In this document: positions 1 through 64,000 of the stretch, in pieces
How positions within the stretch are numbered: position 1 is the first letter of the stretch
How the letters are laid out: each line of letters begins with the position of its first letter
From: Siphonodentalium dalli
Lineage: Eukaryota; Mollusca; Scaphopoda; Gadilida; Siphonodentaliidae
Assembly: GCA_032622095.1 (NCBI GenBank)
Contig: CP136062.1
Span: forward strand, 226,872,578 to 226,936,577
DNA length: 64,000 bases
Direction of reading: 5' to 3'
The notes under the pieces: model-generated
What the model saw: the letters and a program-made list of their open reading frames with translations, nothing else
Databases searched by the model: none
What the model was told of the DNA's origin: nothing
Translations under genes and position numbers: made by a program

Positions 1-557
1 GTGCCATAGCTGGCCATGTCGCCCGCTGCATATTCGCACAATGAGTCTTCCATTGTCAGCATTTTTTTGTTTTGGTCCTTGTGTAGTTCGCGCTGTTTAT
101 TCCAGATACTTTCTCTCAGCTGCAATTCACCCACAGCTTCATCGACCCACATGTTAGCGGAATTAAGCGTAGAACTAAAAATTGGGAAACTGTCTTAATA
201 CGCATGAAATTAATATAAGTAGATAAACATGCATTGAGATCATATAAATAAAACGTGCATGATATGTGAGTGAATGAGGGTTTGGCACGGTCAAACACAA
301 TTCTGGACGATCCATTGTGCAATTATATATATATATAGATCGTAGAGAATACAATGTAAAAAATGTAATGAGTAGAGATCAACGTTGGTGAAACGCAATG
401 GATTAATTGGTCCAGTCGACTCATTGTGCGGAAACTCAGCGGGCGACATGGCCAGCGATGGCACATTCATTATGACGTCCAATTGTCACCAAACTCCACC
501 ATAATAAATTGTCACACCTACTATGCCATCGCTACTGTGGTACGTGTGTCCGCAGCC
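1..557 (+). mobile_element. Harbinger-like MITE, right part of copy 1
   Basis: This matches the right part of the complete element at 3923-5062 and ends in the inverted terminus ...GTGTGTCCGCAGCC followed by TTA. The left terminus lies before the window. Here the Helitron-like insertion is absent, so positions 320-345 preserve the empty site. Confidence 0.7.
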
Positions 558-1388
558 TTACTTGGTTATTAAAAAATATTACTTAATCAATTGACAACTA
601 AACATGCCTATCGATTAACATATCCTCGAGTTATTGTGGAAAGCGATAGCCACCAAAGGTACACTTTTACAACACACCCATGACCATACCATCGCGCTAT
701 ATATACATGAACACCAGACAAATGACCATATAGCCAGAGCGTCACAACAATATATACATTTTTATACATTTGTCAAAAATTTCTCTATATAATTTGCATC
801 AAAGTGATTTATAGTGCATCGTCTTAAAACACGGTGGCCATGTTGGACACCATCTTGTTCCGTGTCTACGCGGCCACGATTTGTTCGTGTTAACATTGCT
901 TAATAGTTGAGGGACATAATAAGGAAGAAATGAGTGGGGTGAAGTTAAGTCGTCTGCTGTGGGGTGTGGGTGTACCATATCAGCTTCCAGAGTATTATAT
1001 TTGCGTTTTCATTGCCGTCACGTGAACTGCATGTCGACCCCCGTGACGCCAGCAATGACACAGAATGAATTGTAACCTACAAAGGTCTCGAATAAATAAA
1101 TGGGACATTTCTTCACATTATGTGTAGGTGCTGAAAGCGGTAAGTCCTGCGTAGGGGACTGAACTCTGCGTGGAGTTGACAATGAGCTATATACTGACTG
1201 GCCTGTGTTTTTGCAAAAAGTGTTATCTTCGTAGGGTTTTCAAGAGTTATCTACCCTAGAAACGCGCTAACCTATGAGATAACCGTCTTCGACTTTCCGC
1301 GCGCGTTTTATTCAATAGTTCCCATTGATACGTTCATTGATACATATTTATGGACGATTTGAATATTACTTTATTTTTGCGCACTTAA
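1..1388 (+). repeat. Segmental duplication, copy 1
   Basis: This block is near-identical and colinear with 4016-5948. Copy 2 additionally carries a 490-bp Helitron-like insertion (4341-4830), a 21-bp insertion near 5564 and a 39-bp local tandem duplication near 5875. Both copies stop matching exactly at a TTAA (1385-1388 and 5945-5948). Only short spurious ORFs occur. Positions 558-1388 hold no feature I recognise apart from segments that recur inverted at 2690-2755 and 6680-6775. Confidence 0.9.
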
Positions 1389-2161
1389 CCCTTTACCCAT
1401 TTTGAAGGTCGAGGTCAGGTCGGGGTAACGATTTGACCCGTCCAAAACACCCCCCGCCCAAAAGTACCTCTAGGTATAAAATTTCGTCGAAATCCATCCC
1501 CTTTACCAGAGTTGACCTTGAATTGACCATTTTGAAGGTCAAGGTCAGGTCGGGGTCACAAATTGACCCATCGAAAACACTCCCCCGACAAAAGTATCCT
1601 TAGGTATCAAATTTCGTCGAAATCCGTTAATTTTTTAATTTAATTTGAGTTAATTCTACCTTTTTAATCAAGAGAAATGATGGTACCCGTCCCGTGATGG
1701 TACCCGTCCCTAAAAGAGGTACGTTTGTGGGTACCCGTTTCAAGGTGAAGATCACCTCGGGCGGAAAAACTTACCCGATGAAAATCTCCCCCGTTCCTTG
1801 GAACCCCTAAGTACGAAGATAGACATAAGAATCACACAACACGCTCATATCTGGATACAGACACACTCACTTCTGGCCCCAGACATAAGAATCACACAAC
1901 ACGCATACGCTCTTTATCAACGACACTGCGGATACGAACGCTCGTTAACTATCAACGCGATTAACTCCACAGTGCCAAGGACTGTCATTTTGGTGACTGG
2001 GAGTGGAAAAGGGGTGCTCGGAGCTTCTCCAAAACGGCGGTAAACACTGCCCGTGGCTTTTTAACCTTAGATTGGAAGTTTGAGCTTAATCGGTCCAGCT
2101 GTTTTCCCGGCCATAGCTAAGAGACAGACAGACAAACAGAAGTCCCAAAATATATATTAGA
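1389..2161 (-). mobile_element. Helitron-like element remnant (minus strand)
   Basis: The block carries the family's internal GACCTTGAATTGACC / AAGGTCAAGGTCAGGTC modules and ends, read on the minus strand, with the 5' terminus TCTAATATATATTTTGGG. The 3' terminus is not clear. The block opens with CCCTTTACCC directly after TTAA, which is the terminal repeat of the TTAA elements seen elsewhere in the window, so the left side is probably composite. No coding sequence was seen. Confidence 0.55.
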
Positions 2162-2600
2162 CTAGCAGGTGACCCGACTTCGTCCAGGCTTTGACCTTGA
2201 ATTGATCATTTTTAGGGTCAAGGTCAGGTCGTGGTCACAAGTTGACTGGTCCATGAGAGTTCCCGGACAAAAGTGGCCCTAGGTAGCAAGTTTGGACTCC
2301 ATCGGTAGGGCCGTTTTCGAGTCTATAACGGACACACACATACATATATATCATTTGTGGGTACCCGTTTCAAGGTGAAGGTCACATCGGGCGGAAAAAC
2401 TGACCCGATGAAAATCTCCCCCATTCCTAGGAACCCCTAAATACGAACACAGACATAAGGATCACACAACACGCTCATGTCTGGACACAGACACAACACG
2501 CTCATGTCTGGACACAGACACGCTCATGTCTGGACACAGACACGCTCTTTATCAACGACACTGCGGATACGAACGCTCTTTAACTATCACGCGATTAACC
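1722..2600. repeat. Diverged duplicated block with short tandem units
   Basis: Two copies of a roughly 230-bp block (about 1722-1990 and 2352-2600) share GGGTACCCGTTTCAAGGTGA, the CACACAACACGCTCAT motifs and the CGACACTGCGGATACGAACG end. The second copy has a local triplication of CTCATGTCTGGACACAGACA around 2475-2545. The first copy overlaps the 1389-2161 remnant. No gene is supported. From 2600 to 3324 I see only an inverted copy (2690-2755) of 744-800. Confidence 0.6.
2162..2352 (-). mobile_element. Helitron-like 3' fragment
   Basis: It begins (plus strand) with CTAGCAGGTGACCCGACTTC, which is the minus-strand 3' end of the family: a hairpin around CCTGGACGAAGTCGGG followed by CTAG. It abuts the preceding element with no spacer (minus strand CTAG then TC). 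The 5' end is degenerate. Confidence 0.5.
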
Positions 2601-3332
2601 CCACAATTCCAAGACGGCGGCAGTGCGAATGAAGAATGAGTGCTCATAGCTTCTCAAAAGCAATCCGACGAGGCGCTATAAGTCAGTTTGATGCAAATTA
2701 TATAGAGAAATTCTTGGCAAATGTATACAAATGTATGCATTGTTGTGAAGCTTTGACACAATTCTAGCGCTTTAGGGCAAAATTGGAACTTCCCATTCCA
2801 AGATTGCCACCAAAATGGCAACCGGACGTTGAAAATGTGACTATTTTCACTAATATTTTCTAGATTAGTTTCTGCTGTTTGGAACTGGTTGAGAATTGGG
2901 ACTTTATTTTGTATTTTTCATGTTAACTGATCATTGGAGTAATGAAATATGCCATTACGTGGACCCCAGGCCCTTTTGATCCCTCAAAAAGTGTTTACAG
3001 AACGTTGTATAAAAGTTCACCAAAAATCACCATTGGGAGTCTAGTCATATCTCAAAAATAAATGAACAGCACTGTGCAATGTAAGTGAGGCATAACTTTA
3101 GTTATGCATATTCCGCCAAAATTGTCACTTTGACTCAAAATGACCGCCATGATGGCGGCCAAATTATGGAAAATGGTAGATATTGCCCCAGCGCGTCTTG
3201 CAATCACTTACAAGTTGTGATTGATGAATACAATCGCGTAATATGCCTTCACTACATACATTGAATACTAACACTGATGATGCACATTGTTTAATAGTTA
3301 CTATTGTAACTATGGAATCCTATCATATGATT

Positions 3333-3715
3333 AAGGCCACTTGCTAATGGCGCTTTCGGCGCGATGCGCCGAAAGCGCCGAAACATACCCTAATGGCGCA
3401 CTTTTTGTCGCTTCCGGCGCGCGCCATTAGGGAGTGGACCTAATAGTATGCCCAATGGCGCTTTCGGCGCGCGCCGAAAGCGACAAAAAGTGCGCCATTA
3501 GTAACGCGCCGAAACATGCGCTAATATCGCACATTTTGACGCTTTCGGCGCGCGCGCCGAAAGCGCCGAAAGCGACAAAAAGTGCGCCGAAAGTGACAAA
3601 TAGTGCGCCGTAACGGCGCATATTTTGTCGCTTTCGGCGCGTTACTAATGGCGCACTTTTTGTCGCTTTCGGCGCCCAAAAAGCTTTCCGAAAGCGCCAT
3701 TAGCAAGTGGCCCTA
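3333..3715. mobile_element. hAT-like palindromic MITE
   Basis: A 383-bp element is flanked by an 8-bp direct repeat ATATGATT (3325-3332 and 3716-3723). Its termini are inverted: AAGGCCACTTGCTAATGG at the left and the complement of TAGGGCCACTTGCTAATGG at the right. The interior is a chain of GC-rich inverted repeats built on CGCTTTCGGCGC. An 8-bp target duplication with a T/CAGGG-like end is the hAT signature. It has no coding capacity. Confidence 0.8.
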
Positions 3716-3922
3716 ATATGATTCCATATGTAACAACTGACATTACCAGAAAAATTGCATTCTTCTCTCACAAGCGTGACATCATAATCGGCAAAAAATA
3801 ATTTTTCAGGTTTGGACCATTTTTTCAAGTAAAATGGAACTATCATTTGTAATAACGGTAAATTGCACATATATCCCGAAATTATTCTCTGCTGTTCCGA
3901 AAACGTAGCAAATTGTGACTTA

Positions 3923-5062
3923 GGCTGCGGACACACGTACCACAGTAGCGATGGCATAGTAGGTGTGACAATTTATTATGGTGGAGTTTGGTGACAATAG
4001 GCAGTCATAATTAATGTGCCATAGCTGGCCATGTCGCCCGCTGCATATTCGCACAATGAGTCTTCCATTGTCAGCATTTTTTTTTTTTGGTCCTTGTGTA
4101 GTTCGCGCTGTTTATTCCAGATACTTTCTCTCAGCTGCAATTCACCCACAGCTTCATCGACCCACATGTTAGCGGAATTAAGCGTAGAACTAAAAATTGG
4201 GAAACTGTCTTAATACGCATGAAATTAATATAAGTAGATAAACATGCATTGAGATCATATAAATAAAACGTGCATGATATGTGAGTGAATGAGGGTTTGG
4301 CACGGTCAAACACAATTCTGGACGATCGATTGTGCAATTATCTCATATATATTTTGAAGACCTCTGTCTGTCTGTCTGTCTGTCTGTCATTAATACAAAT
4401 CTACGATTCTCGACCGATCGGGACGAAACTTGGTACGTGTGTGTAGTTTGACCAGGCGGTGGTCGTTGTCGTATTGGCGAGCCCGTGCGACGCCCGTACA
4501 GCGCATGCGCAGACGAGATATCGGAAACGGGTGGCGCTATCGACTTGAAATTTGGTATGTGAATGTATCTTGCCCCGAATACGAATTTTATCGGGTCGCC
4601 GAGCCCGTGCGACGCCAGCTTCGCGCATGCGCAGACGAGATCTCGGAAATGGGTGGAGCTATCGACTTGAAATTTGGTATGTGAATGTATCTTGCCCCGG
4701 ATACGAATTTTATCGGGTCGCCGAGCCCGTGCGACGCCAGCTTCGCAGACCAGATCTCGGAAACGGGTGGAGCTATCGACTTGAAATTTGGTTTTTGAAT
4801 AGCCCGGACAACGTCGGGCTCATCGGCTAGTATATATATATAGATCGTAGAGAATACAATGTAAAAAATGTAATGAGTAGAGATCAACGTTGGTGAAACG
4901 CAATGGATTAATTGGTCCAGTCGACTCATTGTGCGGAAACTCAGCGGGCGACATGGCCAGCGATGGCACATTCATTATGACGTCCAATTGTCACCAAACT
5001 CCACCATAATACATTGTCACACCTACTATGCCATCGCTACTGTGGTACGTGTGTCCGCAGCC
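3923..5062. mobile_element. Harbinger-like MITE, complete, with nested Helitron-like element
   Basis: Inverted repeats of about 120 bp start with GGCTGCGGACACACGTACCA and are flanked on both sides by TTA (3920-3922 and 5063-5065), the TWA target typical of PIF/Harbinger. Without the nested 490-bp element it would be about 650 bp. A 63-codon minus-strand ORF (3976-4167) in one arm resembles no protein I can name confidently. 3724-3919 holds nothing recognisable. Confidence 0.75.
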
Positions 5063-5948
5063 TTACTTGGTTATTAAAAAATATTACTTAATCAATTGAC
5101 AACTAAACATGCCTATCGATTAACATATCCTCGAGTTATTGTGGAAAGCGATAGCCACCAAAGGTACACTTTTACAACACACCCATGACCATACCATCGC
5201 GCTATATATACATAAACACCAGACAAATGACCATATAGCCAGAGCGTCACAACAATATATACATTTTTATACATTTGTCAAAAATTTCTCTATATAATTG
5301 CATCAAAGTGATTTATAGTGCATCGTCTTAAAACACGGTGGCCATGTTGGACACCATCTTGTTCCGTGTCTACGCGGCCACGATTTGTTCGTGTTAACAT
5401 TGCTTAATAGTTGAGGGACATAATAAGGAAGAAATGAGTGGGGTGAAGTTAAGTCGTCTGCTGTGGGGTGTGGGTGTACCATATCAGCTTCCAGAGTATT
5501 ATATTTGCGTTTTCATTGCCGTCACGTGAACTGCATGTCGACCTCCGTGACGCCAGCAATGACAAAATCAGATATGATTTTGCTACAGAATGAATTGTAA
5601 CCTACAAAGGTCTAGAATAAATAAATGGGACATTTCTTCACATTATGTGTAGGTGCTGAAAGCGGTAAGTCCTGCGTAGGGGACTGAACTCTGCGTGGAG
5701 TTGACAATGAGCTATATACTGACTGGCCTGTGTTTTTGCAAAAAGTGTTATCTTCGTAGGGTTTTCAAGAGTTATCTACCCTAGAAACGCGCTAACCTAT
5801 GAGATAACCGTCTGCGACTTTCCGCGCGCGTTTTATTCAATAGTTCCCATTGATACGTTCATTGATACATATTTATTGTTCCCATTGATACGTTCATTGA
5901 TACATATTTATGGACGATTTGAATATTACTTTATTTTTGCGCACTTAA
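4016..5948 (+). repeat. Segmental duplication, copy 2
   Basis: Colinear partner of 1-1388; the differences are listed under copy 1. The right boundary is the TTAA at 5945-5948, where a different TTAA element begins. Confidence 0.9.
4341..4830 (+). mobile_element. Non-autonomous Helitron-like element with exact empty site
   Basis: The 490-bp element begins TCTCATATATATTTTGAAGA and ends with the hairpin GCCCGGACAACGTCGGGC, then CATCGGCTAG. It lies between an A and a T with no target duplication. Segmental copy 1 preserves the uninterrupted site (AATTA joined directly to TATATATATATAGATCG), so both boundaries are fixed. The interior has three diverged modules of roughly 120 bp centred on TGCGCATGCGC-like sequence and a (TCTG)n tract near the 5' end. 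No transposase is present. Confidence 0.88.
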
Positions 5949-6530
5949 AGGGGTACTGTACGCCATTTTCATTAAATTACCGGTGACAACAACGATCTAA
6001 TATCGATAATATATAGAAACATAAGTAATTTGAGTCGAAGATGTATTCTGTAAACGCTCAGGTTAATAGACTATCTTAAAATTTAATAATTTAAAAGTTA
6101 ATAATTTGATATAAATTGAATTTATGACTGGAGCCATAAAATGGCGTCAATTAAATTACGAATCACCGTAATCAAAAACAGTAATTGAGGGATACTGGAT
6201 TTTAAACCGATCGCACACACGATCGCTTAAAATATTATGATGATACGGGGAGAACACTCAAGCCACTCACTGACTAGCGATGATACAATAACTTAAATGA
6301 TTATATGGGACAAGTATGCATATAATAAAACTTTTATTTGATTCATTTGGTTGAAAACTTTACAAAAATTACTCGACAACGACAATTTGTATTTTTGCAT
6401 TCCGGTAAATTTGTCATCCGTAACATGACTTCGTACTCAACATACTTTCAAATAATGGAAAAATTGTTACCTTATTCTCCGACTCGGAGACTATAGAAAC
6501 CAACAACAACATTTGGCGTACAGTACCCCT
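5949..6530. mobile_element. TTAA-flanked MITE (piggyBac-like)
   Basis: Inverted termini AGGGGTACTGTACGCCA and TGGCGTACAGTACCCCT are flanked by TTAA on both sides (5945-5948 and 6531-6534). It is 582 bp and non-coding. A truncated relative starts at 41793. TTAA duplication is characteristic of piggyBac-type transposition; the family assignment rests on the target site only. Confidence 0.75.
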
Positions 6531-6568
6531 TTAAACAATACACATATTAACGACGAGATAGGACTGCA

Positions 6569-6690
6569 ATGAATAAACATATTTACAGTTAAACACAATG
6601 AATAAACATATTTACAGTTAAACACAATGAATAAACATATTTACAGTTAAACACAATGAATAAACATATTTACAGTTAAACACAATGCGC
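6569..6690. repeat. 29-bp tandem repeat, about four copies
   Basis: The unit is AATGAATAAACATATTTACA plus GTTAAACAC. It sits just upstream of gene A exon 2. The following 6680-6775 is an inverted copy of 1225-1312 and 5750-5838. Confidence 0.85.
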
Positions 6691-6793
6691 GCGGAAAGGC
6701 GCAGACGTTATCTCGCAGGTTAGCGCGATTCCAGGGTAAATAACTCTTGATAAAACTACGAAGTAAACACTTCCAGCGTATTTTTTGTTCCAG

Positions 6794-7018
6794 AAACGAC
6801 GTGTGTTTCTGGATGGACTCCACCACCGAGCACGTCATATTATTACTACATATATCATCGGTACTGTGCAATATGGTGCACGGGGTGCAACGCAAATTAT
6901 CGAGACACCTGTTCAACGGCGACAACAACGACAACAACAACAACAACAACAACGACGACAACAGTAGCTCCCGGGATACCGGTTATACCTGGCATACCTG
7001 TAGATTCCTCTACAAAAA
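6794..7018 (+). CDS. Gene A exon 2: Cys-rich module and Thr-rich linker
   Basis: The acceptor is TTTTTTGTTCCAG, read in the frame starting AA-ACG-ACG-TGT. It encodes TTCVSGWTPPPSTSYYYYIY, then HRYCAIWCTGCNANYRDTCS, then poly-Thr and VAPGIPVIPGIP. It aligns with gene B exon 2 over a C-x18/20-C-x3-C-x2-C-x7-C pattern. The ACA microsatellite leaves all three forward frames open; homology with B, not length, picks the frame. The donor AAAAA|GTTTGT is weak, but the context matches the aligned AAAAA|GTTAGT of B. Phase-1 entry implies a missing exon 1. Confidence 0.82.
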
Positions 7019-10000
7019 GTTTGTATTATAATTCATGTATATTGGCAGAGCGTGGTTATAAACCCATTCAATTATTCCCTGCCATATCGGGTGGGGGTAT
7101 GGATGGTGGTGCGTAAAATGTCCAGACACATTGTATGGTGGGTAGGTGGTTCGAGATAGGAACCATATTAGTTATTTGGCTTAGTATTGTGATGCTGCAT
7201 AATTTATGGGGACGACATTGTCTTCTATAGTGTGTAAAAGAACGTTGTACGCATAATCAGGTTGATCACTCATATATATATAATTCTAACCACAGTACTG
7301 TCAACTCTATTATAATTCTAACCACAGTACTGTCAACTCTATTATAATTCTAACCACAGTACTGTCAACTCTATTATAATTCTAACCACATAACCACATT
7401 ACTGTCAACTCTATTATAATTCTAACCACAGTACTGTCAACTCTATTATAATTCTAACCACAGTACTGTCAACTCTATTATAATTCTAACCACAGTACTG
7501 TCAACTCTATTATAATTTTTTTTCAAAACGTGTTATATATCGACATTATCATGCAGTGTTTCTCCTACTTTTTTTCTTTTTCTTTTTGTTTGTTTGTTTT
7601 TGTGCTTTAAAAAAAAATTAATTGAAATTATTTTTGGTATTTTTTTCTTTACTTAATTTTGTTTTTTGATTATATCTTGAGGCCCGCCCATCTAATCTAA
7701 ATACAAATTTCCAACAATCCATAAAGGTAAGTATAACATCGGCCAATAAAGCGAATGCGAATAACAATCTATCTATATTATAATATCGTTTTTGTTGCAG
7801 TTGGCTCACCATACATTACCAGTCGATGTGATGAATTCTACCCGTAAAACAGTTTGCGATTACAAAACGTGTACCAGTACGGGTAGCTACCCGTGCGCGT
7901 ACCCGTACCGATTTGAACTCGCAAACTCGCTATTGTTTGGATACGAAATTATTGGATATATTGTTTGGCTACTAAATTATTGGTTTTACTGTTTTGATAC
8001 TAACTTATTGGATATATTGTTTGGATACTAAGTCATATTCACTGAAGTGAGTCCATAACATCTCTTTAAAACTCGTTTTAAAACTGTTTCAGAATGCGAG
8101 TATTCTCGCTATGAAGGAATACTCGCACGCATCGGTGGCCAGTCACTCCCCGATTCGCAATGTCACGATCCATGGGTGGCATTGCTAAAAAACCCGACCG
8201 ACCTGACTATATTTTGCATGGCGATAATCACAAGTTCAACAAAGGCCATTACAACTAAAGAATGCCTGGATAGAGTGTGAGTATATATTGACTATGTGTC
8301 GGGGAGTCATACAATGGATAGAGTGTGAGTATATATTGACTATGTGTCGGGGAGTCATACAATGGATAGAGTGTGAGTATATATTGACGATACATTGTCT
8401 ACAGATATGGAGCTATGTGTCGGGGACAGTCATACTATGGACACCTATGTGTCGGGGAGTCATACAATGGATAGAGTGTGAGTATATATTGACGATACAT
8501 TGTCTACAGATATGGAGCTATGTGTCGGGGACAGTCATACTATGGACACCTATGTGTCGGGGAGTCATACAATGGATAGAGTGTGAGTATATATTGACGA
8601 TAAATTGTCTACAGATATGGAGCTATGTGTCGGGGAGAGTCATACTATGGACACATATGTGTCGGGGAGTCATACAATGGATAGAGTGTGAGTATATATT
8701 GACGATAAATTGTCTACATATATGGAGCTATGTGTCGGGGACATTCATACTATGGACACCTATGTGTCGGGGAGTCATACAATGGATATAGTGTGAGTAT
8801 ATGTGTCGGGGACAGTCATACTATGGACACCTATGTGTCGGGGACAGTCATACTATGGACACCTTTGTGTCGGGGACAGTCATACTACGGACACCTTTGT
8901 GTCGGGGACAGTCATACTATGGACACCTATGTGTCGGGGAGTCATACTATGGACACCTTTGTGTCGGGGACAGTCATACTATGGACACCTTTGTGTCGGG
9001 GACAGTCATACTATGGACACCTATGTGTCGGGGAGTCATACTATGGACACCTTTGTGTCGGGGACAGTCATACTATGGACACCTATGTGTCGGGGACAGT
9101 CATACTATGGACACCTATGTGTTGGGGACAGTCATACTATGGACACCTATGTGTCGGGGACAGTCATACTATGGACACCTTTGTGTCGGGGACAGTCATA
9201 CTATGGACACCTATGTGTCGGGGACAGTCATACTATGGACACCTTTGTGTCGGGGACAGTCATACTATGGACACCTTTGTGTCGGGGACAGTCATACTAT
9301 GGACATCTATGTGTCGGGGACAGTCATACTATGGACACATATGTGTCGGGGACAGTCATACTATGGACACCTTTGTGTTGGGGACAGTCATACTATGGAC
9401 ACATTTGTGTCGGGGACAGTCATACTATGGACACCGTTGTGTCGGGGACAGTCATACTATGGACACCTATGTGTCGGGGAGTCATACTATGGACACCTTT
9501 GTGTCGGGGACAGTCATACTATGGACACCTATGTGTCGGGGACAGTCATACTATGGACACCTATGTGTCGGGGACAGTCATACTATGGACACCTTTGTGT
9601 CGGGGACAGTCATGGATAGAGTGTGAGTATATATGGAGCTATGTGTCGGGGAGTCATACTATGGACACATATGTGTCGGGGACAGTCATACTATGGACAC
9701 ATTTGTGTCGGGGAAGTCATACTATGGACACCTATGTGTCGGGGACAGTCATACTATGGAAACCTTTGTGTCGGGGACAGTCATACTATGAACACCTTTG
9801 TGTCGGGGACAGTCATACTATGGACACCTATGTGTCGGGGACAGTCATACTATGGAAACCTTTGTGTCGGGGACAGTCATACTATGGACACCTTTGTGTC
9901 GGGGACAGTCATACTATGGAAACCTTTGTGTCGGGGACAGTCATACTATGGACACCTTTGTGTCGGGGACAGTCATACCATGGAAACCTTTGTGTCGGGG

Positions 10001-13000
10001 ACAGTCATACTATGGAAACCTTTGTGTCGGGGACAGTCATACTATGGACACCTTCGTGTCGGGGACAGTCATACTATGGAAACCCTTGTGTCGGGGACAG
10101 TCATACTATGGACACCTTTGTGTCGGGGACAGTCATCGATAGAGTGTGAGTATATATGGAGCTATGTGTCGGGGAGTCATACTATGGCCACCTATGTCTC
10201 GGGGAAAGTCATACTATGGACACCTATGTGTCGGGGACAGTCATACTATGGACACCTTTGTGTCTGAGACAGTCATACTCTGGACACATTTGTGTCGGGG
10301 ACAGTCATGGATAGAGTGTGAGTATATATGGAGCTATGTGTCGAGGAGTCATACTATGGACACCTATGTGTCGGGGAGCCATACTATGGACACCTATGTG
10401 TCGGGGACAGTCATAATATGGACACCTATGTGTCGGGGACAGTCATACTATGGACACCTTTGTGTCGGGGACAGTCTTACTATGGACACCTTTGTGTCGG
10501 GGACAGTCATACTATTGACACCTATGTGTCGGGGACAGTCATACTATGGACACCTTTGTGTCGGGGACAGTCATACTATGGACACCTTTGTGTCGGGGAC
10601 AGTCATACTATGGACACCTATGTGTCGGGGAGTCATACTATGGACACCTTTGTGTCGGGGACAGTCATACTATGGACACCTATGTGTCGGGGACAGTCAT
10701 ACTATGGACACCTATGTGTCGGGGAGTCATACTATGGACACCCATGTGTTGGGGACAGTCATACTATGGACACATATGTGTCGGGGACAGTCATACTATG
10801 GACACCTATGTGTCGGGGACAGTCATACCATGGATACATATGTGTCGGGGAGTCATACTATGGACACATTTCGAACAACAAACTACGACAGCTACATAGA
10901 CAGAACACAACTCGCATCTTAATCGAGAATCTTTTATCGAATGAGTTGCGGATGGCGCAAGGATATATTTCGCGAGAGCGTTATATGGCCATGGTTAGGG
11001 TTAGGGCTAACCGTTAAGGTTAGGGTTAGGGTCTGGGTTAGGGATATGGTTAGGATTAGGGTTACGGTTAGGGCTAGCGTCAGGGCTAGGCTTAGAGTTA
11101 GGGTTAGAGCTAGGGTTATTGTTAGGGTTATTGTTAGGGTTAGGGTTGGGGCTAGGGTTAGGGTTAATGTTAGGGTTAGGCTTAAGGCTTAAGGTTAGGG
11201 TTAGAGTTAGGGTTAGTGTATTCTTACATGAAGGACATACAATTATGCAGCTAGCCAGACCCGGTTTGGCTGGATGGTCAATTCAGTTTAAACCCAGTTT
11301 AAACTCGGATGTTTAAACTAGAGATGGCGAATCCGGACCTGGTTTTCTCAGATATATGATCCAAGGTATTCGGAAGAAATGTGATGTTTGAAGGCATAGA
11401 AAACTACAATTCATAAAATTATTGATGTTATCCAACGATCGCAGGGCCGGTAAAGAGTTAACGATGTTGTCCAGTTTGTTTTGGTAATTCAAACTGAGTC
11501 ACTACTGCCCCATCTGAACGATGTTCATGGCAATTGTAACGATAGCTCGACTAATTTTGCATTGGTTTAACACGATTTACACGTCGGTCAAGCTTAACTC
11601 TCCTCTTGAAGTTGCGCGTTGTACCCCACATACGCCCAACCCATGATTGGAAGATGCTTCTAACAACTGAAACACTATAATATTCGTCATTTCATGTCTT
11701 CTTATATATTATACTAGAAGGTGACCCGACTTCGTCCGGGCTTTGACCTTGAATTGTCCATTATGAAGGTCAAGTGGGGTCACGATTTGACCAGTCCAAA
11801 ACACTGCCCGGACAAAAGTACCCGACAAACGTGCCCGTCGAAATCCATCCGGTTTTACCCGATTTGACATTGAATTGATCATTTTGAAGGTCATACACAC
11901 GCTCATTAATTATCAAGTTTCAACGTAAAGATAAATTACCATCGGTGCCAGAGATATCGCCAAGACGTCTGAAACAGTCAAATGCATCGGCCGGTTAAGC
12001 GTTAACGTGATCTAACGTTATGACATCCAACGACGTCATAGAAGTTACGCATTGTTTTTATCCCGATGGAAGATAGTACCACTTCTTCTTGATAATTGAG
12101 GCAGATAACTGAAACGGATACATACGCATTATATATCGTTGGAAAGAGGAAACACGAAAGATTCTCACAGTGTCATTATTATGACTGGCATTTTATTATT
12201 CGCGCTGTTTCGAATCGATTTGTAAGCACCGAACTCTAATGAAAGTCCCGTAACACAGCGTAAAAACAGATTTGACCTCGGCACGTGAAAAGATGACCTC
12301 GGATCTGAAAATTAATAGGCCCATGCCACCCCCCGGCCGAAAATACCCCCACATACCAAGTTTCATCGAAATCGGCTCGGCCGTTTTCGAGTCCATCGCG
12401 ATCACACAGACAAACACACACACACACACACACAGATCTTCCAAAAATATATAATAGACTAGAAGGTGACCCGACTTCGTCCGGGCTATTCAAAAACCAA
12501 ATTTCAAGTCGATAGCTCCACCCGTTTCCGAGATCTGGTCTGCGCATGCGCGAAGCTGGCGTCGCACGGGATCGGCGACCCGATAAAATTCGTATCCGGG
12601 GCAAGGTACATTCACATACCAAATTTCAAGTCGATAGCTCCACCCGTTTCCGAGATATATATATTGCCCAATGTCATTTGCGGATACCTCGGCCGGTGAT
12701 GAGTTAACGCGACATCGGCCGGTTAAGAGTTAAACGCGATTACGTCACGATCTGTTGACGGCGTAATATATTTACGGAATGTTTTTCGATGAGCGAAGCA
12801 TGGTCCTGCGTTCTTCTCGACAATTAAGGTAGAAACTATAAACGCACACAGGCGTGTGATACATCATTGGAAAGATGAAGCGCCACAGATTCTAACCGTG
12901 CAAATTATATGACTGGCAATTTATTATTCGCGCTATATCGAATCGATTTGTGAGCACCGAACTGAAATATATTAGCGCAAAACGGCGTAAAAACAGATTT

Positions 13001-16000
13001 GACCTCAGCACGTGAAAAGTTGACCTCGGATCTGAAAATTAATATGCCTATGCCACTTCCCGGCCGATAGTTGCCTCACATACGAAGTTTCATCGAAATC
13101 GGGTCGGCCGTTTTCGAGTTCATCGCGAACACACACACACACACACAGACCACACACACACACAGACATATCTTCCAAAATATATAATAGATACTAGAAG
13201 GTGACCCGACTTCGTCCGGGCTATTCAAAAACCAAATTTCAAGTCGATAGCTCCACCCGTTTCCGAGATCTGGTCTGCGCATGGGCGAAGCTGGCGTCGC
13301 ATGGGCTCGGCGACCCGATAAAATTCGTATCCGGGGCAAGATACATTCACATACCAAATTTCAAGTCGATAGCTCCCCCCGTTTCCGAGATATATATATT
13401 GCCCAATGTCATTTGCGGATACCTCGGCCGGTGATGAGTTAACGCGACATCGGCCGGTTAAGAGTTAAACGCGATCACGTCACGATCTGTTGACGGCGTA
13501 ATATATTTACGGAATGTTTTTCGATGAGCGAAGCATGGTCCTGCGTTCTTCCCGATAATTAAGGTAGAAACTTTAAACGTACACAGGCGTGTGATACATC
13601 ATTGGACAGATGAAGCGCCACAGATTCTAACCGTGCAAATTGTATGACTGGCAATTTATTATTCGCGCTATATCGAATCGATTTGTGAGCACCAAACTGA
13701 AATATATTAGCGCAAAACGGCATAAAAACAGATTTGACCTCGGCACGTGAAAAGTTGACCTCGGATCTGAAATGTCACCAAAACCATTTTGGAATGACAA
13801 GTTAAGAGATCTACACAGAGACGTAAAACGACTGCGATCTAGATGGATCGAAGATAATAGACCAAGCACATGCGATGCGCCTTCGTATGTCCTATACAAG
13901 GACGCGAAACGACGATTCAGACAATGCATACGTTCCACTTCACGCGCAAGTGAGAAGAAAGCGTGCGAAGATCTTGAGTTTTATGCAACCCACGACCAAG
14001 TGCGTTTCTGGAAATCATTGAGTGCAGACTCTGCGTCGTCACAAGCAAATGGTCTTACAAATATGATGAACTTCAATGATGTATTTCTCCGTGACCAAAC
14101 TGACATTCTTTCAGCATGGAGGTCGTATTTCGAGTCTCTCTACAAACCAGACGAGCACCATGACCTTTATTTCGAACAGTCCATACACATGCGACTTGCA
14201 TCTTTACTTGACAATTCACACGCAGACTACAACTGTGTCATGCTCTGTGGGAAGATCGGTTCCGAAGAGTTAAACTCGGTGCTGCATGGTCTCAAACGGA
14301 AAAAGTCTGGTGGCATCGATCATGTGGTTAACGGACATCTAGTTCATGGAAGTGAACTGCTCTCGACATTGCTCCTTCGTCTTTTCAATGGTATCTTGGC
14401 GTTAGAGTGGATACCACCAGCACTAAAAATTGGAATAATCGTTCCCTTATATAAAGGTTCACCGAAGCCCAAGCATATCCCGGATAGCTACAGAGCAATA
14501 ACTCTTTTGCCGGTGATATACAAAACATTCGAGAGCATCCTCCTAAACAGATTTCTAGGTGATAAGTGTCTTGATGATTTCCCTAACGCACTTCAACACG
14601 GATTTCAGAAAAACGTTAGCTGTGTGATGACATCATTTATTCTGCAGGAGTCAATAAGCTACGCCGCTGACATGAACTCTCGTGCATATGTGTGCTTTCT
14701 TGATAGTCAGAAAGCTTTTGACCGAGTCTGGCATCAAGGCCTCTTGGTGAAACTCAATGAACTCGGCTTTAAAGGCAAAATTCTACGCATTGTCTCCAAC
14801 ATGCACTATAACTGCACGAGTCGAGTGATGTATAATGGCACATTATCAAAACCAGTGGATATTCTGCAAGGAACAAGACAAGGGGCAGTGACTTCCCCTT
14901 TTTTCTACCTTGTATTTATCAACGAGTTGCTAGCGCGTCTCAGTTCAACGAACGAAGGATTGTTAGTCGGTCATGTTAACTGCACTGCTCCAACAACTGC
15001 TGACGATATCGCCTTGATTTCTACATCAAAAGCTGGTCTAGATAATCTCATCGATATATGCAATTCATATGCTCGGAATTGGCGATTTATGTTCTCGAAC
15101 ACAAAAAGTTTTGTTGTTATATTCAACGAGTCGGGGCGTCAACACGAGCGCAGCAACAGAACTTGGTCTATCGGAGACCAAACGCTCCCTGAGACGACAG
15201 ACTGTGTGCATTTAGGGATAAGACAGTGCAAGTTCAAGAACAGTAATACCAGGGCCTCTGATATTTCCGATAAGCTTAGAAAAACATTCTTCGCAATTGC
15301 TGGTAGAAATATCACGAAACAATGCACTCCGCCCACGATGACCTCTCTTTTAAAAACTATTGTTCTGCCGAAATGTCTCTATGGGTGTGAAATTCTGACA
15401 ACCTCTACATATTCCAATGTTTACTGCATGGAGAAAGCTTATCGCTCGTGTGTTAAGCATATACAATCTCTCCCAACTCGGACTCCTACTGTTATTTCAA
15501 TGAGCCTGTTAGGTCTTATGCCACTCGAAAACGAAATACACATAAAGAAACTTTCATTCCTCGCTGATCTAATTTACCTTCCCGATGGGCACCAGGAACC
15601 ACTGCGAATTTTCTTATATAAATTCTTCTTGCTGAGCCTCTTCGGACGTGCGACAACAGGGTTTGTGTCCGACATTACACAGTTACTTCGGCAATACAAT
15701 CTGCACAATCTGGATACTTACGTTGCGACTGGCGAATTTCCTTCTAAATCAGCATGGAAGCACCTCTGCAAATCAACAGTACAGTCACACTATGTTATAC
15801 AATGGAAAACTACAGTGGACCGAGATACATCACTTGATTTGTTTCGCATTGTGCACAATGATCCACTGTCATTTTGGAGTATTTGGACATTGCTGAAAAG
15901 GCACCCTGGCGCGTCTCAAGCTCTGAAAAATCTCGCTCTACTGCTCAACAGAACTACATTTTCTAATGATCGCACGTGTCGCGCTTGTGGTAACGGGATA

Positions 16001-19000
16001 CAGAATGACATATTACACGCCCTTCGTTACTGTACAGCAGCCAATTCACTTGCCCTTCGGAATTCGTTTTGGGAACACATTCTTGATGAGGTTGGTCTCT
16101 CGACCTTTCAGTACATAGATTCTAGAGATGATATGTCTCTGTTAGCCCTGCTTCTGGGTGGTGAGCCAATTAACTCACCCGCCGAACTTGACAACAACAT
16201 AGAAACTATAATTCTCGACATGGCTAACTTCATTTATGGGATGTGTCATCTGATCCAGTAACAATTACTTTGTGTAAATAAATTATTTTTTGCGCATAAA
16301 ACAAAATCGCATTCACATGGACGGGTCTCTTCAAGATATGACGCATACGATCAGCCACGCAACGGTTCTGTTTTCTTAATTATCTCCATTTGCTGTATAA
16401 TATATATTTCCATGTATGTATATATTCTTCTCCTACAAGGAGGTATACAATAAAATATATGTCAGAAGGTGACCCGACTTCATCCGGGCTATTCAAAAAC
16501 CAAATTTCAAGTCGATAGCTCCACCCGTTCCGAGATCTGGTCTGCGCATTCGCGAAGCTGGCGTCGCACGGGCTCGGCGACCGGATAAAATTCGTATCCG
16601 GGGCAAGATACATTCACATACCAAATTTCAAGTCGATAGCTCCACCCGTTTCCGAGATATATAGCCCAATATCATTTGCGGATACCTCGGCCGGTGATGG
16701 AGTTAACGCGACATCGGCCGGTTAAGAGTTAAACGCGACACGTCACGATCTGTTGACGGCGTAATATATTTACGGCTTGTTTTTCGATGAGCGAAGCATG
16801 GTCCTGCGTTCTTCCCGATAATTAAGGTAGAAACTTTAAACGCACACAGGCGTGTGATACATCATTGGAAAGATGAAGCGCCACAGATTCTAACCGTGCA
16901 AATTATATGACTGGCAATTTATTATTCGCGCTATATCGAATCGATTTGTGAGCACCGAACTGAAATATATTAGCGCAAAACGGCATAAAAACAGATTTGA
17001 CCTCGGCACGTGAAAAGTTGACCTCGGATCTGAAAAATAATATGCCTATGCCACTTCCCGACCGATAGTACCCTCACATACGAAGTTTCATCGAAATCGG
17101 GTCGGCCGTTTTCGAGTTCATCGCGAACACACAGACCACAGACAGATACACAGACAGATCTTCCAAAATATATAATAGACTAGAAGGTGACCCGACTTCG
17201 TCCGGGCTTTGACCTTGAATTGTCCATTTTAAAGGTCAAGGTCAAATGGGGTCACGATTTGATCAGTCCAAAATACTGCACGGACAAAAGTACCCGATAA
17301 ACGTGCCCGTCGAAATCCATCCGGTTTTACCCGATTTGACCTTGAATTGATCATTTTGAAGGTCAAGGTCAGGTCGGGGTCACGACTCGACCCGTCCAAA
17401 ACACTCAGTTGACAAAAGTACCCCCATGTATCAAATTTCGTCGAAATCCCATCAAAATTGGCGATTTGACCTTGAATTGACCCGATTTCAAGGTCAAGGT
17501 CACGTCGCACGGACAAACGAATATGCTTATGAGACTCCCCATACGAATGTAGCCCCACATACCAAGATTCATCGAAATCCCGTGATATTCGAGCGTTTGA
17601 CTTTGAAATGACCCGATTTCAAGGTCAAGGTCACGTCGCACGGGCAAATTAATAGGTTTATGCCACTCTCCGACCGAAGATACCACCACATACCAAGTTT
17701 CATCGCTTATGAGACTCCCCATACGAATGTAGCCCCACATACCAAGTTTCATCGAAATCCCGTGATATTCGGGCGTTTGACCTTGAAATTACCCGACTTC
17801 AAGGTCACGTCGCACGGGCAAATTAATAGGCCTATGCCAGTTCCCGACCGAAAATATACCCACATACCAAGTTTCTTCGAAATCGGTTCGGCCGTTTTTG
17901 AGTCCATCGCGAACACACAGACACACACACACAGACACACAGACAGATCTTCCAAAATATATAATAGACTAGAAGGTGACCCGACTTCGTCCGGGCTATT
18001 CAAAAACCAAATTTCAAGTCGATTGTTCCACCCGTTTCCTAGATCTGGTCTGCGCATGCGCGAAGCTGGTGTCGCACGGGCTCGGCGACCCGATAAAATT
18101 CGTATCCGGGGCAAGATACATTCACATACCAAATTTCAAGTCGATAGCTACACCCGTTTCCGAGATATATAGCCCAATGTCATTTGCGGATACCTCGGCC
18201 GGTGATGAGTTAACGCGACATCGGCCTCTTAAGAGTTAACGCGAACACGTCACGATATGTTGATGGCGTAATATATTTTTTTACGCAATGATTTTCGATG
18301 AGCGAAGCATGAACTTGTGTTCTTCCCGATAATTAAGGTAGAAACTTTAAACGTACACAGGCGTGTCATACATCATTGGAAAGGTGACACGCCACAGATT
18401 CTAACCGTGCAAATTATATGACTGGCAATTTATTATTCGCGCTATATCGAATCGATTTGTGAGCACCGAACTGAAATATATTAGCGCAAAACGGCGTAAA
18501 AACAGATTTGACCTCGGCACGTGAAAAGTTGACCTCGGATCTGAAAATCAATATGCCTATGTTCGTCTCCGGCCGAAAATACATCCAAATACCAAGTTTC
18601 ATCGAAATTGGCTTAGTCGTTTTTGAGTCCATCGATTTCAAACACACACACAAACACATACACACACACACACACAGATCTTTCAAAATATTTAATAGAC
18701 TAGAAGGTGACCCGACTTCGTCCGGGCTATTAAAAAACCAAATTTCAAGTCGATTGCTCCACCCGTTTCCTAGATCTGGTCTGCGCATGCGCGAAGCTGG
18801 TGTCGCACGTGCTCGGCGACCCGATAAAATTCGTATCCGGGGCAAGATACATTCACATACCAAATTTAAAGTCAATATCTCAACCCGTTTCCGAGATCTC
18901 GTCTGCGCATGCGCGAAGCTGGCGTCGCACGTGCTCGGCGACCCGATAAAATTCGTATCCGGGGCAAGATACATTCACATACCAAATTTCAAGTCGATAG

Positions 19001-20247
19001 CTACACCCGTTTCCGAGATATATAGCCCAATGTCATTTGCGGATACCTCGGCCGGTGATGAGTTAACGCGACACAGTCAAATGCATCGGCAGGGTGAGAG
19101 TTAACGTAATCTAACTTTATGACCTCTGACGACGTCATAGAAATTACGCATTGATTTTATCCCGATAAAAGCATCGTACCACTTGTACCTAATAATTGAG
19201 GCAGATAACTAAAACGGATACATACATATTATATATCGTTGGAAAGATGAAGCCACACAGATTCTAACCGTGCAAATTATATGACTGGCAATTTATTATT
19301 CGCGCTATATCGAATCGATTTGTGAGCACCGAACTGAAATATATTAGCGCAAAAACGGCGTAAAAATAGATTTGACCTCGGCACGTGAAAAGTTGACCTC
19401 GGATCTGAAAATCAATATGCCTATGTTCGTCTCCGGCCGAAAATACATCCAAATACCAAGTTTCATCGAAATTGGCTTAGTCGTTTTCGAGTCCATCGAT
19501 TTCAAACACACACACACACACACAAACACATACACACACAGATCTTTCAAAATATATAATAGACTAGAAGGTGACCCGACTTCGTCCGGGCTATTAAAAA
19601 ACCAAATTTCAAGTCGATTGCTCCACCCGTTTCCTAGATCTGGTCTGCGCATGCGCGAAGCTGGTGTCGCACGTGCTCGGCGACCCGATAAAATTCGTAT
19701 CCGGGGCAAGATACATTCACATACCAAATTTCAAGTCGATAGCTACACCCGTTTCAGAGATATATAGCCCAATGTCATTTGCGGATACCTCGGCCGGTGA
19801 TGAGTTAACGCGACACAGTCAAATGCATCGGCAGGGTGAGAGTTAACGTAATCTAACTTTATGACCTCTGACGACGTCATAGAAATTACGCATTGATTTT
19901 ATCCTGATAAAAGCATCGTACCACTTGTACCTAATAATTGAGGCAGATAACTAAAACGGATACATACATATTATATATCGTTGGAAAGATGAAGCCACAC
20001 AGATTCTAACCGTGCAAATTATATGACTGGCAATTTATTATTCGCGCTATATCGAATCGATTTGTGAGCACCGAACTGAAATATATTAGCGCAAAAACGG
20101 CGTAAAAATAGATTTGACCTCCGCACGTGAAAAGTTGACCTCGCACGGACAAATAAATATGCCTATGTTCGTCTCCGGCCGAAAACACATCCAAATACCA
20201 AATTTCATCGAAATTGGCTTAGTCGTTTTCGAGTCCATCGATTTCAA

Positions 20248-20278
<31 letters not shown>

Positions 20279-23200
20279 AACAAACACATACACACACAGA
20301 TCTTTCAAAATATATAATAGACTAGAAGGTGACCCGACTTCGTCCGGGCTATTAAAAAACCAAATTTCAAGTCGATTGCTCCACCCGTTTCCTTGATCTG
20401 GTCTGCGCATGCGCGAAGCTGGTGTCGCACGTGCTCGGCGACCCGATAAAATTCGTATCCGGGGCAAGATACATCCACATACATTCACATACCAAATTTA
20501 AAGTCAATATCTCAACCCGTTTCCGAGATCTCGTCTGCGCATGCGCGAAGCTGGCGTCGCGCGTGCTCGGCGACCCGATAAAATTCGTATCCGGGGCAAG
20601 ATACATTCACATACCAAATTTCAAGTCGATAGCTACACCCGTTTCCGAGATATATAGCCCAATGTCATTTGCGGATACCTCGGCCGGTGATGAGTTAACG
20701 CGACACAGTCAAATGCATCGGCAGGGTGAGAGTTAACGTAATCTAACTTTATGACCTCTGACGACGTCATAGAAATTACGCATTGATTTTATCCCGATAA
20801 AAGCATTGTACCACTTGTACCTAATAATTGAGGCAGATAACTAAAACGGATACATACATATTATATATCGTTGGAAAGATGAAGCCACACAGATTCTAAC
20901 CGTGCAAATTATATGACTGGCAATTTATTATTCGCGCTATATCGAATCGATTTGTGAGCACCGAACTGAAATATATTAGCGCAAAAACGGCGTAAAAATA
21001 GATTTGACCTCCGAACGTGAAAAGTTGACCTCGCACGGACAAATAAATATGCCTATGTTCGTCTCCGGCCGAAAACACATCCAAATACCAAATTTCATCG
21101 GAATTGGCTTAGTCGTTTTGGAGTCCATCGATTTCAAACACACAAACAAACACACACACACACACACAGATCTTTCAAAATATATAATAGATAACTGATC
21201 TGCGAATGACATGTATCGCTACACTCCAGGTTCGCCCATTAAAGTTTACATATAGCACCATACATTCGTTGTAGTTTTTCCATAAAATATATACTTTATG
21301 TTCGGTCGAGGCACAAGCGAGTTAGAACATAAATGTTATTATTTCCATCTCATTTATGTGTGACAGTGGAGGACCTGGATTTAAGATGTCAGTAGGGGAC
21401 TACTCGTTGATTGGCGACGAACGAGGAGAACTGTCCATCGCCACAGCGTTTAGCAACCAACCGGATAGAGGTATTTATCGACGTAGTTTTTAATTTCCGC
21501 TCTGTTTGGATTTGGGTTGATTTTCGAAATAGTTTATTCTGGTCATTTTTGTTTGTGTGATATTCATAAATTCATAAAATTTCAAACGAGCATGAGAAAT
21601 GATGATAAATACCGTATACAATATGATTCGGTTGTTCTTTCTCCGAAGGGGGTGTTTAAAATTTTATATATTCACGTATATGATAGAGATAATCCTGACA
21701 AGATAATGGTGGTCGTTGAACGCATCTAACAATTATACCCGGTGTATTGCAATCAATATTCTATTCTATTTATATTCTATTCTAATGAACTAAGGATCTT
21801 TATCTAATGACAACTTTTCCAGAGAAAACTTTTGACAATTTCCTAGATTTTGAAAGGGAGAAAGTGACAATTTACATATAGAACAAGAAATGCAGCTTAA
21901 AGATGCCCACGTAATTTTGGAACTGTTATAAAACTCAGCATGATTTGGAACAGTAAGCACGGAAATAAAAAAACCTCATATGTATACTGATTAATATGAA
22001 ACAACATTCTCCAATCAATATCCAATGGGTAATAACAAGTGAACTTATCCAATAGGTAATACCAAGTGAATATATCCGATGGGTAATAACAAGTGAATAT
22101 ATCCAATGGGTAATAACAAGTGAATATATCCAATGGGTAATAACAAGTGAATTTATCCAATGGGTAATAACAAGTGAATTTATCCAATGGGTAATAACAA
22201 GTGAATTTATCCAATGGGTAATAACAAGTGAATTTATCCAATGGGTAATAACAAGTGAATTTATCCAATGGCTAATAACAAGTGAATATATCCAATGTGT
22301 AATAACAAGTGAATTTATCCAATGGGTAATAACAAGTGAATTTATCCAATGGGTAATAACAAGTGAATTTATCCAATTGGTAATAACAAGTGAATATATC
22401 CAATGGGTAATAAGAAGTGAATTTATCCAATGGGTAATAACAAGTGAATATATCCAATGGGTAATAACATGTGAATTTATCCAATGGGTAATAACAAGTG
22501 AATATATCCAATGTGTAATAACAAGTGAATTTATCCAATGGGTAATAACAAGTGAATTTATCCAATGGGTAATAACAAGTGAATTTATCCAATGGGTTAT
22601 AACAAGTGAATATATCCAATGGGTAATAACAAGTGAATTTATCCAATGGGTAATAACAAGTGAATATATCCAATGGGTAATAACAAGTGAATTTATCCAA
22701 TGGGTAATAACAAGTGAATTTATCCAATGGGTAATAACAAGTGAATTTATCCAATGGGTAATAACAAGTGAATTTATCCAATGGGTAATAACAAGTGAAT
22801 TTATCCAATGGGTAATAACAAGTGAATTTTCTTTTTAGCCAAAACATTCCGTGAACAAAGTAAAACAAAATAAAATTCCTTACATGTTAAATGCGTTTAA
22901 CTCTTTACTACATGTACATATATACGAGTAGTTTCCTTGGGAAATGTTCAGATTATAAGTTGAAGATTAAATTACTATTGAATATTTTAAATATTGTTGT
23001 TGTGTATATTGATGGTATGGGACCGTCTGATAGGATTGAGTACCATTAAACAAACATTTATTGAACATTCTATCTGAACATTTCCCACCAACGAATATGA
23101 ATCCGTCTGCATTTGCATGATCTATTCGTCTGTTCATAATTCATGAACATCCCTCCAGATAAATAATATACACTTTTCATGTCTACTTTTATAACTGAAC

Positions 23201-26200
23201 GGAAGAATCCATTTAGTAAAACAGTGTTAACCCTTTACCCAACAAAACGGCAAAAACCGGCCAAATAAAGCTTCAACAGCCTAAAATATCTTCGGTCTGT
23301 CTCAATAAAACCATATAAATATGGATATCGTTGGAACCGGCTCATTGACCACAGTGTGATGGTTACACTTATGCCCTGTGCCAATGCATTCTCTTATATA
23401 TGCGAGTCGACCATAGGTCGCCTCGCATATATAAGAGAATGCATTGGCCTATTTTTAAAAACACTTTTAACCATTGTTTATTACATTCTTTAACAATTTT
23501 ATAATTTTTAATGTGTTAAGACTTATGGTCGACTCGCATATATAAGAGAATGCATTGTCACAGGGCCGTTCTGTTGGGTAAAGGGTTAATGTGTACCTGA
23601 ATGTTAAGATTTAAAGACATATTATGGACTTGTTCGGTGTGAGAAACTGATAAGTTAGTACCGAGGCGTTATGCCAAGTGTCGGGATGTAGCATTCTACT
23701 AGCATTAGCGAAAATTTCAAAGAAATAAACCATCACGCGCCATATATATCATTGTCTGAACTATGCTTAATTGTAAATATTTACATCTCGATTCGGGACG
23801 CTGCGATCGGCGATAAACTAAGGCAAATTATTTCGCCAACGAGAGTCATTGCATTTAAGTAATATCTAAGAATGACGTGTGGGTACTGTAAATTTGGATT
23901 AATATTCGTAAAAATAACTACTTTAAACAATAGTTTTCTCCGGTTCTATGTGATCACCCTACCGGAGTGTTTCACATCACTTTAAGATAATTTATTGACA
24001 ATTTACACCCATGCACTATAGGGGCATATGCCATACACAATAACATGAAATATACTAGAAATATCAATACACATCAAATTATATATGAAAGGCATGGTAG
24101 ACATTGGTAAACATATTATAAATAATACAAGTAGATATTTTATGCTTTCTCTTCAAAGAATTTCCGGACCATGTTACAGACTGTAGTACAAATTACAAAT
24201 AGCCATGTAGTTCAGTTATTTTTTTTCAATGTGATGACTCGCTTTAATTCTGGCTGCAGAGACTGGCCTTGTGACCATCACCATGAATCCACCGCTGAGG
24301 TTCAACAAGTGCGTGTCACCAGCCTGCTTCGAATTCCAGGACAGCACGATTCGAGTGGACACATCGAGCTGTAAGATCGTGGGATGGGGAGAGATAGGTC
24401 CGGAGACCACACCAGGTTAGTATAGATCGTGGGATGGGGAGAGATAGGTCCGGGGACCACACCAGGTAAGCATAGATCGTGGGATGGGGAGACTATAGGT
24501 CCGGGGACCACACCAGGTTAGAATAGATCGTGGGATGGGAAGAGATAGGTCCGGGGACCACACCAGGTTAGTATATATCGTGGGATGGGGAGAGATAGGT
24601 CCGGGGACCACACCAGGTTAGTATAGATCGTGGGATGGGGAGAGATAGGACCGGGGACCACACAAGGTTAGAATTGTTTTATCAATAGCAAGCGTGGTCT
24701 AAATTGAGACTAAATCGCTGAATGCGACGTGTCACTTTGAATCACATCCTTTATAATTATGCCCTGTATAAAGGGAATGACTATATATTATAAGTTTGGT
24801 GCAATCGGCGAATTTGTTTTTAAATTAATGATTGTGTTCCCCACCAAACCAATCGCTGTCCGGTCATGGAGTTTAGTGGGCTTTCGCATATCAATTTTGG
24901 TCAGAATTGTCAATTATTGTTGGACATTTAACTGGCACGCCTGACACAACATGAAAACTTCAGAACGAAGATAATTTGATATTGTTCTGACATTTTGATT
25001 TTAAAACTAGTATTTAATGTCACCAACCCGCATATCATTATCAGATATAAATACGCAATGGTGGTCATCTTTTTTACCATCTATATACTTAATTGTTTAC
25101 CGTATACGCCCATCGAGTCCACCTTTAGGTTATATAAAACATAACACTGAACTGACGGGCTAAATAACGGCTATATTAAGAAATACAAAAAATAAAATAA
25201 AATATTGACTTAATAACGCAGATATTCAGAACTAAAAAAAAAAATTAAAGAGCTTTCTTAAAAAAAAAACACTTAAAGAGAGTGTTTTTCTTCAAAGCAG
25301 TTATTTTAAAGAGCGTGTTTTTTTCTTCGAAAAAGTGATTAAGTAAAAAAATCCACCATGTCGCCACGTATATACCTGCCCGGGTGACGTTTTATAATAT
25401 TTTTATTTGTTTCAGATCTAATGTTGGTCGGTGATGTCAATGTCGTCCGTGACTGCTCTGATACCCTGTCGTTTATTATGGCAGCTTACCCGAACCTTCT
25501 CTCTGACCCGCCTCACATACCTAATGTCGGGTGTACTTCTGCCGCATCTTCAGTTGCTGCAGCATGTCGGGTGAGTGTTTGCAGTATGTCCGGTGAGTGT
25601 TTGCAGCGTGTCAGGTGAGTGTTTCCCACGGAACGTCACCGAGTCTCCTAGCATTTTAGTCTGAGAATAGAGCTGTCATTTTATATGAAATCATATCGTA
25701 GAAGCTACGAATACTACATTCAGGTATTGGCAAAGCAAATATTAACTTTATCTCAACAGATATGTATGATGAGGCTTAGGAATGCACTTAAGTACATTTA
25801 AAGCTAGATTTTTATTGTTTGATTTTCCACTTTCATGAACACAATCATGTCGTTTCATTTAAGAAATGGATGTTGATTTTCTTGCGTTCCATAGAGTATG
25901 GATGCATGTTGGTCTGACATTTTGTGTGGAACGCGAAAGCGTTCAACACTTAAAAATGTCAGATCAACTTGCATCCATACTCTATGGAACGCAACACAAT
26001 CAACATCCATTACTTATATTTATACTTAATCGAGTCAACTGGCAGATTAAAAGAGTTTTAAGCGCCCATTTCCAACGTTATTGTATCGTGGCTCGGTGCA
26101 AGTTGCGTCTACACAAGAATGGATGCAAGTTGGGGTCAGCGCGCGACGTCATGTGACGTAATTTCGACCAACCAACGTCCTGCATTCATGTTCCACAATA

Positions 26201-27184
26201 CGAATGCATGTGTGAGTGTAAATATAAGCAAATACACCGAAAACCGAAAGGTAACGTGATCGAGTCCATTAGTTTTATAAAAGTGATAAAAGTCCTCAAA
26301 GTTTCAGCTGCTTTTCTTGTTTCCGTTATATGTTTTTTTCTTCAAATTCACACATTTCATTCTTGCTGCTCATCAAATTGTCACAAGTAGACCTATCCAC
26401 AGCTGTCAATCAATTAATTGTTAGCTACTATTGTCTATCAATCAGCGACTGAGCCGGTATCTTGCAGCAATGGAAATTCTTTATTCACCCTAATTTTGAT
26501 ATCCCGCATAATTTCAGTGTTAAATTGCCTGTACTCAAACAACGTTTTTGTTGTTGAATCACAATTTATACTTAAATTTCAAGTTCCACCTGTTTTTCAT
26601 TCTTATGTGACATAATGTTCATAATTGAAAGCCGAAAGAAATGTATTATCTTCTGTGTATTATAGCACAAGGGCAAGCGCTGTTAAACTAAATCAAATAT
26701 TTCTCCATACGTATTTTCTCATAGCAAGTTAGCAACCACAAGCCACATTAGTCGGCGAACAGGTGGCATGTCAATTGACTACCTCACGAAACAGCCTTTA
26801 TTTAATTGTCAATATCTGACCCTCAAAAACTTCCAGGAATGGGCTCATGTGTTCTCTATCAATATTGTTCTGGTACCAAACACGTACAAATTGGTTTGAT
26901 CTCATCATGATCTGGCACAGAAAGCATACATGTTGCAAATGCTGGTTCATCATGTAAACGGGGCATCAATGTATGACGTTACTGTTTGCTAAAAATAAAA
27001 CACTTATGCCGTTTTATTCCAGGGTGATGCGGGAGGTCCTGTCACGTGTGAAGAAATGACAACAAGGGAGAGAATTGTTATTGGCGTGATCAAGAATGGA
27101 CAGTGCAACGACCCTCCTCCTTTGACATTATTTGTCCAACTTAGTTCTGCTGAGTCGGAGGCCATCTTGAGAGCTCTCATTTAG
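6794..27184 (+). CDS. Gene A: secreted serine protease homolog (pseudoprotease), exons 2-7
   Basis: The model joins 6794-7018, 8093-8276, 21367-21470, 24260-24415, 25416-25570 and 27023-27184: 986 nt, or 328 residues plus stop. Every intron is GT-AG and phases agree at each joint (1,2,1,1,0). Domain order is a cysteine-rich segment, a poly-Thr and Pro linker, then an S1 fold. S1 landmarks seen are the activation-like LARIGGQ, the DPWVALL strand, GWGE, and CRGDAGGP near the end. The His57 region reads TTKEC (His to Glu) and Ser195 is Ala, so it should be inactive. Family knowledge: such homologs act by binding or as cofactors; the role here is unknown. Exon 1 (signal peptide) was not found and is probably upstream. 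Gene B is a tandem paralog. Confidence 0.85.
7281..7516. repeat. 32-bp tandem repeat in intron 2 of gene A
   Basis: About seven to eight copies of TATAATTCTAACCACAGTAC plus TGTCAACTCTAT, with one unit disturbed near 7389. The remainder of this intron (7019-8092) holds T-rich sequence at 7520-7680 and no supported gene. Confidence 0.9.
8093..8276 (+). CDS. Gene A exon 3: start of S1 domain, His57 replaced
   Basis: The acceptor is AAACTGTTTCAG. It encodes CEYSRYEGILARIGG, then QSLPDSQCHDPWVALLKN, ending ITTKECLDR(V). It is 184 nt, exactly the length of gene B exon 3. Cys58 is kept, but the catalytic His57 of the usual TAAHC is Glu. The donor is GATAGAGT|GTGAGT (phase 2). The last nine exonic bases, GGATAGAGT, are the first bases of the adjoining minisatellite. 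Confidence 0.88.
8268..10868. repeat. Junction minisatellite of gene A exon 3 (32-bp and composite units)
   Basis: The first units repeat the exon end plus donor (GGATAGAGTGTGAGTATATA), joined to TGTGTCGGGGA-GTCATAC segments. The array then settles into about 60 copies of a 32-bp unit, GTGTCGGGGACAGTCATACT plus ATGGACACCTAT. Donor-bearing composites recur near 8325, 8371, 8478, 8583, 8688, 9617, 10146 and 10318. A 32-bp period leaves every forward frame open, so the long ORFs here are artefacts. Confidence 0.93.
10985..11220 (+). repeat. Degenerate interstitial telomere-like repeat
   Basis: Irregular TTAGGG, TTAGGGC and TTAGGGT units with interruptions such as CTAACCG and TTATTG run for about 235 bp. 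They lie in intron 3 of gene A, about 100 bp after the minisatellite. The repeat type matches the ancestral metazoan telomere motif. 11221-11713 holds no recognised feature. Confidence 0.82.
11714..12458 (-). mobile_element. Helitron-like unit H1
   Basis: 745 bp, with both termini intact, internal GACCTTGAATTGTCC modules and a (CA)n tract near the 5' end. Confidence 0.83.
12459..13191 (-). mobile_element. Helitron-like unit H2
   Basis: 733 bp, both termini intact. It is separated from H3 by the dinucleotide TA, consistent with an independent A/T insertion rather than a concatemer joint. Confidence 0.83.
13194..13771 (-). mobile_element. Helitron-like unit H3, cut by retrotransposon insertion
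   Basis: The 3' end (CTAG at 13194) and 578 bp match H2, then homology stops at GGATCTGAAA, where the retrotransposon begins. About 150 bp, including the 5' TC terminus, are missing. Confidence 0.83.
13772..16261 (+). CDS. Non-LTR retrotransposon reverse transcriptase, 829 residues, endonuclease missing
   Basis: The uninterrupted ORF has reverse transcriptase motifs in order: YRAITLLPVIYKTFE (about residue 240), LDSQKAFDRVW with the motif A Asp near 311, GTRQGAVTSP (367-376), TADDIALIS with the catalytic DD at 411-412, and a C-terminal zinc motif C-x2-C-x9-H-x4-C at 736-753. The first 90 residues are a basic linker of the kind that follows an apurinic endonuclease. No endonuclease is present, so it is a 5'-truncated LINE copy and the ATG at the junction may be fortuitous. 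Thr replaces the usual Tyr/Phe before ADD. It reads opposite to the Helitron-like array it interrupts. The clade is not assigned. Confidence 0.9.
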   Translation: MSPKPFWNDKLRDLHRDVKRLRSRWIEDNRPSTCDAPSYVLYKDAKRRFRQCIRSTSRASEKKACEDLEFYATHDQVRFWKSLSADSASSQANGLTNMMNFNDVFLRDQTDILSAWRSYFESLYKPDEHHDLYFEQSIHMRLASLLDNSHADYNCVMLCGKIGSEELNSVLHGLKRKKSGGIDHVVNGHLVHGSELLSTLLLRLFNGILALEWIPPALKIGIIVPLYKGSPKPKHIPDSYRAITLLPVIYKTFESILLNRFLGDKCLDDFPNALQHGFQKNVSCVMTSFILQESISYAADMNSRAYVCFLDSQKAFDRVWHQGLLVKLNELGFKGKILRIVSNMHYNCTSRVMYNGTLSKPVDILQGTRQGAVTSPFFYLVFINELLARLSSTNEGLLVGHVNCTAPTTADDIALISTSKAGLDNLIDICNSYARNWRFMFSNTKSFVVIFNESGRQHERSNRTWSIGDQTLPETTDCVHLGIRQCKFKNSNTRASDISDKLRKTFFAIAGRNITKQCTPPTMTSLLKTIVLPKCLYGCEILTTSTYSNVYCMEKAYRSCVKHIQSLPTRTPTVISMSLLGLMPLENEIHIKKLSFLADLIYLPDGHQEPLRIFLYKFFLLSLFGRATTGFVSDITQLLRQYNLHNLDTYVATGEFPSKSAWKHLCKSTVQSHYVIQWKTTVDRDTSLDLFRIVHNDPLSFWSIWTLLKRHPGASQALKNLALLLNRTTFSNDRTCRACGNGIQNDILHALRYCTAANSLALRNSFWEHILDEVGLSTFQYIDSRDDMSLLALLLGGEPINSPAELDNNIETIILDMANFIYGMCHLIQ
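13772..16463 (+). mobile_element. 5'-truncated non-LTR retrotransposon insertion
   Basis: It comprises the RT ORF plus about 200 bp of 3' sequence with a possible AATAAA at 16277-16282. The insertion replaced the 5' end of H3 and the first two bases (CT of CTAG) of H4, so it arrived with a small target deletion. No target duplication or poly-A tail is evident. Confidence 0.75.
16464..17179 (-). mobile_element. Helitron-like unit H4
   Basis: About 716 bp. The 3' CTAG is reduced to AG at the retrotransposon joint. The 5' TC end is intact and directly abuts H5. Confidence 0.8.
17180..17968 (-). mobile_element. Helitron-like unit H5
   Basis: 789 bp. It carries several AAGGTCAAGGTCACGTCGCA modules rather than the TGCGCATGCGC module, showing that unit interiors are exchanged between termini. 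Confidence 0.83.
17969..18699 (-). mobile_element. Helitron-like unit H6
   Basis: 731 bp with intact termini and one TGCGCATGCGC module. Confidence 0.83.
18700..19563 (-). mobile_element. Helitron-like unit H7
   Basis: 864 bp, with the TGCGCATGCGC module of about 125 bp duplicated in tandem. Confidence 0.83.
19564..20321 (-). mobile_element. Helitron-like unit H8
   Basis: 758 bp with a single module. It is very similar to H7 and H9, so H7-H9 amplified recently. Confidence 0.83.
20322..21191 (-). mobile_element. Helitron-like unit H9
   Basis: 870 bp with a duplicated module. Its 5' TC end (plus strand ...AATAGA) is followed by T, the outer array flank. Confidence 0.83.
21367..21470 (+). CDS. 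Gene A exon 4: S1 domain strand region
   Basis: The acceptor is TTATGTGTGACAG and the donor AGAG|GTATTT. The 104 nt encode (V)GGPGFKMSVGDYSLIG, then DERGELSIATAFSNQPDR. MSVGDY aligns with VTLGEY of gene B exon 4, and both correspond to the V-x-L/A-G-E/D strand after the His57 loop of S1 proteases. It is 12 nt shorter than the B exon, and sequence identity is low. Confidence 0.8.
22021..22835. repeat. 27-bp minisatellite in intron 4 of gene A
   Basis: About thirty copies of GAATTTATCCAATGGGTAAT plus AACAAGT with few variants. It is open on both strands because 27 is a multiple of three; these ORFs are not genes. 21471-22020 and 22836-23226 hold nothing recognised. Confidence 0.95.
23231..23585. 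mobile_element. TTAA-flanked MITE, family CCCTTTACCC, copy P1
   Basis: TTAA lies on both sides (23227-23230 and 23586-23589), with inverted ends CCCTTTACCCAACA / TGTTGGGTAAAGGG. The interior has a 66-bp palindrome, CCAATGCATTCTCTTATATA and its complement around GTCGACC. 23590-24259 shows no supported feature. Confidence 0.85.
24260..24415 (+). CDS. Gene A exon 5: S1 domain with GWGE motif
   Basis: The acceptor is CTGGCTGCAG. It encodes (E)TGLVTITMNPPLRFNK, then CVSPACFEFQDSTIRVD, then TSSCKIVGWGEIGPETTP(G). The GWGE motif and PAC/C pair fit the S1 core. By eye, the position of catalytic Asp102 in the usual NDIALL motif aligns with Gly in TGLVTI. An 85-bp stretch is unusually similar to gene B exon 5. 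The donor CCAG|GTTAGT starts the tandem copies downstream. Confidence 0.88.
24366..24670 (+). repeat. 50-bp junction repeat copying exon 5 end and splice donor
   Basis: Five further copies (24416, 24466, 24517, 24567 and 24617 starts) of the exon end ATCGTGGGATGGGGAGAGAT plus AGGTCCGGGGACCACACCAG follow the true exon, each ending in a donor-like GTTAG or GTAAG. One copy has an insertion (51 bp). The period of 50 shifts frame, so use of a downstream donor would not keep the reading frame. 24671-25415 is otherwise plain intron with A-rich tracts. Confidence 0.93.
25416..25570 (+). CDS. Gene A exon 6: S1 domain up to Cys191
   Basis: The acceptor is TTATTTGTTTCAG. It encodes (D)LMLVGDVNVVRDCSD, then TLSFIMAAYPNLLSDPPHIP, then NVGCTSAASSVAAACR. 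The two inner cysteines fit Cys168 and Cys182, and the last fits Cys191. The residue expected at the specificity-pocket position 189 is Ala, not the Asp of trypsin. The donor is TGTCGG|GTGAGT (phase 0). Confidence 0.85.
25563..25628 (+). repeat. 22-bp junction triplication at exon 6 donor
   Basis: TGTCGGGTGAGTGTTTGCAG is followed by two diverged copies. Each has an exon-like CATGTCGG piece, a GTGAGT donor and a TTTGCAG acceptor-like end. Confidence 0.88.
25862..26226. mobile_element. Palindromic MITE, also in an intron of gene B
   Basis: Inverted arms AAATGGATGTTGATTT...AAATCAACATCCATT-type enclose GAGTATGGATGCA pairs. It is followed by a shared GTCAACTGGCAGATTAAA...GCGCGACGTCATGTGACGTA tail. 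A close copy is at 58583-58935. 26227-27022 contains no other supported feature. Confidence 0.78.
27023..27184 (+). CDS. Gene A exon 7: GDAGGP and C-terminus
   Basis: The acceptor is GTTTTATTCCAG. It encodes GDAGGPVTCEEMTTRE, then RIVIGVIKNGQCNDPPPLT, then LFVQLSSAESEAILRALI and TAG. GDSGGP of active S1 proteases is GDAGGP, so Ser195 is lost while the oxyanion glycine, Asp194 and following glycines remain. GQC supplies the Cys220 partner and the C-terminal helix is present, so the fold looks complete. A possible ATTAAA lies 12 bp after the stop (27196-27201). Confidence 0.92.
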   Translation, partial: GDAGGPVTCEEMTTRERIVIGVIKNGQCNDPPPLTLFVQLSSAESEAILRALI

Positions 27185-27300
27185 TGCATAATTACATTAA
27201 ACAATTTACCAGCTTCCAGTCGTGTTATGTTCCGAGGTAGTCCCTACATTGAACGGTCGCTCATGGTTGATCACTGAACATGGGGACAAGAACTTACATG

Positions 27301-29655
27301 TATACGTCACCAATGTAATCTCTAAACCGTCGCTTCAGACGTTCGTGGCCAGGAACCTATGTCACGAATGTAATATCAAAACCGTCCCGTCAGGCATCCA
27401 GGAACCTACGTCACGAATGTAATCTCTAAACCGTCCCTTCAGATGTTCATGAACATACGTCACTAATGTAATCTTTAAACCGTCCCTTCAGACGTTCAGG
27501 AACCTACGTCACTAATAGAATATATAGACCGTTGCTTCAGACGTTCAGGAACCTACGCCACTATTGTAATCCATAAACCGTCGCTTCAGACGTTCACGAA
27601 CCTACGTCACTAATGTAATCTATAAACCGTCGATTCAGATGTCCAGGAACCTAGTCACTATTGTAATCTATAAACCGTCGATTCAGTTGTCCAGGAACCT
27701 AGTCACGATTGTAATCTATAATCCGTCGCTTCAGACGTTCAGCGCCAGGAACCTATACGTCACTAATGTAATCTCTAAACCGTCGCTTCAGACGTTCACG
27801 AACATAAGTCACTGATGTAATCTCTAAACCGTCCTTTCAAGCGTTCAGGAACCTACGTCACTAATGTAATCTCTAAACCGTCCATTCAGATGTTCATGAA
27901 CCTACGTCACTAATGTAATCTTTAAACCGTCCCTTCAGGAACCCAGGAACCTAAGTCACGAATATAATCTCTAAACCGTCGCTTCAGACGTTCACGAACA
28001 TGCGTCACTGATGTAATCTCTAAACCGTCCTTTCAGGCGTTCAGGAACCTACGTCACTAATGTAATCTCTAAACCGTCCCTTCAGATGTTCATGAACCTA
28101 CGTCACTAATGTAATTTTTAAACCGTCCCTTCAGGCGTTCAGGGGACTATGTCACTAATTAATCTATAAATCGTCGCTTCAGACGTTCGGGAACCTACTT
28201 CATTATTGTAATCCAAAAACCGTCGCTTCAGACGTTCGGGAACCTACGTCACTAATATAAACTCTAAACCGTCGCTTCAGACGTTCAGGAACCTACGCCA
28301 CTAATGTAATCTATAAACCGTCGCTTCAGACGTTCACGAACCTACGCCACTAATATAATCTATAAACCGTCGCGTCAGACGTTCACGAACCTACGTCACT
28401 AATGTAGTCTATAAACCGTCAATTCAGATGTCCAGGAACATACGTCACAAATGTAATCTATAAACCGTCAATTCAGATGTACAGGAACCTAGTCACTATC
28501 TATTATATATTTTGGAAGAGCTGTGTGTGTGTGTGTCTGTGTGTGTGTGAGTGTGTCTGTAATCGATGGACTCAAAAACAGCCTAGCCGATTTCGATGAA
28601 ACTTGGTATGTGTGGGTATTTTCGGCTGGGGAGTGACATGGGCCTATTAATTTACCCGTGCGACGTGACCTTGACCTTGAAATCGGGTAATTTCAAGGTC
28701 AAACGCCCGAATATCACGGGATTTCGATGAAACTTGGTATGTGGGGATACTTTCGTATGGGGAGTCTCATAAGCATATTAATTTGCCCGTGCGACGTGAC
28801 ATTGGCCTTGAAATCGGGTCATTTCAAGGTCAAACAGCAATTTTGATGGTATTTCGACGAAATTTTATACATAGGTTTACTTTTGTCCACTGTGTGTTTT
28901 GGACGGGTCAAATCGTGACCCCGACCTGACCTTGACCTTCAAAATGATCAATTCAAGGTCAAATCGGGTGAAACCGGATGGATTTAGACGGGTACTTTTA
29001 TTCGGGCAGTGTTTTGGACGGGTCAAATCGTGACCCCACTTGACCTTGACCTTCAAAATAGACAATTCAAGGTCAAAGCCCGGACGAAGTCGGGTCACCT
29101 TCTAGTTGTAATATATAAACCGTCGATTCAGATGTCGAGGAATCTAGTCACGATTGTAATCTATAATCCGTCGCTTCAGACGTTCAGCGCCATGAACCTA
29201 TACGTCACTAATGTAATCTCGAAACCGTCGCTTCGGACGTTCAGGAACCTATACGTCACTAATGTAATATATAAACCGTCGCTTCAGATGTTCAGGAACC
29301 TACGTCACTAATATAATCTATAAATCATTCCTTCGGACGTTCAGGAACCTATACGTCACTAATGTAATATATACACCGTCGCTTCAGATGTTCAGGAACC
29401 TACGTCACTAATGCAATCTTTAAACCATTCCTTCGGACGTTCAGGAACCTATACGTCACTAATGTAATATATAAACCGTCGCTTCAGGCGTTCAGGAGAC
29501 TACGTCACTAATGTATTCAGATGATTCAGATGTCCAGGAACCTAATGTAATCTATAAACCGTCGCTTCAGACGCTCAGGACCCTACGCCACTATTGTAAT
29601 CTATAAACCGTCGCCACAGACGTTCATGAACCTACGTCACTATTGTAATATACAA
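27301..29655. repeat. 49-bp minisatellite downstream of gene A
   Basis: Thirty-odd diverged units of GTCACTAATGTAATCTCTAA plus ACCGTCGCTTCAGACGTTCAGGAACCTAC (shown in two parts) start about 115 bp after the stop. The array is interrupted by the Helitron-like element at 28499-29105. Confidence 0.92.
28499..29105 (+). mobile_element. Non-autonomous Helitron-like element inserted in minisatellite
   Basis: 607 bp from TCTATTATATATTTTGGAAG to GTCGGGTCACCTTCTAG. The left flank is GTCACTA and the right flank TTGTAATATATAAACC; together they rebuild the ordinary array unit (compare GTCACTATTGTAATCTATAA near 27655) with no gain or loss. This fixes TC and CTAG as the termini and shows insertion between A and T without target duplication. 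Confidence 0.92.
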
Positions 29656-31240
29656 GTCGTACAATCGGCTAAGTGGGATAAACACACGGTTGTTTGAACG
29701 GACATGGCTCATTCGAACTTTTAAATTTTGTCAACGTAATTTCGAAGAATGTATAAGATATGTTGATAAATACACGAAATATTGATATACCAGCTGCATA
29801 TGGTATGACCAATACTTACTAATGTCAGAGCTATTTTCCAGCTGTATTCAATTTTCGCACAGAAGTGAAACAAACGCTCTTTATTTCTACCATACGAGGA
29901 CTAGACTAACAAGGAACGCTCTTTATTGTCGCATGCCGAAGACAGTTCGGGACCCACACGTTCTCAATTCGAACTCACTATAATTAATCTTTTGTGGTAT
30001 AAAGAACTAGGCCATATGAAAATGTTTTATCGACCTATACGTTGACCCCTGGAACCGGGCCGCGATGTCACCAAACGCGAGCATAAGTTTGACATTATTA
30101 ACCACCAAGTGCCTTTAAGTCGAACATCACCGCATTGTCATTTTGATAGCCATCCAGCATTAGATTGTTATAGTCACAAATATTCCAGCCCAATAAAAAC
30201 AAATGTTGATATGAAGTGTGGTCCACCCAAGCAGGGAGCAATCAATTGGAATTAGGCCACAGTGTTAAGAAATATGGTGGTCAGATTTAACTTGGTTATG
30301 AATCCATTACCCAAAACTCATCTCAGCCCAATTTTCACTGATCAACAGGCATGACATGGACATTCTCAGATATAGAAAATTATTTATGGGTAGTTGCCTT
30401 TCTAATTGAAAAATAATTCATGATCGTCAGATATGATATCATGGATATATGAACTGCACTTTTGAAAATATCTATTTTACAGACGTTCTTGGTTCCGGAA
30501 AACAGTGAATTTTTAAATATTTTTCATGGCATCAAAGTAAAGTAAATGAGATGATAATATCCAATGGGTTGATGGCTCTTAAATATTGTGTCACAATAAT
30601 CGCTTCTACCAAATTTCACACTTGACAGATTTTGAGAAAATTCATTTTGAAATGCAAGGAAATTTTGGCAAAACATGCGTCTGACCTTTAATATTCTGAA
30701 TAAAAAAATGCAATGACCATCAATGTTAAGATTAACCATTTGCGCGCCACAGTAAGATCAGGGTTTCAAGATAGTGTTCGTGTCCACATACAACAAACTA
30801 CAACTGCAACCGGACTTAACACTACAACAACACCATAACCGAAACAAACAACTTCGACAATGAAGGGAGCGCGTTAGTCACACACTACGTGCTGAAGAAA
30901 AAAACAATGTAATTCCGTGATCTAACACTATTTTTGTTATTTATTTATTCTTATATATCAGATACACATGGTCAAAAGAGACAAACGTATATAGAAATGC
31001 GCGCGGTGCACTAGCTGTGTTGTGTCCAAGCTATTGAGTACGTTTTCAATGCAAAAGTCATTTGTAAATATTCTGCACATTCGATCTATACAAGAATGTG
31101 AATTGTTCATTGCAGAAGGTGTGGGCTAACTACAAGTAATATAATACAATTATTTTGCCGTAAACTCGATTTGGTTCAAAGAAGGAAGATGTAGTGTGAT
31201 GTACTTTTACAATGCATTCTTAAACTGAGGACGTATATGG
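29656..31240. other. Intergenic region between genes A and B
   Basis: About 1.6 kb of unique-looking AT-rich DNA. Short ORFs do not resemble proteins. No terminator, RNA gene or mobile element was recognised. Confidence 0.6.
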
Positions 31241-31248
31241 TATATAAA
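31241..31248 (+). promoter_or_regulatory. Candidate TATA box of gene B
   Basis: TATATAAA lies 72 bp before the ATG of exon 1, which would allow a transcription start near 31270-31275 and a short leader. This is inference from spacing and motif only. Confidence 0.5.
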
Positions 31249-31312
31249 TGTAAACTGTTTCTATAAGAGCGGTTTAACTTAGAAACTCACGCACAACAGC
31301 TATATACCCACG

Positions 31313-31535
31313 ATGTTTCGAGTAACAATTTTCTTGTGCGTTCCGTTTATTTTGGCGCAGGCCGCTGGTGATGTGATATCAGAACAGGCACCCATTACCA
31401 AGGCAAATCGGAACGCGTTTGGAAGGTATATTTACTATGGTCCAAACAATCAAGATTACAAACTCTACTCGTTTTGCGTGAAGAACAGAGGCTTGTGTGT
31501 GTCTGTCGCCGCTTCGAATTTCTGCACGACGTACC
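31313..31535 (+). CDS. Gene B exon 1: signal peptide and first half of Cys-rich module
   Basis: The ATG follows a TATA-like element. MFRVTIFLCVPFILAQAAG has a basic n-region, a hydrophobic core and an AQA-type cleavage site. The mature start has APITKANRN and IYYGPNNQDYKLYSFCVKN with three cysteines. The donor is TACC|GTAAGT (phase 1), completing an Arg codon with GA of exon 2. Confidence 0.85.
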
Positions 31536-34500
31536 GTAAGTACAATTCAATTCAATTCTTTATTCTCATCACCTTATAAATAAAGGTATGGAGAAAACAA
31601 ATTTACAATATGTACAGTATATACAATAGCATGTGGACATCCGGTGAACAATTTTCGTCACTATATATAAGTGCTATAACGTCAAATACATTCAATATAA
31701 ACAAACATGCATCCGCAGATGTGTATAAATAATTTAACATAATTATGTATATATATTCTTGTATACTGTCACGAGTCTATATATATTAACTTCAAATCAT
31801 TTATCAATAAGTCCTTATGCTTGGGATCTTAATCGGTGATTTGATTAGCACAAACCATAGTAGCATAAAGAACCCTACTAATACTAATAATAACATCAAC
31901 AACAACAGCAACAACAACTCTGAAATAAATCTAAAGTTAACTTAAGTGCTTATTCACTGACTGTCAGAAATTTTGCGGTTTACTAACTTGATGAAATCGC
32001 ATAATTTGCGGAGACCCTTCGGATTTTGTTCATTCATGAGTTCGCTCATCACTATGGTATTTGTTGGTCTTCCCATGAGTTGGGATAACAAGCGATTCCG
32101 ATGAATTTTTAGATCTGTGCAGATAAAAAGGTAGTGGAATTCGTCTCCTACTTCCCCAGAGTCACATACATTTGTATATACACTCTTAGAACAAATGTGT
32201 ATACATTATACACAATATGTGTTACATTTGATCTGAAACAAAATTGTGAGAAAATAACACATGACATAAATGTGTCGGTGGAATTTTCTCAACATTAAAT
32301 ATGAGTGAATATGTCAGTATATTATATTTAGTAGATGAGATATGTTCTTTTTGAGACACATACCTCGTAAGAGCTGCTTTAAAACTTTGTGCTACCCAAT
32401 TATGTGTTGTTCACTTTTGACACAAATACAGTTTATAATAAATTTGAAAGCTGCTGCCATTTTTTTTCTTCTGTGGTAACCTTTACGAGTTTTGTGTCTC
32501 CAATAGAACACATCTCATCTAATAACTATGGTACACTCACATGTTCAATCATATTCAACATTGATGAAATTCCACCAACACATATAATAATTACATATCA
32601 TGCGTGATTTATACACTATTTTGTTTAGGGTGGATACACACATGCATGTAATGTCTGTATGTAAAATACATGTATTTTACATGGTCACACCAATCATTGA
32701 TAGCATTAATCGCCTGCGCGCGATCGTTCCATTTCAACAGGCGAGACCGGTGAGTAGTTATACGCCAAAATCAAACTAACTGTTATCAAGAGATTTCAGG
32801 CCAGTCATAAACATGTCTTTTTTCATGGGTGCCGAAATGAATACATCCTGTCTGATATATGTTGCTGTTTTTCACGAGTTTTAGTTCATTTCGAAAAGTG
32901 GATTTGAGTCTGTCGATTTTATACTTGATTTGTTTCTCGTCATTTCTTGGAAACAGGGTCATCCAAAATAAAAATAAATGTGTAGACTTTTGAAGCTATT
33001 TTAGGACGATTGTGATACATGAGTGTTTAATGCCCCACACACTGACTCCCAATTTGATCTCGTCCAGCAGAACCCGAACGGCTTTCTGGCTCCACATTTT
33101 GGAAGTGCTATATTAATACACATGGCAATCAACTAACTCATACATGATGAATTCCATGTTATAAAGTGAGTTAGCCTAATCGGACAACGCCGAATCGGGT
33201 CAGGATAAGGATATTTGTTCCTCGACTATGCATGGCCTCAGTTCAAATTTTAACAATCCGATATGGTGCTCTCATGCCTTGAATACAGGCATTGGAACAT
33301 TAAGACAGAAAATACCAGTTTGTTGAGATTGCTCGGATAATTCGAGGGCGAGCTCATGTGATAACTTTCAATTGGGATTTCTTTGAATATATCCATTACA
33401 GCGCCAAAAACATTAATGCAGGTACAACGTTGAAAGAAAAAAGAGTCACCCCCCCCCCATTTTAACCCAGAATTTACAGAGCAGTATATGTTTCTCAGGC
33501 CACAGGATGAACAATTTCCTAACTGTCACCATTTTAGCCTGTACAGGCTTGAATTATCACATTTTGGACTATAATCCATGATTGGGGGAGGGGGCTGGTT
33601 CTCGAAAGTTTCGAATAACTAAGGGATTTAGTTGAATGTATCGGCCGGGATTATCTGGGCAAGAATGTACAACATAATGTTTTACTTAAATATTCCATAG
33701 TTGTAAATTGTGTGTATATACCACAAGAGAGGAAAGGTGACGTAGTTGTGGACTCGTAGCTGGACAACCCTTTTCCCGAATGAAGACACACATGCAGCAA
33801 CACCACCTTCTGTATACCTTCAAATTTAAAGCTGTAATAATATGTTCATATAAGAAATGAACGGCGGGTTCAATGTGGTCATGGAATTTTGACAGCGAGA
33901 AAAAGTCAGCAAACTGCATGAACCATGAACCCCGAAGGGGTTCATGCGGAGTTTGCTGATTTTTTATCGTGGTCAAAACCCATGACCACGTTGAATCCGC
34001 CGTTTATTATTTATATTTATATACTTACGCTCTTTAAAACACTTCTCCAAATATGTCCGTTATTTCGTCAAAAACACTTTTTCAAATATCTCCGTTATTT
34101 CGTTTATAAAAATAATTTCCTATTTCTATATTTCGCTCTATATTTCGCCCTATTTCGTTGTATTTTCCTATTTCGATTTTTCGTACTATTTCGCTCTATT
34201 TTCATATTTCGCTTTTTCGTAGATATGACTGTCAACTACAATATTTACAAATCAGGAGTGGATTCGTGGCATCAGGGGGGTAGGCCTCATGTTGCTGCAT
34301 GCCACCCCCTCCGGTCGATGAAATATGTAATGGTCAGTCCGGTAGCTTCCGGTATAATATAGCCCCTGCATTGTGGAAATCCTGGGACCATCACTGGTAT
34401 ACAACCAAGAGAAGACTGACAATGATTTAAACAGAACGTCCAACATTTGGGTTATCGCGCGAACAATTATTTTAAGCGGCCTGACGACTTCGTCCAGTCA

Positions 34501-37500
34501 ACGACACTCTACACGTTCAGAGCGTTACTCACTGTGGTCAAACATAGCCGCAATGATTGGGTTATCAGCAGACACATATTACATGGTCTGTATGATCCAT
34601 GTAAAACGCCAAATACACGATATTTACAGAGATTACATGCATGTGTGTATCCACCCTTAGGGCGGATACACACATGCATGTAATGTCTGTATGTAAAATA
34701 CATGTATTTTACATGGTCACACCAATCATTGATAGCATTAATCGCCTGCGCGAGATCGTTCCATTTCAACAGGCGAGACCGGTGAGTAGTTATAAGCCAA
34801 AATCAAACTAACTGTTATCAAGAGATTTCAGGCCAGTCATAAACATGTCTTTTTTCATGGGTGCCGAAATGAATAAATCCTGTCTGATATATGTTGCTGT
34901 TTTTCACGAGTTTTAGTTCATTTCGAAAAGTGGATTTGAGTCTGTCGATTTTATACTTGATTTGTTTCTCGTCATTTCTTGGAAATAGAGTCATCCAAAA
35001 TAAAAAATAAATGTGTAGACTTTTGAAGCTATTTTAGGACGATTGTGATACATGAGTGTTTAATGCCCCACACACTGACTCCCAATTTGATCTCGTCCAG
35101 CAGAACCCGAACGGCTTTCTGGCTCCACATTTTGGAAGTGCTATATTAATACACATGGCAATCAACTAACTCATACATGGTGAATTCTATGTTATAAAGT
35201 GATTTAGCCTAATTGGACAACGCCGAATCGAGTCAGGATAAGGGTATTTGTTCCTCGACTATGCATGGCCTCAGTTCAAATTTTAACAATCCGATATGGT
35301 GCTCTTATGCCTTGAATACAGGCATTGGAACATTAAGACAGACAATACCAGTTTGTTGAGATTGCTCGGATAATTTGAGGGCGAGCTCATGTGATAACTT
35401 TCAATTGGGATTTCTTTGCATATATCCATTACAGCGCCAAAACATTAATGCAGGTACAACGTTGAAAGAAAAAAGAGTCACCCCCCCCCCATTTTAACCC
35501 AGAATTTACAGAGCAGTGTTTGTTTCTCAGGCCAAAGGATGAACAAGTTCCTAACTGTCACCATTTTAGCCTGTACAGGCTTGAATTATCACATTTTGGA
35601 CTATAATCCATGATTGGGGGAGGGGCTGGTTCTCGAAAGTTTCGAATAACTAAGGGATTTAGTTGAATGTATCGGCCGGGATTATCTGGGCAAGAATGTA
35701 CAACATAATGTTTTACTTAAATATTCCATAGTTGTAAATTGTGTGTATATAACACAAGAGAGGAAAGGTGGCGTAGTTGTGGACTCGTAGCTGGACAACC
35801 CTTTTTCCGAATGAAGACACACATGCAGCAACACCACCTTCTGTATACCTTCGAATTTAAAGCTGTAATAATATGTTCATAATTATATGAATAGCATCAA
35901 TTGCTGCATATGAGATTAATCACTCGTAGCAAACAGGCACGGCAGATATGACTGTCAACTACAATATTTACAAATCAGGAGTGGCTTCGTGGCTTCAGTG
36001 GGGTAGGCCTCATGTTGCTGCATGCCCCCCTCCGGTCGATGAAATATGTAATGGTCAGTCCGGTAGCTTCCGGTATAATATAGCCCCTACATTGTGGAAA
36101 TCCTGGGACCATCACTGGTATACAACCAAGAGAAGACTGACAATGATTTAAACAGAACGTCCAACATTTGGGTTATCGCGCGAACAATTATTTTAAGCGG
36201 CCTGACGACTTCGTCCAGTCAACGACACTCTACACACTCAGAGCGTTACTCACTGTGGTCAAACATAGCCGCAATGATTGGGTTATCAGCAGACACATAT
36301 TACATGGTCTGTATGATCCATGTAAAACGACAAAAACACGATATTTACAGAGATTACATGCATGTGTGTATCCACCCTTAAGATCAAATGTAACATATTT
36401 TGTGCATACTTTATACACATTTGTTCGAAGAGCGTAGAGGGTCTATACAACTCGCCCCGAGTTTATGGCCAAATTTACAAACTAGTCCAGTAAATTAGGT
36501 CTGGACCGAGCCTTTGGCGAGGTCCATGCAGACCTAATTTACTGGACAAATTTCGACATAAACTCGGGACGAATTGTAGATTATATTTATTACTTGATCC
36601 AAAACCTCCATAAAACATACTTAACCCTTTACCCTACAAACCGGCCAAAACCGGCCAAATAAAGCTTCAACAGCCTAAAATATCTTCGGTCTGTCTCAAT
36701 AAAACCATACAAATATGGATATCATTGGAACCGGCTCCTTGACCACATTGTGATAGTTACAGTTAGCCCTGTGCCAATGCATTCTCTTATATATGCGAGT
36801 CGACCATAGGTCGCCTCACATATATAAGAGAATGCATTGGCCTAAAAAAAATCTTTTTTTAACACTTTTTACCATTTTTTCTTACATTCTTTAACAATTT
36901 AATAATTTTTAATGTGTTAAGCCAATGCACTCTCTTATATATGCGAGGCGACCTATGGTCGACTCGCATATATAAGAGAATGCATTGGCACAGGGCCGTT
37001 CTGTTGGGTAAAGGGTTAAATAAATAAATGGGACGTGAAACTAACATCGGCCTCAATAAGGCCTGCGATGATGTTACGTGAAACTAACATCGGCCTCAAT
37101 AAGGCCTGCGATGATGTTTATATCACGTAATAATATATGCGTTGTTTGTCCGCGTAAAGGGATTCACACGAACTTTGTTTAATATTTCTGCCCGTCAAAA
37201 CCAATGATCCCAAATCGATCTTAAAATCATATCTTATAATCATATACCACTGCATTTTATAATTTTTGTTAGAACATTAAATAACATAAACAACTTTTCA
37301 AAACTACCAAAACAATTGTTAAGTAAAATATTTAACCAAATTCCAACGCAGTCTTCAAATAGCAACACACAGCGAGTGCGCGTGCATGATCGGCTTGAAG
37401 TGACGTAGGTGGTTCATCGCTTTTTATGAAATCGAGGCTACTGTTATTGGTGGATGGACCTCCGAAAAATTACGATTATTATCCTATATTAATTAGATAT

Positions 37501-40285
37501 CGAGTTTTTGCTAAGATCGGCCTATTATCAAACTCGGCTGATATCACCTCAAACTCGGCTGATATCGGTTTCTCAGGAGTTGTCGCCCTTATGACGTCAC
37601 GATGAGCAACGTTGTTTACATCGAAGCGTAATATCAAAGTTAGTGAGAAACAGGTCGATGTAAATGCTTTTCCAAGTTTTGGTTGCCGTTTTCCCTTCAA
37701 CATTAACTTTGATGGGGCAATAATTAACAACGTAAATGTATATTGCGCACCAACGAAGAACAGACACGAAGAGTAACCATATCAAGAGGAAAGTTATTAT
37801 AAAAGTTGTTATAACGTCGCATATAAAAATTATAATTGGTATATAAAGGTAACTTTCTGTTTAATCTGATTTATTCTTTTTTAAGGAGCATCTACGCGAA
37901 AGTACACGTAGGACCTCCTAATTGATCTTATAATGGCCCGGGTCATCTAATTAATAAGAAGGTTATTGTATGTGAGTATGCGGTGCCATACCTTGTATGT
38001 GAGTATGCGTTGCCATACCTTGTATGTGAGTATGCTTTGCCATACCTTGTATGTGACTAAACATCATGATATTAACAATGTATACTATAGGACTAAACAT
38101 GATGATATTAACAATGTATATTATAGGACTAAACATCATGATATTAACCTTCGGTCTCAGGCTGATATGAAGTTACCTCTGGCTGATATCTCGGCCGATA
38201 TCAATCAAACCAAGTAATAACCTATAACTAACGTCTTTTCCCATTTCTGTAATGTCGCGTTGGGGTATAATCACGGTGGGGAATCACGTGGTTTCGATTT
38301 GATGAGCATCATGCATTCAAAGTGGCCGAGGCGATCTAAAACGCGACCAGAATCGAGGAAAAAAGGTAATAAACTAAGATATAATATGACAGATTAAATA
38401 ATATTTTTACAGCTACGAGCAAATGCTATACTATATTTCAAACAAGCTGATACCTCATTTATGTCCAAATTCAAATGTGTTTGCTCTAACATTCTGACTA
38501 AAGTTGTCAGTCGAAGGATTTTCCAAGATGAATGGACTGGCGTATTTCACGCACCTCAGACTGGCAACTTTGGTCAGAATGTTATAGAAAACCACTAAGT
38601 ATTTCCGAACAAATAAGGTATCATCTTGTTTCGAAAATAAACAGCATATGCTCAAAACATTCAAACTGCTATGTTTGTGTCAGTTTCTCGTATATTATGT
38701 TTTTGTGCGTTTGTATATTTTGAATGCGTGGTACTCACCAACCTCGAAACCACACGATTCCCCACCGTGGTATTGACACATTCGGGTAATGACACACCCA
38801 CGAGGAAATCAAGCAGTCTATGAGCACATTGCCTGTGTGTCTACCCGAAATAGTTTGATTATTCACCTCCAACATATGAAATGTTCAGCGTTTACATTAA
38901 AACTGCTTCATTATCAAAACTCCAAAAGGTTTTACGGTAATGGCGCGTTTTGGTAATGACGAATTTAATTTCGCTGTACGGTCATATTCTGAATATTTTT
39001 CGGCCATGTAAAACAATTAGTTTATGACATTTTGTCGTTCATCTTGGGCATTATATAACATTAAGATATTGTGGGTGGGTGTAGTGACACACACTAAACT
39101 CACGATTCGATATTATTACCAAATGTTAATTATCGACAAAATTATCCCATGATATTACTCAAGCGATTTCGGAAAATTGATGATTTTTCAGATTTTCCTC
39201 TTAATTTACCAGCTTTGTTGACTTTTTCACAAATTTCATCGTATTTTGTGCAAAATTCACATCAGGTTGTGAATTTGTTGTTAGAAAACAAAACCGACGC
39301 CGAACACAAGCAATTAAATGCTGGTGTTTCGCCGTTTCGCGATAAATAAAAATATGTGTGTTGCTTCGTACATATAGATACATTATATAGATTAGATACA
39401 TGTGCAAGTAAATGCCCGTATTCTCAGTTACAAGTACATATATACGGCAGCTGTACATTAACAGCTCTTCTCTATACGGCAGCCGTACACTAACAGTACA
39501 TTAACAGCTCTTCTCTATACGACTGCTGCTATTTTTTTTAATAATATGAGCTAAGAACGCGTGATACGGGTTTGCTTGTTTACGGTAGAATCACCAGCTG
39601 ACGTCATAAATAAATTATATCTACGTTCAATTTGAAACTTGGAGATTCAATGCTGGGAATCGCACGATATCACGCCTACATCACAAGATTATCCAAAGAT
39701 ATCGGCAAACTATTATACCACCGAGATATACCCCAATAACTCATCTCAGCAAACTATTATACCACTGAGGAATACCCCAATAACTTATCTCAGATACTGC
39801 AAAAAACGGACATCGAATACATTTGTTTTTAAGATTTTAGTGTTTATTTCGCTACCTCGAAAAATGGTGGCAGCAAAAAATTACATATATAATTTGAGAC
39901 TATATATATATACTTCCCAGAAGATGAGGCCTAAGCAGAATGAGGTCCACAGAGGGTGAATGTGGTGATGCCAGTCCTCTGTGGACTGCAACTGTCAGAC
40001 TAAGGACAGTGAGAGCTTTCCGATGAATGGCAACAAGCCATATTTCCTACTAAATCCTGAAACGTTACCCATAATTCTGCTGTGGTTAAGGAGTCGATTA
40101 TTTAGGGCATTACTATACGTGACAGCGACCCATCGATCACATTTATTTTTTCTAGGAAGCACCTGCGAGTTTAAGAGTACGCGACCTGGTACATATTATC
40201 ATTACTTATATTCTAAACACTGCGCAACGTGGTGTAATGGGTGCGATGGCGATTATAAGAACAACTGTGGTCCCAACTCAATGTC

Positions 40286-40316
<31 letters not shown>

Positions 40317-43300
40317 GCAGCAACAACAACATCAACAACAGCAAAAACAACGACAACAGCAAAAACAACGACAACACCACCTACCATGTCAAAAAGTTAG
40401 TATTATATGTTAAACCATAAAGCATAGTTTTTAATATATATTTAATAGTAAATTCTCAATGACGAGTAATTCCTTTAACCCTTTACCCAACAAAGCGGCC
40501 AAAACCGGCCAAATAAAGCCTCAACAGCCTAAAATATCTTCGGTCTGTCTCAATAGAACCATACAAATATGGATATCATTGGAACCGGCTCCTTGACCAC
40601 ATTGTGATAGTTACAGTTATGCCCTGTGCCAATGCATTCTCTTATATATGCGAGTCGACCATAGGTCGTCTCGCATATATAAGAGAATGCATTGGCCTAA
40701 AAAAAATCTTTTTTTAACACTTTTTACCATTTTTTAAATAATTTTTAATGTGTTAAGCCAATGCATTCTCTTATATATGCGAGGCGACCTATGGTCGACT
40801 CGCATATATAAGAGAATGCATTGGCACAGGGCCCTTCTGTTGGGTAAAGGGTTAAGAAAGTCATGCAGTTTGTGTTGGTGGGAATAGTTTATGTAGTACG
40901 CAAGGTATGTAGAACGACCCGGCATGGTGTTAACAGTTTATATTTACATACTAAGTGTTGTCATCACTAAATCCAGCTTTCTGATTGGTCGGCGCCCACG
41001 TGGCTAGTTGCAGTTATTTCTCGGTGAATGCGCAACGCCTCATAACACCAAGCTCATAAAACCGTCGATACGTCATTGGGTTTGGAAAGACGAACGCGTA
41101 ATGTTTTGGGCGCATTTGGATTCGCGCAGGATTGACTTAATACATCATCGGGTTTCAATATGAAGAGAAATTGTTCCTATTAACTTTTGCCAAGGGTGCT
41201 ATTGGGTATTTTGGGCTGTTTTTGTCACGATACACTTTTCGATTTAAATACATTTACAAAAATGGCCTTTTCGCTAATTGTATATAAATATAAGGATTAA
41301 CTGTCATGTGGACTATTTTTATGGAGATGTAACCTTGAGGTAAGTGGTCATAACTTGTATGTAAAACCCTTCGGGTTTTACACAAGTTATGTCCACTTAC
41401 CTCACGGTTACATCTCCATAAAAACAGTCCACAAGACAGTTAATCCTTATATGTAGTATGTAAGGCATATAGAACGACCCCGGCATGGTGTTTATGTGAA
41501 GGGTCGTGTGAATAGTAATGAAACGATATGCATATTTAGTGCGTAACTCATGGTAACGACACGAATGCTTGATTAATCTGATTGATTGTTTTGGATGCGA
41601 GTAAACAGCGTTAATTATAACCTATGATAAGACATCGGCCTTTGATAATAAAGGCCTATTATATAATAATATATGTAATAAATGTTATACAATGCATGTC
41701 GCTGCAATTAAGCCGATAATTAATGATGTCACTTTAAAACCGAAATTAAGCCCGATACTATCGATAGGCCCTACATGTACATACATCTTTAAAGGGGTAC
41801 TGTACTCTAATGTTGTTGTTGGTTTCTATAGTCTCTGTGTCATAGAATAAGGTAACCAGATTTCCATTATTTGAAAGTCTGTTGAGTACGAAGTAATGTT
41901 ACGGATGGCAGCTTAGCCGGAATGCGAAAATACCAATTGTCGTTGTCGGGTAATTTTTGGACCGTTTTCCGTTGGACTGCACACTCCTATACTATTTTAC
42001 GATAGAACCCCAGCAGAATTCCTACTCGCCTACTATTATTTTTCTATTTATAGTAACAGACTCATGTCGCTCAATCGGATTGCCGCCTGAAGTCACGAAA
42101 CTATATATTGTACATTACTTGTTACAATATCGATATATACATGTATATATTTAGACTAATTGGTGAATATTTTCCGTTTTCAACGAAGATAAACAAGTTG
42201 ACTTCTGAATTTTCGCCAAAATGTCTTGCTATAATGACGTGTTTAGATAAATAACGCATGAATCACGAAGAGATGCTGTTAAATGTAATTAATAACATAG
42301 TCATGCTCACCTAACATCGTCAAAAGATTGCCGTAAATTGTAAGATCTGAGACGGATTTCCAAATTTCACGGTAAATGAAATGTGACAAAATCAGACATA
42401 GAAATTATGTGAGAAATTGACACAAATGTTCGATATAATATAATAGATAATGAATGTATTGTTGTTGACTATTCCAAAATAGTGGTCATCGAGTAAGAAT
42501 AGTCTACTCGCCAACGGCTTTTGGACTATTCCTTCTCTCAGACCACTATTTCGGTATAGTCCATTCCAAGCCATGCATTATCAATCTATATAATAGCATA
42601 GCAGTGTGCGGCAGCCAATCAGAAAGCGAGAAAGTCAATTGAGATAAATATTTATTAAATAATATGTGCATTACTAAACCTAATCCAGTCAAACTAAATA
42701 ATAAGACTCGCGAATAAAATACTACATTCATCGGGGTATAATTTTATGTAGCAATTCATCAGCGACTAAGGATATATACGTTCATACATTGGCAAGTTTG
42801 CACGGTATGATTTGCAGGCATTTCGAAGTAGAAAACGATATGGTGCCAGAATATGAACGGAAACACGCGTATAAAATGCATCTGTACCACCGCTAACTGT
42901 AATTGCGAAGTAAAATTTCTATAGTTCAACCTGTGGCGATGCTACCGTAATTTGCCTTTAAATAACATGTAAATATCTCGCAAGAATTAATCATACAGGT
43001 ATATTAGATGGCACATGCCAGTAGCACCGTTGTACGTGGAACTACATAAATTATACTTCTCATATCGTTCGCTTTGGTAAAGATGCATGTTACGTGCACA
43101 TTTCCGTTCATATTCTGGCATCACATCGGTTTCTATGACAAAATGCCTGGAAAACATATAGTGCAAACTTGCCAGCGTATGAACGTACCCTAAGGGTGGA
43201 TACACACATGCATGTAATCTCTGTAATTATCGTGTATTTGGCGTTTTACATGGATCATACAGACCATGTAATATGTGTCCGTTGACAACCCAATCATTGC

Positions 43301-46300
43301 GGCTATGTTTGACCGCAGTGAGCCAAGCTCTGAGGGTGCAGAGAACCGTTGACTGAACGTAGTCGTCAGGCCGCTTAGAATAACTGTTCGCGCGATAACC
43401 CAAATGTTGGACTTTCTGTTTAAATCATTGTCAGTCTTCTCTTGATTTTTATACCGATGATGGCCCCAGGAGTTCCCCAACCCAGGGGCTATGATCCACA
43501 CCATGGGGGGCAATATTATCAGGATTTCCTGTCGCAGGGGCTAAATATGACCCCCGACTTGGGGCTATATATGATCCCGAAAGCTACCAGACGGGTTGAC
43601 TAACTCTGCTCTATTTAAGTAAAACATATATTGTACCTTCTTGCCCAGATTATTCCGACCGATACATTCAACTAAGTCACTTAGCGATTTGAAGCTTTTG
43701 AAACCCAACGCCAAGCAAGTATCGAAAATGTTCTATATCAAGCCTGTGTACATCAGATGTGTCGCTTCTGGTGACGTGCATTAATAAAATGTCAGATATC
43801 ACACCGACTTAACTAATTTCCACATCCGTAAGAGAAGACATGTTTTGGTCTGGCCTTAAATGTCCTGATAGCAGAGAGTTTGACTTCGCTTATGACTACT
43901 CACTTGTCTGGCCTGTTAACAATGAACCGCTCGCGCGCAGGTGATTAATGTTGTCAATTATTGGTGTGGCCATGTAAAATACATGTATTTTACATACAGA
44001 GATTACATGCATGTGTGTATCCATCATAAGGGTTCGTTCATACAATCGCAATTGTGCCAGATATTACTATGAAGGCATTTCGGTATAGAAAGCTACAATG
44101 TGCCAGAAACCGAATGCGAAAATGCATATAAAATGAATCTGTACCACAGCTAACTAACTACATGAGAAGTAAAAAATATATAGTGCCACTAGTAGCGATG
44201 TTATCGAAACTTGCATGTAAGTAGCATGCAATGACCTCGCTAGAATAAATTATACAATTATTTTAAGGGTCGTATTTTAAGGCAATTTTGTTAGCACCAT
44301 TATGTGTGGAACTAACAAAATGTTACTCCTCATGTCGCTAGTAAATAGTCATTTTATATGCATGTTCCCGTTAATATTCTGGAATTGTAGGGTTTTTTCT
44401 ATGAGAAAATTCCTGCAAAAAATGCCGTGCAAACTTGACAGTGTATACTCGTACATTGCAAGGTGCAATGTTAATCACTCGCTAACTGCACTTTCAGAAT
44501 GTAAGTACTCTGAGTACGAGGGAGTTGCTCCTCGTATCGGTGGCGGTGCAAGCTACGATCTACAGTGTCATGATCCATGGCTGGCAGTACTGAGAAATCC
44601 AGATAGCTCGCTTCCAATTTGCGCAGGAGTAATTGTGAAGTACAACAAGATCGTTACCACGACAGAGTGTATGTCAAGATTGTGAGTACTGTGTTAACGA
44701 TGTCTACACTCCACAGGGTGTATGTCAAGACTGTGAGTACTGTGTTAACGATGTATATACACTCCACAGAGTGTATGTCAATACTGTGAGTACTGTGTTA
44801 ACGATGTATATACACTCCACAGAGTGTATGTCAATACTGTGAGTACTGTGTTAACGATGTATATACACTCCACAGAGTGTATGTCAAGACTGTGAGAACC
44901 GTGTTAACGATGTCTACACTCCACAGAGTGTATGTCAAGACTGTGAGTACTGTGTTACCCATGTCTACACTCCACAGAGTGTATGTCAAGACTGTGAGAA
45001 CTGTGTTAACGATGTATATACACTCCACAGAGTGTATGTCAAGATTGTGGGTACTGTGTTAACGATGTCTACACTCCACAGAGTGTATGTCAAGATTGTG
45101 AGTACTGTGTTAACGATGTCTACACCCCACAGAGTGTATGTCAAGATTGTGAGTACTGTGTTAACGATGTCTACACTCCACAGAGTGTATGTCAATACTG
45201 TGAGTACTGTGTTAACGATGTCTACACTCCACATAGTGTATGTCAAGACTGTGAGTACTGTGTTAACGAGGTCTACACTCCACAGAGTGTATGTCAATAC
45301 TGTGAGTACTGTGTTAACGATGTATATACACTCCACAGAGTGTACGTCAAGACTGTGAGAACTGTGTTAACGATGTCTATACTCCACAGAGTGTATGTCA
45401 AGATTGTGAGTACAGTGTTAACGGTGTCTACACACCACAGAGTGTATGTCAAGACTGTGAGAACTGTGTTAACGATGTCTACACTCCACAGAGTGTATGT
45501 CAAGATTGTGAGTACTGTGTTAACGATGTCTACACCCCACAGGGTGTATGTCAAGACTGTGAGTACTGTGTTAACGATGTCTACACCCCATAGAGTGTAT
45601 GTCAAGATTGTGAGTACTGTGTTAACGATGTCTACACTCCACAGAGTGTATGTCAAGATTGTGAGCACTGTGTTAACGACGTCTACACCCCACAGAGTGT
45701 ATGTCAAGATTGTGAGTTCTGTGTTAACGATGTCTACACTCCACAGAGTGTATGTCAAGATTGTGAGTACTGTGTTAACGATGTCTACACTCCACAGGTG
45801 TATGTCATGAATGTGAGTACTGTGTTAACGATGTCTACACCCCACAGAGTGTATGTCAAGATTGTGAGTACTGTGTTAACGATGTCTACACTCCACAGAG
45901 TGTATGTCATGATTGTGAGTACTGTGTTAACGATGTCTACACTCCACAGAGTGTATGTCAAGACTGTGAGTACTGTGTTAACGATGTCTACACTCCACAG
46001 AGTGTATGTCAAGATTGTGAGTACTGTGTTAACGATGTCTACACTCCACAGAGTGTATGTCAAGACTGTGAGTACTGTGTTAACGATGTCTACACTCCAC
46101 AGAGTGAATATCAAGACTGTGAGTACTGTGTTACCCATGTCTACACTCCACAGAGTGTATGTCAAGATTGTGAGTACTGTGTTAACGATGTCTACACTCC
46201 ACAGAGTGCATATCAAGACTGTGAGTACTGTGTTACCCATGTCTACACTCCACAGAGCGTATGTCAAGACTGTGAGTACTGTGTTAACGATGTCTACACT

Positions 46301-49300
46301 CCACAGAGTGTATGTCAAGATTGTGAGTACTGTGTTAACGATGTCTACACTACACAGAGTGTATGTCAAGACTGTGGGAACTGTGTTAACGATGTCTACA
46401 CTCCACAGAGTGTATTTCAAGATTGTGAGTACTGTGTTAACGATGTCTACACTCCACAGAGTGTATGTCAATACTGTGAGTACTGTGTTAACGATGTCTA
46501 CACTCCACAGAGTGTATGTCAAGATTGTGAGTACTGTGTTAACGATGTCTACACTCCACAGAGTGTATGTCAATACTGTGAGTACTGTGTTAACGATGTC
46601 TACACTACACAGAGTGTATGTCAAGATTGTGAGTACTGTGTTAACGATGTATACACCCCACAGAGTGTATGTCAACATTGTCAGTACTGTGTTAACGATG
46701 TCTACACTCCACATAGTGTATGTCAAGACTGTGAGTACTGTGTTAACGATGTCTACACTCCACAGAGTGTGTGTCAAGACTGTGAGTACTGTGTTACCCA
46801 TGTCAACACTCCACAGAGTGTATGTCAACATTGTGAGTACAGTGTTAACGGTGTCTACACACCACAGAGTGTATGTCAAGACTGTGAGAACTGTGTTAAC
46901 GATGTCTACACTCCACAGAGTGTATGTCAAGACTGTAAGTACTGTGTTAACGATGTCTACACTCCACAGAGTGTATGCCAAGATTGTGAGTACTGTGTTA
47001 ACGATGTCTACACTCCACAGAGTGTATGTCAAGACTGTGAGTACTGTGTTAACGATGTCTACACTCCACAGAGTGAATATCAAGACTGTGAGTACTGTGT
47101 TACCCATGTCTACACTCCACAGAGCGTATGTCAAGACTGTGAGTACTGTGTTAACGATGTCTACACTCCACAGAGTGTATGTCAAGATTGTGAGTACTGT
47201 GTTAACGATGTCTACACTACACAGAGTGTATGTCAAGACTGTGGGAACTGTGTTAACGATGTCTACACTCCACAGAGTGTATTTCAAGATTGTGAGTACT
47301 GTGTTAACGATGTCTACACTCCACAGAGTGTATGTCAATACTGTGAGTACTGTGTTAACGATGTCTACACTCCACAGAGTATGTCAAGATTGTGAGTACT
47401 GTGTTAACGATGTCTACACTCCACAGAGTGTATGTCAATACTGTGAGTACTGTGTTAACGATGTCTACACTACACAGAGTGTATGTCAAGATTGTGAGTA
47501 CTGTGTTAACGATATCTACACCCCACAGAGTGTATGTCAAGACTGTGAGTACTGTGTTAACGATGTATATACACTCCACAGAGTGTATGTCAATACTGTG
47601 AGTACTGTGTTAACGATGTATATACACTCCACAGAGTGTATGTCAATACTGTGAGTACTGTGTTAACGATGTATATACACTCCACAGAGTGTATGTTAAG
47701 ACTGTGAGAACCGTGTTAACGATGTCTACACTCCACAGAGTGTATGTCAAGACTGTGAGTACTGTGTTACCCATGTCTACACTCCACAGAGTGTATGTCA
47801 AGACTGTGAGAACTGTGTTAACGATGTATATACACTCCACAGAGTGTATGTCAAGATTGTGGGTACTGTGTTAACGATGTCTACACTCCACAGAGTGTAT
47901 GTCAAGATTGTGAGTACTGTGTTAACGATGTCTACACCCCACAGAGTGTATGTCAAGATTGTGAGTACTGTGTTAACGATGTCTACACTCCACAGAGTGT
48001 ATGTCAATACTGTGAGTACTGTGTTAACGATGTCTACACTCCACATAGTGTATGTCAAGACTGTGAGTACTGTGTTAACGAGGTCTACACTCCACAGAGT
48101 GTATGTCAATACTGTGAGTACTGTGTTAACGATGTATATACACTCCACAGAGTGTACGTCAAGACTGTGAGAACTGTGTTAACGATGTCTATACTCCACA
48201 GAGTGTATGTCAAGATTGTGAGTACAGTGTTAACGGTGTCTACACACCACAGAGTGTATGTCAAGACTGTGAGAACTGTGTTAACGATGTCTACACTCCA
48301 CAGAGTGTATGTCAAGATTGTGAGTACTGTGTTAACGATGTCTACACCCCACAGGGTGTATGTCAAGACTGTGAGTACTGTGTTAACGATGTCTACACCC
48401 CATAGAGTGTATGTCAAGATTGTGAGTACTGTGTTAACGATGTCTACACTCCACAGAGTGTATGTCAAGATTGTGAGTACTGTGTTAACGACGTCTACAC
48501 CCCACAGAGTGTATGTCAAGATTGTGAGTTCTGTGTTAACGATGTCTACACTCCACAGAGTGTATGTCAAGATTGTGAGTACTGTGTTAACGATGTCTAC
48601 ACTCCACAGGTGTATGTCATGAATGTGAGTACTGTGTTAACGATGTCTACACCCCACAGAGTGTATGTCAAGATTGTGAGTACTGTGTTAACGATGTCTA
48701 CACTCCACAGAGTGTATGTCATGATTGTGAGTACTGTGTTAACGATGTCTACACTCCACAGAGTGTATGTCAAGACTGTGAGTACTGTGTTAACGATGTC
48801 TACACTCCACAGAGTGTATGTCAAGATTGTGAGTACTGTGTTAACGATGTCTACACTCCACAGAGTGTATGTCAAGACTGTGAGTACTGTGTTAACGATG
48901 TCTACACTCCACAGAGTGAATATCAAGACTGTGAGTACTGTGTTACCCATGTCTACACTCCACAGAGTGTATGTCAAGATTGTGAGTACTGTGTTAACGA
49001 TGTCTACACTCCACAGAGTGCATATCAAGACTGTGAGTACTGTGTTACCCATGTCTACACTCCACAGAGCGTATGTCAAGACTGTGAGTACTGTGTTAAC
49101 GATGTCTACACTCCACAGAGTGTATGTCAAGATTGTGAGTACTGTGTTAACGATGTCTACACTACACAGAGTGTATGTCAAGACTGTGGGAACTGTGTTA
49201 ACGATGTCTACACTCCACAGAGTGTATTTCAAGATTGTGAGTACTGTGTTAACGATGTCTACACTCCACAGAGTGTATGTCAATACTGTGAGTACTGTGT

Positions 49301-52300
49301 TAACGATGTCTACACTCCACAGAGTGTATGTCAAGATTGTGAGTACTGTGTTAACGATGTCTACACTCCACAGAGTGTATGTCAATACTGTGAGTACTGT
49401 GTTAACGATGTCTACACTACACAGAGTGTATGTCAAGATTGTGAGTACTGTGTTAACGATGTATACACCCCACAGAGTGTATGTCAACATTGTCAGTACT
49501 GTGTTAACGATGTCTACACTCCACATAGTGTATGTCAAGACTGTGAGTACTGTGTTAACGATGTCTACACTCCACAGAGTGTGTGTCAAGACTGTGAGTA
49601 CTGTGTTACCCATGTCAACACTCCACAGAGTGTATGTCAACATTGTGAGTACAGTGTTAACGGTGTCTACACACCACAGAGTGTATGTCAAGACTGTGAG
49701 AACTGTGTTAACGATGTCTACACTCCACAGAGTGTATGTCAAGACTGTAAGTACTGTGTTAACGATGTCTACACTCCACAGAGTGTATGCCAAGATTGTG
49801 AGTACTGTGTTAACGATGTCTACACTCCACAGAGTGTATGTCAAGACTGTGAGTACTGTGTTAACGATGTCTACACTCCACAGAGTGAATATCAAGACTG
49901 TGAGTACTGTGTTACCCATGTCTACACTCCACAGAGCGTATGTCAAGACTGTGAGTACTGTGTTAACGATGTCTACACTCCACAGAGTGTATGTCAAGAT
50001 TGTGAGTACTGTGTTAACGATGTCTACACTACACAGAGTGTATGTCAAGACTGTGGGAACTGTGTTAACGATGTCTACACTCCACAGAGTGTATTTCAAG
50101 ATTGTGAGTACTGTGTTAACGATGTCTACACTCCACAGAGTGTATGTCAATACTGTGAGTACTGTGTTAACGATGTCTACACTCCACAGAGTATGTCAAG
50201 ATTGTGAGTACTGTGTTAACGATGTCTACACTCCACAGAGTGTATGTCAATACTGTGAGTACTGTGTTAACGATGTCTACACTACACAGAGTGTATGTCA
50301 AGATTGTGAGTACTGTGTTAACGATATCTACACCCCACAGAGTGTATGTCAACATTGTGAGTACTGTGTTAACGATGTCTACACTCCACATAGTGTATGT
50401 CAAGACTGTGAGTACTGTGTTAACGATGTCTACACTCCACAGAGTGTGTGTCAAGATTGTGAGTACTGTGTTAACGATGTCTACACTCCACAGGGTGTAT
50501 GTCAAGACTGTGAGTACTGTGTTAACGATGTCTACACTCCACAGAGTGTATATCAAGACTGTGAGTACTGTGTTACCCATGTCTACACTCCACAGAGTGT
50601 ATGTCAACATTGTGAGTACTGTGTTAACGATGTCTACACCCCACAGAGTGTATGTCAATATTGTGAGTACTGTGTTAACGATGTCTACACTCCACAGAGT
50701 GTATGTCAATACTTTGAGTATTGTGTTAACGATGTCTACACTCCACAGAGTGTATGTCAAGATTGTGAGTACTGTGTTAGCGATATCTACACTCCACAGA
50801 GTGTATGTCAAGATTGTGAGTACAGTGTTAACGGTGTCTACACACCACAGAGTGTATGTCAAGATTGTGAGTTCTGTGTTAACGATGTCTATACTAAATG
50901 GAATATCCCATTCAGTTCTAAATTAAAAAATTGGAATGGTCTATTATTCATCTGGAGGGGGTTCATGAAAAATAAGCAGACGACAGACAGTAAACGTACA
51001 GAATGAGTTCTATTTATTGGTGGAATAATTGTAGGTAATATGTTCAACGGTTGTCTGTTGAACTTATTATTAGAACAATTCGTAAGGGATAACTACTCAT
51101 TAACCCTTTCAGTGCCAGGGCCGATCTCATCGGCCCTAATTGACGGTCTGTAAAATCGGGCCTAAAAAAATAAAAAAAATAAAAAAGATTTTTTTTTTTT
51201 TTTGGTTGAATTTTTGTTGGGTATGCTTAAGCATGCTATAGCGAATTTAAAAACAAACTGGATAAAACCTTAGGGGCATGTTATAACTCAAAACTATCAC
51301 CAAGAATTCATAGTAATACTTTTGATGCCCATGAAAAACGTAAGATCCCCTGGCACTAAACCTACAAAATAAGTCTGTTAAAGAATATAAGAAAAAAATA
51401 TTAAAATTGTAAAAAATTGTAAAAATTAATAACAAATGATGAAAAATAGTTACGCCAATGCATTCTCTTATATATGCGAGGCGACCTATGGTCGACTCGC
51501 ATATATAAGAGAATGCATTGGCACAGGGTATATGGGTTGATACAAAAATCGGACTTGGCACTGAAAGGGTTATCGTATGAGGGAGGTAAAGTGGTAACAT
51601 TTGGATTGGGAATTCAGTGTTCATTTTCGGGGAAAGTTTACTAAAACGTTACTCAGAGTAGGTGACCATATCATATCTTAATGGAAATGTTGAATGCTTA
51701 TCTAGTGACAACGCGGAGCACAATACTGATTTTCGACCCAGTTTGGTTATTATTAGGAAGTAGGTTAAATGTTTGTTAACAAATATTTCCATCAAAATTC
51801 AAATGTCACAAAAAAAAAAAAAAAATCCACTTCGCGTTGTCATTAAACATATGTTAACACTTTCCATAAGATATGAAGCGGTCTTCTGTTCTTTGTAAGT
51901 ATTGAGTAATCTTTTCCCGAAAATTAACACTGAATTCTCCATTCAAATGTTACCACTTTATCTCCATCTTAAAATCATATAAAAGCAAATTTTTAAACAT
52001 AAATCTATGAGCTCTACAACCTATACATAACCAACAAAAAAGCTAAACAGGAAACTTGTATATAGAGGATCAGCAACGAGTTATGTTGGGATATAAGACT
52101 TTATGAAACGAGTTTGATAAACGAGTCGCAGATGATTTGTAAATCAAATTTATCAAACGAGTTTCATAAAATCTTATACCCCAACATAACCAGTTGAAGA
52201 TCATGTATATCCCCAATTTCCCTCAATAAGATTTGCTTTTGTGCCTATTTTAGTGTAAACAATATTGATTTGAACAAAAGAACAGAACATCACATTGACA

Positions 52301-55300
52301 ATTATACATATTGAGAAAAAACATAGTTCAAATGAGGATTAGATAACAAGCCATGAGCCTATGGCTTTTATAAAAATCTTTTCCTCCAAAAATGTTACCC
52401 CGAGTGTCAATACAGACAGCTACAGGGTAAAAAGGACGGGCATTTGAATATTGTTCTGTGTTTTCAAATAAATGTTGGGAAGTTAGTTAAGCGAGTGCAT
52501 GGATCAGAAAGATGGAGGAGTGACAGAAGGGAGGAGATTATGAAATAGACAAGAAAGATAATAAAGTAGGTGGAAAAGAAGTGTGATAAATGCTGTATAC
52601 AATAATCCCTCAGTCATAATCTAAATTTTACATTATGGCGTTAAATCATGGTGTGTTGTCCAATATAGAAACGGAATTAGACCCTATTTTCGTTAGTGCA
52701 ACGAATTTGGGACAATTATTTAACTTTAATTAACAAAGCAATAATTTTTCAATATCTGGTGTTGGTGACATGCACGTCTTTTCGAAATAGTATTAATCCG
52801 CATGGTAATTTTGATGGCGCGATGCCAAGTATCCCGAGAAGCACGCGCTTATTCGTTACTAGTGAGATATAAGGAAATATATTATGTGCTGTATGAATGT
52901 TGTTTTTGTTTTAATCTTGTATCTTGTATCACTTCAAAGCTCAGAATTTCACAATCATCAAGGTCATTGAGAAATATTTCCCACATTTCTTATAAGGTAT
53001 TATCTTATCATTACCCAACAATGTATAAGAACTTCACTTGTATTATCTTTGTGTATGTCTGCTCAATTTACATGAGCACCCCTCCAGATGAATAATAAAC
53101 CATTCCAATATATACTTCTATAATTGGTAGAAGTATCAATTCATCACGGGAACTTAGTGGACTGGTGGGTTCTTTTTTAATGTTTTTTATAAGAGTTTTA
53201 TCTCAAGTCCCGTCTAAGATATAAATACCCCCCAACACTCGATCGTATCACATCGCGTGCACTTGGATAGTTCCCCTCAAATGAAAAAGTAACAACATTT
53301 TCGGACGCAGGAACATGACTAGAACGTATCAGGGGGGGGGGGGGGCACCCTTTAAATTTCTAAAAGCACAACCGCCCTTGAATTAGACCAAACTTTCAGT
53401 TTTACGAAATTCAATTTGTACCCCATCCCGACTTGAGTTTCAACTGATACCCCAACTCAAGCTGTCTACATGCTGGACAATTTATAACCTAAAACCGCAC
53501 AAGGTTTGGAGATTTCAAGACTACATCTAGCTATTTTGTATGAACCCATATACCCTGTGCCAATGCATTCTCTTATATATGCGAGTCGACCATAAGGTCG
53601 CCTCGCATATATAAGAGAATGCATTGGCCTAACAATTTTTCATCATTTGTTATTATTTTTTACAATATTTTACAATTTTAATAATTTTTTCTTATATTCT
53701 TTAACTCTTTCAGTGCCAGACTTATTTTGTAGGTTTAGTGCTAGTGAATCTTACGTTTTTCATGGGCATCAAAATTATTACTATGAATACTTAGTGATAG
53801 TTTTGAGTTATAACATGCCCCTAAGGTTTTATCCAGTTTGTTTTTAAATTCGCTTAAGCATACCCAAAAGAAAAATCTAAAAAAAAATATTTTGTTTTGA
53901 TTTTTAAATTTTTTAGGGCCGATTTTATAACGCAGATAAAAAGATATAAATGCAGACTGGGTATGTTGTTTGTCTATAAATGATCTAATAAACACAGCGT
54001 AATATCCCCCAATAACGTACACACATCCACTATAAAGGATCTAATAAAGTGGTTTATTTAGTTCGTAATTCGTGGTAAAATATACAGCGGAAAAGCTTAA
54101 AGCTTCTAAAACCGTCCCGCTGACAAGATAAGAAATGTTTAATAAAATTGATATCAATTGATAGAAGCTAATCCGGACAGTTGTCCCCGATTCATATATA
54201 TTATTCGTACCCCGGAATCTATATATATATACAATTTTCTGAGAAGAGATACATTATATTTTATTAGGTTAATTAATAATATTTACATAGCCCGTCTGTG
54301 TTGCACTCATTCGTTGTCGGTGATTGGTCAACTGCCAATTTGGCCACCTGGTTCATATCCAATAACACACAGACCCCCAATAACACACAGACCCCCAATA
54401 ACACACAGACCCCCAATAACACAGAGACCCCCAATAACACCCCCCAATAACACACAGACCCCCAATAACACACAGACCCCCTATAACACACATACCCCAC
54501 AGACCCCCAATAACACACAGACCCCAATAACACACAGACCCCCAATAACACACAGACCCCCTATAACACACATACCCCACATACCCCCAATAACACACAG
54601 ACCCCCTATAACACACATACCCCCAATAACACACAGACCCCCAATAACACACAGACCCACAATAACACACAGACCCCCAATAACACACAGACCCCCAATA
54701 ACACACAGACCCCCCAATAACACACATACCCCCAATAACACACAGACCCCCAATAACACACAGACCTTAACACGAACTCGACGTCACAAACTGAACTAAT
54801 AACTAAAACGGTCAGCAGAATAATTGGGCGAACTTTTCAAAGTTCAGCCAAACTGCATCTGAAGCCAGTAATTTATATCGTTCACGTTATATTTGCTAAG
54901 AGCTTGAACATATTATATTGGACTAACTTAATGTGCTGCGTCTGGTAGTCTCAAATTCTCGGCAGATTTTGTGAAAATAAAAAAAGAATACACTCAGCTT
55001 TTTATGGGACTAAGTTTTGAAAAAGCTGTATAAATATAAAAAATTAAAATATCGGCTTCGGTTTACATATAGTGTACCCCACCAACCACAGCGTAATATC
55101 CCCCAATAAAGTACACACATCCACTACATTCATTTCTTAATTATATGTAATTTCTAGTTTTGTTTAGCATTTTAAAGGCCCAGTTAATTTTTTAGTTTTG
55201 ATTTTCTGTATATTGCCTTGATATACGATTATAATAACAGTTTGTGACATAAAATATGATTAAAATACTATAATTTATCACCATTTGTAACGTCTGTGTC

Positions 55301-58300
55301 TCAGAAGGTGCCCAAAGAGAAATACAAAATAGCTGAAATCATAAAAATATTTCCCCGTTTGGCTACTAGAATGCAACAGAATTCAAACTAAGAGCTACAG
55401 TGTTATTCCCCTTCCATTGAAAATAATAGAGTTTACAATACAGACCGGTTCAAAATTGAGCATATAACACACATCGGTACCTGGACAAAACAACATGTTC
55501 CCAGTTTATTTGTTTTGGAGCTTCCTCTTCAAATTGGTATATGATATGGCATGTATTTTATATAATGTGATCTGTGGGTTCATGGTATATGATATGGCAT
55601 GTATTTTATATAATGTGATCTGTGGGTTCGATAATTAAGTGGGTCTTCAACGTTAAAATATTTCTATTTCAGTTCAGCCGTTGGCCTTGGATCAGAGTTT
55701 GTGGTGACACTGGGAGAATACGCTTGGTCAATCGACGACGAATCTAGCGAGCAGAAAATCACTGTGATAAGCACGGACGAGGATGCAAGTACGTTATTAA
55801 AACGTCTTCTTTATTTTTAATGTAATGATGGTAATATATATCGACCTAGACCGACTCAGTACGACAATTTATTTTAGACCGTGTACCAGGGTTGGGGTAA
55901 TCGTAATCAGTAATTGTAATCAAAGTAATCGATTAAATTTTTTTGAGTAATCACCTGTAATCAGTAATCATGACATTTTTTTATTACAAGTAATCGTAAT
56001 CGATTACTTTCAAATGTACCTGTAATCATGATTACATTTTGATTACATTTTGATTACTTTTACTAAAATATCCATAATAGCTATTGGATACTCATATTCT
56101 CACAATGTAGCACTGTGGAGTGTGCACAGATACAAACATCATATCAGAAAGGTTGTACAATTTTTTTCATGTTGTGCACTGTGTATAACTATTGCACTGG
56201 ACACAGATAACACACACTTGGGCAATATCATACGGCTTCTGTGCCAATACGGGTACATATAACTCTTAAGGCTATCAGAACGGTTTGATTATTTATTTAC
56301 AACAAAGTCAATAATGTTCAATCATCGGCATCTGGGTTTCTCTTCCTGTCGTCTGCTTGGTTTAGGGTCTTCTTCCGTCTTCATAGGTTGGGTGTGTCTG
56401 CTTGTCTTCTACTCGGTTGAGTTCCGGTTGAGTTTATCTTCCTGTCGTCTGCTCTTCTTCTTCCGTCGGCGCATCAGTGGGACGTTGTTAGAAATACAAG
56501 AGCATAATGTTTACCTTGTATTTTCGTCCATTGCTCCACACTGCTCTTCTACGCGTCCGAGGCTTCTTGGTGATCGCTGGGGTGGTTTGTTAGAACTGGT
56601 TATCGGTGTCGGCTTTCTTCTTACTAAATACCAGAGGGCGTTAATGACAGCCCGGTGCATCTTCACGGCGAATCGGTTCCAGGCGTACCTAGGGTAATCG
56701 GGCGATCGTCATCTTCCCATGCGTCCTATAGACTCTTCTCCTTATCCATCACGCTGCGTTAGGTTTCGGTAGCTTTTCTAGGCGAGACATCTGGTCTCGC
56801 TAATCCTCAAGATCGTTCTGTTTACTCCCCAAATCATTTCCCTATGTATGTGTCGGGGATGGTTATTGCGTGGACGTCCGCTAATTCGTTTTGGTGCCCA
56901 GTACTTTGCGATCTAGATGTGGTCAACAGCGGCGCTGATATGTGTGGTAATCGAGCGCCCCTCTGACTTAGAGATTGCCTGTCTTCTTCCCGGGTTGAAA
57001 GTTATGTCCCTGGGGTTGTCTTGGCACACTTCCCCGTCGTCGCCCAATGTTTTGAGTTTTTCAAAGAAATGTAACTCTAACATTCCCGTTATTTAGTAAA
57101 ATATTACCTTTTCTAAATAAAGGGCACACCAAAAGAATGACACCACAGAGAGACACGTGTACATTAAGGATCAGGGAACATCAATTGACTTGACCAGAAC
57201 AACTTGTTTACCATGAAAATAACCAACTTAAAATTATTTGCAGCAAATTGTTTTGGATTGTCTTACCATGTCACCTCTTTTCTTTTGCTGCTAATTTTAG
57301 TGGAAGAAAATTCATAATTATTTGATAATTTAGACCGAACACACGTTTGTATGAATCAGGAAACAAAAACTTTTGCAGTGGCCCCAATACACTCTTTCCA
57401 GACGCATAATACACCCCACCCGACCCAAAATGGCCGCCGTCCAGAGGGGTTCAAATATGTCACATGTGCCATATCTCGGCCCCTGGACCAATTTAGGTCA
57501 AACAAAGGGTGTTGTAGGGTGGCCCCAATATATTTTAAATATTCACCCCTCATAACCCACCCCGATTCAAAATGGCCGCCGTCCAGAGGGGTTCATATAG
57601 GGCACATATGCCATTTCTGGGCCCCTTGGCCGATTTAGTCAAACAATGGGTGTTGTAGGGTGACCCTCCCCCAAGACATTCTAAATATTCACGTCACACA
57701 CGCTCCTTGGAAGACATTCCGTTCTCAAGCAGTGGGTGACAAATCTCCATGTCTCCATCGACAACGGGCGATAACTGTATAATGTCTCACTCGACAGCGG
57801 GCGATAACTGTATAATGTCTCCCTCGATAGCGGGCGATAACTGTACCGTGTCTCCCTTGACAGCGGACGATAACTGTATAATATCTCCACCGACAGAGGG
57901 CGATAACTGTATAATGTCTCCGTCGACAGTGGGCGATAACTGTCTAATTATCTCCATCGACAGCGGACGACAACTCTATAATTATATATTCACCAAATAG
58001 TTTACACGCATATACGTTGTACAGTTTAAACTCCTTACACAATGCGCTGCATTAGCTGATCGCAAAAAAAATAAAAGAAGATAAAATAAACAATATAAAT
58101 CATTAGGGTTTGTCATGTTTAAGATCTTAAGAAATTATTTCGCTGAACGCTTTTTTGCCTACAGATGCAGGTCTTGTGACTGTCACTCTGAAGCAATCTA
58201 TGATATTCAACAAGTGTGTGGCACCAGCCTGCTTCGAATTCCAGGACAGCACGATTACAGTGGACAACTCGAGTTGTAAGATCGTGGGGTGGGGAGAGAC

Positions 58301-59760
58301 AAGTCAGGGTAAGTGAATAGGCCTTACATATATTAATTTTGAAGTGTTCACGCTGCTATGAAAATATTTTTGGCCAATTGTTTTGGCCAATTCCGATTTG
58401 TTTTGGCCAAATTGAAAAAAAAACCTTTGGTAAAATTAAATCCTCATTTTCTGGTCTCACAATTAATGAATATTTTTTTTATTTAACATCTAACGTTCTA
58501 TATAATTATGTCCATACCTTCTGATACCGTGTCTAGACTTCTTTAATCACACCATTGTTACCTGACAATATAGGCCTACCACTTAAGAAATGGATGTTGA
58601 TTTGTTTGCGTTCCATATAGTATGGATGCAAGTTGGTCTGACATTTTCGCGTTCCACACATAAAAATATCAGACCAACTTGCATCCATACTCTATGGAAC
58701 GCAACAAAATCAACATCCATTACTTATATTTACACTCAACCGAGTCAACTGGCAGATTAAACGAGTTTTAAGCGCCCATTTCCAACGTTATTATCGTGGC
58801 TCGGTGCAAGTTGCGTCTACACAAAAATGGATGGAAGTTGGGGTCAGCGCGCGACGTCATGTGACGTACTTTTGACCAACCAACGTCCTGCATTCATGTT
58901 CCACAATACGAATCCATGTGTGAGTGTAAATATTACCCACTAGCTACCACCATTCCGCCTTATGTCAGACAATGGATTCATTAGTGTAAATTAGAATTTA
59001 GCAGCGTCATGTCATGAACAATATATGCTATATGTGTACATTCTATGGTTAATTCACTCAACTGATATAGATAGACTCGCGCTGTTTTGGGACGGGGAAG
59101 CGATTACCGCACGAGACCGTTTCGCGGAATGATACCACAAGAGCCGCGGGGTATCCTTCCGCGAAACTCTCGAGTGCGATAATCAGTTACCTGTCCCAAA
59201 ACTTTGCGGATCTATTTTTTATTACATACCCCAATCACAAACGTAATTGTTTATTATGAGAAGTTTTTTTTCGATGGAATTCATTGTTTTGTAACAATGT
59301 TGGCATCACAAAATAAGACATTCTTTCACGTCGTCTGTAGCTACAACAACACGTCAGGATCGCTCTAAGGCTTTCTGTAGAAAATTACAACACAATTGAA
59401 AGCCATTACTTATAGTGAGAATACAACAATTTCCATCTGTATAAGTTCCATATATATGTTACCTGTTTCAGGATTTACTCCTGAGATTATGTATGTCGGC
59501 GATGTGGATGTATAAGTTCCATATATATGTTACCTGTTTCAGGATTTACTCCTGAGATTATGTATGTCGGCAATGTGGATGTACCTATATACATGTTATC
59601 TGTTTCAGGATTTACTTCTGAGATTATGTATGTCGGCGATGTGGATGTTGTTGATGACTGCCGTGATTTACTGGCGATTTCCAATATGGTAGTCGGCTCC
59701 ACAGGCGAACAGAATATCGGTTGTACTTCCCCGTCCAGGTCATCCTCTGCAGCATGCGAA
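31313..59760 (+). CDS. Gene B: secreted serine protease homolog (pseudoprotease), exons 1-6, 3' incomplete
   Basis: The model joins 31313-31535, 40156-40395, 44498-44681, 55673-55788, 58165-58308 and 59609-59760: 1059 nt, or 353 codons. All introns are GT-AG with phases 1,1,2,1,1,0, matching gene A. It encodes a signal peptide, an 8-Cys module, a Thr-rich linker and an S1 domain with PRIGGG, DPWLAVL, GWGE and S1-type cysteines. His57 is Glu (TTTEC) and the Asp102 position aligns with Gly. The exon carrying residue 195 lies beyond the window. It is secreted by inference from the signal peptide. Function unknown; catalysis is unlikely. Confidence 0.86.
32628..34656. mobile_element. Harbinger-like MITE, copy A
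   Basis: The inverted ends GGGTGGATACACACATGCAT...ATGCATGTGTGTATCCACCC are flanked by TTA on both sides. It is colinear with copy B except for a foldback insertion (33856-34013: mirrored ATGAACGGCGGGTTCAA arms) and a TTTCG-rich stretch up to 34215. It has no coding capacity. Confidence 0.75.
34660..36377. mobile_element. Harbinger-like MITE, copy B
   Basis: It is directly adjacent to copy A, sharing a single TTA (34657-34659), and followed by TTA (36378-36380). It is near-identical to A over its length, so the pair arose by a tandem duplication or an unequal exchange. Confidence 0.75.
36449..36580. repeat. Palindromic repeat
   Basis: The arms CCAGTAAATTAGGTCT and AGACCTAATTTACTGG, plus outer CTCGCCCCGAGTTTA / TAAACTCGGGACGA, form a long imperfect hairpin. 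Confidence 0.75.
36625..37015. mobile_element. TTAA-flanked MITE, family CCCTTTACCC, copy P2
   Basis: TTAA lies on both sides (36621-36624 and 37016-37019). It carries two copies of the palindrome CCAATGCATTCTCTTATATA and complement. An exact 43-bp direct duplication follows at about 37028-37117. Confidence 0.85.
37118..38265. other. Intron 1 of gene B, mostly unique
   Basis: No gene recognised. 37966-38062 holds three 27-bp units of TATGTGAGTATGCGTTGCCA plus TACCTTG. 38063-38150 holds three units related to GACTAAACATCATGATATTA. GATATC-rich short repeats occur near 37540 and 38160. Confidence 0.6.
38269..38770. mobile_element. Inverted-repeat MITE (TCACGGTGGGGAATC family)
   Basis: The ends TCACGGTGGGGAATCACGTG and CACACGATTCCCCACCGTG are inverted. 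An internal pair, CATTCTGACTAAAGTTG and CAACTTTGGTCAGAATG, forms a second hairpin. A diverged relative follows exon 6 of gene B (59769). 38771-40155 contains no supported gene; imperfect duplications lie at 39455-39520 and 39700-39790. Confidence 0.72.
40156..40395 (+). CDS. Gene B exon 2: second half of Cys-rich module and Thr-rich linker
   Basis: The acceptor is TTTTTTCTAG. It encodes (R)STCEFKSTRPGTYYHYLY, then SKHCATWCNGCDGDYKNNCG, then a Thr-rich run with Ala, Ser and Lys ending PPTMSK(K). With exon 1 it makes eight cysteines. The Thr tract, made by (ACA)n repeats, is a likely site of O-glycosylation and of length polymorphism. The donor is AAAAA|GTTAGT (phase 1). Confidence 0.85.
40479..40851. 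mobile_element. TTAA-flanked MITE, family CCCTTTACCC, copy P3
   Basis: TTAA lies on both sides (40475-40478 and 40852-40855) with the same termini as P1 and P2. It carries two palindromes. It lies 80 bp after exon 2. Confidence 0.85.
41285..41457. repeat. Long hairpin of about 170 bp
   Basis: The arms AAGGATTAACTGTCATGTGG and CCACAAGACAGTTAATCCTT continue inward almost perfectly to a centre at AAACCCTTCGGGTTT. Related direct repeats (GTAGAACGACCCGGCATGG-like) lie on either side near 40910 and 41478, so it may be the core of an insertion. Confidence 0.8.
41793..41962. mobile_element. Truncated TTAA-type MITE (AGGGGTACTG family)
   Basis: It starts after TTAA (41789-41792) and matches the reverse complement of the right end of the 5949-6530 element; the partner end is absent. 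The rest up to 42772 has an inverted repeat at 42460-42575 (ACTATTCCAAAATAGTGGTC and its mirror) and no gene. Confidence 0.6.
42773..43190. mobile_element. Inverted-repeat MITE (TATACGTTCATAC family), copy 1
   Basis: The ends ACGTTCATACATTGGCAAGT and ACTTGCCAGCGTATGAACGT are inverted, with a second inner pair around GTGCCAGAATATGAACGGAA. A diverged relative occupies about 44033-44457, just before exon 3. Confidence 0.68.
43194..44026. mobile_element. Harbinger-like MITE, copy C
   Basis: Same family as 32628-36377, in a shorter version. Inverted ends GGGTGGATACACACATGCAT are flanked by TAA on both sides (43191-43193 and 44027-44029). Confidence 0.75.
44033..44457. mobile_element. Inverted-repeat MITE (TATACGTTCATAC family), copy 2
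   Basis: Diverged from 42773-43190: GTTCGTTCATACAATCGCAA at the left and GTGCAAACTTGACAGTGTAT at the right, with inner GTGCCAGA / TCTGGAAT-type pairs. Confidence 0.5.
44498..44681 (+). CDS. Gene B exon 3: start of S1 domain, His57 replaced
   Basis: The acceptor is CTGCACTTTCAG. It encodes (K)CKYSEYEGVAPRIGGG, then ASYDLQCHDPWLAVLRNP, ending VTTTECMSR(F). PRIGGG is the activation-type N-terminus and TTTEC replaces TAAHC, so catalytic His57 is Glu, as in gene A. It is 184 nt, equal to gene A exon 3. The donor is AAGATT|GTGAGT (phase 2). The final 19 exonic bases are the first part of the minisatellite unit. Confidence 0.88.
44663..50892. repeat. 51-bp junction minisatellite of gene B exon 3
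   Basis: About 120 copies of a unit made of the exon tail (CAGAGTGTATGTCAAGATT), its donor GTGAGTACTG, then TGTTAACGATGTCTACACTC and CA. A few units read GATGTATATACACTCC and are longer. Because 51 is a multiple of three, long ORFs run on both strands; these are repeat artefacts. Each unit also has an acceptor-like CTCCACAG before the exon-like piece. Confidence 0.95.
44750..50342. repeat. 2.8-kb higher-order duplication inside the 51-bp array
   Basis: About 44750-47530 and 47562-50342 are repeated with a constant offset of 2812 bp. I found only two base differences (44884-44890 region and 45666). Smaller blocks (for example near 46000-46480 and 47010-47340) are also repeated within each copy. 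Confidence 0.88.
51104..51569. mobile_element. TTAA-type MITE, CCCTTTCAGTGCC family
   Basis: The left TTAA (51100-51103) is followed by CCCTTTCAGTGCCAGGG. The right end, TTGGCACTGAAAGGG, is followed by TTAT, a mutated TTAA. It carries the same 66-bp CCAATGCATTCTCTTATATA palindrome as P1-P3, although the outer sequence differs. A related partial copy spans about 53556-53935. Confidence 0.75.
51583..51967. mobile_element. Inverted-repeat MITE
   Basis: GGTAAAGTGGTAACATTTGG...GAATTCAGTGTT and AACACTGAATTC...CAAATGTTACCACTTTA are inverted ends. A poly-A tract lies at 51810-51825. Non-coding. Confidence 0.65.
52075..52200. repeat. Palindromic repeat
   Basis: The arms TTATGTTGGGATATAAGACT and AATCTTATACCCCAACATAA form an imperfect hairpin around AAACGAGTTTGATAAACGAG. 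From 52201 to 53555 no gene or element is supported; a G homopolymer occurs near 53331-53345. Confidence 0.7.
53556..53935. mobile_element. Partial TTAA-type MITE related to 51104-51569
   Basis: It contains the CCAATGCATTCTCTTATATA palindrome and, after CTTTCAGTGCCAGACTT, the internal sequence of the 51104 element in inverted order. Ends are eroded. Confidence 0.6.
54355..54765. repeat. 18-bp minisatellite in intron 3 of gene B
   Basis: About twenty copies of ACCCCCAATAACACACAG with variants (CTATAACACACATACCCC). The spurious ORFs on both strands follow from the period of 18. 54766-55672 has no gene; a 46-bp direct duplication lies at about 55535-55628, shortly before exon 4. Confidence 0.92.
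55673..55788 (+). CDS. Gene B exon 4: S1 domain strand region
   Basis: The acceptor is TTTCTATTTCAG. It encodes (F)SAVGLGSEFVVTLGEY, then AWSIDDESSEQKITVISTDEDA. VVTLGEY is the classic S1 strand found after the His57 loop. A second AG five bases inside the exon would break the phase. The donor is TGCAA|GTACGT (phase 1). Confidence 0.85.
55880..56050. repeat. GTAATC-rich cryptic repeat
   Basis: Irregular GTAATCGTAATCAGTAAT and GATTACATTTTGATTAC motifs, partly palindromic. 56051-57395 contains a CT-rich stretch (56330-56700) and an ORF of 127 codons that I cannot relate to any protein. Confidence 0.7.
57396..57670. repeat. Diverged tandem duplication of about 145 bp
   Basis: Two copies share AAAATGGCCGCCGTCCAGAG and GTCAAACAAAGGGTGTTGTA. 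Confidence 0.8.
57740..57985. repeat. 33-bp minisatellite
   Basis: About seven units of TCTCCATCGACAGCGGGCGA plus TAACTGTATAATG lie in intron 4 of gene B. 57986-58164 is plain intron. Confidence 0.9.
58165..58308 (+). CDS. Gene B exon 5: S1 domain with GWGE motif
   Basis: The acceptor is TTTTGCCTACAG. It encodes (N)AGLVTVTLKQSMIFNK, then CVAPACFEFQDSTITVD, then NSSCKIVGWGETSQ(G). AGLVTV aligns with NDIALL of active proteases, leaving Gly at the Asp102 position. The donor GTCAGG|GTAAGT is strong and, unlike gene A exon 5, is not tandemly copied. Confidence 0.88.
58583..58935. mobile_element. Palindromic MITE, second copy
   Basis: Close relative of 25862-26226: AGAAATGGATGTTGATTTG and AAATCAACATCCATTACTT arms, the same tail with GCGCGACGTCATGTGACGTA. 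Confidence 0.78.
59078..59212. repeat. Imperfect palindrome
   Basis: GTTTTGGGACGGGGAA and CTGTCCCAAAAC arms, with an inner GAGACCGTTTCGCGGAA / TTCCGCGAAACTCTC pair. 58936-59077 and 59213-59440 hold nothing else recognised. Confidence 0.72.
59446..59640 (+). repeat. Triplicated acceptor and exon start of gene B exon 6
   Basis: Three copies of an intron end TATATGTTACCTGTTTCAG plus exon start GATTTACTCCTGAGATTATG, with acceptor G at 59471, 59542 and 59608. The first leads to a stop (GTA TAA). The second reads in frame through the third and would add 22 residues. Confidence 0.92.
59609..59760 (+). CDS. Gene B exon 6: S1 domain up to Cys191
   Basis: It encodes (G)FTSEIMYVGDVDVVDD, then CRDLLAISNMVVGSTGEQ, then NIGCTSPSRSSSAACE. 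It aligns with gene A exon 6 (MLVGDVNVVRDC; NVGCTSAAS; AAAC). I chose the third acceptor because it gives no extra residues relative to A; the second acceptor (start 59543) is an in-frame alternative. The donor GCGAA|GTGAGT is phase 0. The next exon, with the residue-195 motif, is not in the window. Confidence 0.86.
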
Positions 59761-59768
59761 GTGAGTTA

Positions 59769-60215
59769 TATCACGGTGGGGGACCACATGGTTTCGAGTT
59801 TGGTGAGGACCACGCATACCCATTGGTCGAGGCTAGTGCAAACGCGAAAAAAATATATGAAGAACTTTAACAAAACACAGCATTTTGACTGTTACGAGCA
59901 TATGCTAGTTTATTTTGTAAACAAGTTGATACCTTACTTATTCGGAAATACTCAGTGGTTTTCTATAACATTCTGACCAAAGTTGCCAGTCGGACGAGCG
60001 TGGAATACACTACTCCGTACATCTTGGAGAATCCTACGACTGACAACAAAGGTCAGAATGTTAGGGAAACCAAATGAGAATTTGGACACAAATGGGGTAT
60101 TACTTTGTTTGAAAAATAGTATAGCATCTGCTAGCAGCTGATAAAATACTTTGTAATATGTCATATCTAGTTTAATACCCTTTTCCGCGTTTCTGGTGAT
60201 TCCTCACCATGTATA
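59769..60215. mobile_element. Inverted-repeat MITE (TCACGGTGGGG family) beside the exon 6 donor
   Basis: TATCACGGTGGGGGACCACA and the internal ACATTCTGACCAAAGTTGC / CAAAGGTCAGAATGTTA pair match 38269-38770. It starts eight to ten bases into the intron. The right end is degenerate. Confidence 0.65.
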
Positions 60216-60339
60216 TGTCTAAAAATCCTGTGGCTAAGGTTCGAACTTTCTAACTGTTGGATACCATCATACCAAAATTTTTACTAATTATAGAACAATA
60301 TGCTAAACCGTTGGTCTAAAACAACAATCCCCTTACAAA

Positions 60340-63250
60340 AAACACACTCTGGTAAAAGACCGATAAACCATGGTTTACCAGGTTCTTCTCTGGTAAAGTC
60401 AGGTTTACAATGACACACTTTGGTAAAAGCCATGTAAAACCCCATGTCAAAATGGCATATCCTTGCAAGTTCCAAGTAAAGGCATGGCAAAGTCATGTTT
60501 ACAATGGTAGAGGGTATCACCCCCCTTTTCGGTACGCGGGATTCAGGTTGTTTTGAGGCCGTACGCGGGATTCATACCCCCGAATTAACTGGTATTCGGG
60601 TTCAAGCAAAACATCTTGGACGCAGGTTTTGATGGCGCAAAGTAATATTTTGTGCTAGTTATCTGTATTAATGAGTGGATAGAATAGCTTCTTGTGCATA
60701 TTCGACCACCATGCCATCATAAACAGAGACGTGGCGACAGGAGGGGGGGGGGGGTCTCACGCCCCAACTTTGGTCAGCATTTTCAACAGTTCCTGCCAAA
60801 ACATTAGTTGGAAATTTCACACCAACAATAGGTTGAAATGTTTTTGTAGTTTGATTTTCAAACAATTTATTGGGGGAAATTAATTGTTTTTGGACCAATA
60901 TTTGCATATTTTCATATTTTTTGTCAAAATTTTGGACTGAAATGGTCATCAGTTGGAAATTTTCCAACCTCAGGGGGTGACAGGTTGGAAATTTCCAACA
61001 CTTGGAAATCTTGTGTCCTGGTCCCTCCCCCGTGGCCAGTCAAAAACTGCTAGTTAATTTAAGAAAACAATATTCTCATACATTTGGTCAACATTGGTAT
61101 TGGAATTGTCATCAGTTGTAAATTTTCCAACCTAAGTGGGGTGTCAGGTTTGAAATTTCCAACTCTAAGAATGCTTGACGCTAGTCTAGATGCTAGGATT
61201 TTGCGATTTTCTTGTTCAGATTACAAAATTTTCGCACACCGGGCCGAATCATGGTCGGCCCGGTGTGTCATTGTCTCTCCCCTGTGGCCAATACAAAAAT
61301 GCTAATAAATTTAACAATTTTGTACTACATTTGGTCAAACTTGTGGTCATCAGTTGGAGAATTTTCCAACCTGAGGGGGAGTATGAGGTTTGAAATTTCC
61401 AACACTATAGGAAAGCTTTAGTTGAGACCAGTCTGGATGCTATAGGATTTGCGATTTTCTTGTTCAAATTTCAAAATTTTCTCACACCGGCCGAACAACG
61501 ATGGTTAGCTCGGTGTGTCATGGTCTCTTGCCCGTAGCCGTGTGTATTTATTTGTATGGAGTTAGACCACTAGATGTTAGGATTTATGCAATGTTTCAGG
61601 TTAAAATATCTGAATGTTCTCATACCGGGAATATATAGAACCATGGTTTATGAAGATATAGGATATTAGGCCTAAACACTGAGGTGCAAGGGGGTGCAAA
61701 TGGAATTATGCAAAACTTGTATTCGGTCTGATTCTGACTCAAGGGTGGGGGTGCTGTTGGAATCTCCCAATGTGGACACCCCCAAGGGAAACCCTCTAGC
61801 CACGTCCTTGATCATAAAATATCATTAGTGGTATCATAACGGCCTCATAACGCGACCGGCATCATAATGCGTCTATGTAACTTCTGCTTGTATCTGTCTG
61901 ATATTAAAACAGTCAATTTGTATGTCATTTATCGCATATTATTTCTTAACATGTATTCAGGATTCACCCCCCAAAATTAACTCGTATTCAGGATTCACCC
62001 CCCAAAATTAACTGGTATTCAGGATTCAGGGGAGGAGGGGTGATACCCTCATGGTATACTCTAATAAATGCCATATAAAAGTCATGAAAAATGGACATAC
62101 CCTTGTAAATTCCAAGTAAATCATGGTAAAGTCAGGTTAACAATGATATACTCTGGTAAAAGCCACGTAAAAAGGACACATCCTGGTAACTTCCAAGTAA
62201 ATCATGGTAAAGTCAGGTTAACAATGATATACTCTGGTAAAAGCCACCTAAAATGGACATACCGTTGTAAATTCCAAGTAAATCCTGGTAAAGTCAGGTT
62301 AACAACGATTAACTCGGATAAAAGCCATGTACACCCATGTACAAAAGACATACCCTAATTGTAAATTCCATGCAAGTAAAGGCATGGTGTATCCCACTTT
62401 CTCTCGTAAAATGCTGGTGAAACCCATGTAAATCAGAACATACTGTAGTAGATCCCTTCTTCTGGAAAAACGCTCTTTAAAAAGCTCTAGATGTTTGTAT
62501 TCTTTTTTTATTATTTCTGAATACATCCGTTATTTATCAATATAGATTTCTTCGAGGACAATATGCGCTCTTTAAATGGCGCTTTAATTCAAAACTCGTC
62601 AGTTACTTCAAAACGTGGCGCTATAAAACCCATGGTGTTTTTTATATGGGTTGGTTCCAGTCAGAGATGGATTTTGTGAACGACTGAGTTCTACATTCAC
62701 TAGTATTCATGTTATGTGGTAGCTAATGACACATATCCTTCCATTTCGAATGAAGTGAGGTCACACCATACAATAAGATACAAGTGGTGCAATGTGAATG
62801 ACAGCAATCTTAGTACTATTTCAAGGCCAAAGTCTGGTAGTTGTCCTAGTATCAGTTCAGACTTACACAACCGATCCTACAAAACGTATTTCAACCAAGG
62901 ACAATAATTTAGGTGGGTTTGGGTTTTTGTATATTGAAGTCCAAAACGGAAACAATTCTGCAAAGTGGAGTCCAACTCATCTTAAAATTGCTGGTACATA
63001 GGCTCCCATGTTTGTTAATGTTTGTATGTAATGGTAATACAGGCGGATTTACCAGAGTATAATGTAAGTGGGGTATATCATGCCTTTACTTGGAATTCAC
63101 AAGGGTATGCCCTTTTAACATGGACATGACACTACTTTTACCAGATTATATAATTGTCTCTCTGACTTTAATATATTACCAGAGTAGAGCCATGTAAACC
63201 AAGGTTTACCTGGCTTTTCCAGCGATATATTATACGGATATGAGCGATAA
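60340..63250. repeat. Low-copy diverged repeats in last visible intron of gene B
   Basis: 60350-60510, 62045-62430 and 63040-63215 share units around GGTAAAAGCCATGTAAAA and CCAAGTAAATCATGGTAAAG (about 85 bp period, four units in the middle block). 60775-61540 holds three diverged copies built on CATCAGTTGGAAATTTTCCA and CACACCGGGCCGA-like sequence. No gene recognised. Confidence 0.65.
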
Positions 63251-63890
63251 CTCTATTTCACAACACAAATTTCTCAGCTGAGGTGTTTCGATCTCTTTTG
63301 TGAGAATAACATTATGTTGTGTTCGTTATTCAGTGGGAAACAAGTGTACCCGGTGTTATACTCAATAATATTCGTATAAATAAGTAGGCTAAAGAGTGTA
63401 ACACCTTATGTATTAGCATGTGTGATTCACATAGTCTCCAATCTGTTATCTCAAATGTTAAAGCTTCTGAAAGCGCACCTCGCTACTGCCGTGCTAACTT
63501 TACGCAAGCGCGCGATTTTTACGGCCGTTTTCTGTCATCCGCAGCGGTTCAACGCGCGCGATTTTTATATTCACACCGAAAGCGACTTAATCGCTTCGTC
63601 GCCGCGATAGCCAGGATAGATAATCGTTTGAGTGCATCATTTTGGGTCACCGACATTGTCTCGGAGATTCTTCGATTTGTCTTTACATTGTTTGACTGTT
63701 TTGAAAATAAACAGTATATGCATTAGTTTCAACCATTATCACAGGTATTGTTTTTTGGGTCAAAATTATAACCGTGCATGGACATTTTTTTGAATTGCAA
63801 AGCAGGTCACAAATTCAATGTATATGGAAATTCTAAACATAATTTGCTCAACATATACATGTATGGGCTTTTAAAACTCATTTCATTGTC
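63251..63890. other. Unannotated intron or intergenic sequence
   Basis: A 102-codon ORF at 63418-63726 has no features I recognise and no splice or homology support. No other feature seen. Confidence 0.5.
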
Positions 63891-64000
63891 TCCTATATAT
63901 TTTGAGACTTCCGTATATGTGTGTGTATATGTGTATATATGGCCTCTATAGACTCGAAAACGACTGCACCGATTGGGCTCAAACTTTCCATCTAAGGGTA
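63891..64000 (+). mobile_element. Helitron-like element, 5' part only
   Basis: It begins TCCTATATATTTTGAGACTT and continues with GGCCTCTATAGACTCGAAAA and ACTGCACCGATTGGGCTCAA, the family's 5' region. It runs off the window. Confidence 0.65.

Follow-up and report, generated by a model that had tools for sequence, protein, structure and literature searches.

A minisatellite of 122 units with a period of 51 bp straddles the exon 3 donor of gene B, a trypsin-like gene in a stretch of 64,000 nucleotides of the Siphonodentalium dalli genome (the window; the host assembly holds 2.23 Gb in 9 contigs). It is probably a 'mirage', that is, a minisatellite born by tandem duplication of a short piece of DNA that crosses an exon-intron boundary, which has been tolerated, has grown by duplication and unequal exchange, and would be spliced out from the first donor. 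The array is explicable without any use of its later donors, and arrays of other makes are found at the same donor in three of the five sister genes of gene B.

TRF places 122.0 copies at this junction (92% match, score 10545), and a donor-anchored count likewise gives 122 units, in agreement with an earlier sequence-only reading of this DNA that had estimated about 120. The spacing between units is 51 bp in 107 of 121 cases, 53 bp in 10, 50 bp in 2 and 49 bp in 2. Each unit joins the 3'-terminal 20 nt of exon 3 (not 19, as first read) to the 5'-terminal 31 nt of intron 3, and the junction is the phase 2 donor that the sequence-only reading had named as the anchor. That reading also gave every unit a GTGAGT donor and an acceptor-like sequence. 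The donor is present in 100 of the 122 units (with GTGAGA in 10 and GTGGGA in 4). The acceptor-like ACAG (C[T/C]CCACAG is present 101 times) arises where the end of the intron piece meets the first bases of the copied exon piece; exon 3 of gene B already reads ...CCACGACAG followed by AGTGTATGTCAAGATT, and ACAG is therefore no separate element. Two candidate structures were rejected: a designed acceptor formed by CTCCACAG (these letters are where the copied exon piece begins), and tandem micro-exons, for which the gaps were judged too short for an ordinary intron (16 nt separate CACAG from the next GTGAGT, and GTGAGT through the next CACAG takes 35 nt). Growth of the intron, another suggestion of that reading, follows plainly from the array, which accounts for about 6.2 kb of an intron 3 of 11.0 kb.

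Gene B belongs to a cluster of six genes (0, A, B, D, E and F) for trypsin-like proteins; genes A and B are the two of the window (Table 1). Both window genes match PF00089 (38.9 and 29.6 bits against a cut-off of 20.6, from partial joined exons). The catalytic His and Ser are absent in all six proteins: in the order given, the His region reads TSIEC, TTKEC, TTTEC, TTKEC, TTKAC and TTKEC, and the GDSGGP region reads GD[I/A/V/A/T/V]GGP. The likeness to serine protease homologues (catalytically dead proteins of the trypsin fold) lies in the PF00089 match of the two window genes, an R-I-G-G type start and the IVGWG and GDxGGP regions, and it concerns the host gene and not the array. Searches for mollusc haemocyanin (PF14830) and annelid linker (PF16915) domains gave no match, a result that does not establish their absence.

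Table 1. Exons and putative mirages of genes A and B, in window positions
Feature	Position	Strand	Remarks
Gene A exon 2	6794..7018	+	exon 1 upstream, outside the window
Gene A exon 3	8093..8276	+	
Gene A exon 3 donor, putative mirage	8267..10871	+	48-bp units, followed by 105-bp and after these mostly 32-bp ones; exon piece and donor counted in 9 units
Gene A exon 4	21367..21470	+	
Gene A exon 5	24260..24415	+	
Gene A exon 5 donor, putative mirage	24374..24671	+	50-bp unit, about 6 copies; 42 nt exonic and 8 nt intronic
Gene A exon 6	25416..25570	+	
Gene A exon 6 donor, putative mirage	25558..25624	+	22-bp unit, 3 copies
Gene A exon 7	27023..27184	+	GDAGGP instead of GDSGGP; end position derived manually from the translation
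Gene B exon 1	31313..31535	+	candidate signal-peptide-like start
Gene B exon 2	40156..40395	+	Cys-rich piece and Thr-rich linker
Gene B exon 3	44498..44681	+	phase 2 donor GTGAGT at 44682
Gene B exon 3 donor, probable mirage	44662..50895	+	51-bp unit, 122 copies
Gene B exon 4	55673..55788	+	
Gene B exon 5	58165..58308	+	
Gene B exon 6 acceptor, putative mirage	59438..59648	+	71-bp unit, 3 copies
Gene B exon 6	59609..59760	+	exon 7 outside the window at C2:226943944

Besides the two exon 3 arrays, three further repeats in the window cross a junction, at the exon 5 and exon 6 donors of gene A and at the exon 6 acceptor of gene B. The sequence-only reading had proposed a search of other family members at the same junction, and this search found exon 3 donor arrays also in genes D and F, making four of the six paralogs (A, B, D and F); arrays span the exon 6 donor in three of the six (0, A and E) and the exon 5 donor in gene A, and the junction scan found no exon 3 array in genes 0 and E and no exon 6 donor array in genes B, D and F. 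For the cluster as a whole, arrays stand at 8 of 31 donors versus 1 of 36 acceptors examined (p 0.009), counts that omit the exon 4 donor of gene 0, the exon 2 donors of genes 0, D and E, and exons 1, 2 and 4 of gene F. The junction scan scored 22/30 at the exon 3 donor of gene A (A3), 21/30 at that of gene D (D3) and 22/30 at the exon 6 donor of gene E (E6), in a range also reached by cross-gene scans (junctions against the 12-kb introns of other genes, homologous exons included), which gave 19-24 and twice 30; these three were counted as arrays on the strength of TRF arrays, or of many adjacent copies, that overlie or adjoin the junction. Unit lengths of the arrays other than that of gene B exon 3 are 22-142 bp by TRF (80-91 bp at E6).

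The course of events that we propose would begin with tandem duplication of a short exon 3/intron 3 segment; the array then grew by duplication of units and by copying of a 55-unit block. The 5'-most donor is presumably the one used in splicing, and the later units would then leave with the intron, so that expansion would be nearly neutral. Duplications on the donor side would be tolerated, since they leave an unbroken original exon and donor upstream of them; those on the acceptor side would disturb the exon more often. In this catalytically dead family of proteases the donors of exons 3 and 6 would see repeated births, as junctions more prone, or more tolerant, than most. The first unit of E6 matches its array at 37 of 40 intron bases but at only 26 of 42 exon bases, as expected if an array evolves as intron; such exclusion of the boundary unit is seen only in E6 and not in gene B, where the first exon piece matches the array at 19 of 20 positions. 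Preservation of a former exon sequence in the old E6 array found no support, its exon piece being no closer to paralog exons than is gene E's own exon (against D, 22 versus 23 of 42).

Tolerance alone does not explain the clustering at exons 3 and 6, whose donors carry an array in 7 of 12 cases versus 1 of 17 elsewhere (a comparison chosen after seeing the data). We tentatively consider that the exon 3 donor, just after the trypsin AHC position, might be a hotspot of birth, with independent mirages in four paralogs and in an unrelated trypsin gene (L074) and with a local sequence or transcription-linked feature that, beyond tolerance, targets duplication there. Among homologous exon-3-type donors of other trypsin genes in the genome, an array stands at 1 of 32 (L074) versus 4 of 6 in the cluster, the controls having been scanned over 267-498 nt and including two of uncertain donor (L082 and L085), one scanned with 23 nt (L053) and several near-copies of each other; for five exon-5-type donors (L069-L073) the scan took in 145-171 nt. 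This difference speaks for the shared predisposition that the sequence-only reading had raised, or for a shared tolerance. Kinase genes were of no use as a further control, most matches belonging to one tandem cluster.

The reading that competes best with ours is coincidence in a minisatellite-rich genome, in which arrays arise everywhere, those touching donors are tolerated and no junction is special; we regard this as possible, though doubtful. Arrays of period at least 10 account for 17.7% of the sequence of the cluster and 25% of that of the window, and a random 30-mer is found again within 500 nt on a given side in 13.5-17% of cases. Measured against this raw background of local duplication the donor excess is only modest (for 8 of 25 donors, p 0.026 at a 15% background and p 0.11 at 20%), but the edge-type background is 4%, and the same count is very unlikely at such a rate (2e-5 at 5%). 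The sparse arrays at other trypsin donors and the concentration at exons 3 and 6 likewise argue against coincidence.

The exon 3 arrays themselves favour separate births, because the breakpoints and intron parts of their units differ. The unit takes in 10 nt of exon in A, 20 in B, 12 in D and about 28-32 in F, and the periods differ as well; the gene A array is distinct from that of gene B in period, sequence and breakpoint, as the sequence-only reading had held. The independence of the two expansions described there thus appears to stand, and their number was an undercount. The introns of the six paralogs, compared over their first 300 bases, gave no clear alignment, and the low p-values obtained in this comparison for A-B, A-F and B-F were tentatively put down to repeated exon pieces. 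A single ancestral array, inherited by the paralogs, turned over beyond recognition and lost in genes 0 and E, which the sequence-only reading had named as the case that would overturn it, is in our judgement unlikely. Turnover can be fast (as in the 55-unit block copy in B) and one origin is compatible with the six-gene tree, but the array label needs two changes on that tree (its forks are weak), the units and introns differ as described, and the exon pieces of the arrays are close to their own exons (10 of 10 in A, 19 of 20 in B, 11 of 12 in D and 26 of 28 in F).

The exact copy number of gene B may be unstable or partly an effect of assembly, because a recent 2812-bp (55-unit) self-copy makes up much of the array. 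At a lag of 55, 52 of 66 unit pairs are identical, and the block self-copy shows 5 mismatches over 44662-47540, as would be seen had the assembler duplicated the block. We think such inflation improbable: mismatches do occur between the blocks, minisatellites commonly show recent block copies, and a single block would still give about 67 units.

Donor redundancy of use to the protein, also suggested by the sequence-only reading, is not borne out. A coding role for the extra donors seems unlikely because a stop lies 1-12 nt past the first donor in seven of the eight cases (45 nt on in the eighth), and the unit donors of B, D and F are no better kept than their surroundings. In gene B the minor-base frequency of the donor (3.7%) lies between those of the remaining intron piece (3.0%) and of the exon piece (5.1%), and there is therefore no sign of selection on unit donors; intact donors number 9 of 20 units in D3 (GTAAGT, with two more out of register) and 9 of 18 in F3 (GTGAGT). 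Gene A points the other way, in a small set: A3 keeps GTGAGT in 9 of 9 donor units while its other intron positions vary by 6.7%, which counts against our explanation. Selection for the array, with many strong 5' splice sites recruiting U1, shielding a long intron from early ends or tuning output by splicing to a stop codon, would draw on these nine donors, the 100 intact ones in gene B, the recurrence at exon 3 and the use of repeat donors in human IFI6 (in the part of PMC4526556 drawn on here), but is very improbable given the ordinary preservation of the gene B donor, the incompletely kept donors of D3 and F3, the paralogs that lack an exon 3 or exon 6 donor array, and the stop that later donors would add.

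The closest published counterparts of the array that we interpret as a mirage are those of amphioxus, described, in the portions of PMC3087553 and PMC3902484 consulted, as minisatellite-like tandem repeats across exon-intron boundaries of Adh3 and the globins BflGb6 and BflGb9, and also of TnC and PGBD5, with units of 10-72 and 150-160 bp, at both boundaries, homogenised inside with the boundary unit apart. RT-PCR suggested normal splicing there, and mirages were proposed as a source of new introns (both from the same portion of PMC3087553). As far as those portions go, the likeness lies in a boundary-spanning unit with a splice signal, a 51-bp length that falls within 10-160 bp, and homogenisation inside the cluster (the block copy in B), with the boundary unit apart here only in E6; the differences are that the gene B array has 122 units versus 3-6 in BflGb6, that the arrays here are donor-biased, and that different arrays stand at the same junction in several paralogs. 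Such recurrence at homologous junctions of sister genes may be new, the published cases not being described as so recurring in the same portions of PMC3087553 and PMC3902484. The human IFI6 (6-16) minisatellite is likewise a tandem repeat at a donor in which each unit is a potential donor, but its repeat donors are used and yield transcript variants (PMC4526556, same part), whereas later donors here lead to stops in seven of eight cases. In intron gain by tandem duplication (potato RdRp; the AGGT model) splice signals are likewise copied by a duplication that runs across an intron-exon boundary (abstract of PMC4974935); there one duplication made a new intron, whereas the present case is growth of an intron that already existed, with no new one seen.

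Paralogs that have their mirages at the same junctions but differ in the mirages themselves, some young and some old, offer a test of mirage birth, first-donor use and junction hotspots. Arrays of this kind also call for care in annotation, since about 100 donors in them look perfect and the long open frames that they contain are spurious.

The tandem array at the exon 3 donor of gene B is real and far above chance. The sequence-only reading had described about 120 junction-holding units of 51 bp at this site, and that description stands: TRF and a count of donors both give 122 units, spaced 51 bp apart in 107 of 121 cases. Each unit joins the terminal 20 nt of exon 3 to 31 nt of intron, and 100 of the 122 retain an unchanged GTGAGT; the CACAG that resembles an acceptor is simply how the copied exon piece begins, because exon 3 itself carries ...CCACGACAG/AGTGTATGTCAAGATT. 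A 55-unit higher-order copy with 5 mismatches across 44662-47540 indicates that the array has recently almost doubled in size, whether in the genome or during assembly. In a genome search passing over very common words, the unit was found in one other place, as two units on contig C1.

Exons were placed from translation, paralog comparison and splice sites, and are predictions made from sequence only. Exons 1 to 6 of gene B lie within the window (exon 7 lies outside), as do exons 2 to 7 of gene A, whose exon 1 is upstream. The joined exons of both genes match trypsin (PF00089) with scores over the cut-off, the query strings being without exons 4 and 7 and that of gene A including 11 wrong-frame residues. 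An exon 3 search of the whole genome (2.23 Gb, 9 contigs) scored 14 candidates, and eight of them reached E 0.01 or better. Six of these members lie on C2 (genes 0, A, B, D, E and F, with their exon 3 copies inside 267 kb); the other two, R1 and R2, are remote. The His57 motif is altered in all six clustered genes (TSIEC in 0, TTTEC in B, TTKAC in E, TTKEC in A, D and F), as is the Ser195 motif (GDIGGP in 0, GDAGGP in A and D, GDVGGP in B and F, GDTGGP in E), and they are therefore catalytically dead protease homologues.

For each junction we took 30 nt (20 exonic and 10 intronic), looked for copies across as much as 12 kb of the neighboring intron, and ran TRF on the loci besides. Duplications were found at 8 of 31 donors (exon 3 of A, B, D and F; exon 5 of A; exon 6 of 0, A and E) and 1 of 36 acceptors (exon 6 of B; Fisher p 0.009); the exon 3 donors of A and D and the exon 6 donor of E are counted on the strength of arrays found by TRF and by eye, their junction-scan scores being modest and equaled or surpassed by some matches in the introns of other genes. 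By exon, the duplicated cluster donors number 0/5, 0/2, 4/6, 0/4, 1/6 and 3/6 for exons 1 to 6, and exons 3 and 6 together (7/12, a grouping picked after seeing the data) differ from the remaining cluster donors (1/17; p 0.003). The exon 3 donors of R1 and R2 were duplicated in 0 of 2 in the junction scan. Recurrence at the homologous donor, proposed earlier for genes A and B, is thus stronger than claimed, since D and F also carry arrays there and four of the six cluster paralogs are affected.

Of 6000 random cluster 30-mers, 17% had a copy (21/30 or better) in the 500 nt to one side; the figure was 13.5% of 5704 outside junction arrays and about 4% at an array edge. The chance of at least 8 of 25 donors is 2e-5 at a 5% background, 0.007 at 12%, 0.026 at 15% and 0.11 at 20%, and with the exon 3 arrays of A and B removed that of at least 6 of 23 becomes 8e-4 at 5%, rising to 0.12 at 15%. 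How large the excess is therefore turns on the background that applies. As controls we took other trypsin genes of the genome, drawn from part of 150 PF00089 matches. The homologous donor carried an array in 1 of 32 (0/20, 1/2 and 0/10 in three batches), and exon-5-type donors of control genes in 0 of 5. Cluster exon 3 donors exceed controls (4/6 versus 1/32, p 0.001; 2/4 without A and B, p 0.027), as do all cluster donors over all controls including R1 and R2 (8/29 versus 1/39, p 0.0036; 6/27 without the exon 3 donors of A and B, p 0.016), although these p-values are rough because some controls closely duplicate one another and the stretches scanned in them were shorter. The one control donor with an array belongs to a trypsin gene outside the cluster with an ordinary AHC motif.

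The earlier view that the arrays of A and B are independent is supported by their comparison: the exon contributes 10 nt to the unit in A and 20 nt in B, and the periods differ. The exonic share is 12 nt in D and about 28-32 nt in F, again with differing periods, and over the opening 300 nt of intron 3 the six genes gave no clear alignment; the lower values for A-B (p 0.02), A-F (0.01) and B-F (0.005) we put down to repeated exon pieces. The array exon pieces match their own exons at 10/10 (A), 19/20 (B), 11/12 (D) and 26/28 (F) positions, so these four arrays look young. At the exon 6 donor of E, the first unit matches the array at 37/40 intron bases but only 26/42 exon bases; exon and array have therefore parted, and this looks, from its sequence, like an older array. 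A less likely alternative is a single old exon 3 array that was lost in some genes and turned over fast: the array label needs two changes on the six-gene tree, but none of the forks of that tree has strong support.

The donor is part of the duplicated unit, and the arrays are mostly donor-side. Read-through beyond the first donor meets a stop within 12 nt in seven of eight cases and after 45 nt at exon 6 of A. Variation among gene B units is 3.7% in the donor, 3.0% in the other intron part and 5.1% in the exon piece, and elsewhere the donor is kept in 9/9 units (A exon 3, GTGAGT), 9/20 (D exon 3, GTAAGT), 9/18 (F exon 3, GTGAGT) and 18/23 (E exon 6, GTAAGT). We find no support for the extra donors serving in coding. 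Protein would be made from the first donor only, with the remainder of the array spliced out, and array growth through slippage or unequal exchange would then carry little cost; duplications on the acceptor side would change the exon more frequently, a possible reason for the donor bias. The repeated targeting of exons 3 and 6 is outside what this mechanism explains, and a predisposition of the junctions to array birth is possible.

The gene B array belongs to an already known class, the mirages (minisatellites spanning an exon-intron boundary, named from amphioxus). It is unusually long, and its setting is unusually rich. Amphioxus mirages occur at both boundaries, with units of 10-72 bp in Adh3 and 150-160 bp in globin; data suggest normal splicing, also length and somatic instability, and a role in intron gain has been proposed (PMC3087553). 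Further examples are TnC and PGBD5 of amphioxus (PMC3902484). In human IFI6 a minisatellite supplies used donors (PMC4526556), and a new intron can arise from tandem duplication across a boundary (PMC4974935). Earthworm metallothionein genes have minisatellites in intron 1, with no mention of boundary spanning in the passages on them (PMC12783039). The literature searched, largely without subscription papers, contained no report of paralogs that carry differing mirages at homologous junctions.

Coordinates of arrays and neighboring features
Feature	Position	Description
Telomere-like GGTTAG array	window 10993-11216	degenerate; 37 copies, 72% match; ~120 bp beyond gene A array end
Open frame, 836 aa	window 13751-16261	within intron 3 of gene A; putative reverse transcriptase
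27-bp x 30 array	window 22019-22829	~0.55 kb beyond gene A exon 4 donor; touches no junction
Gene B exon 3 donor array	window 44662-50895	period 51, 122.0 copies, 92% match, score 10545 (TRF)
Higher-order copy in gene B array	window 44662-47540	2812 bp; 5 mismatches across interval
Gene B exon 6 acceptor mirage	window 59438-59648	second acceptor copy 66 nt upstream of third; frame stop-free into exon 6
Gene B exon 7	C2:226943944	
Gene E exon 6 donor mirage (L036, L037)	C2:227006683-227008602	23 units of 80 or 90-91 bp
Control donor with array (L074)	C2:183170915-183171375; array near C2:183171345	52-bp mirage, ~7 units in fetched stretch
Two gene B units (L076:250-351)	C1:270325039-270325140	102 bp, exactly two units; 100/102 identical to window 45852-45953
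Protein kinase open frames	C2:149826753-150603706	outside window; tandem cluster, near-identical

Because the frame from the second acceptor copy of gene B exon 6 is stop-free, use of a repeat copy there could yield a longer protein. The two-unit stretch on C1, the sole off-locus match found for the gene B unit and on another chromosome, looks like a copied or circle-derived minisatellite fragment. Of the 135 listed matches to PF00069, roughly 95 belong to the kinase cluster on C2.
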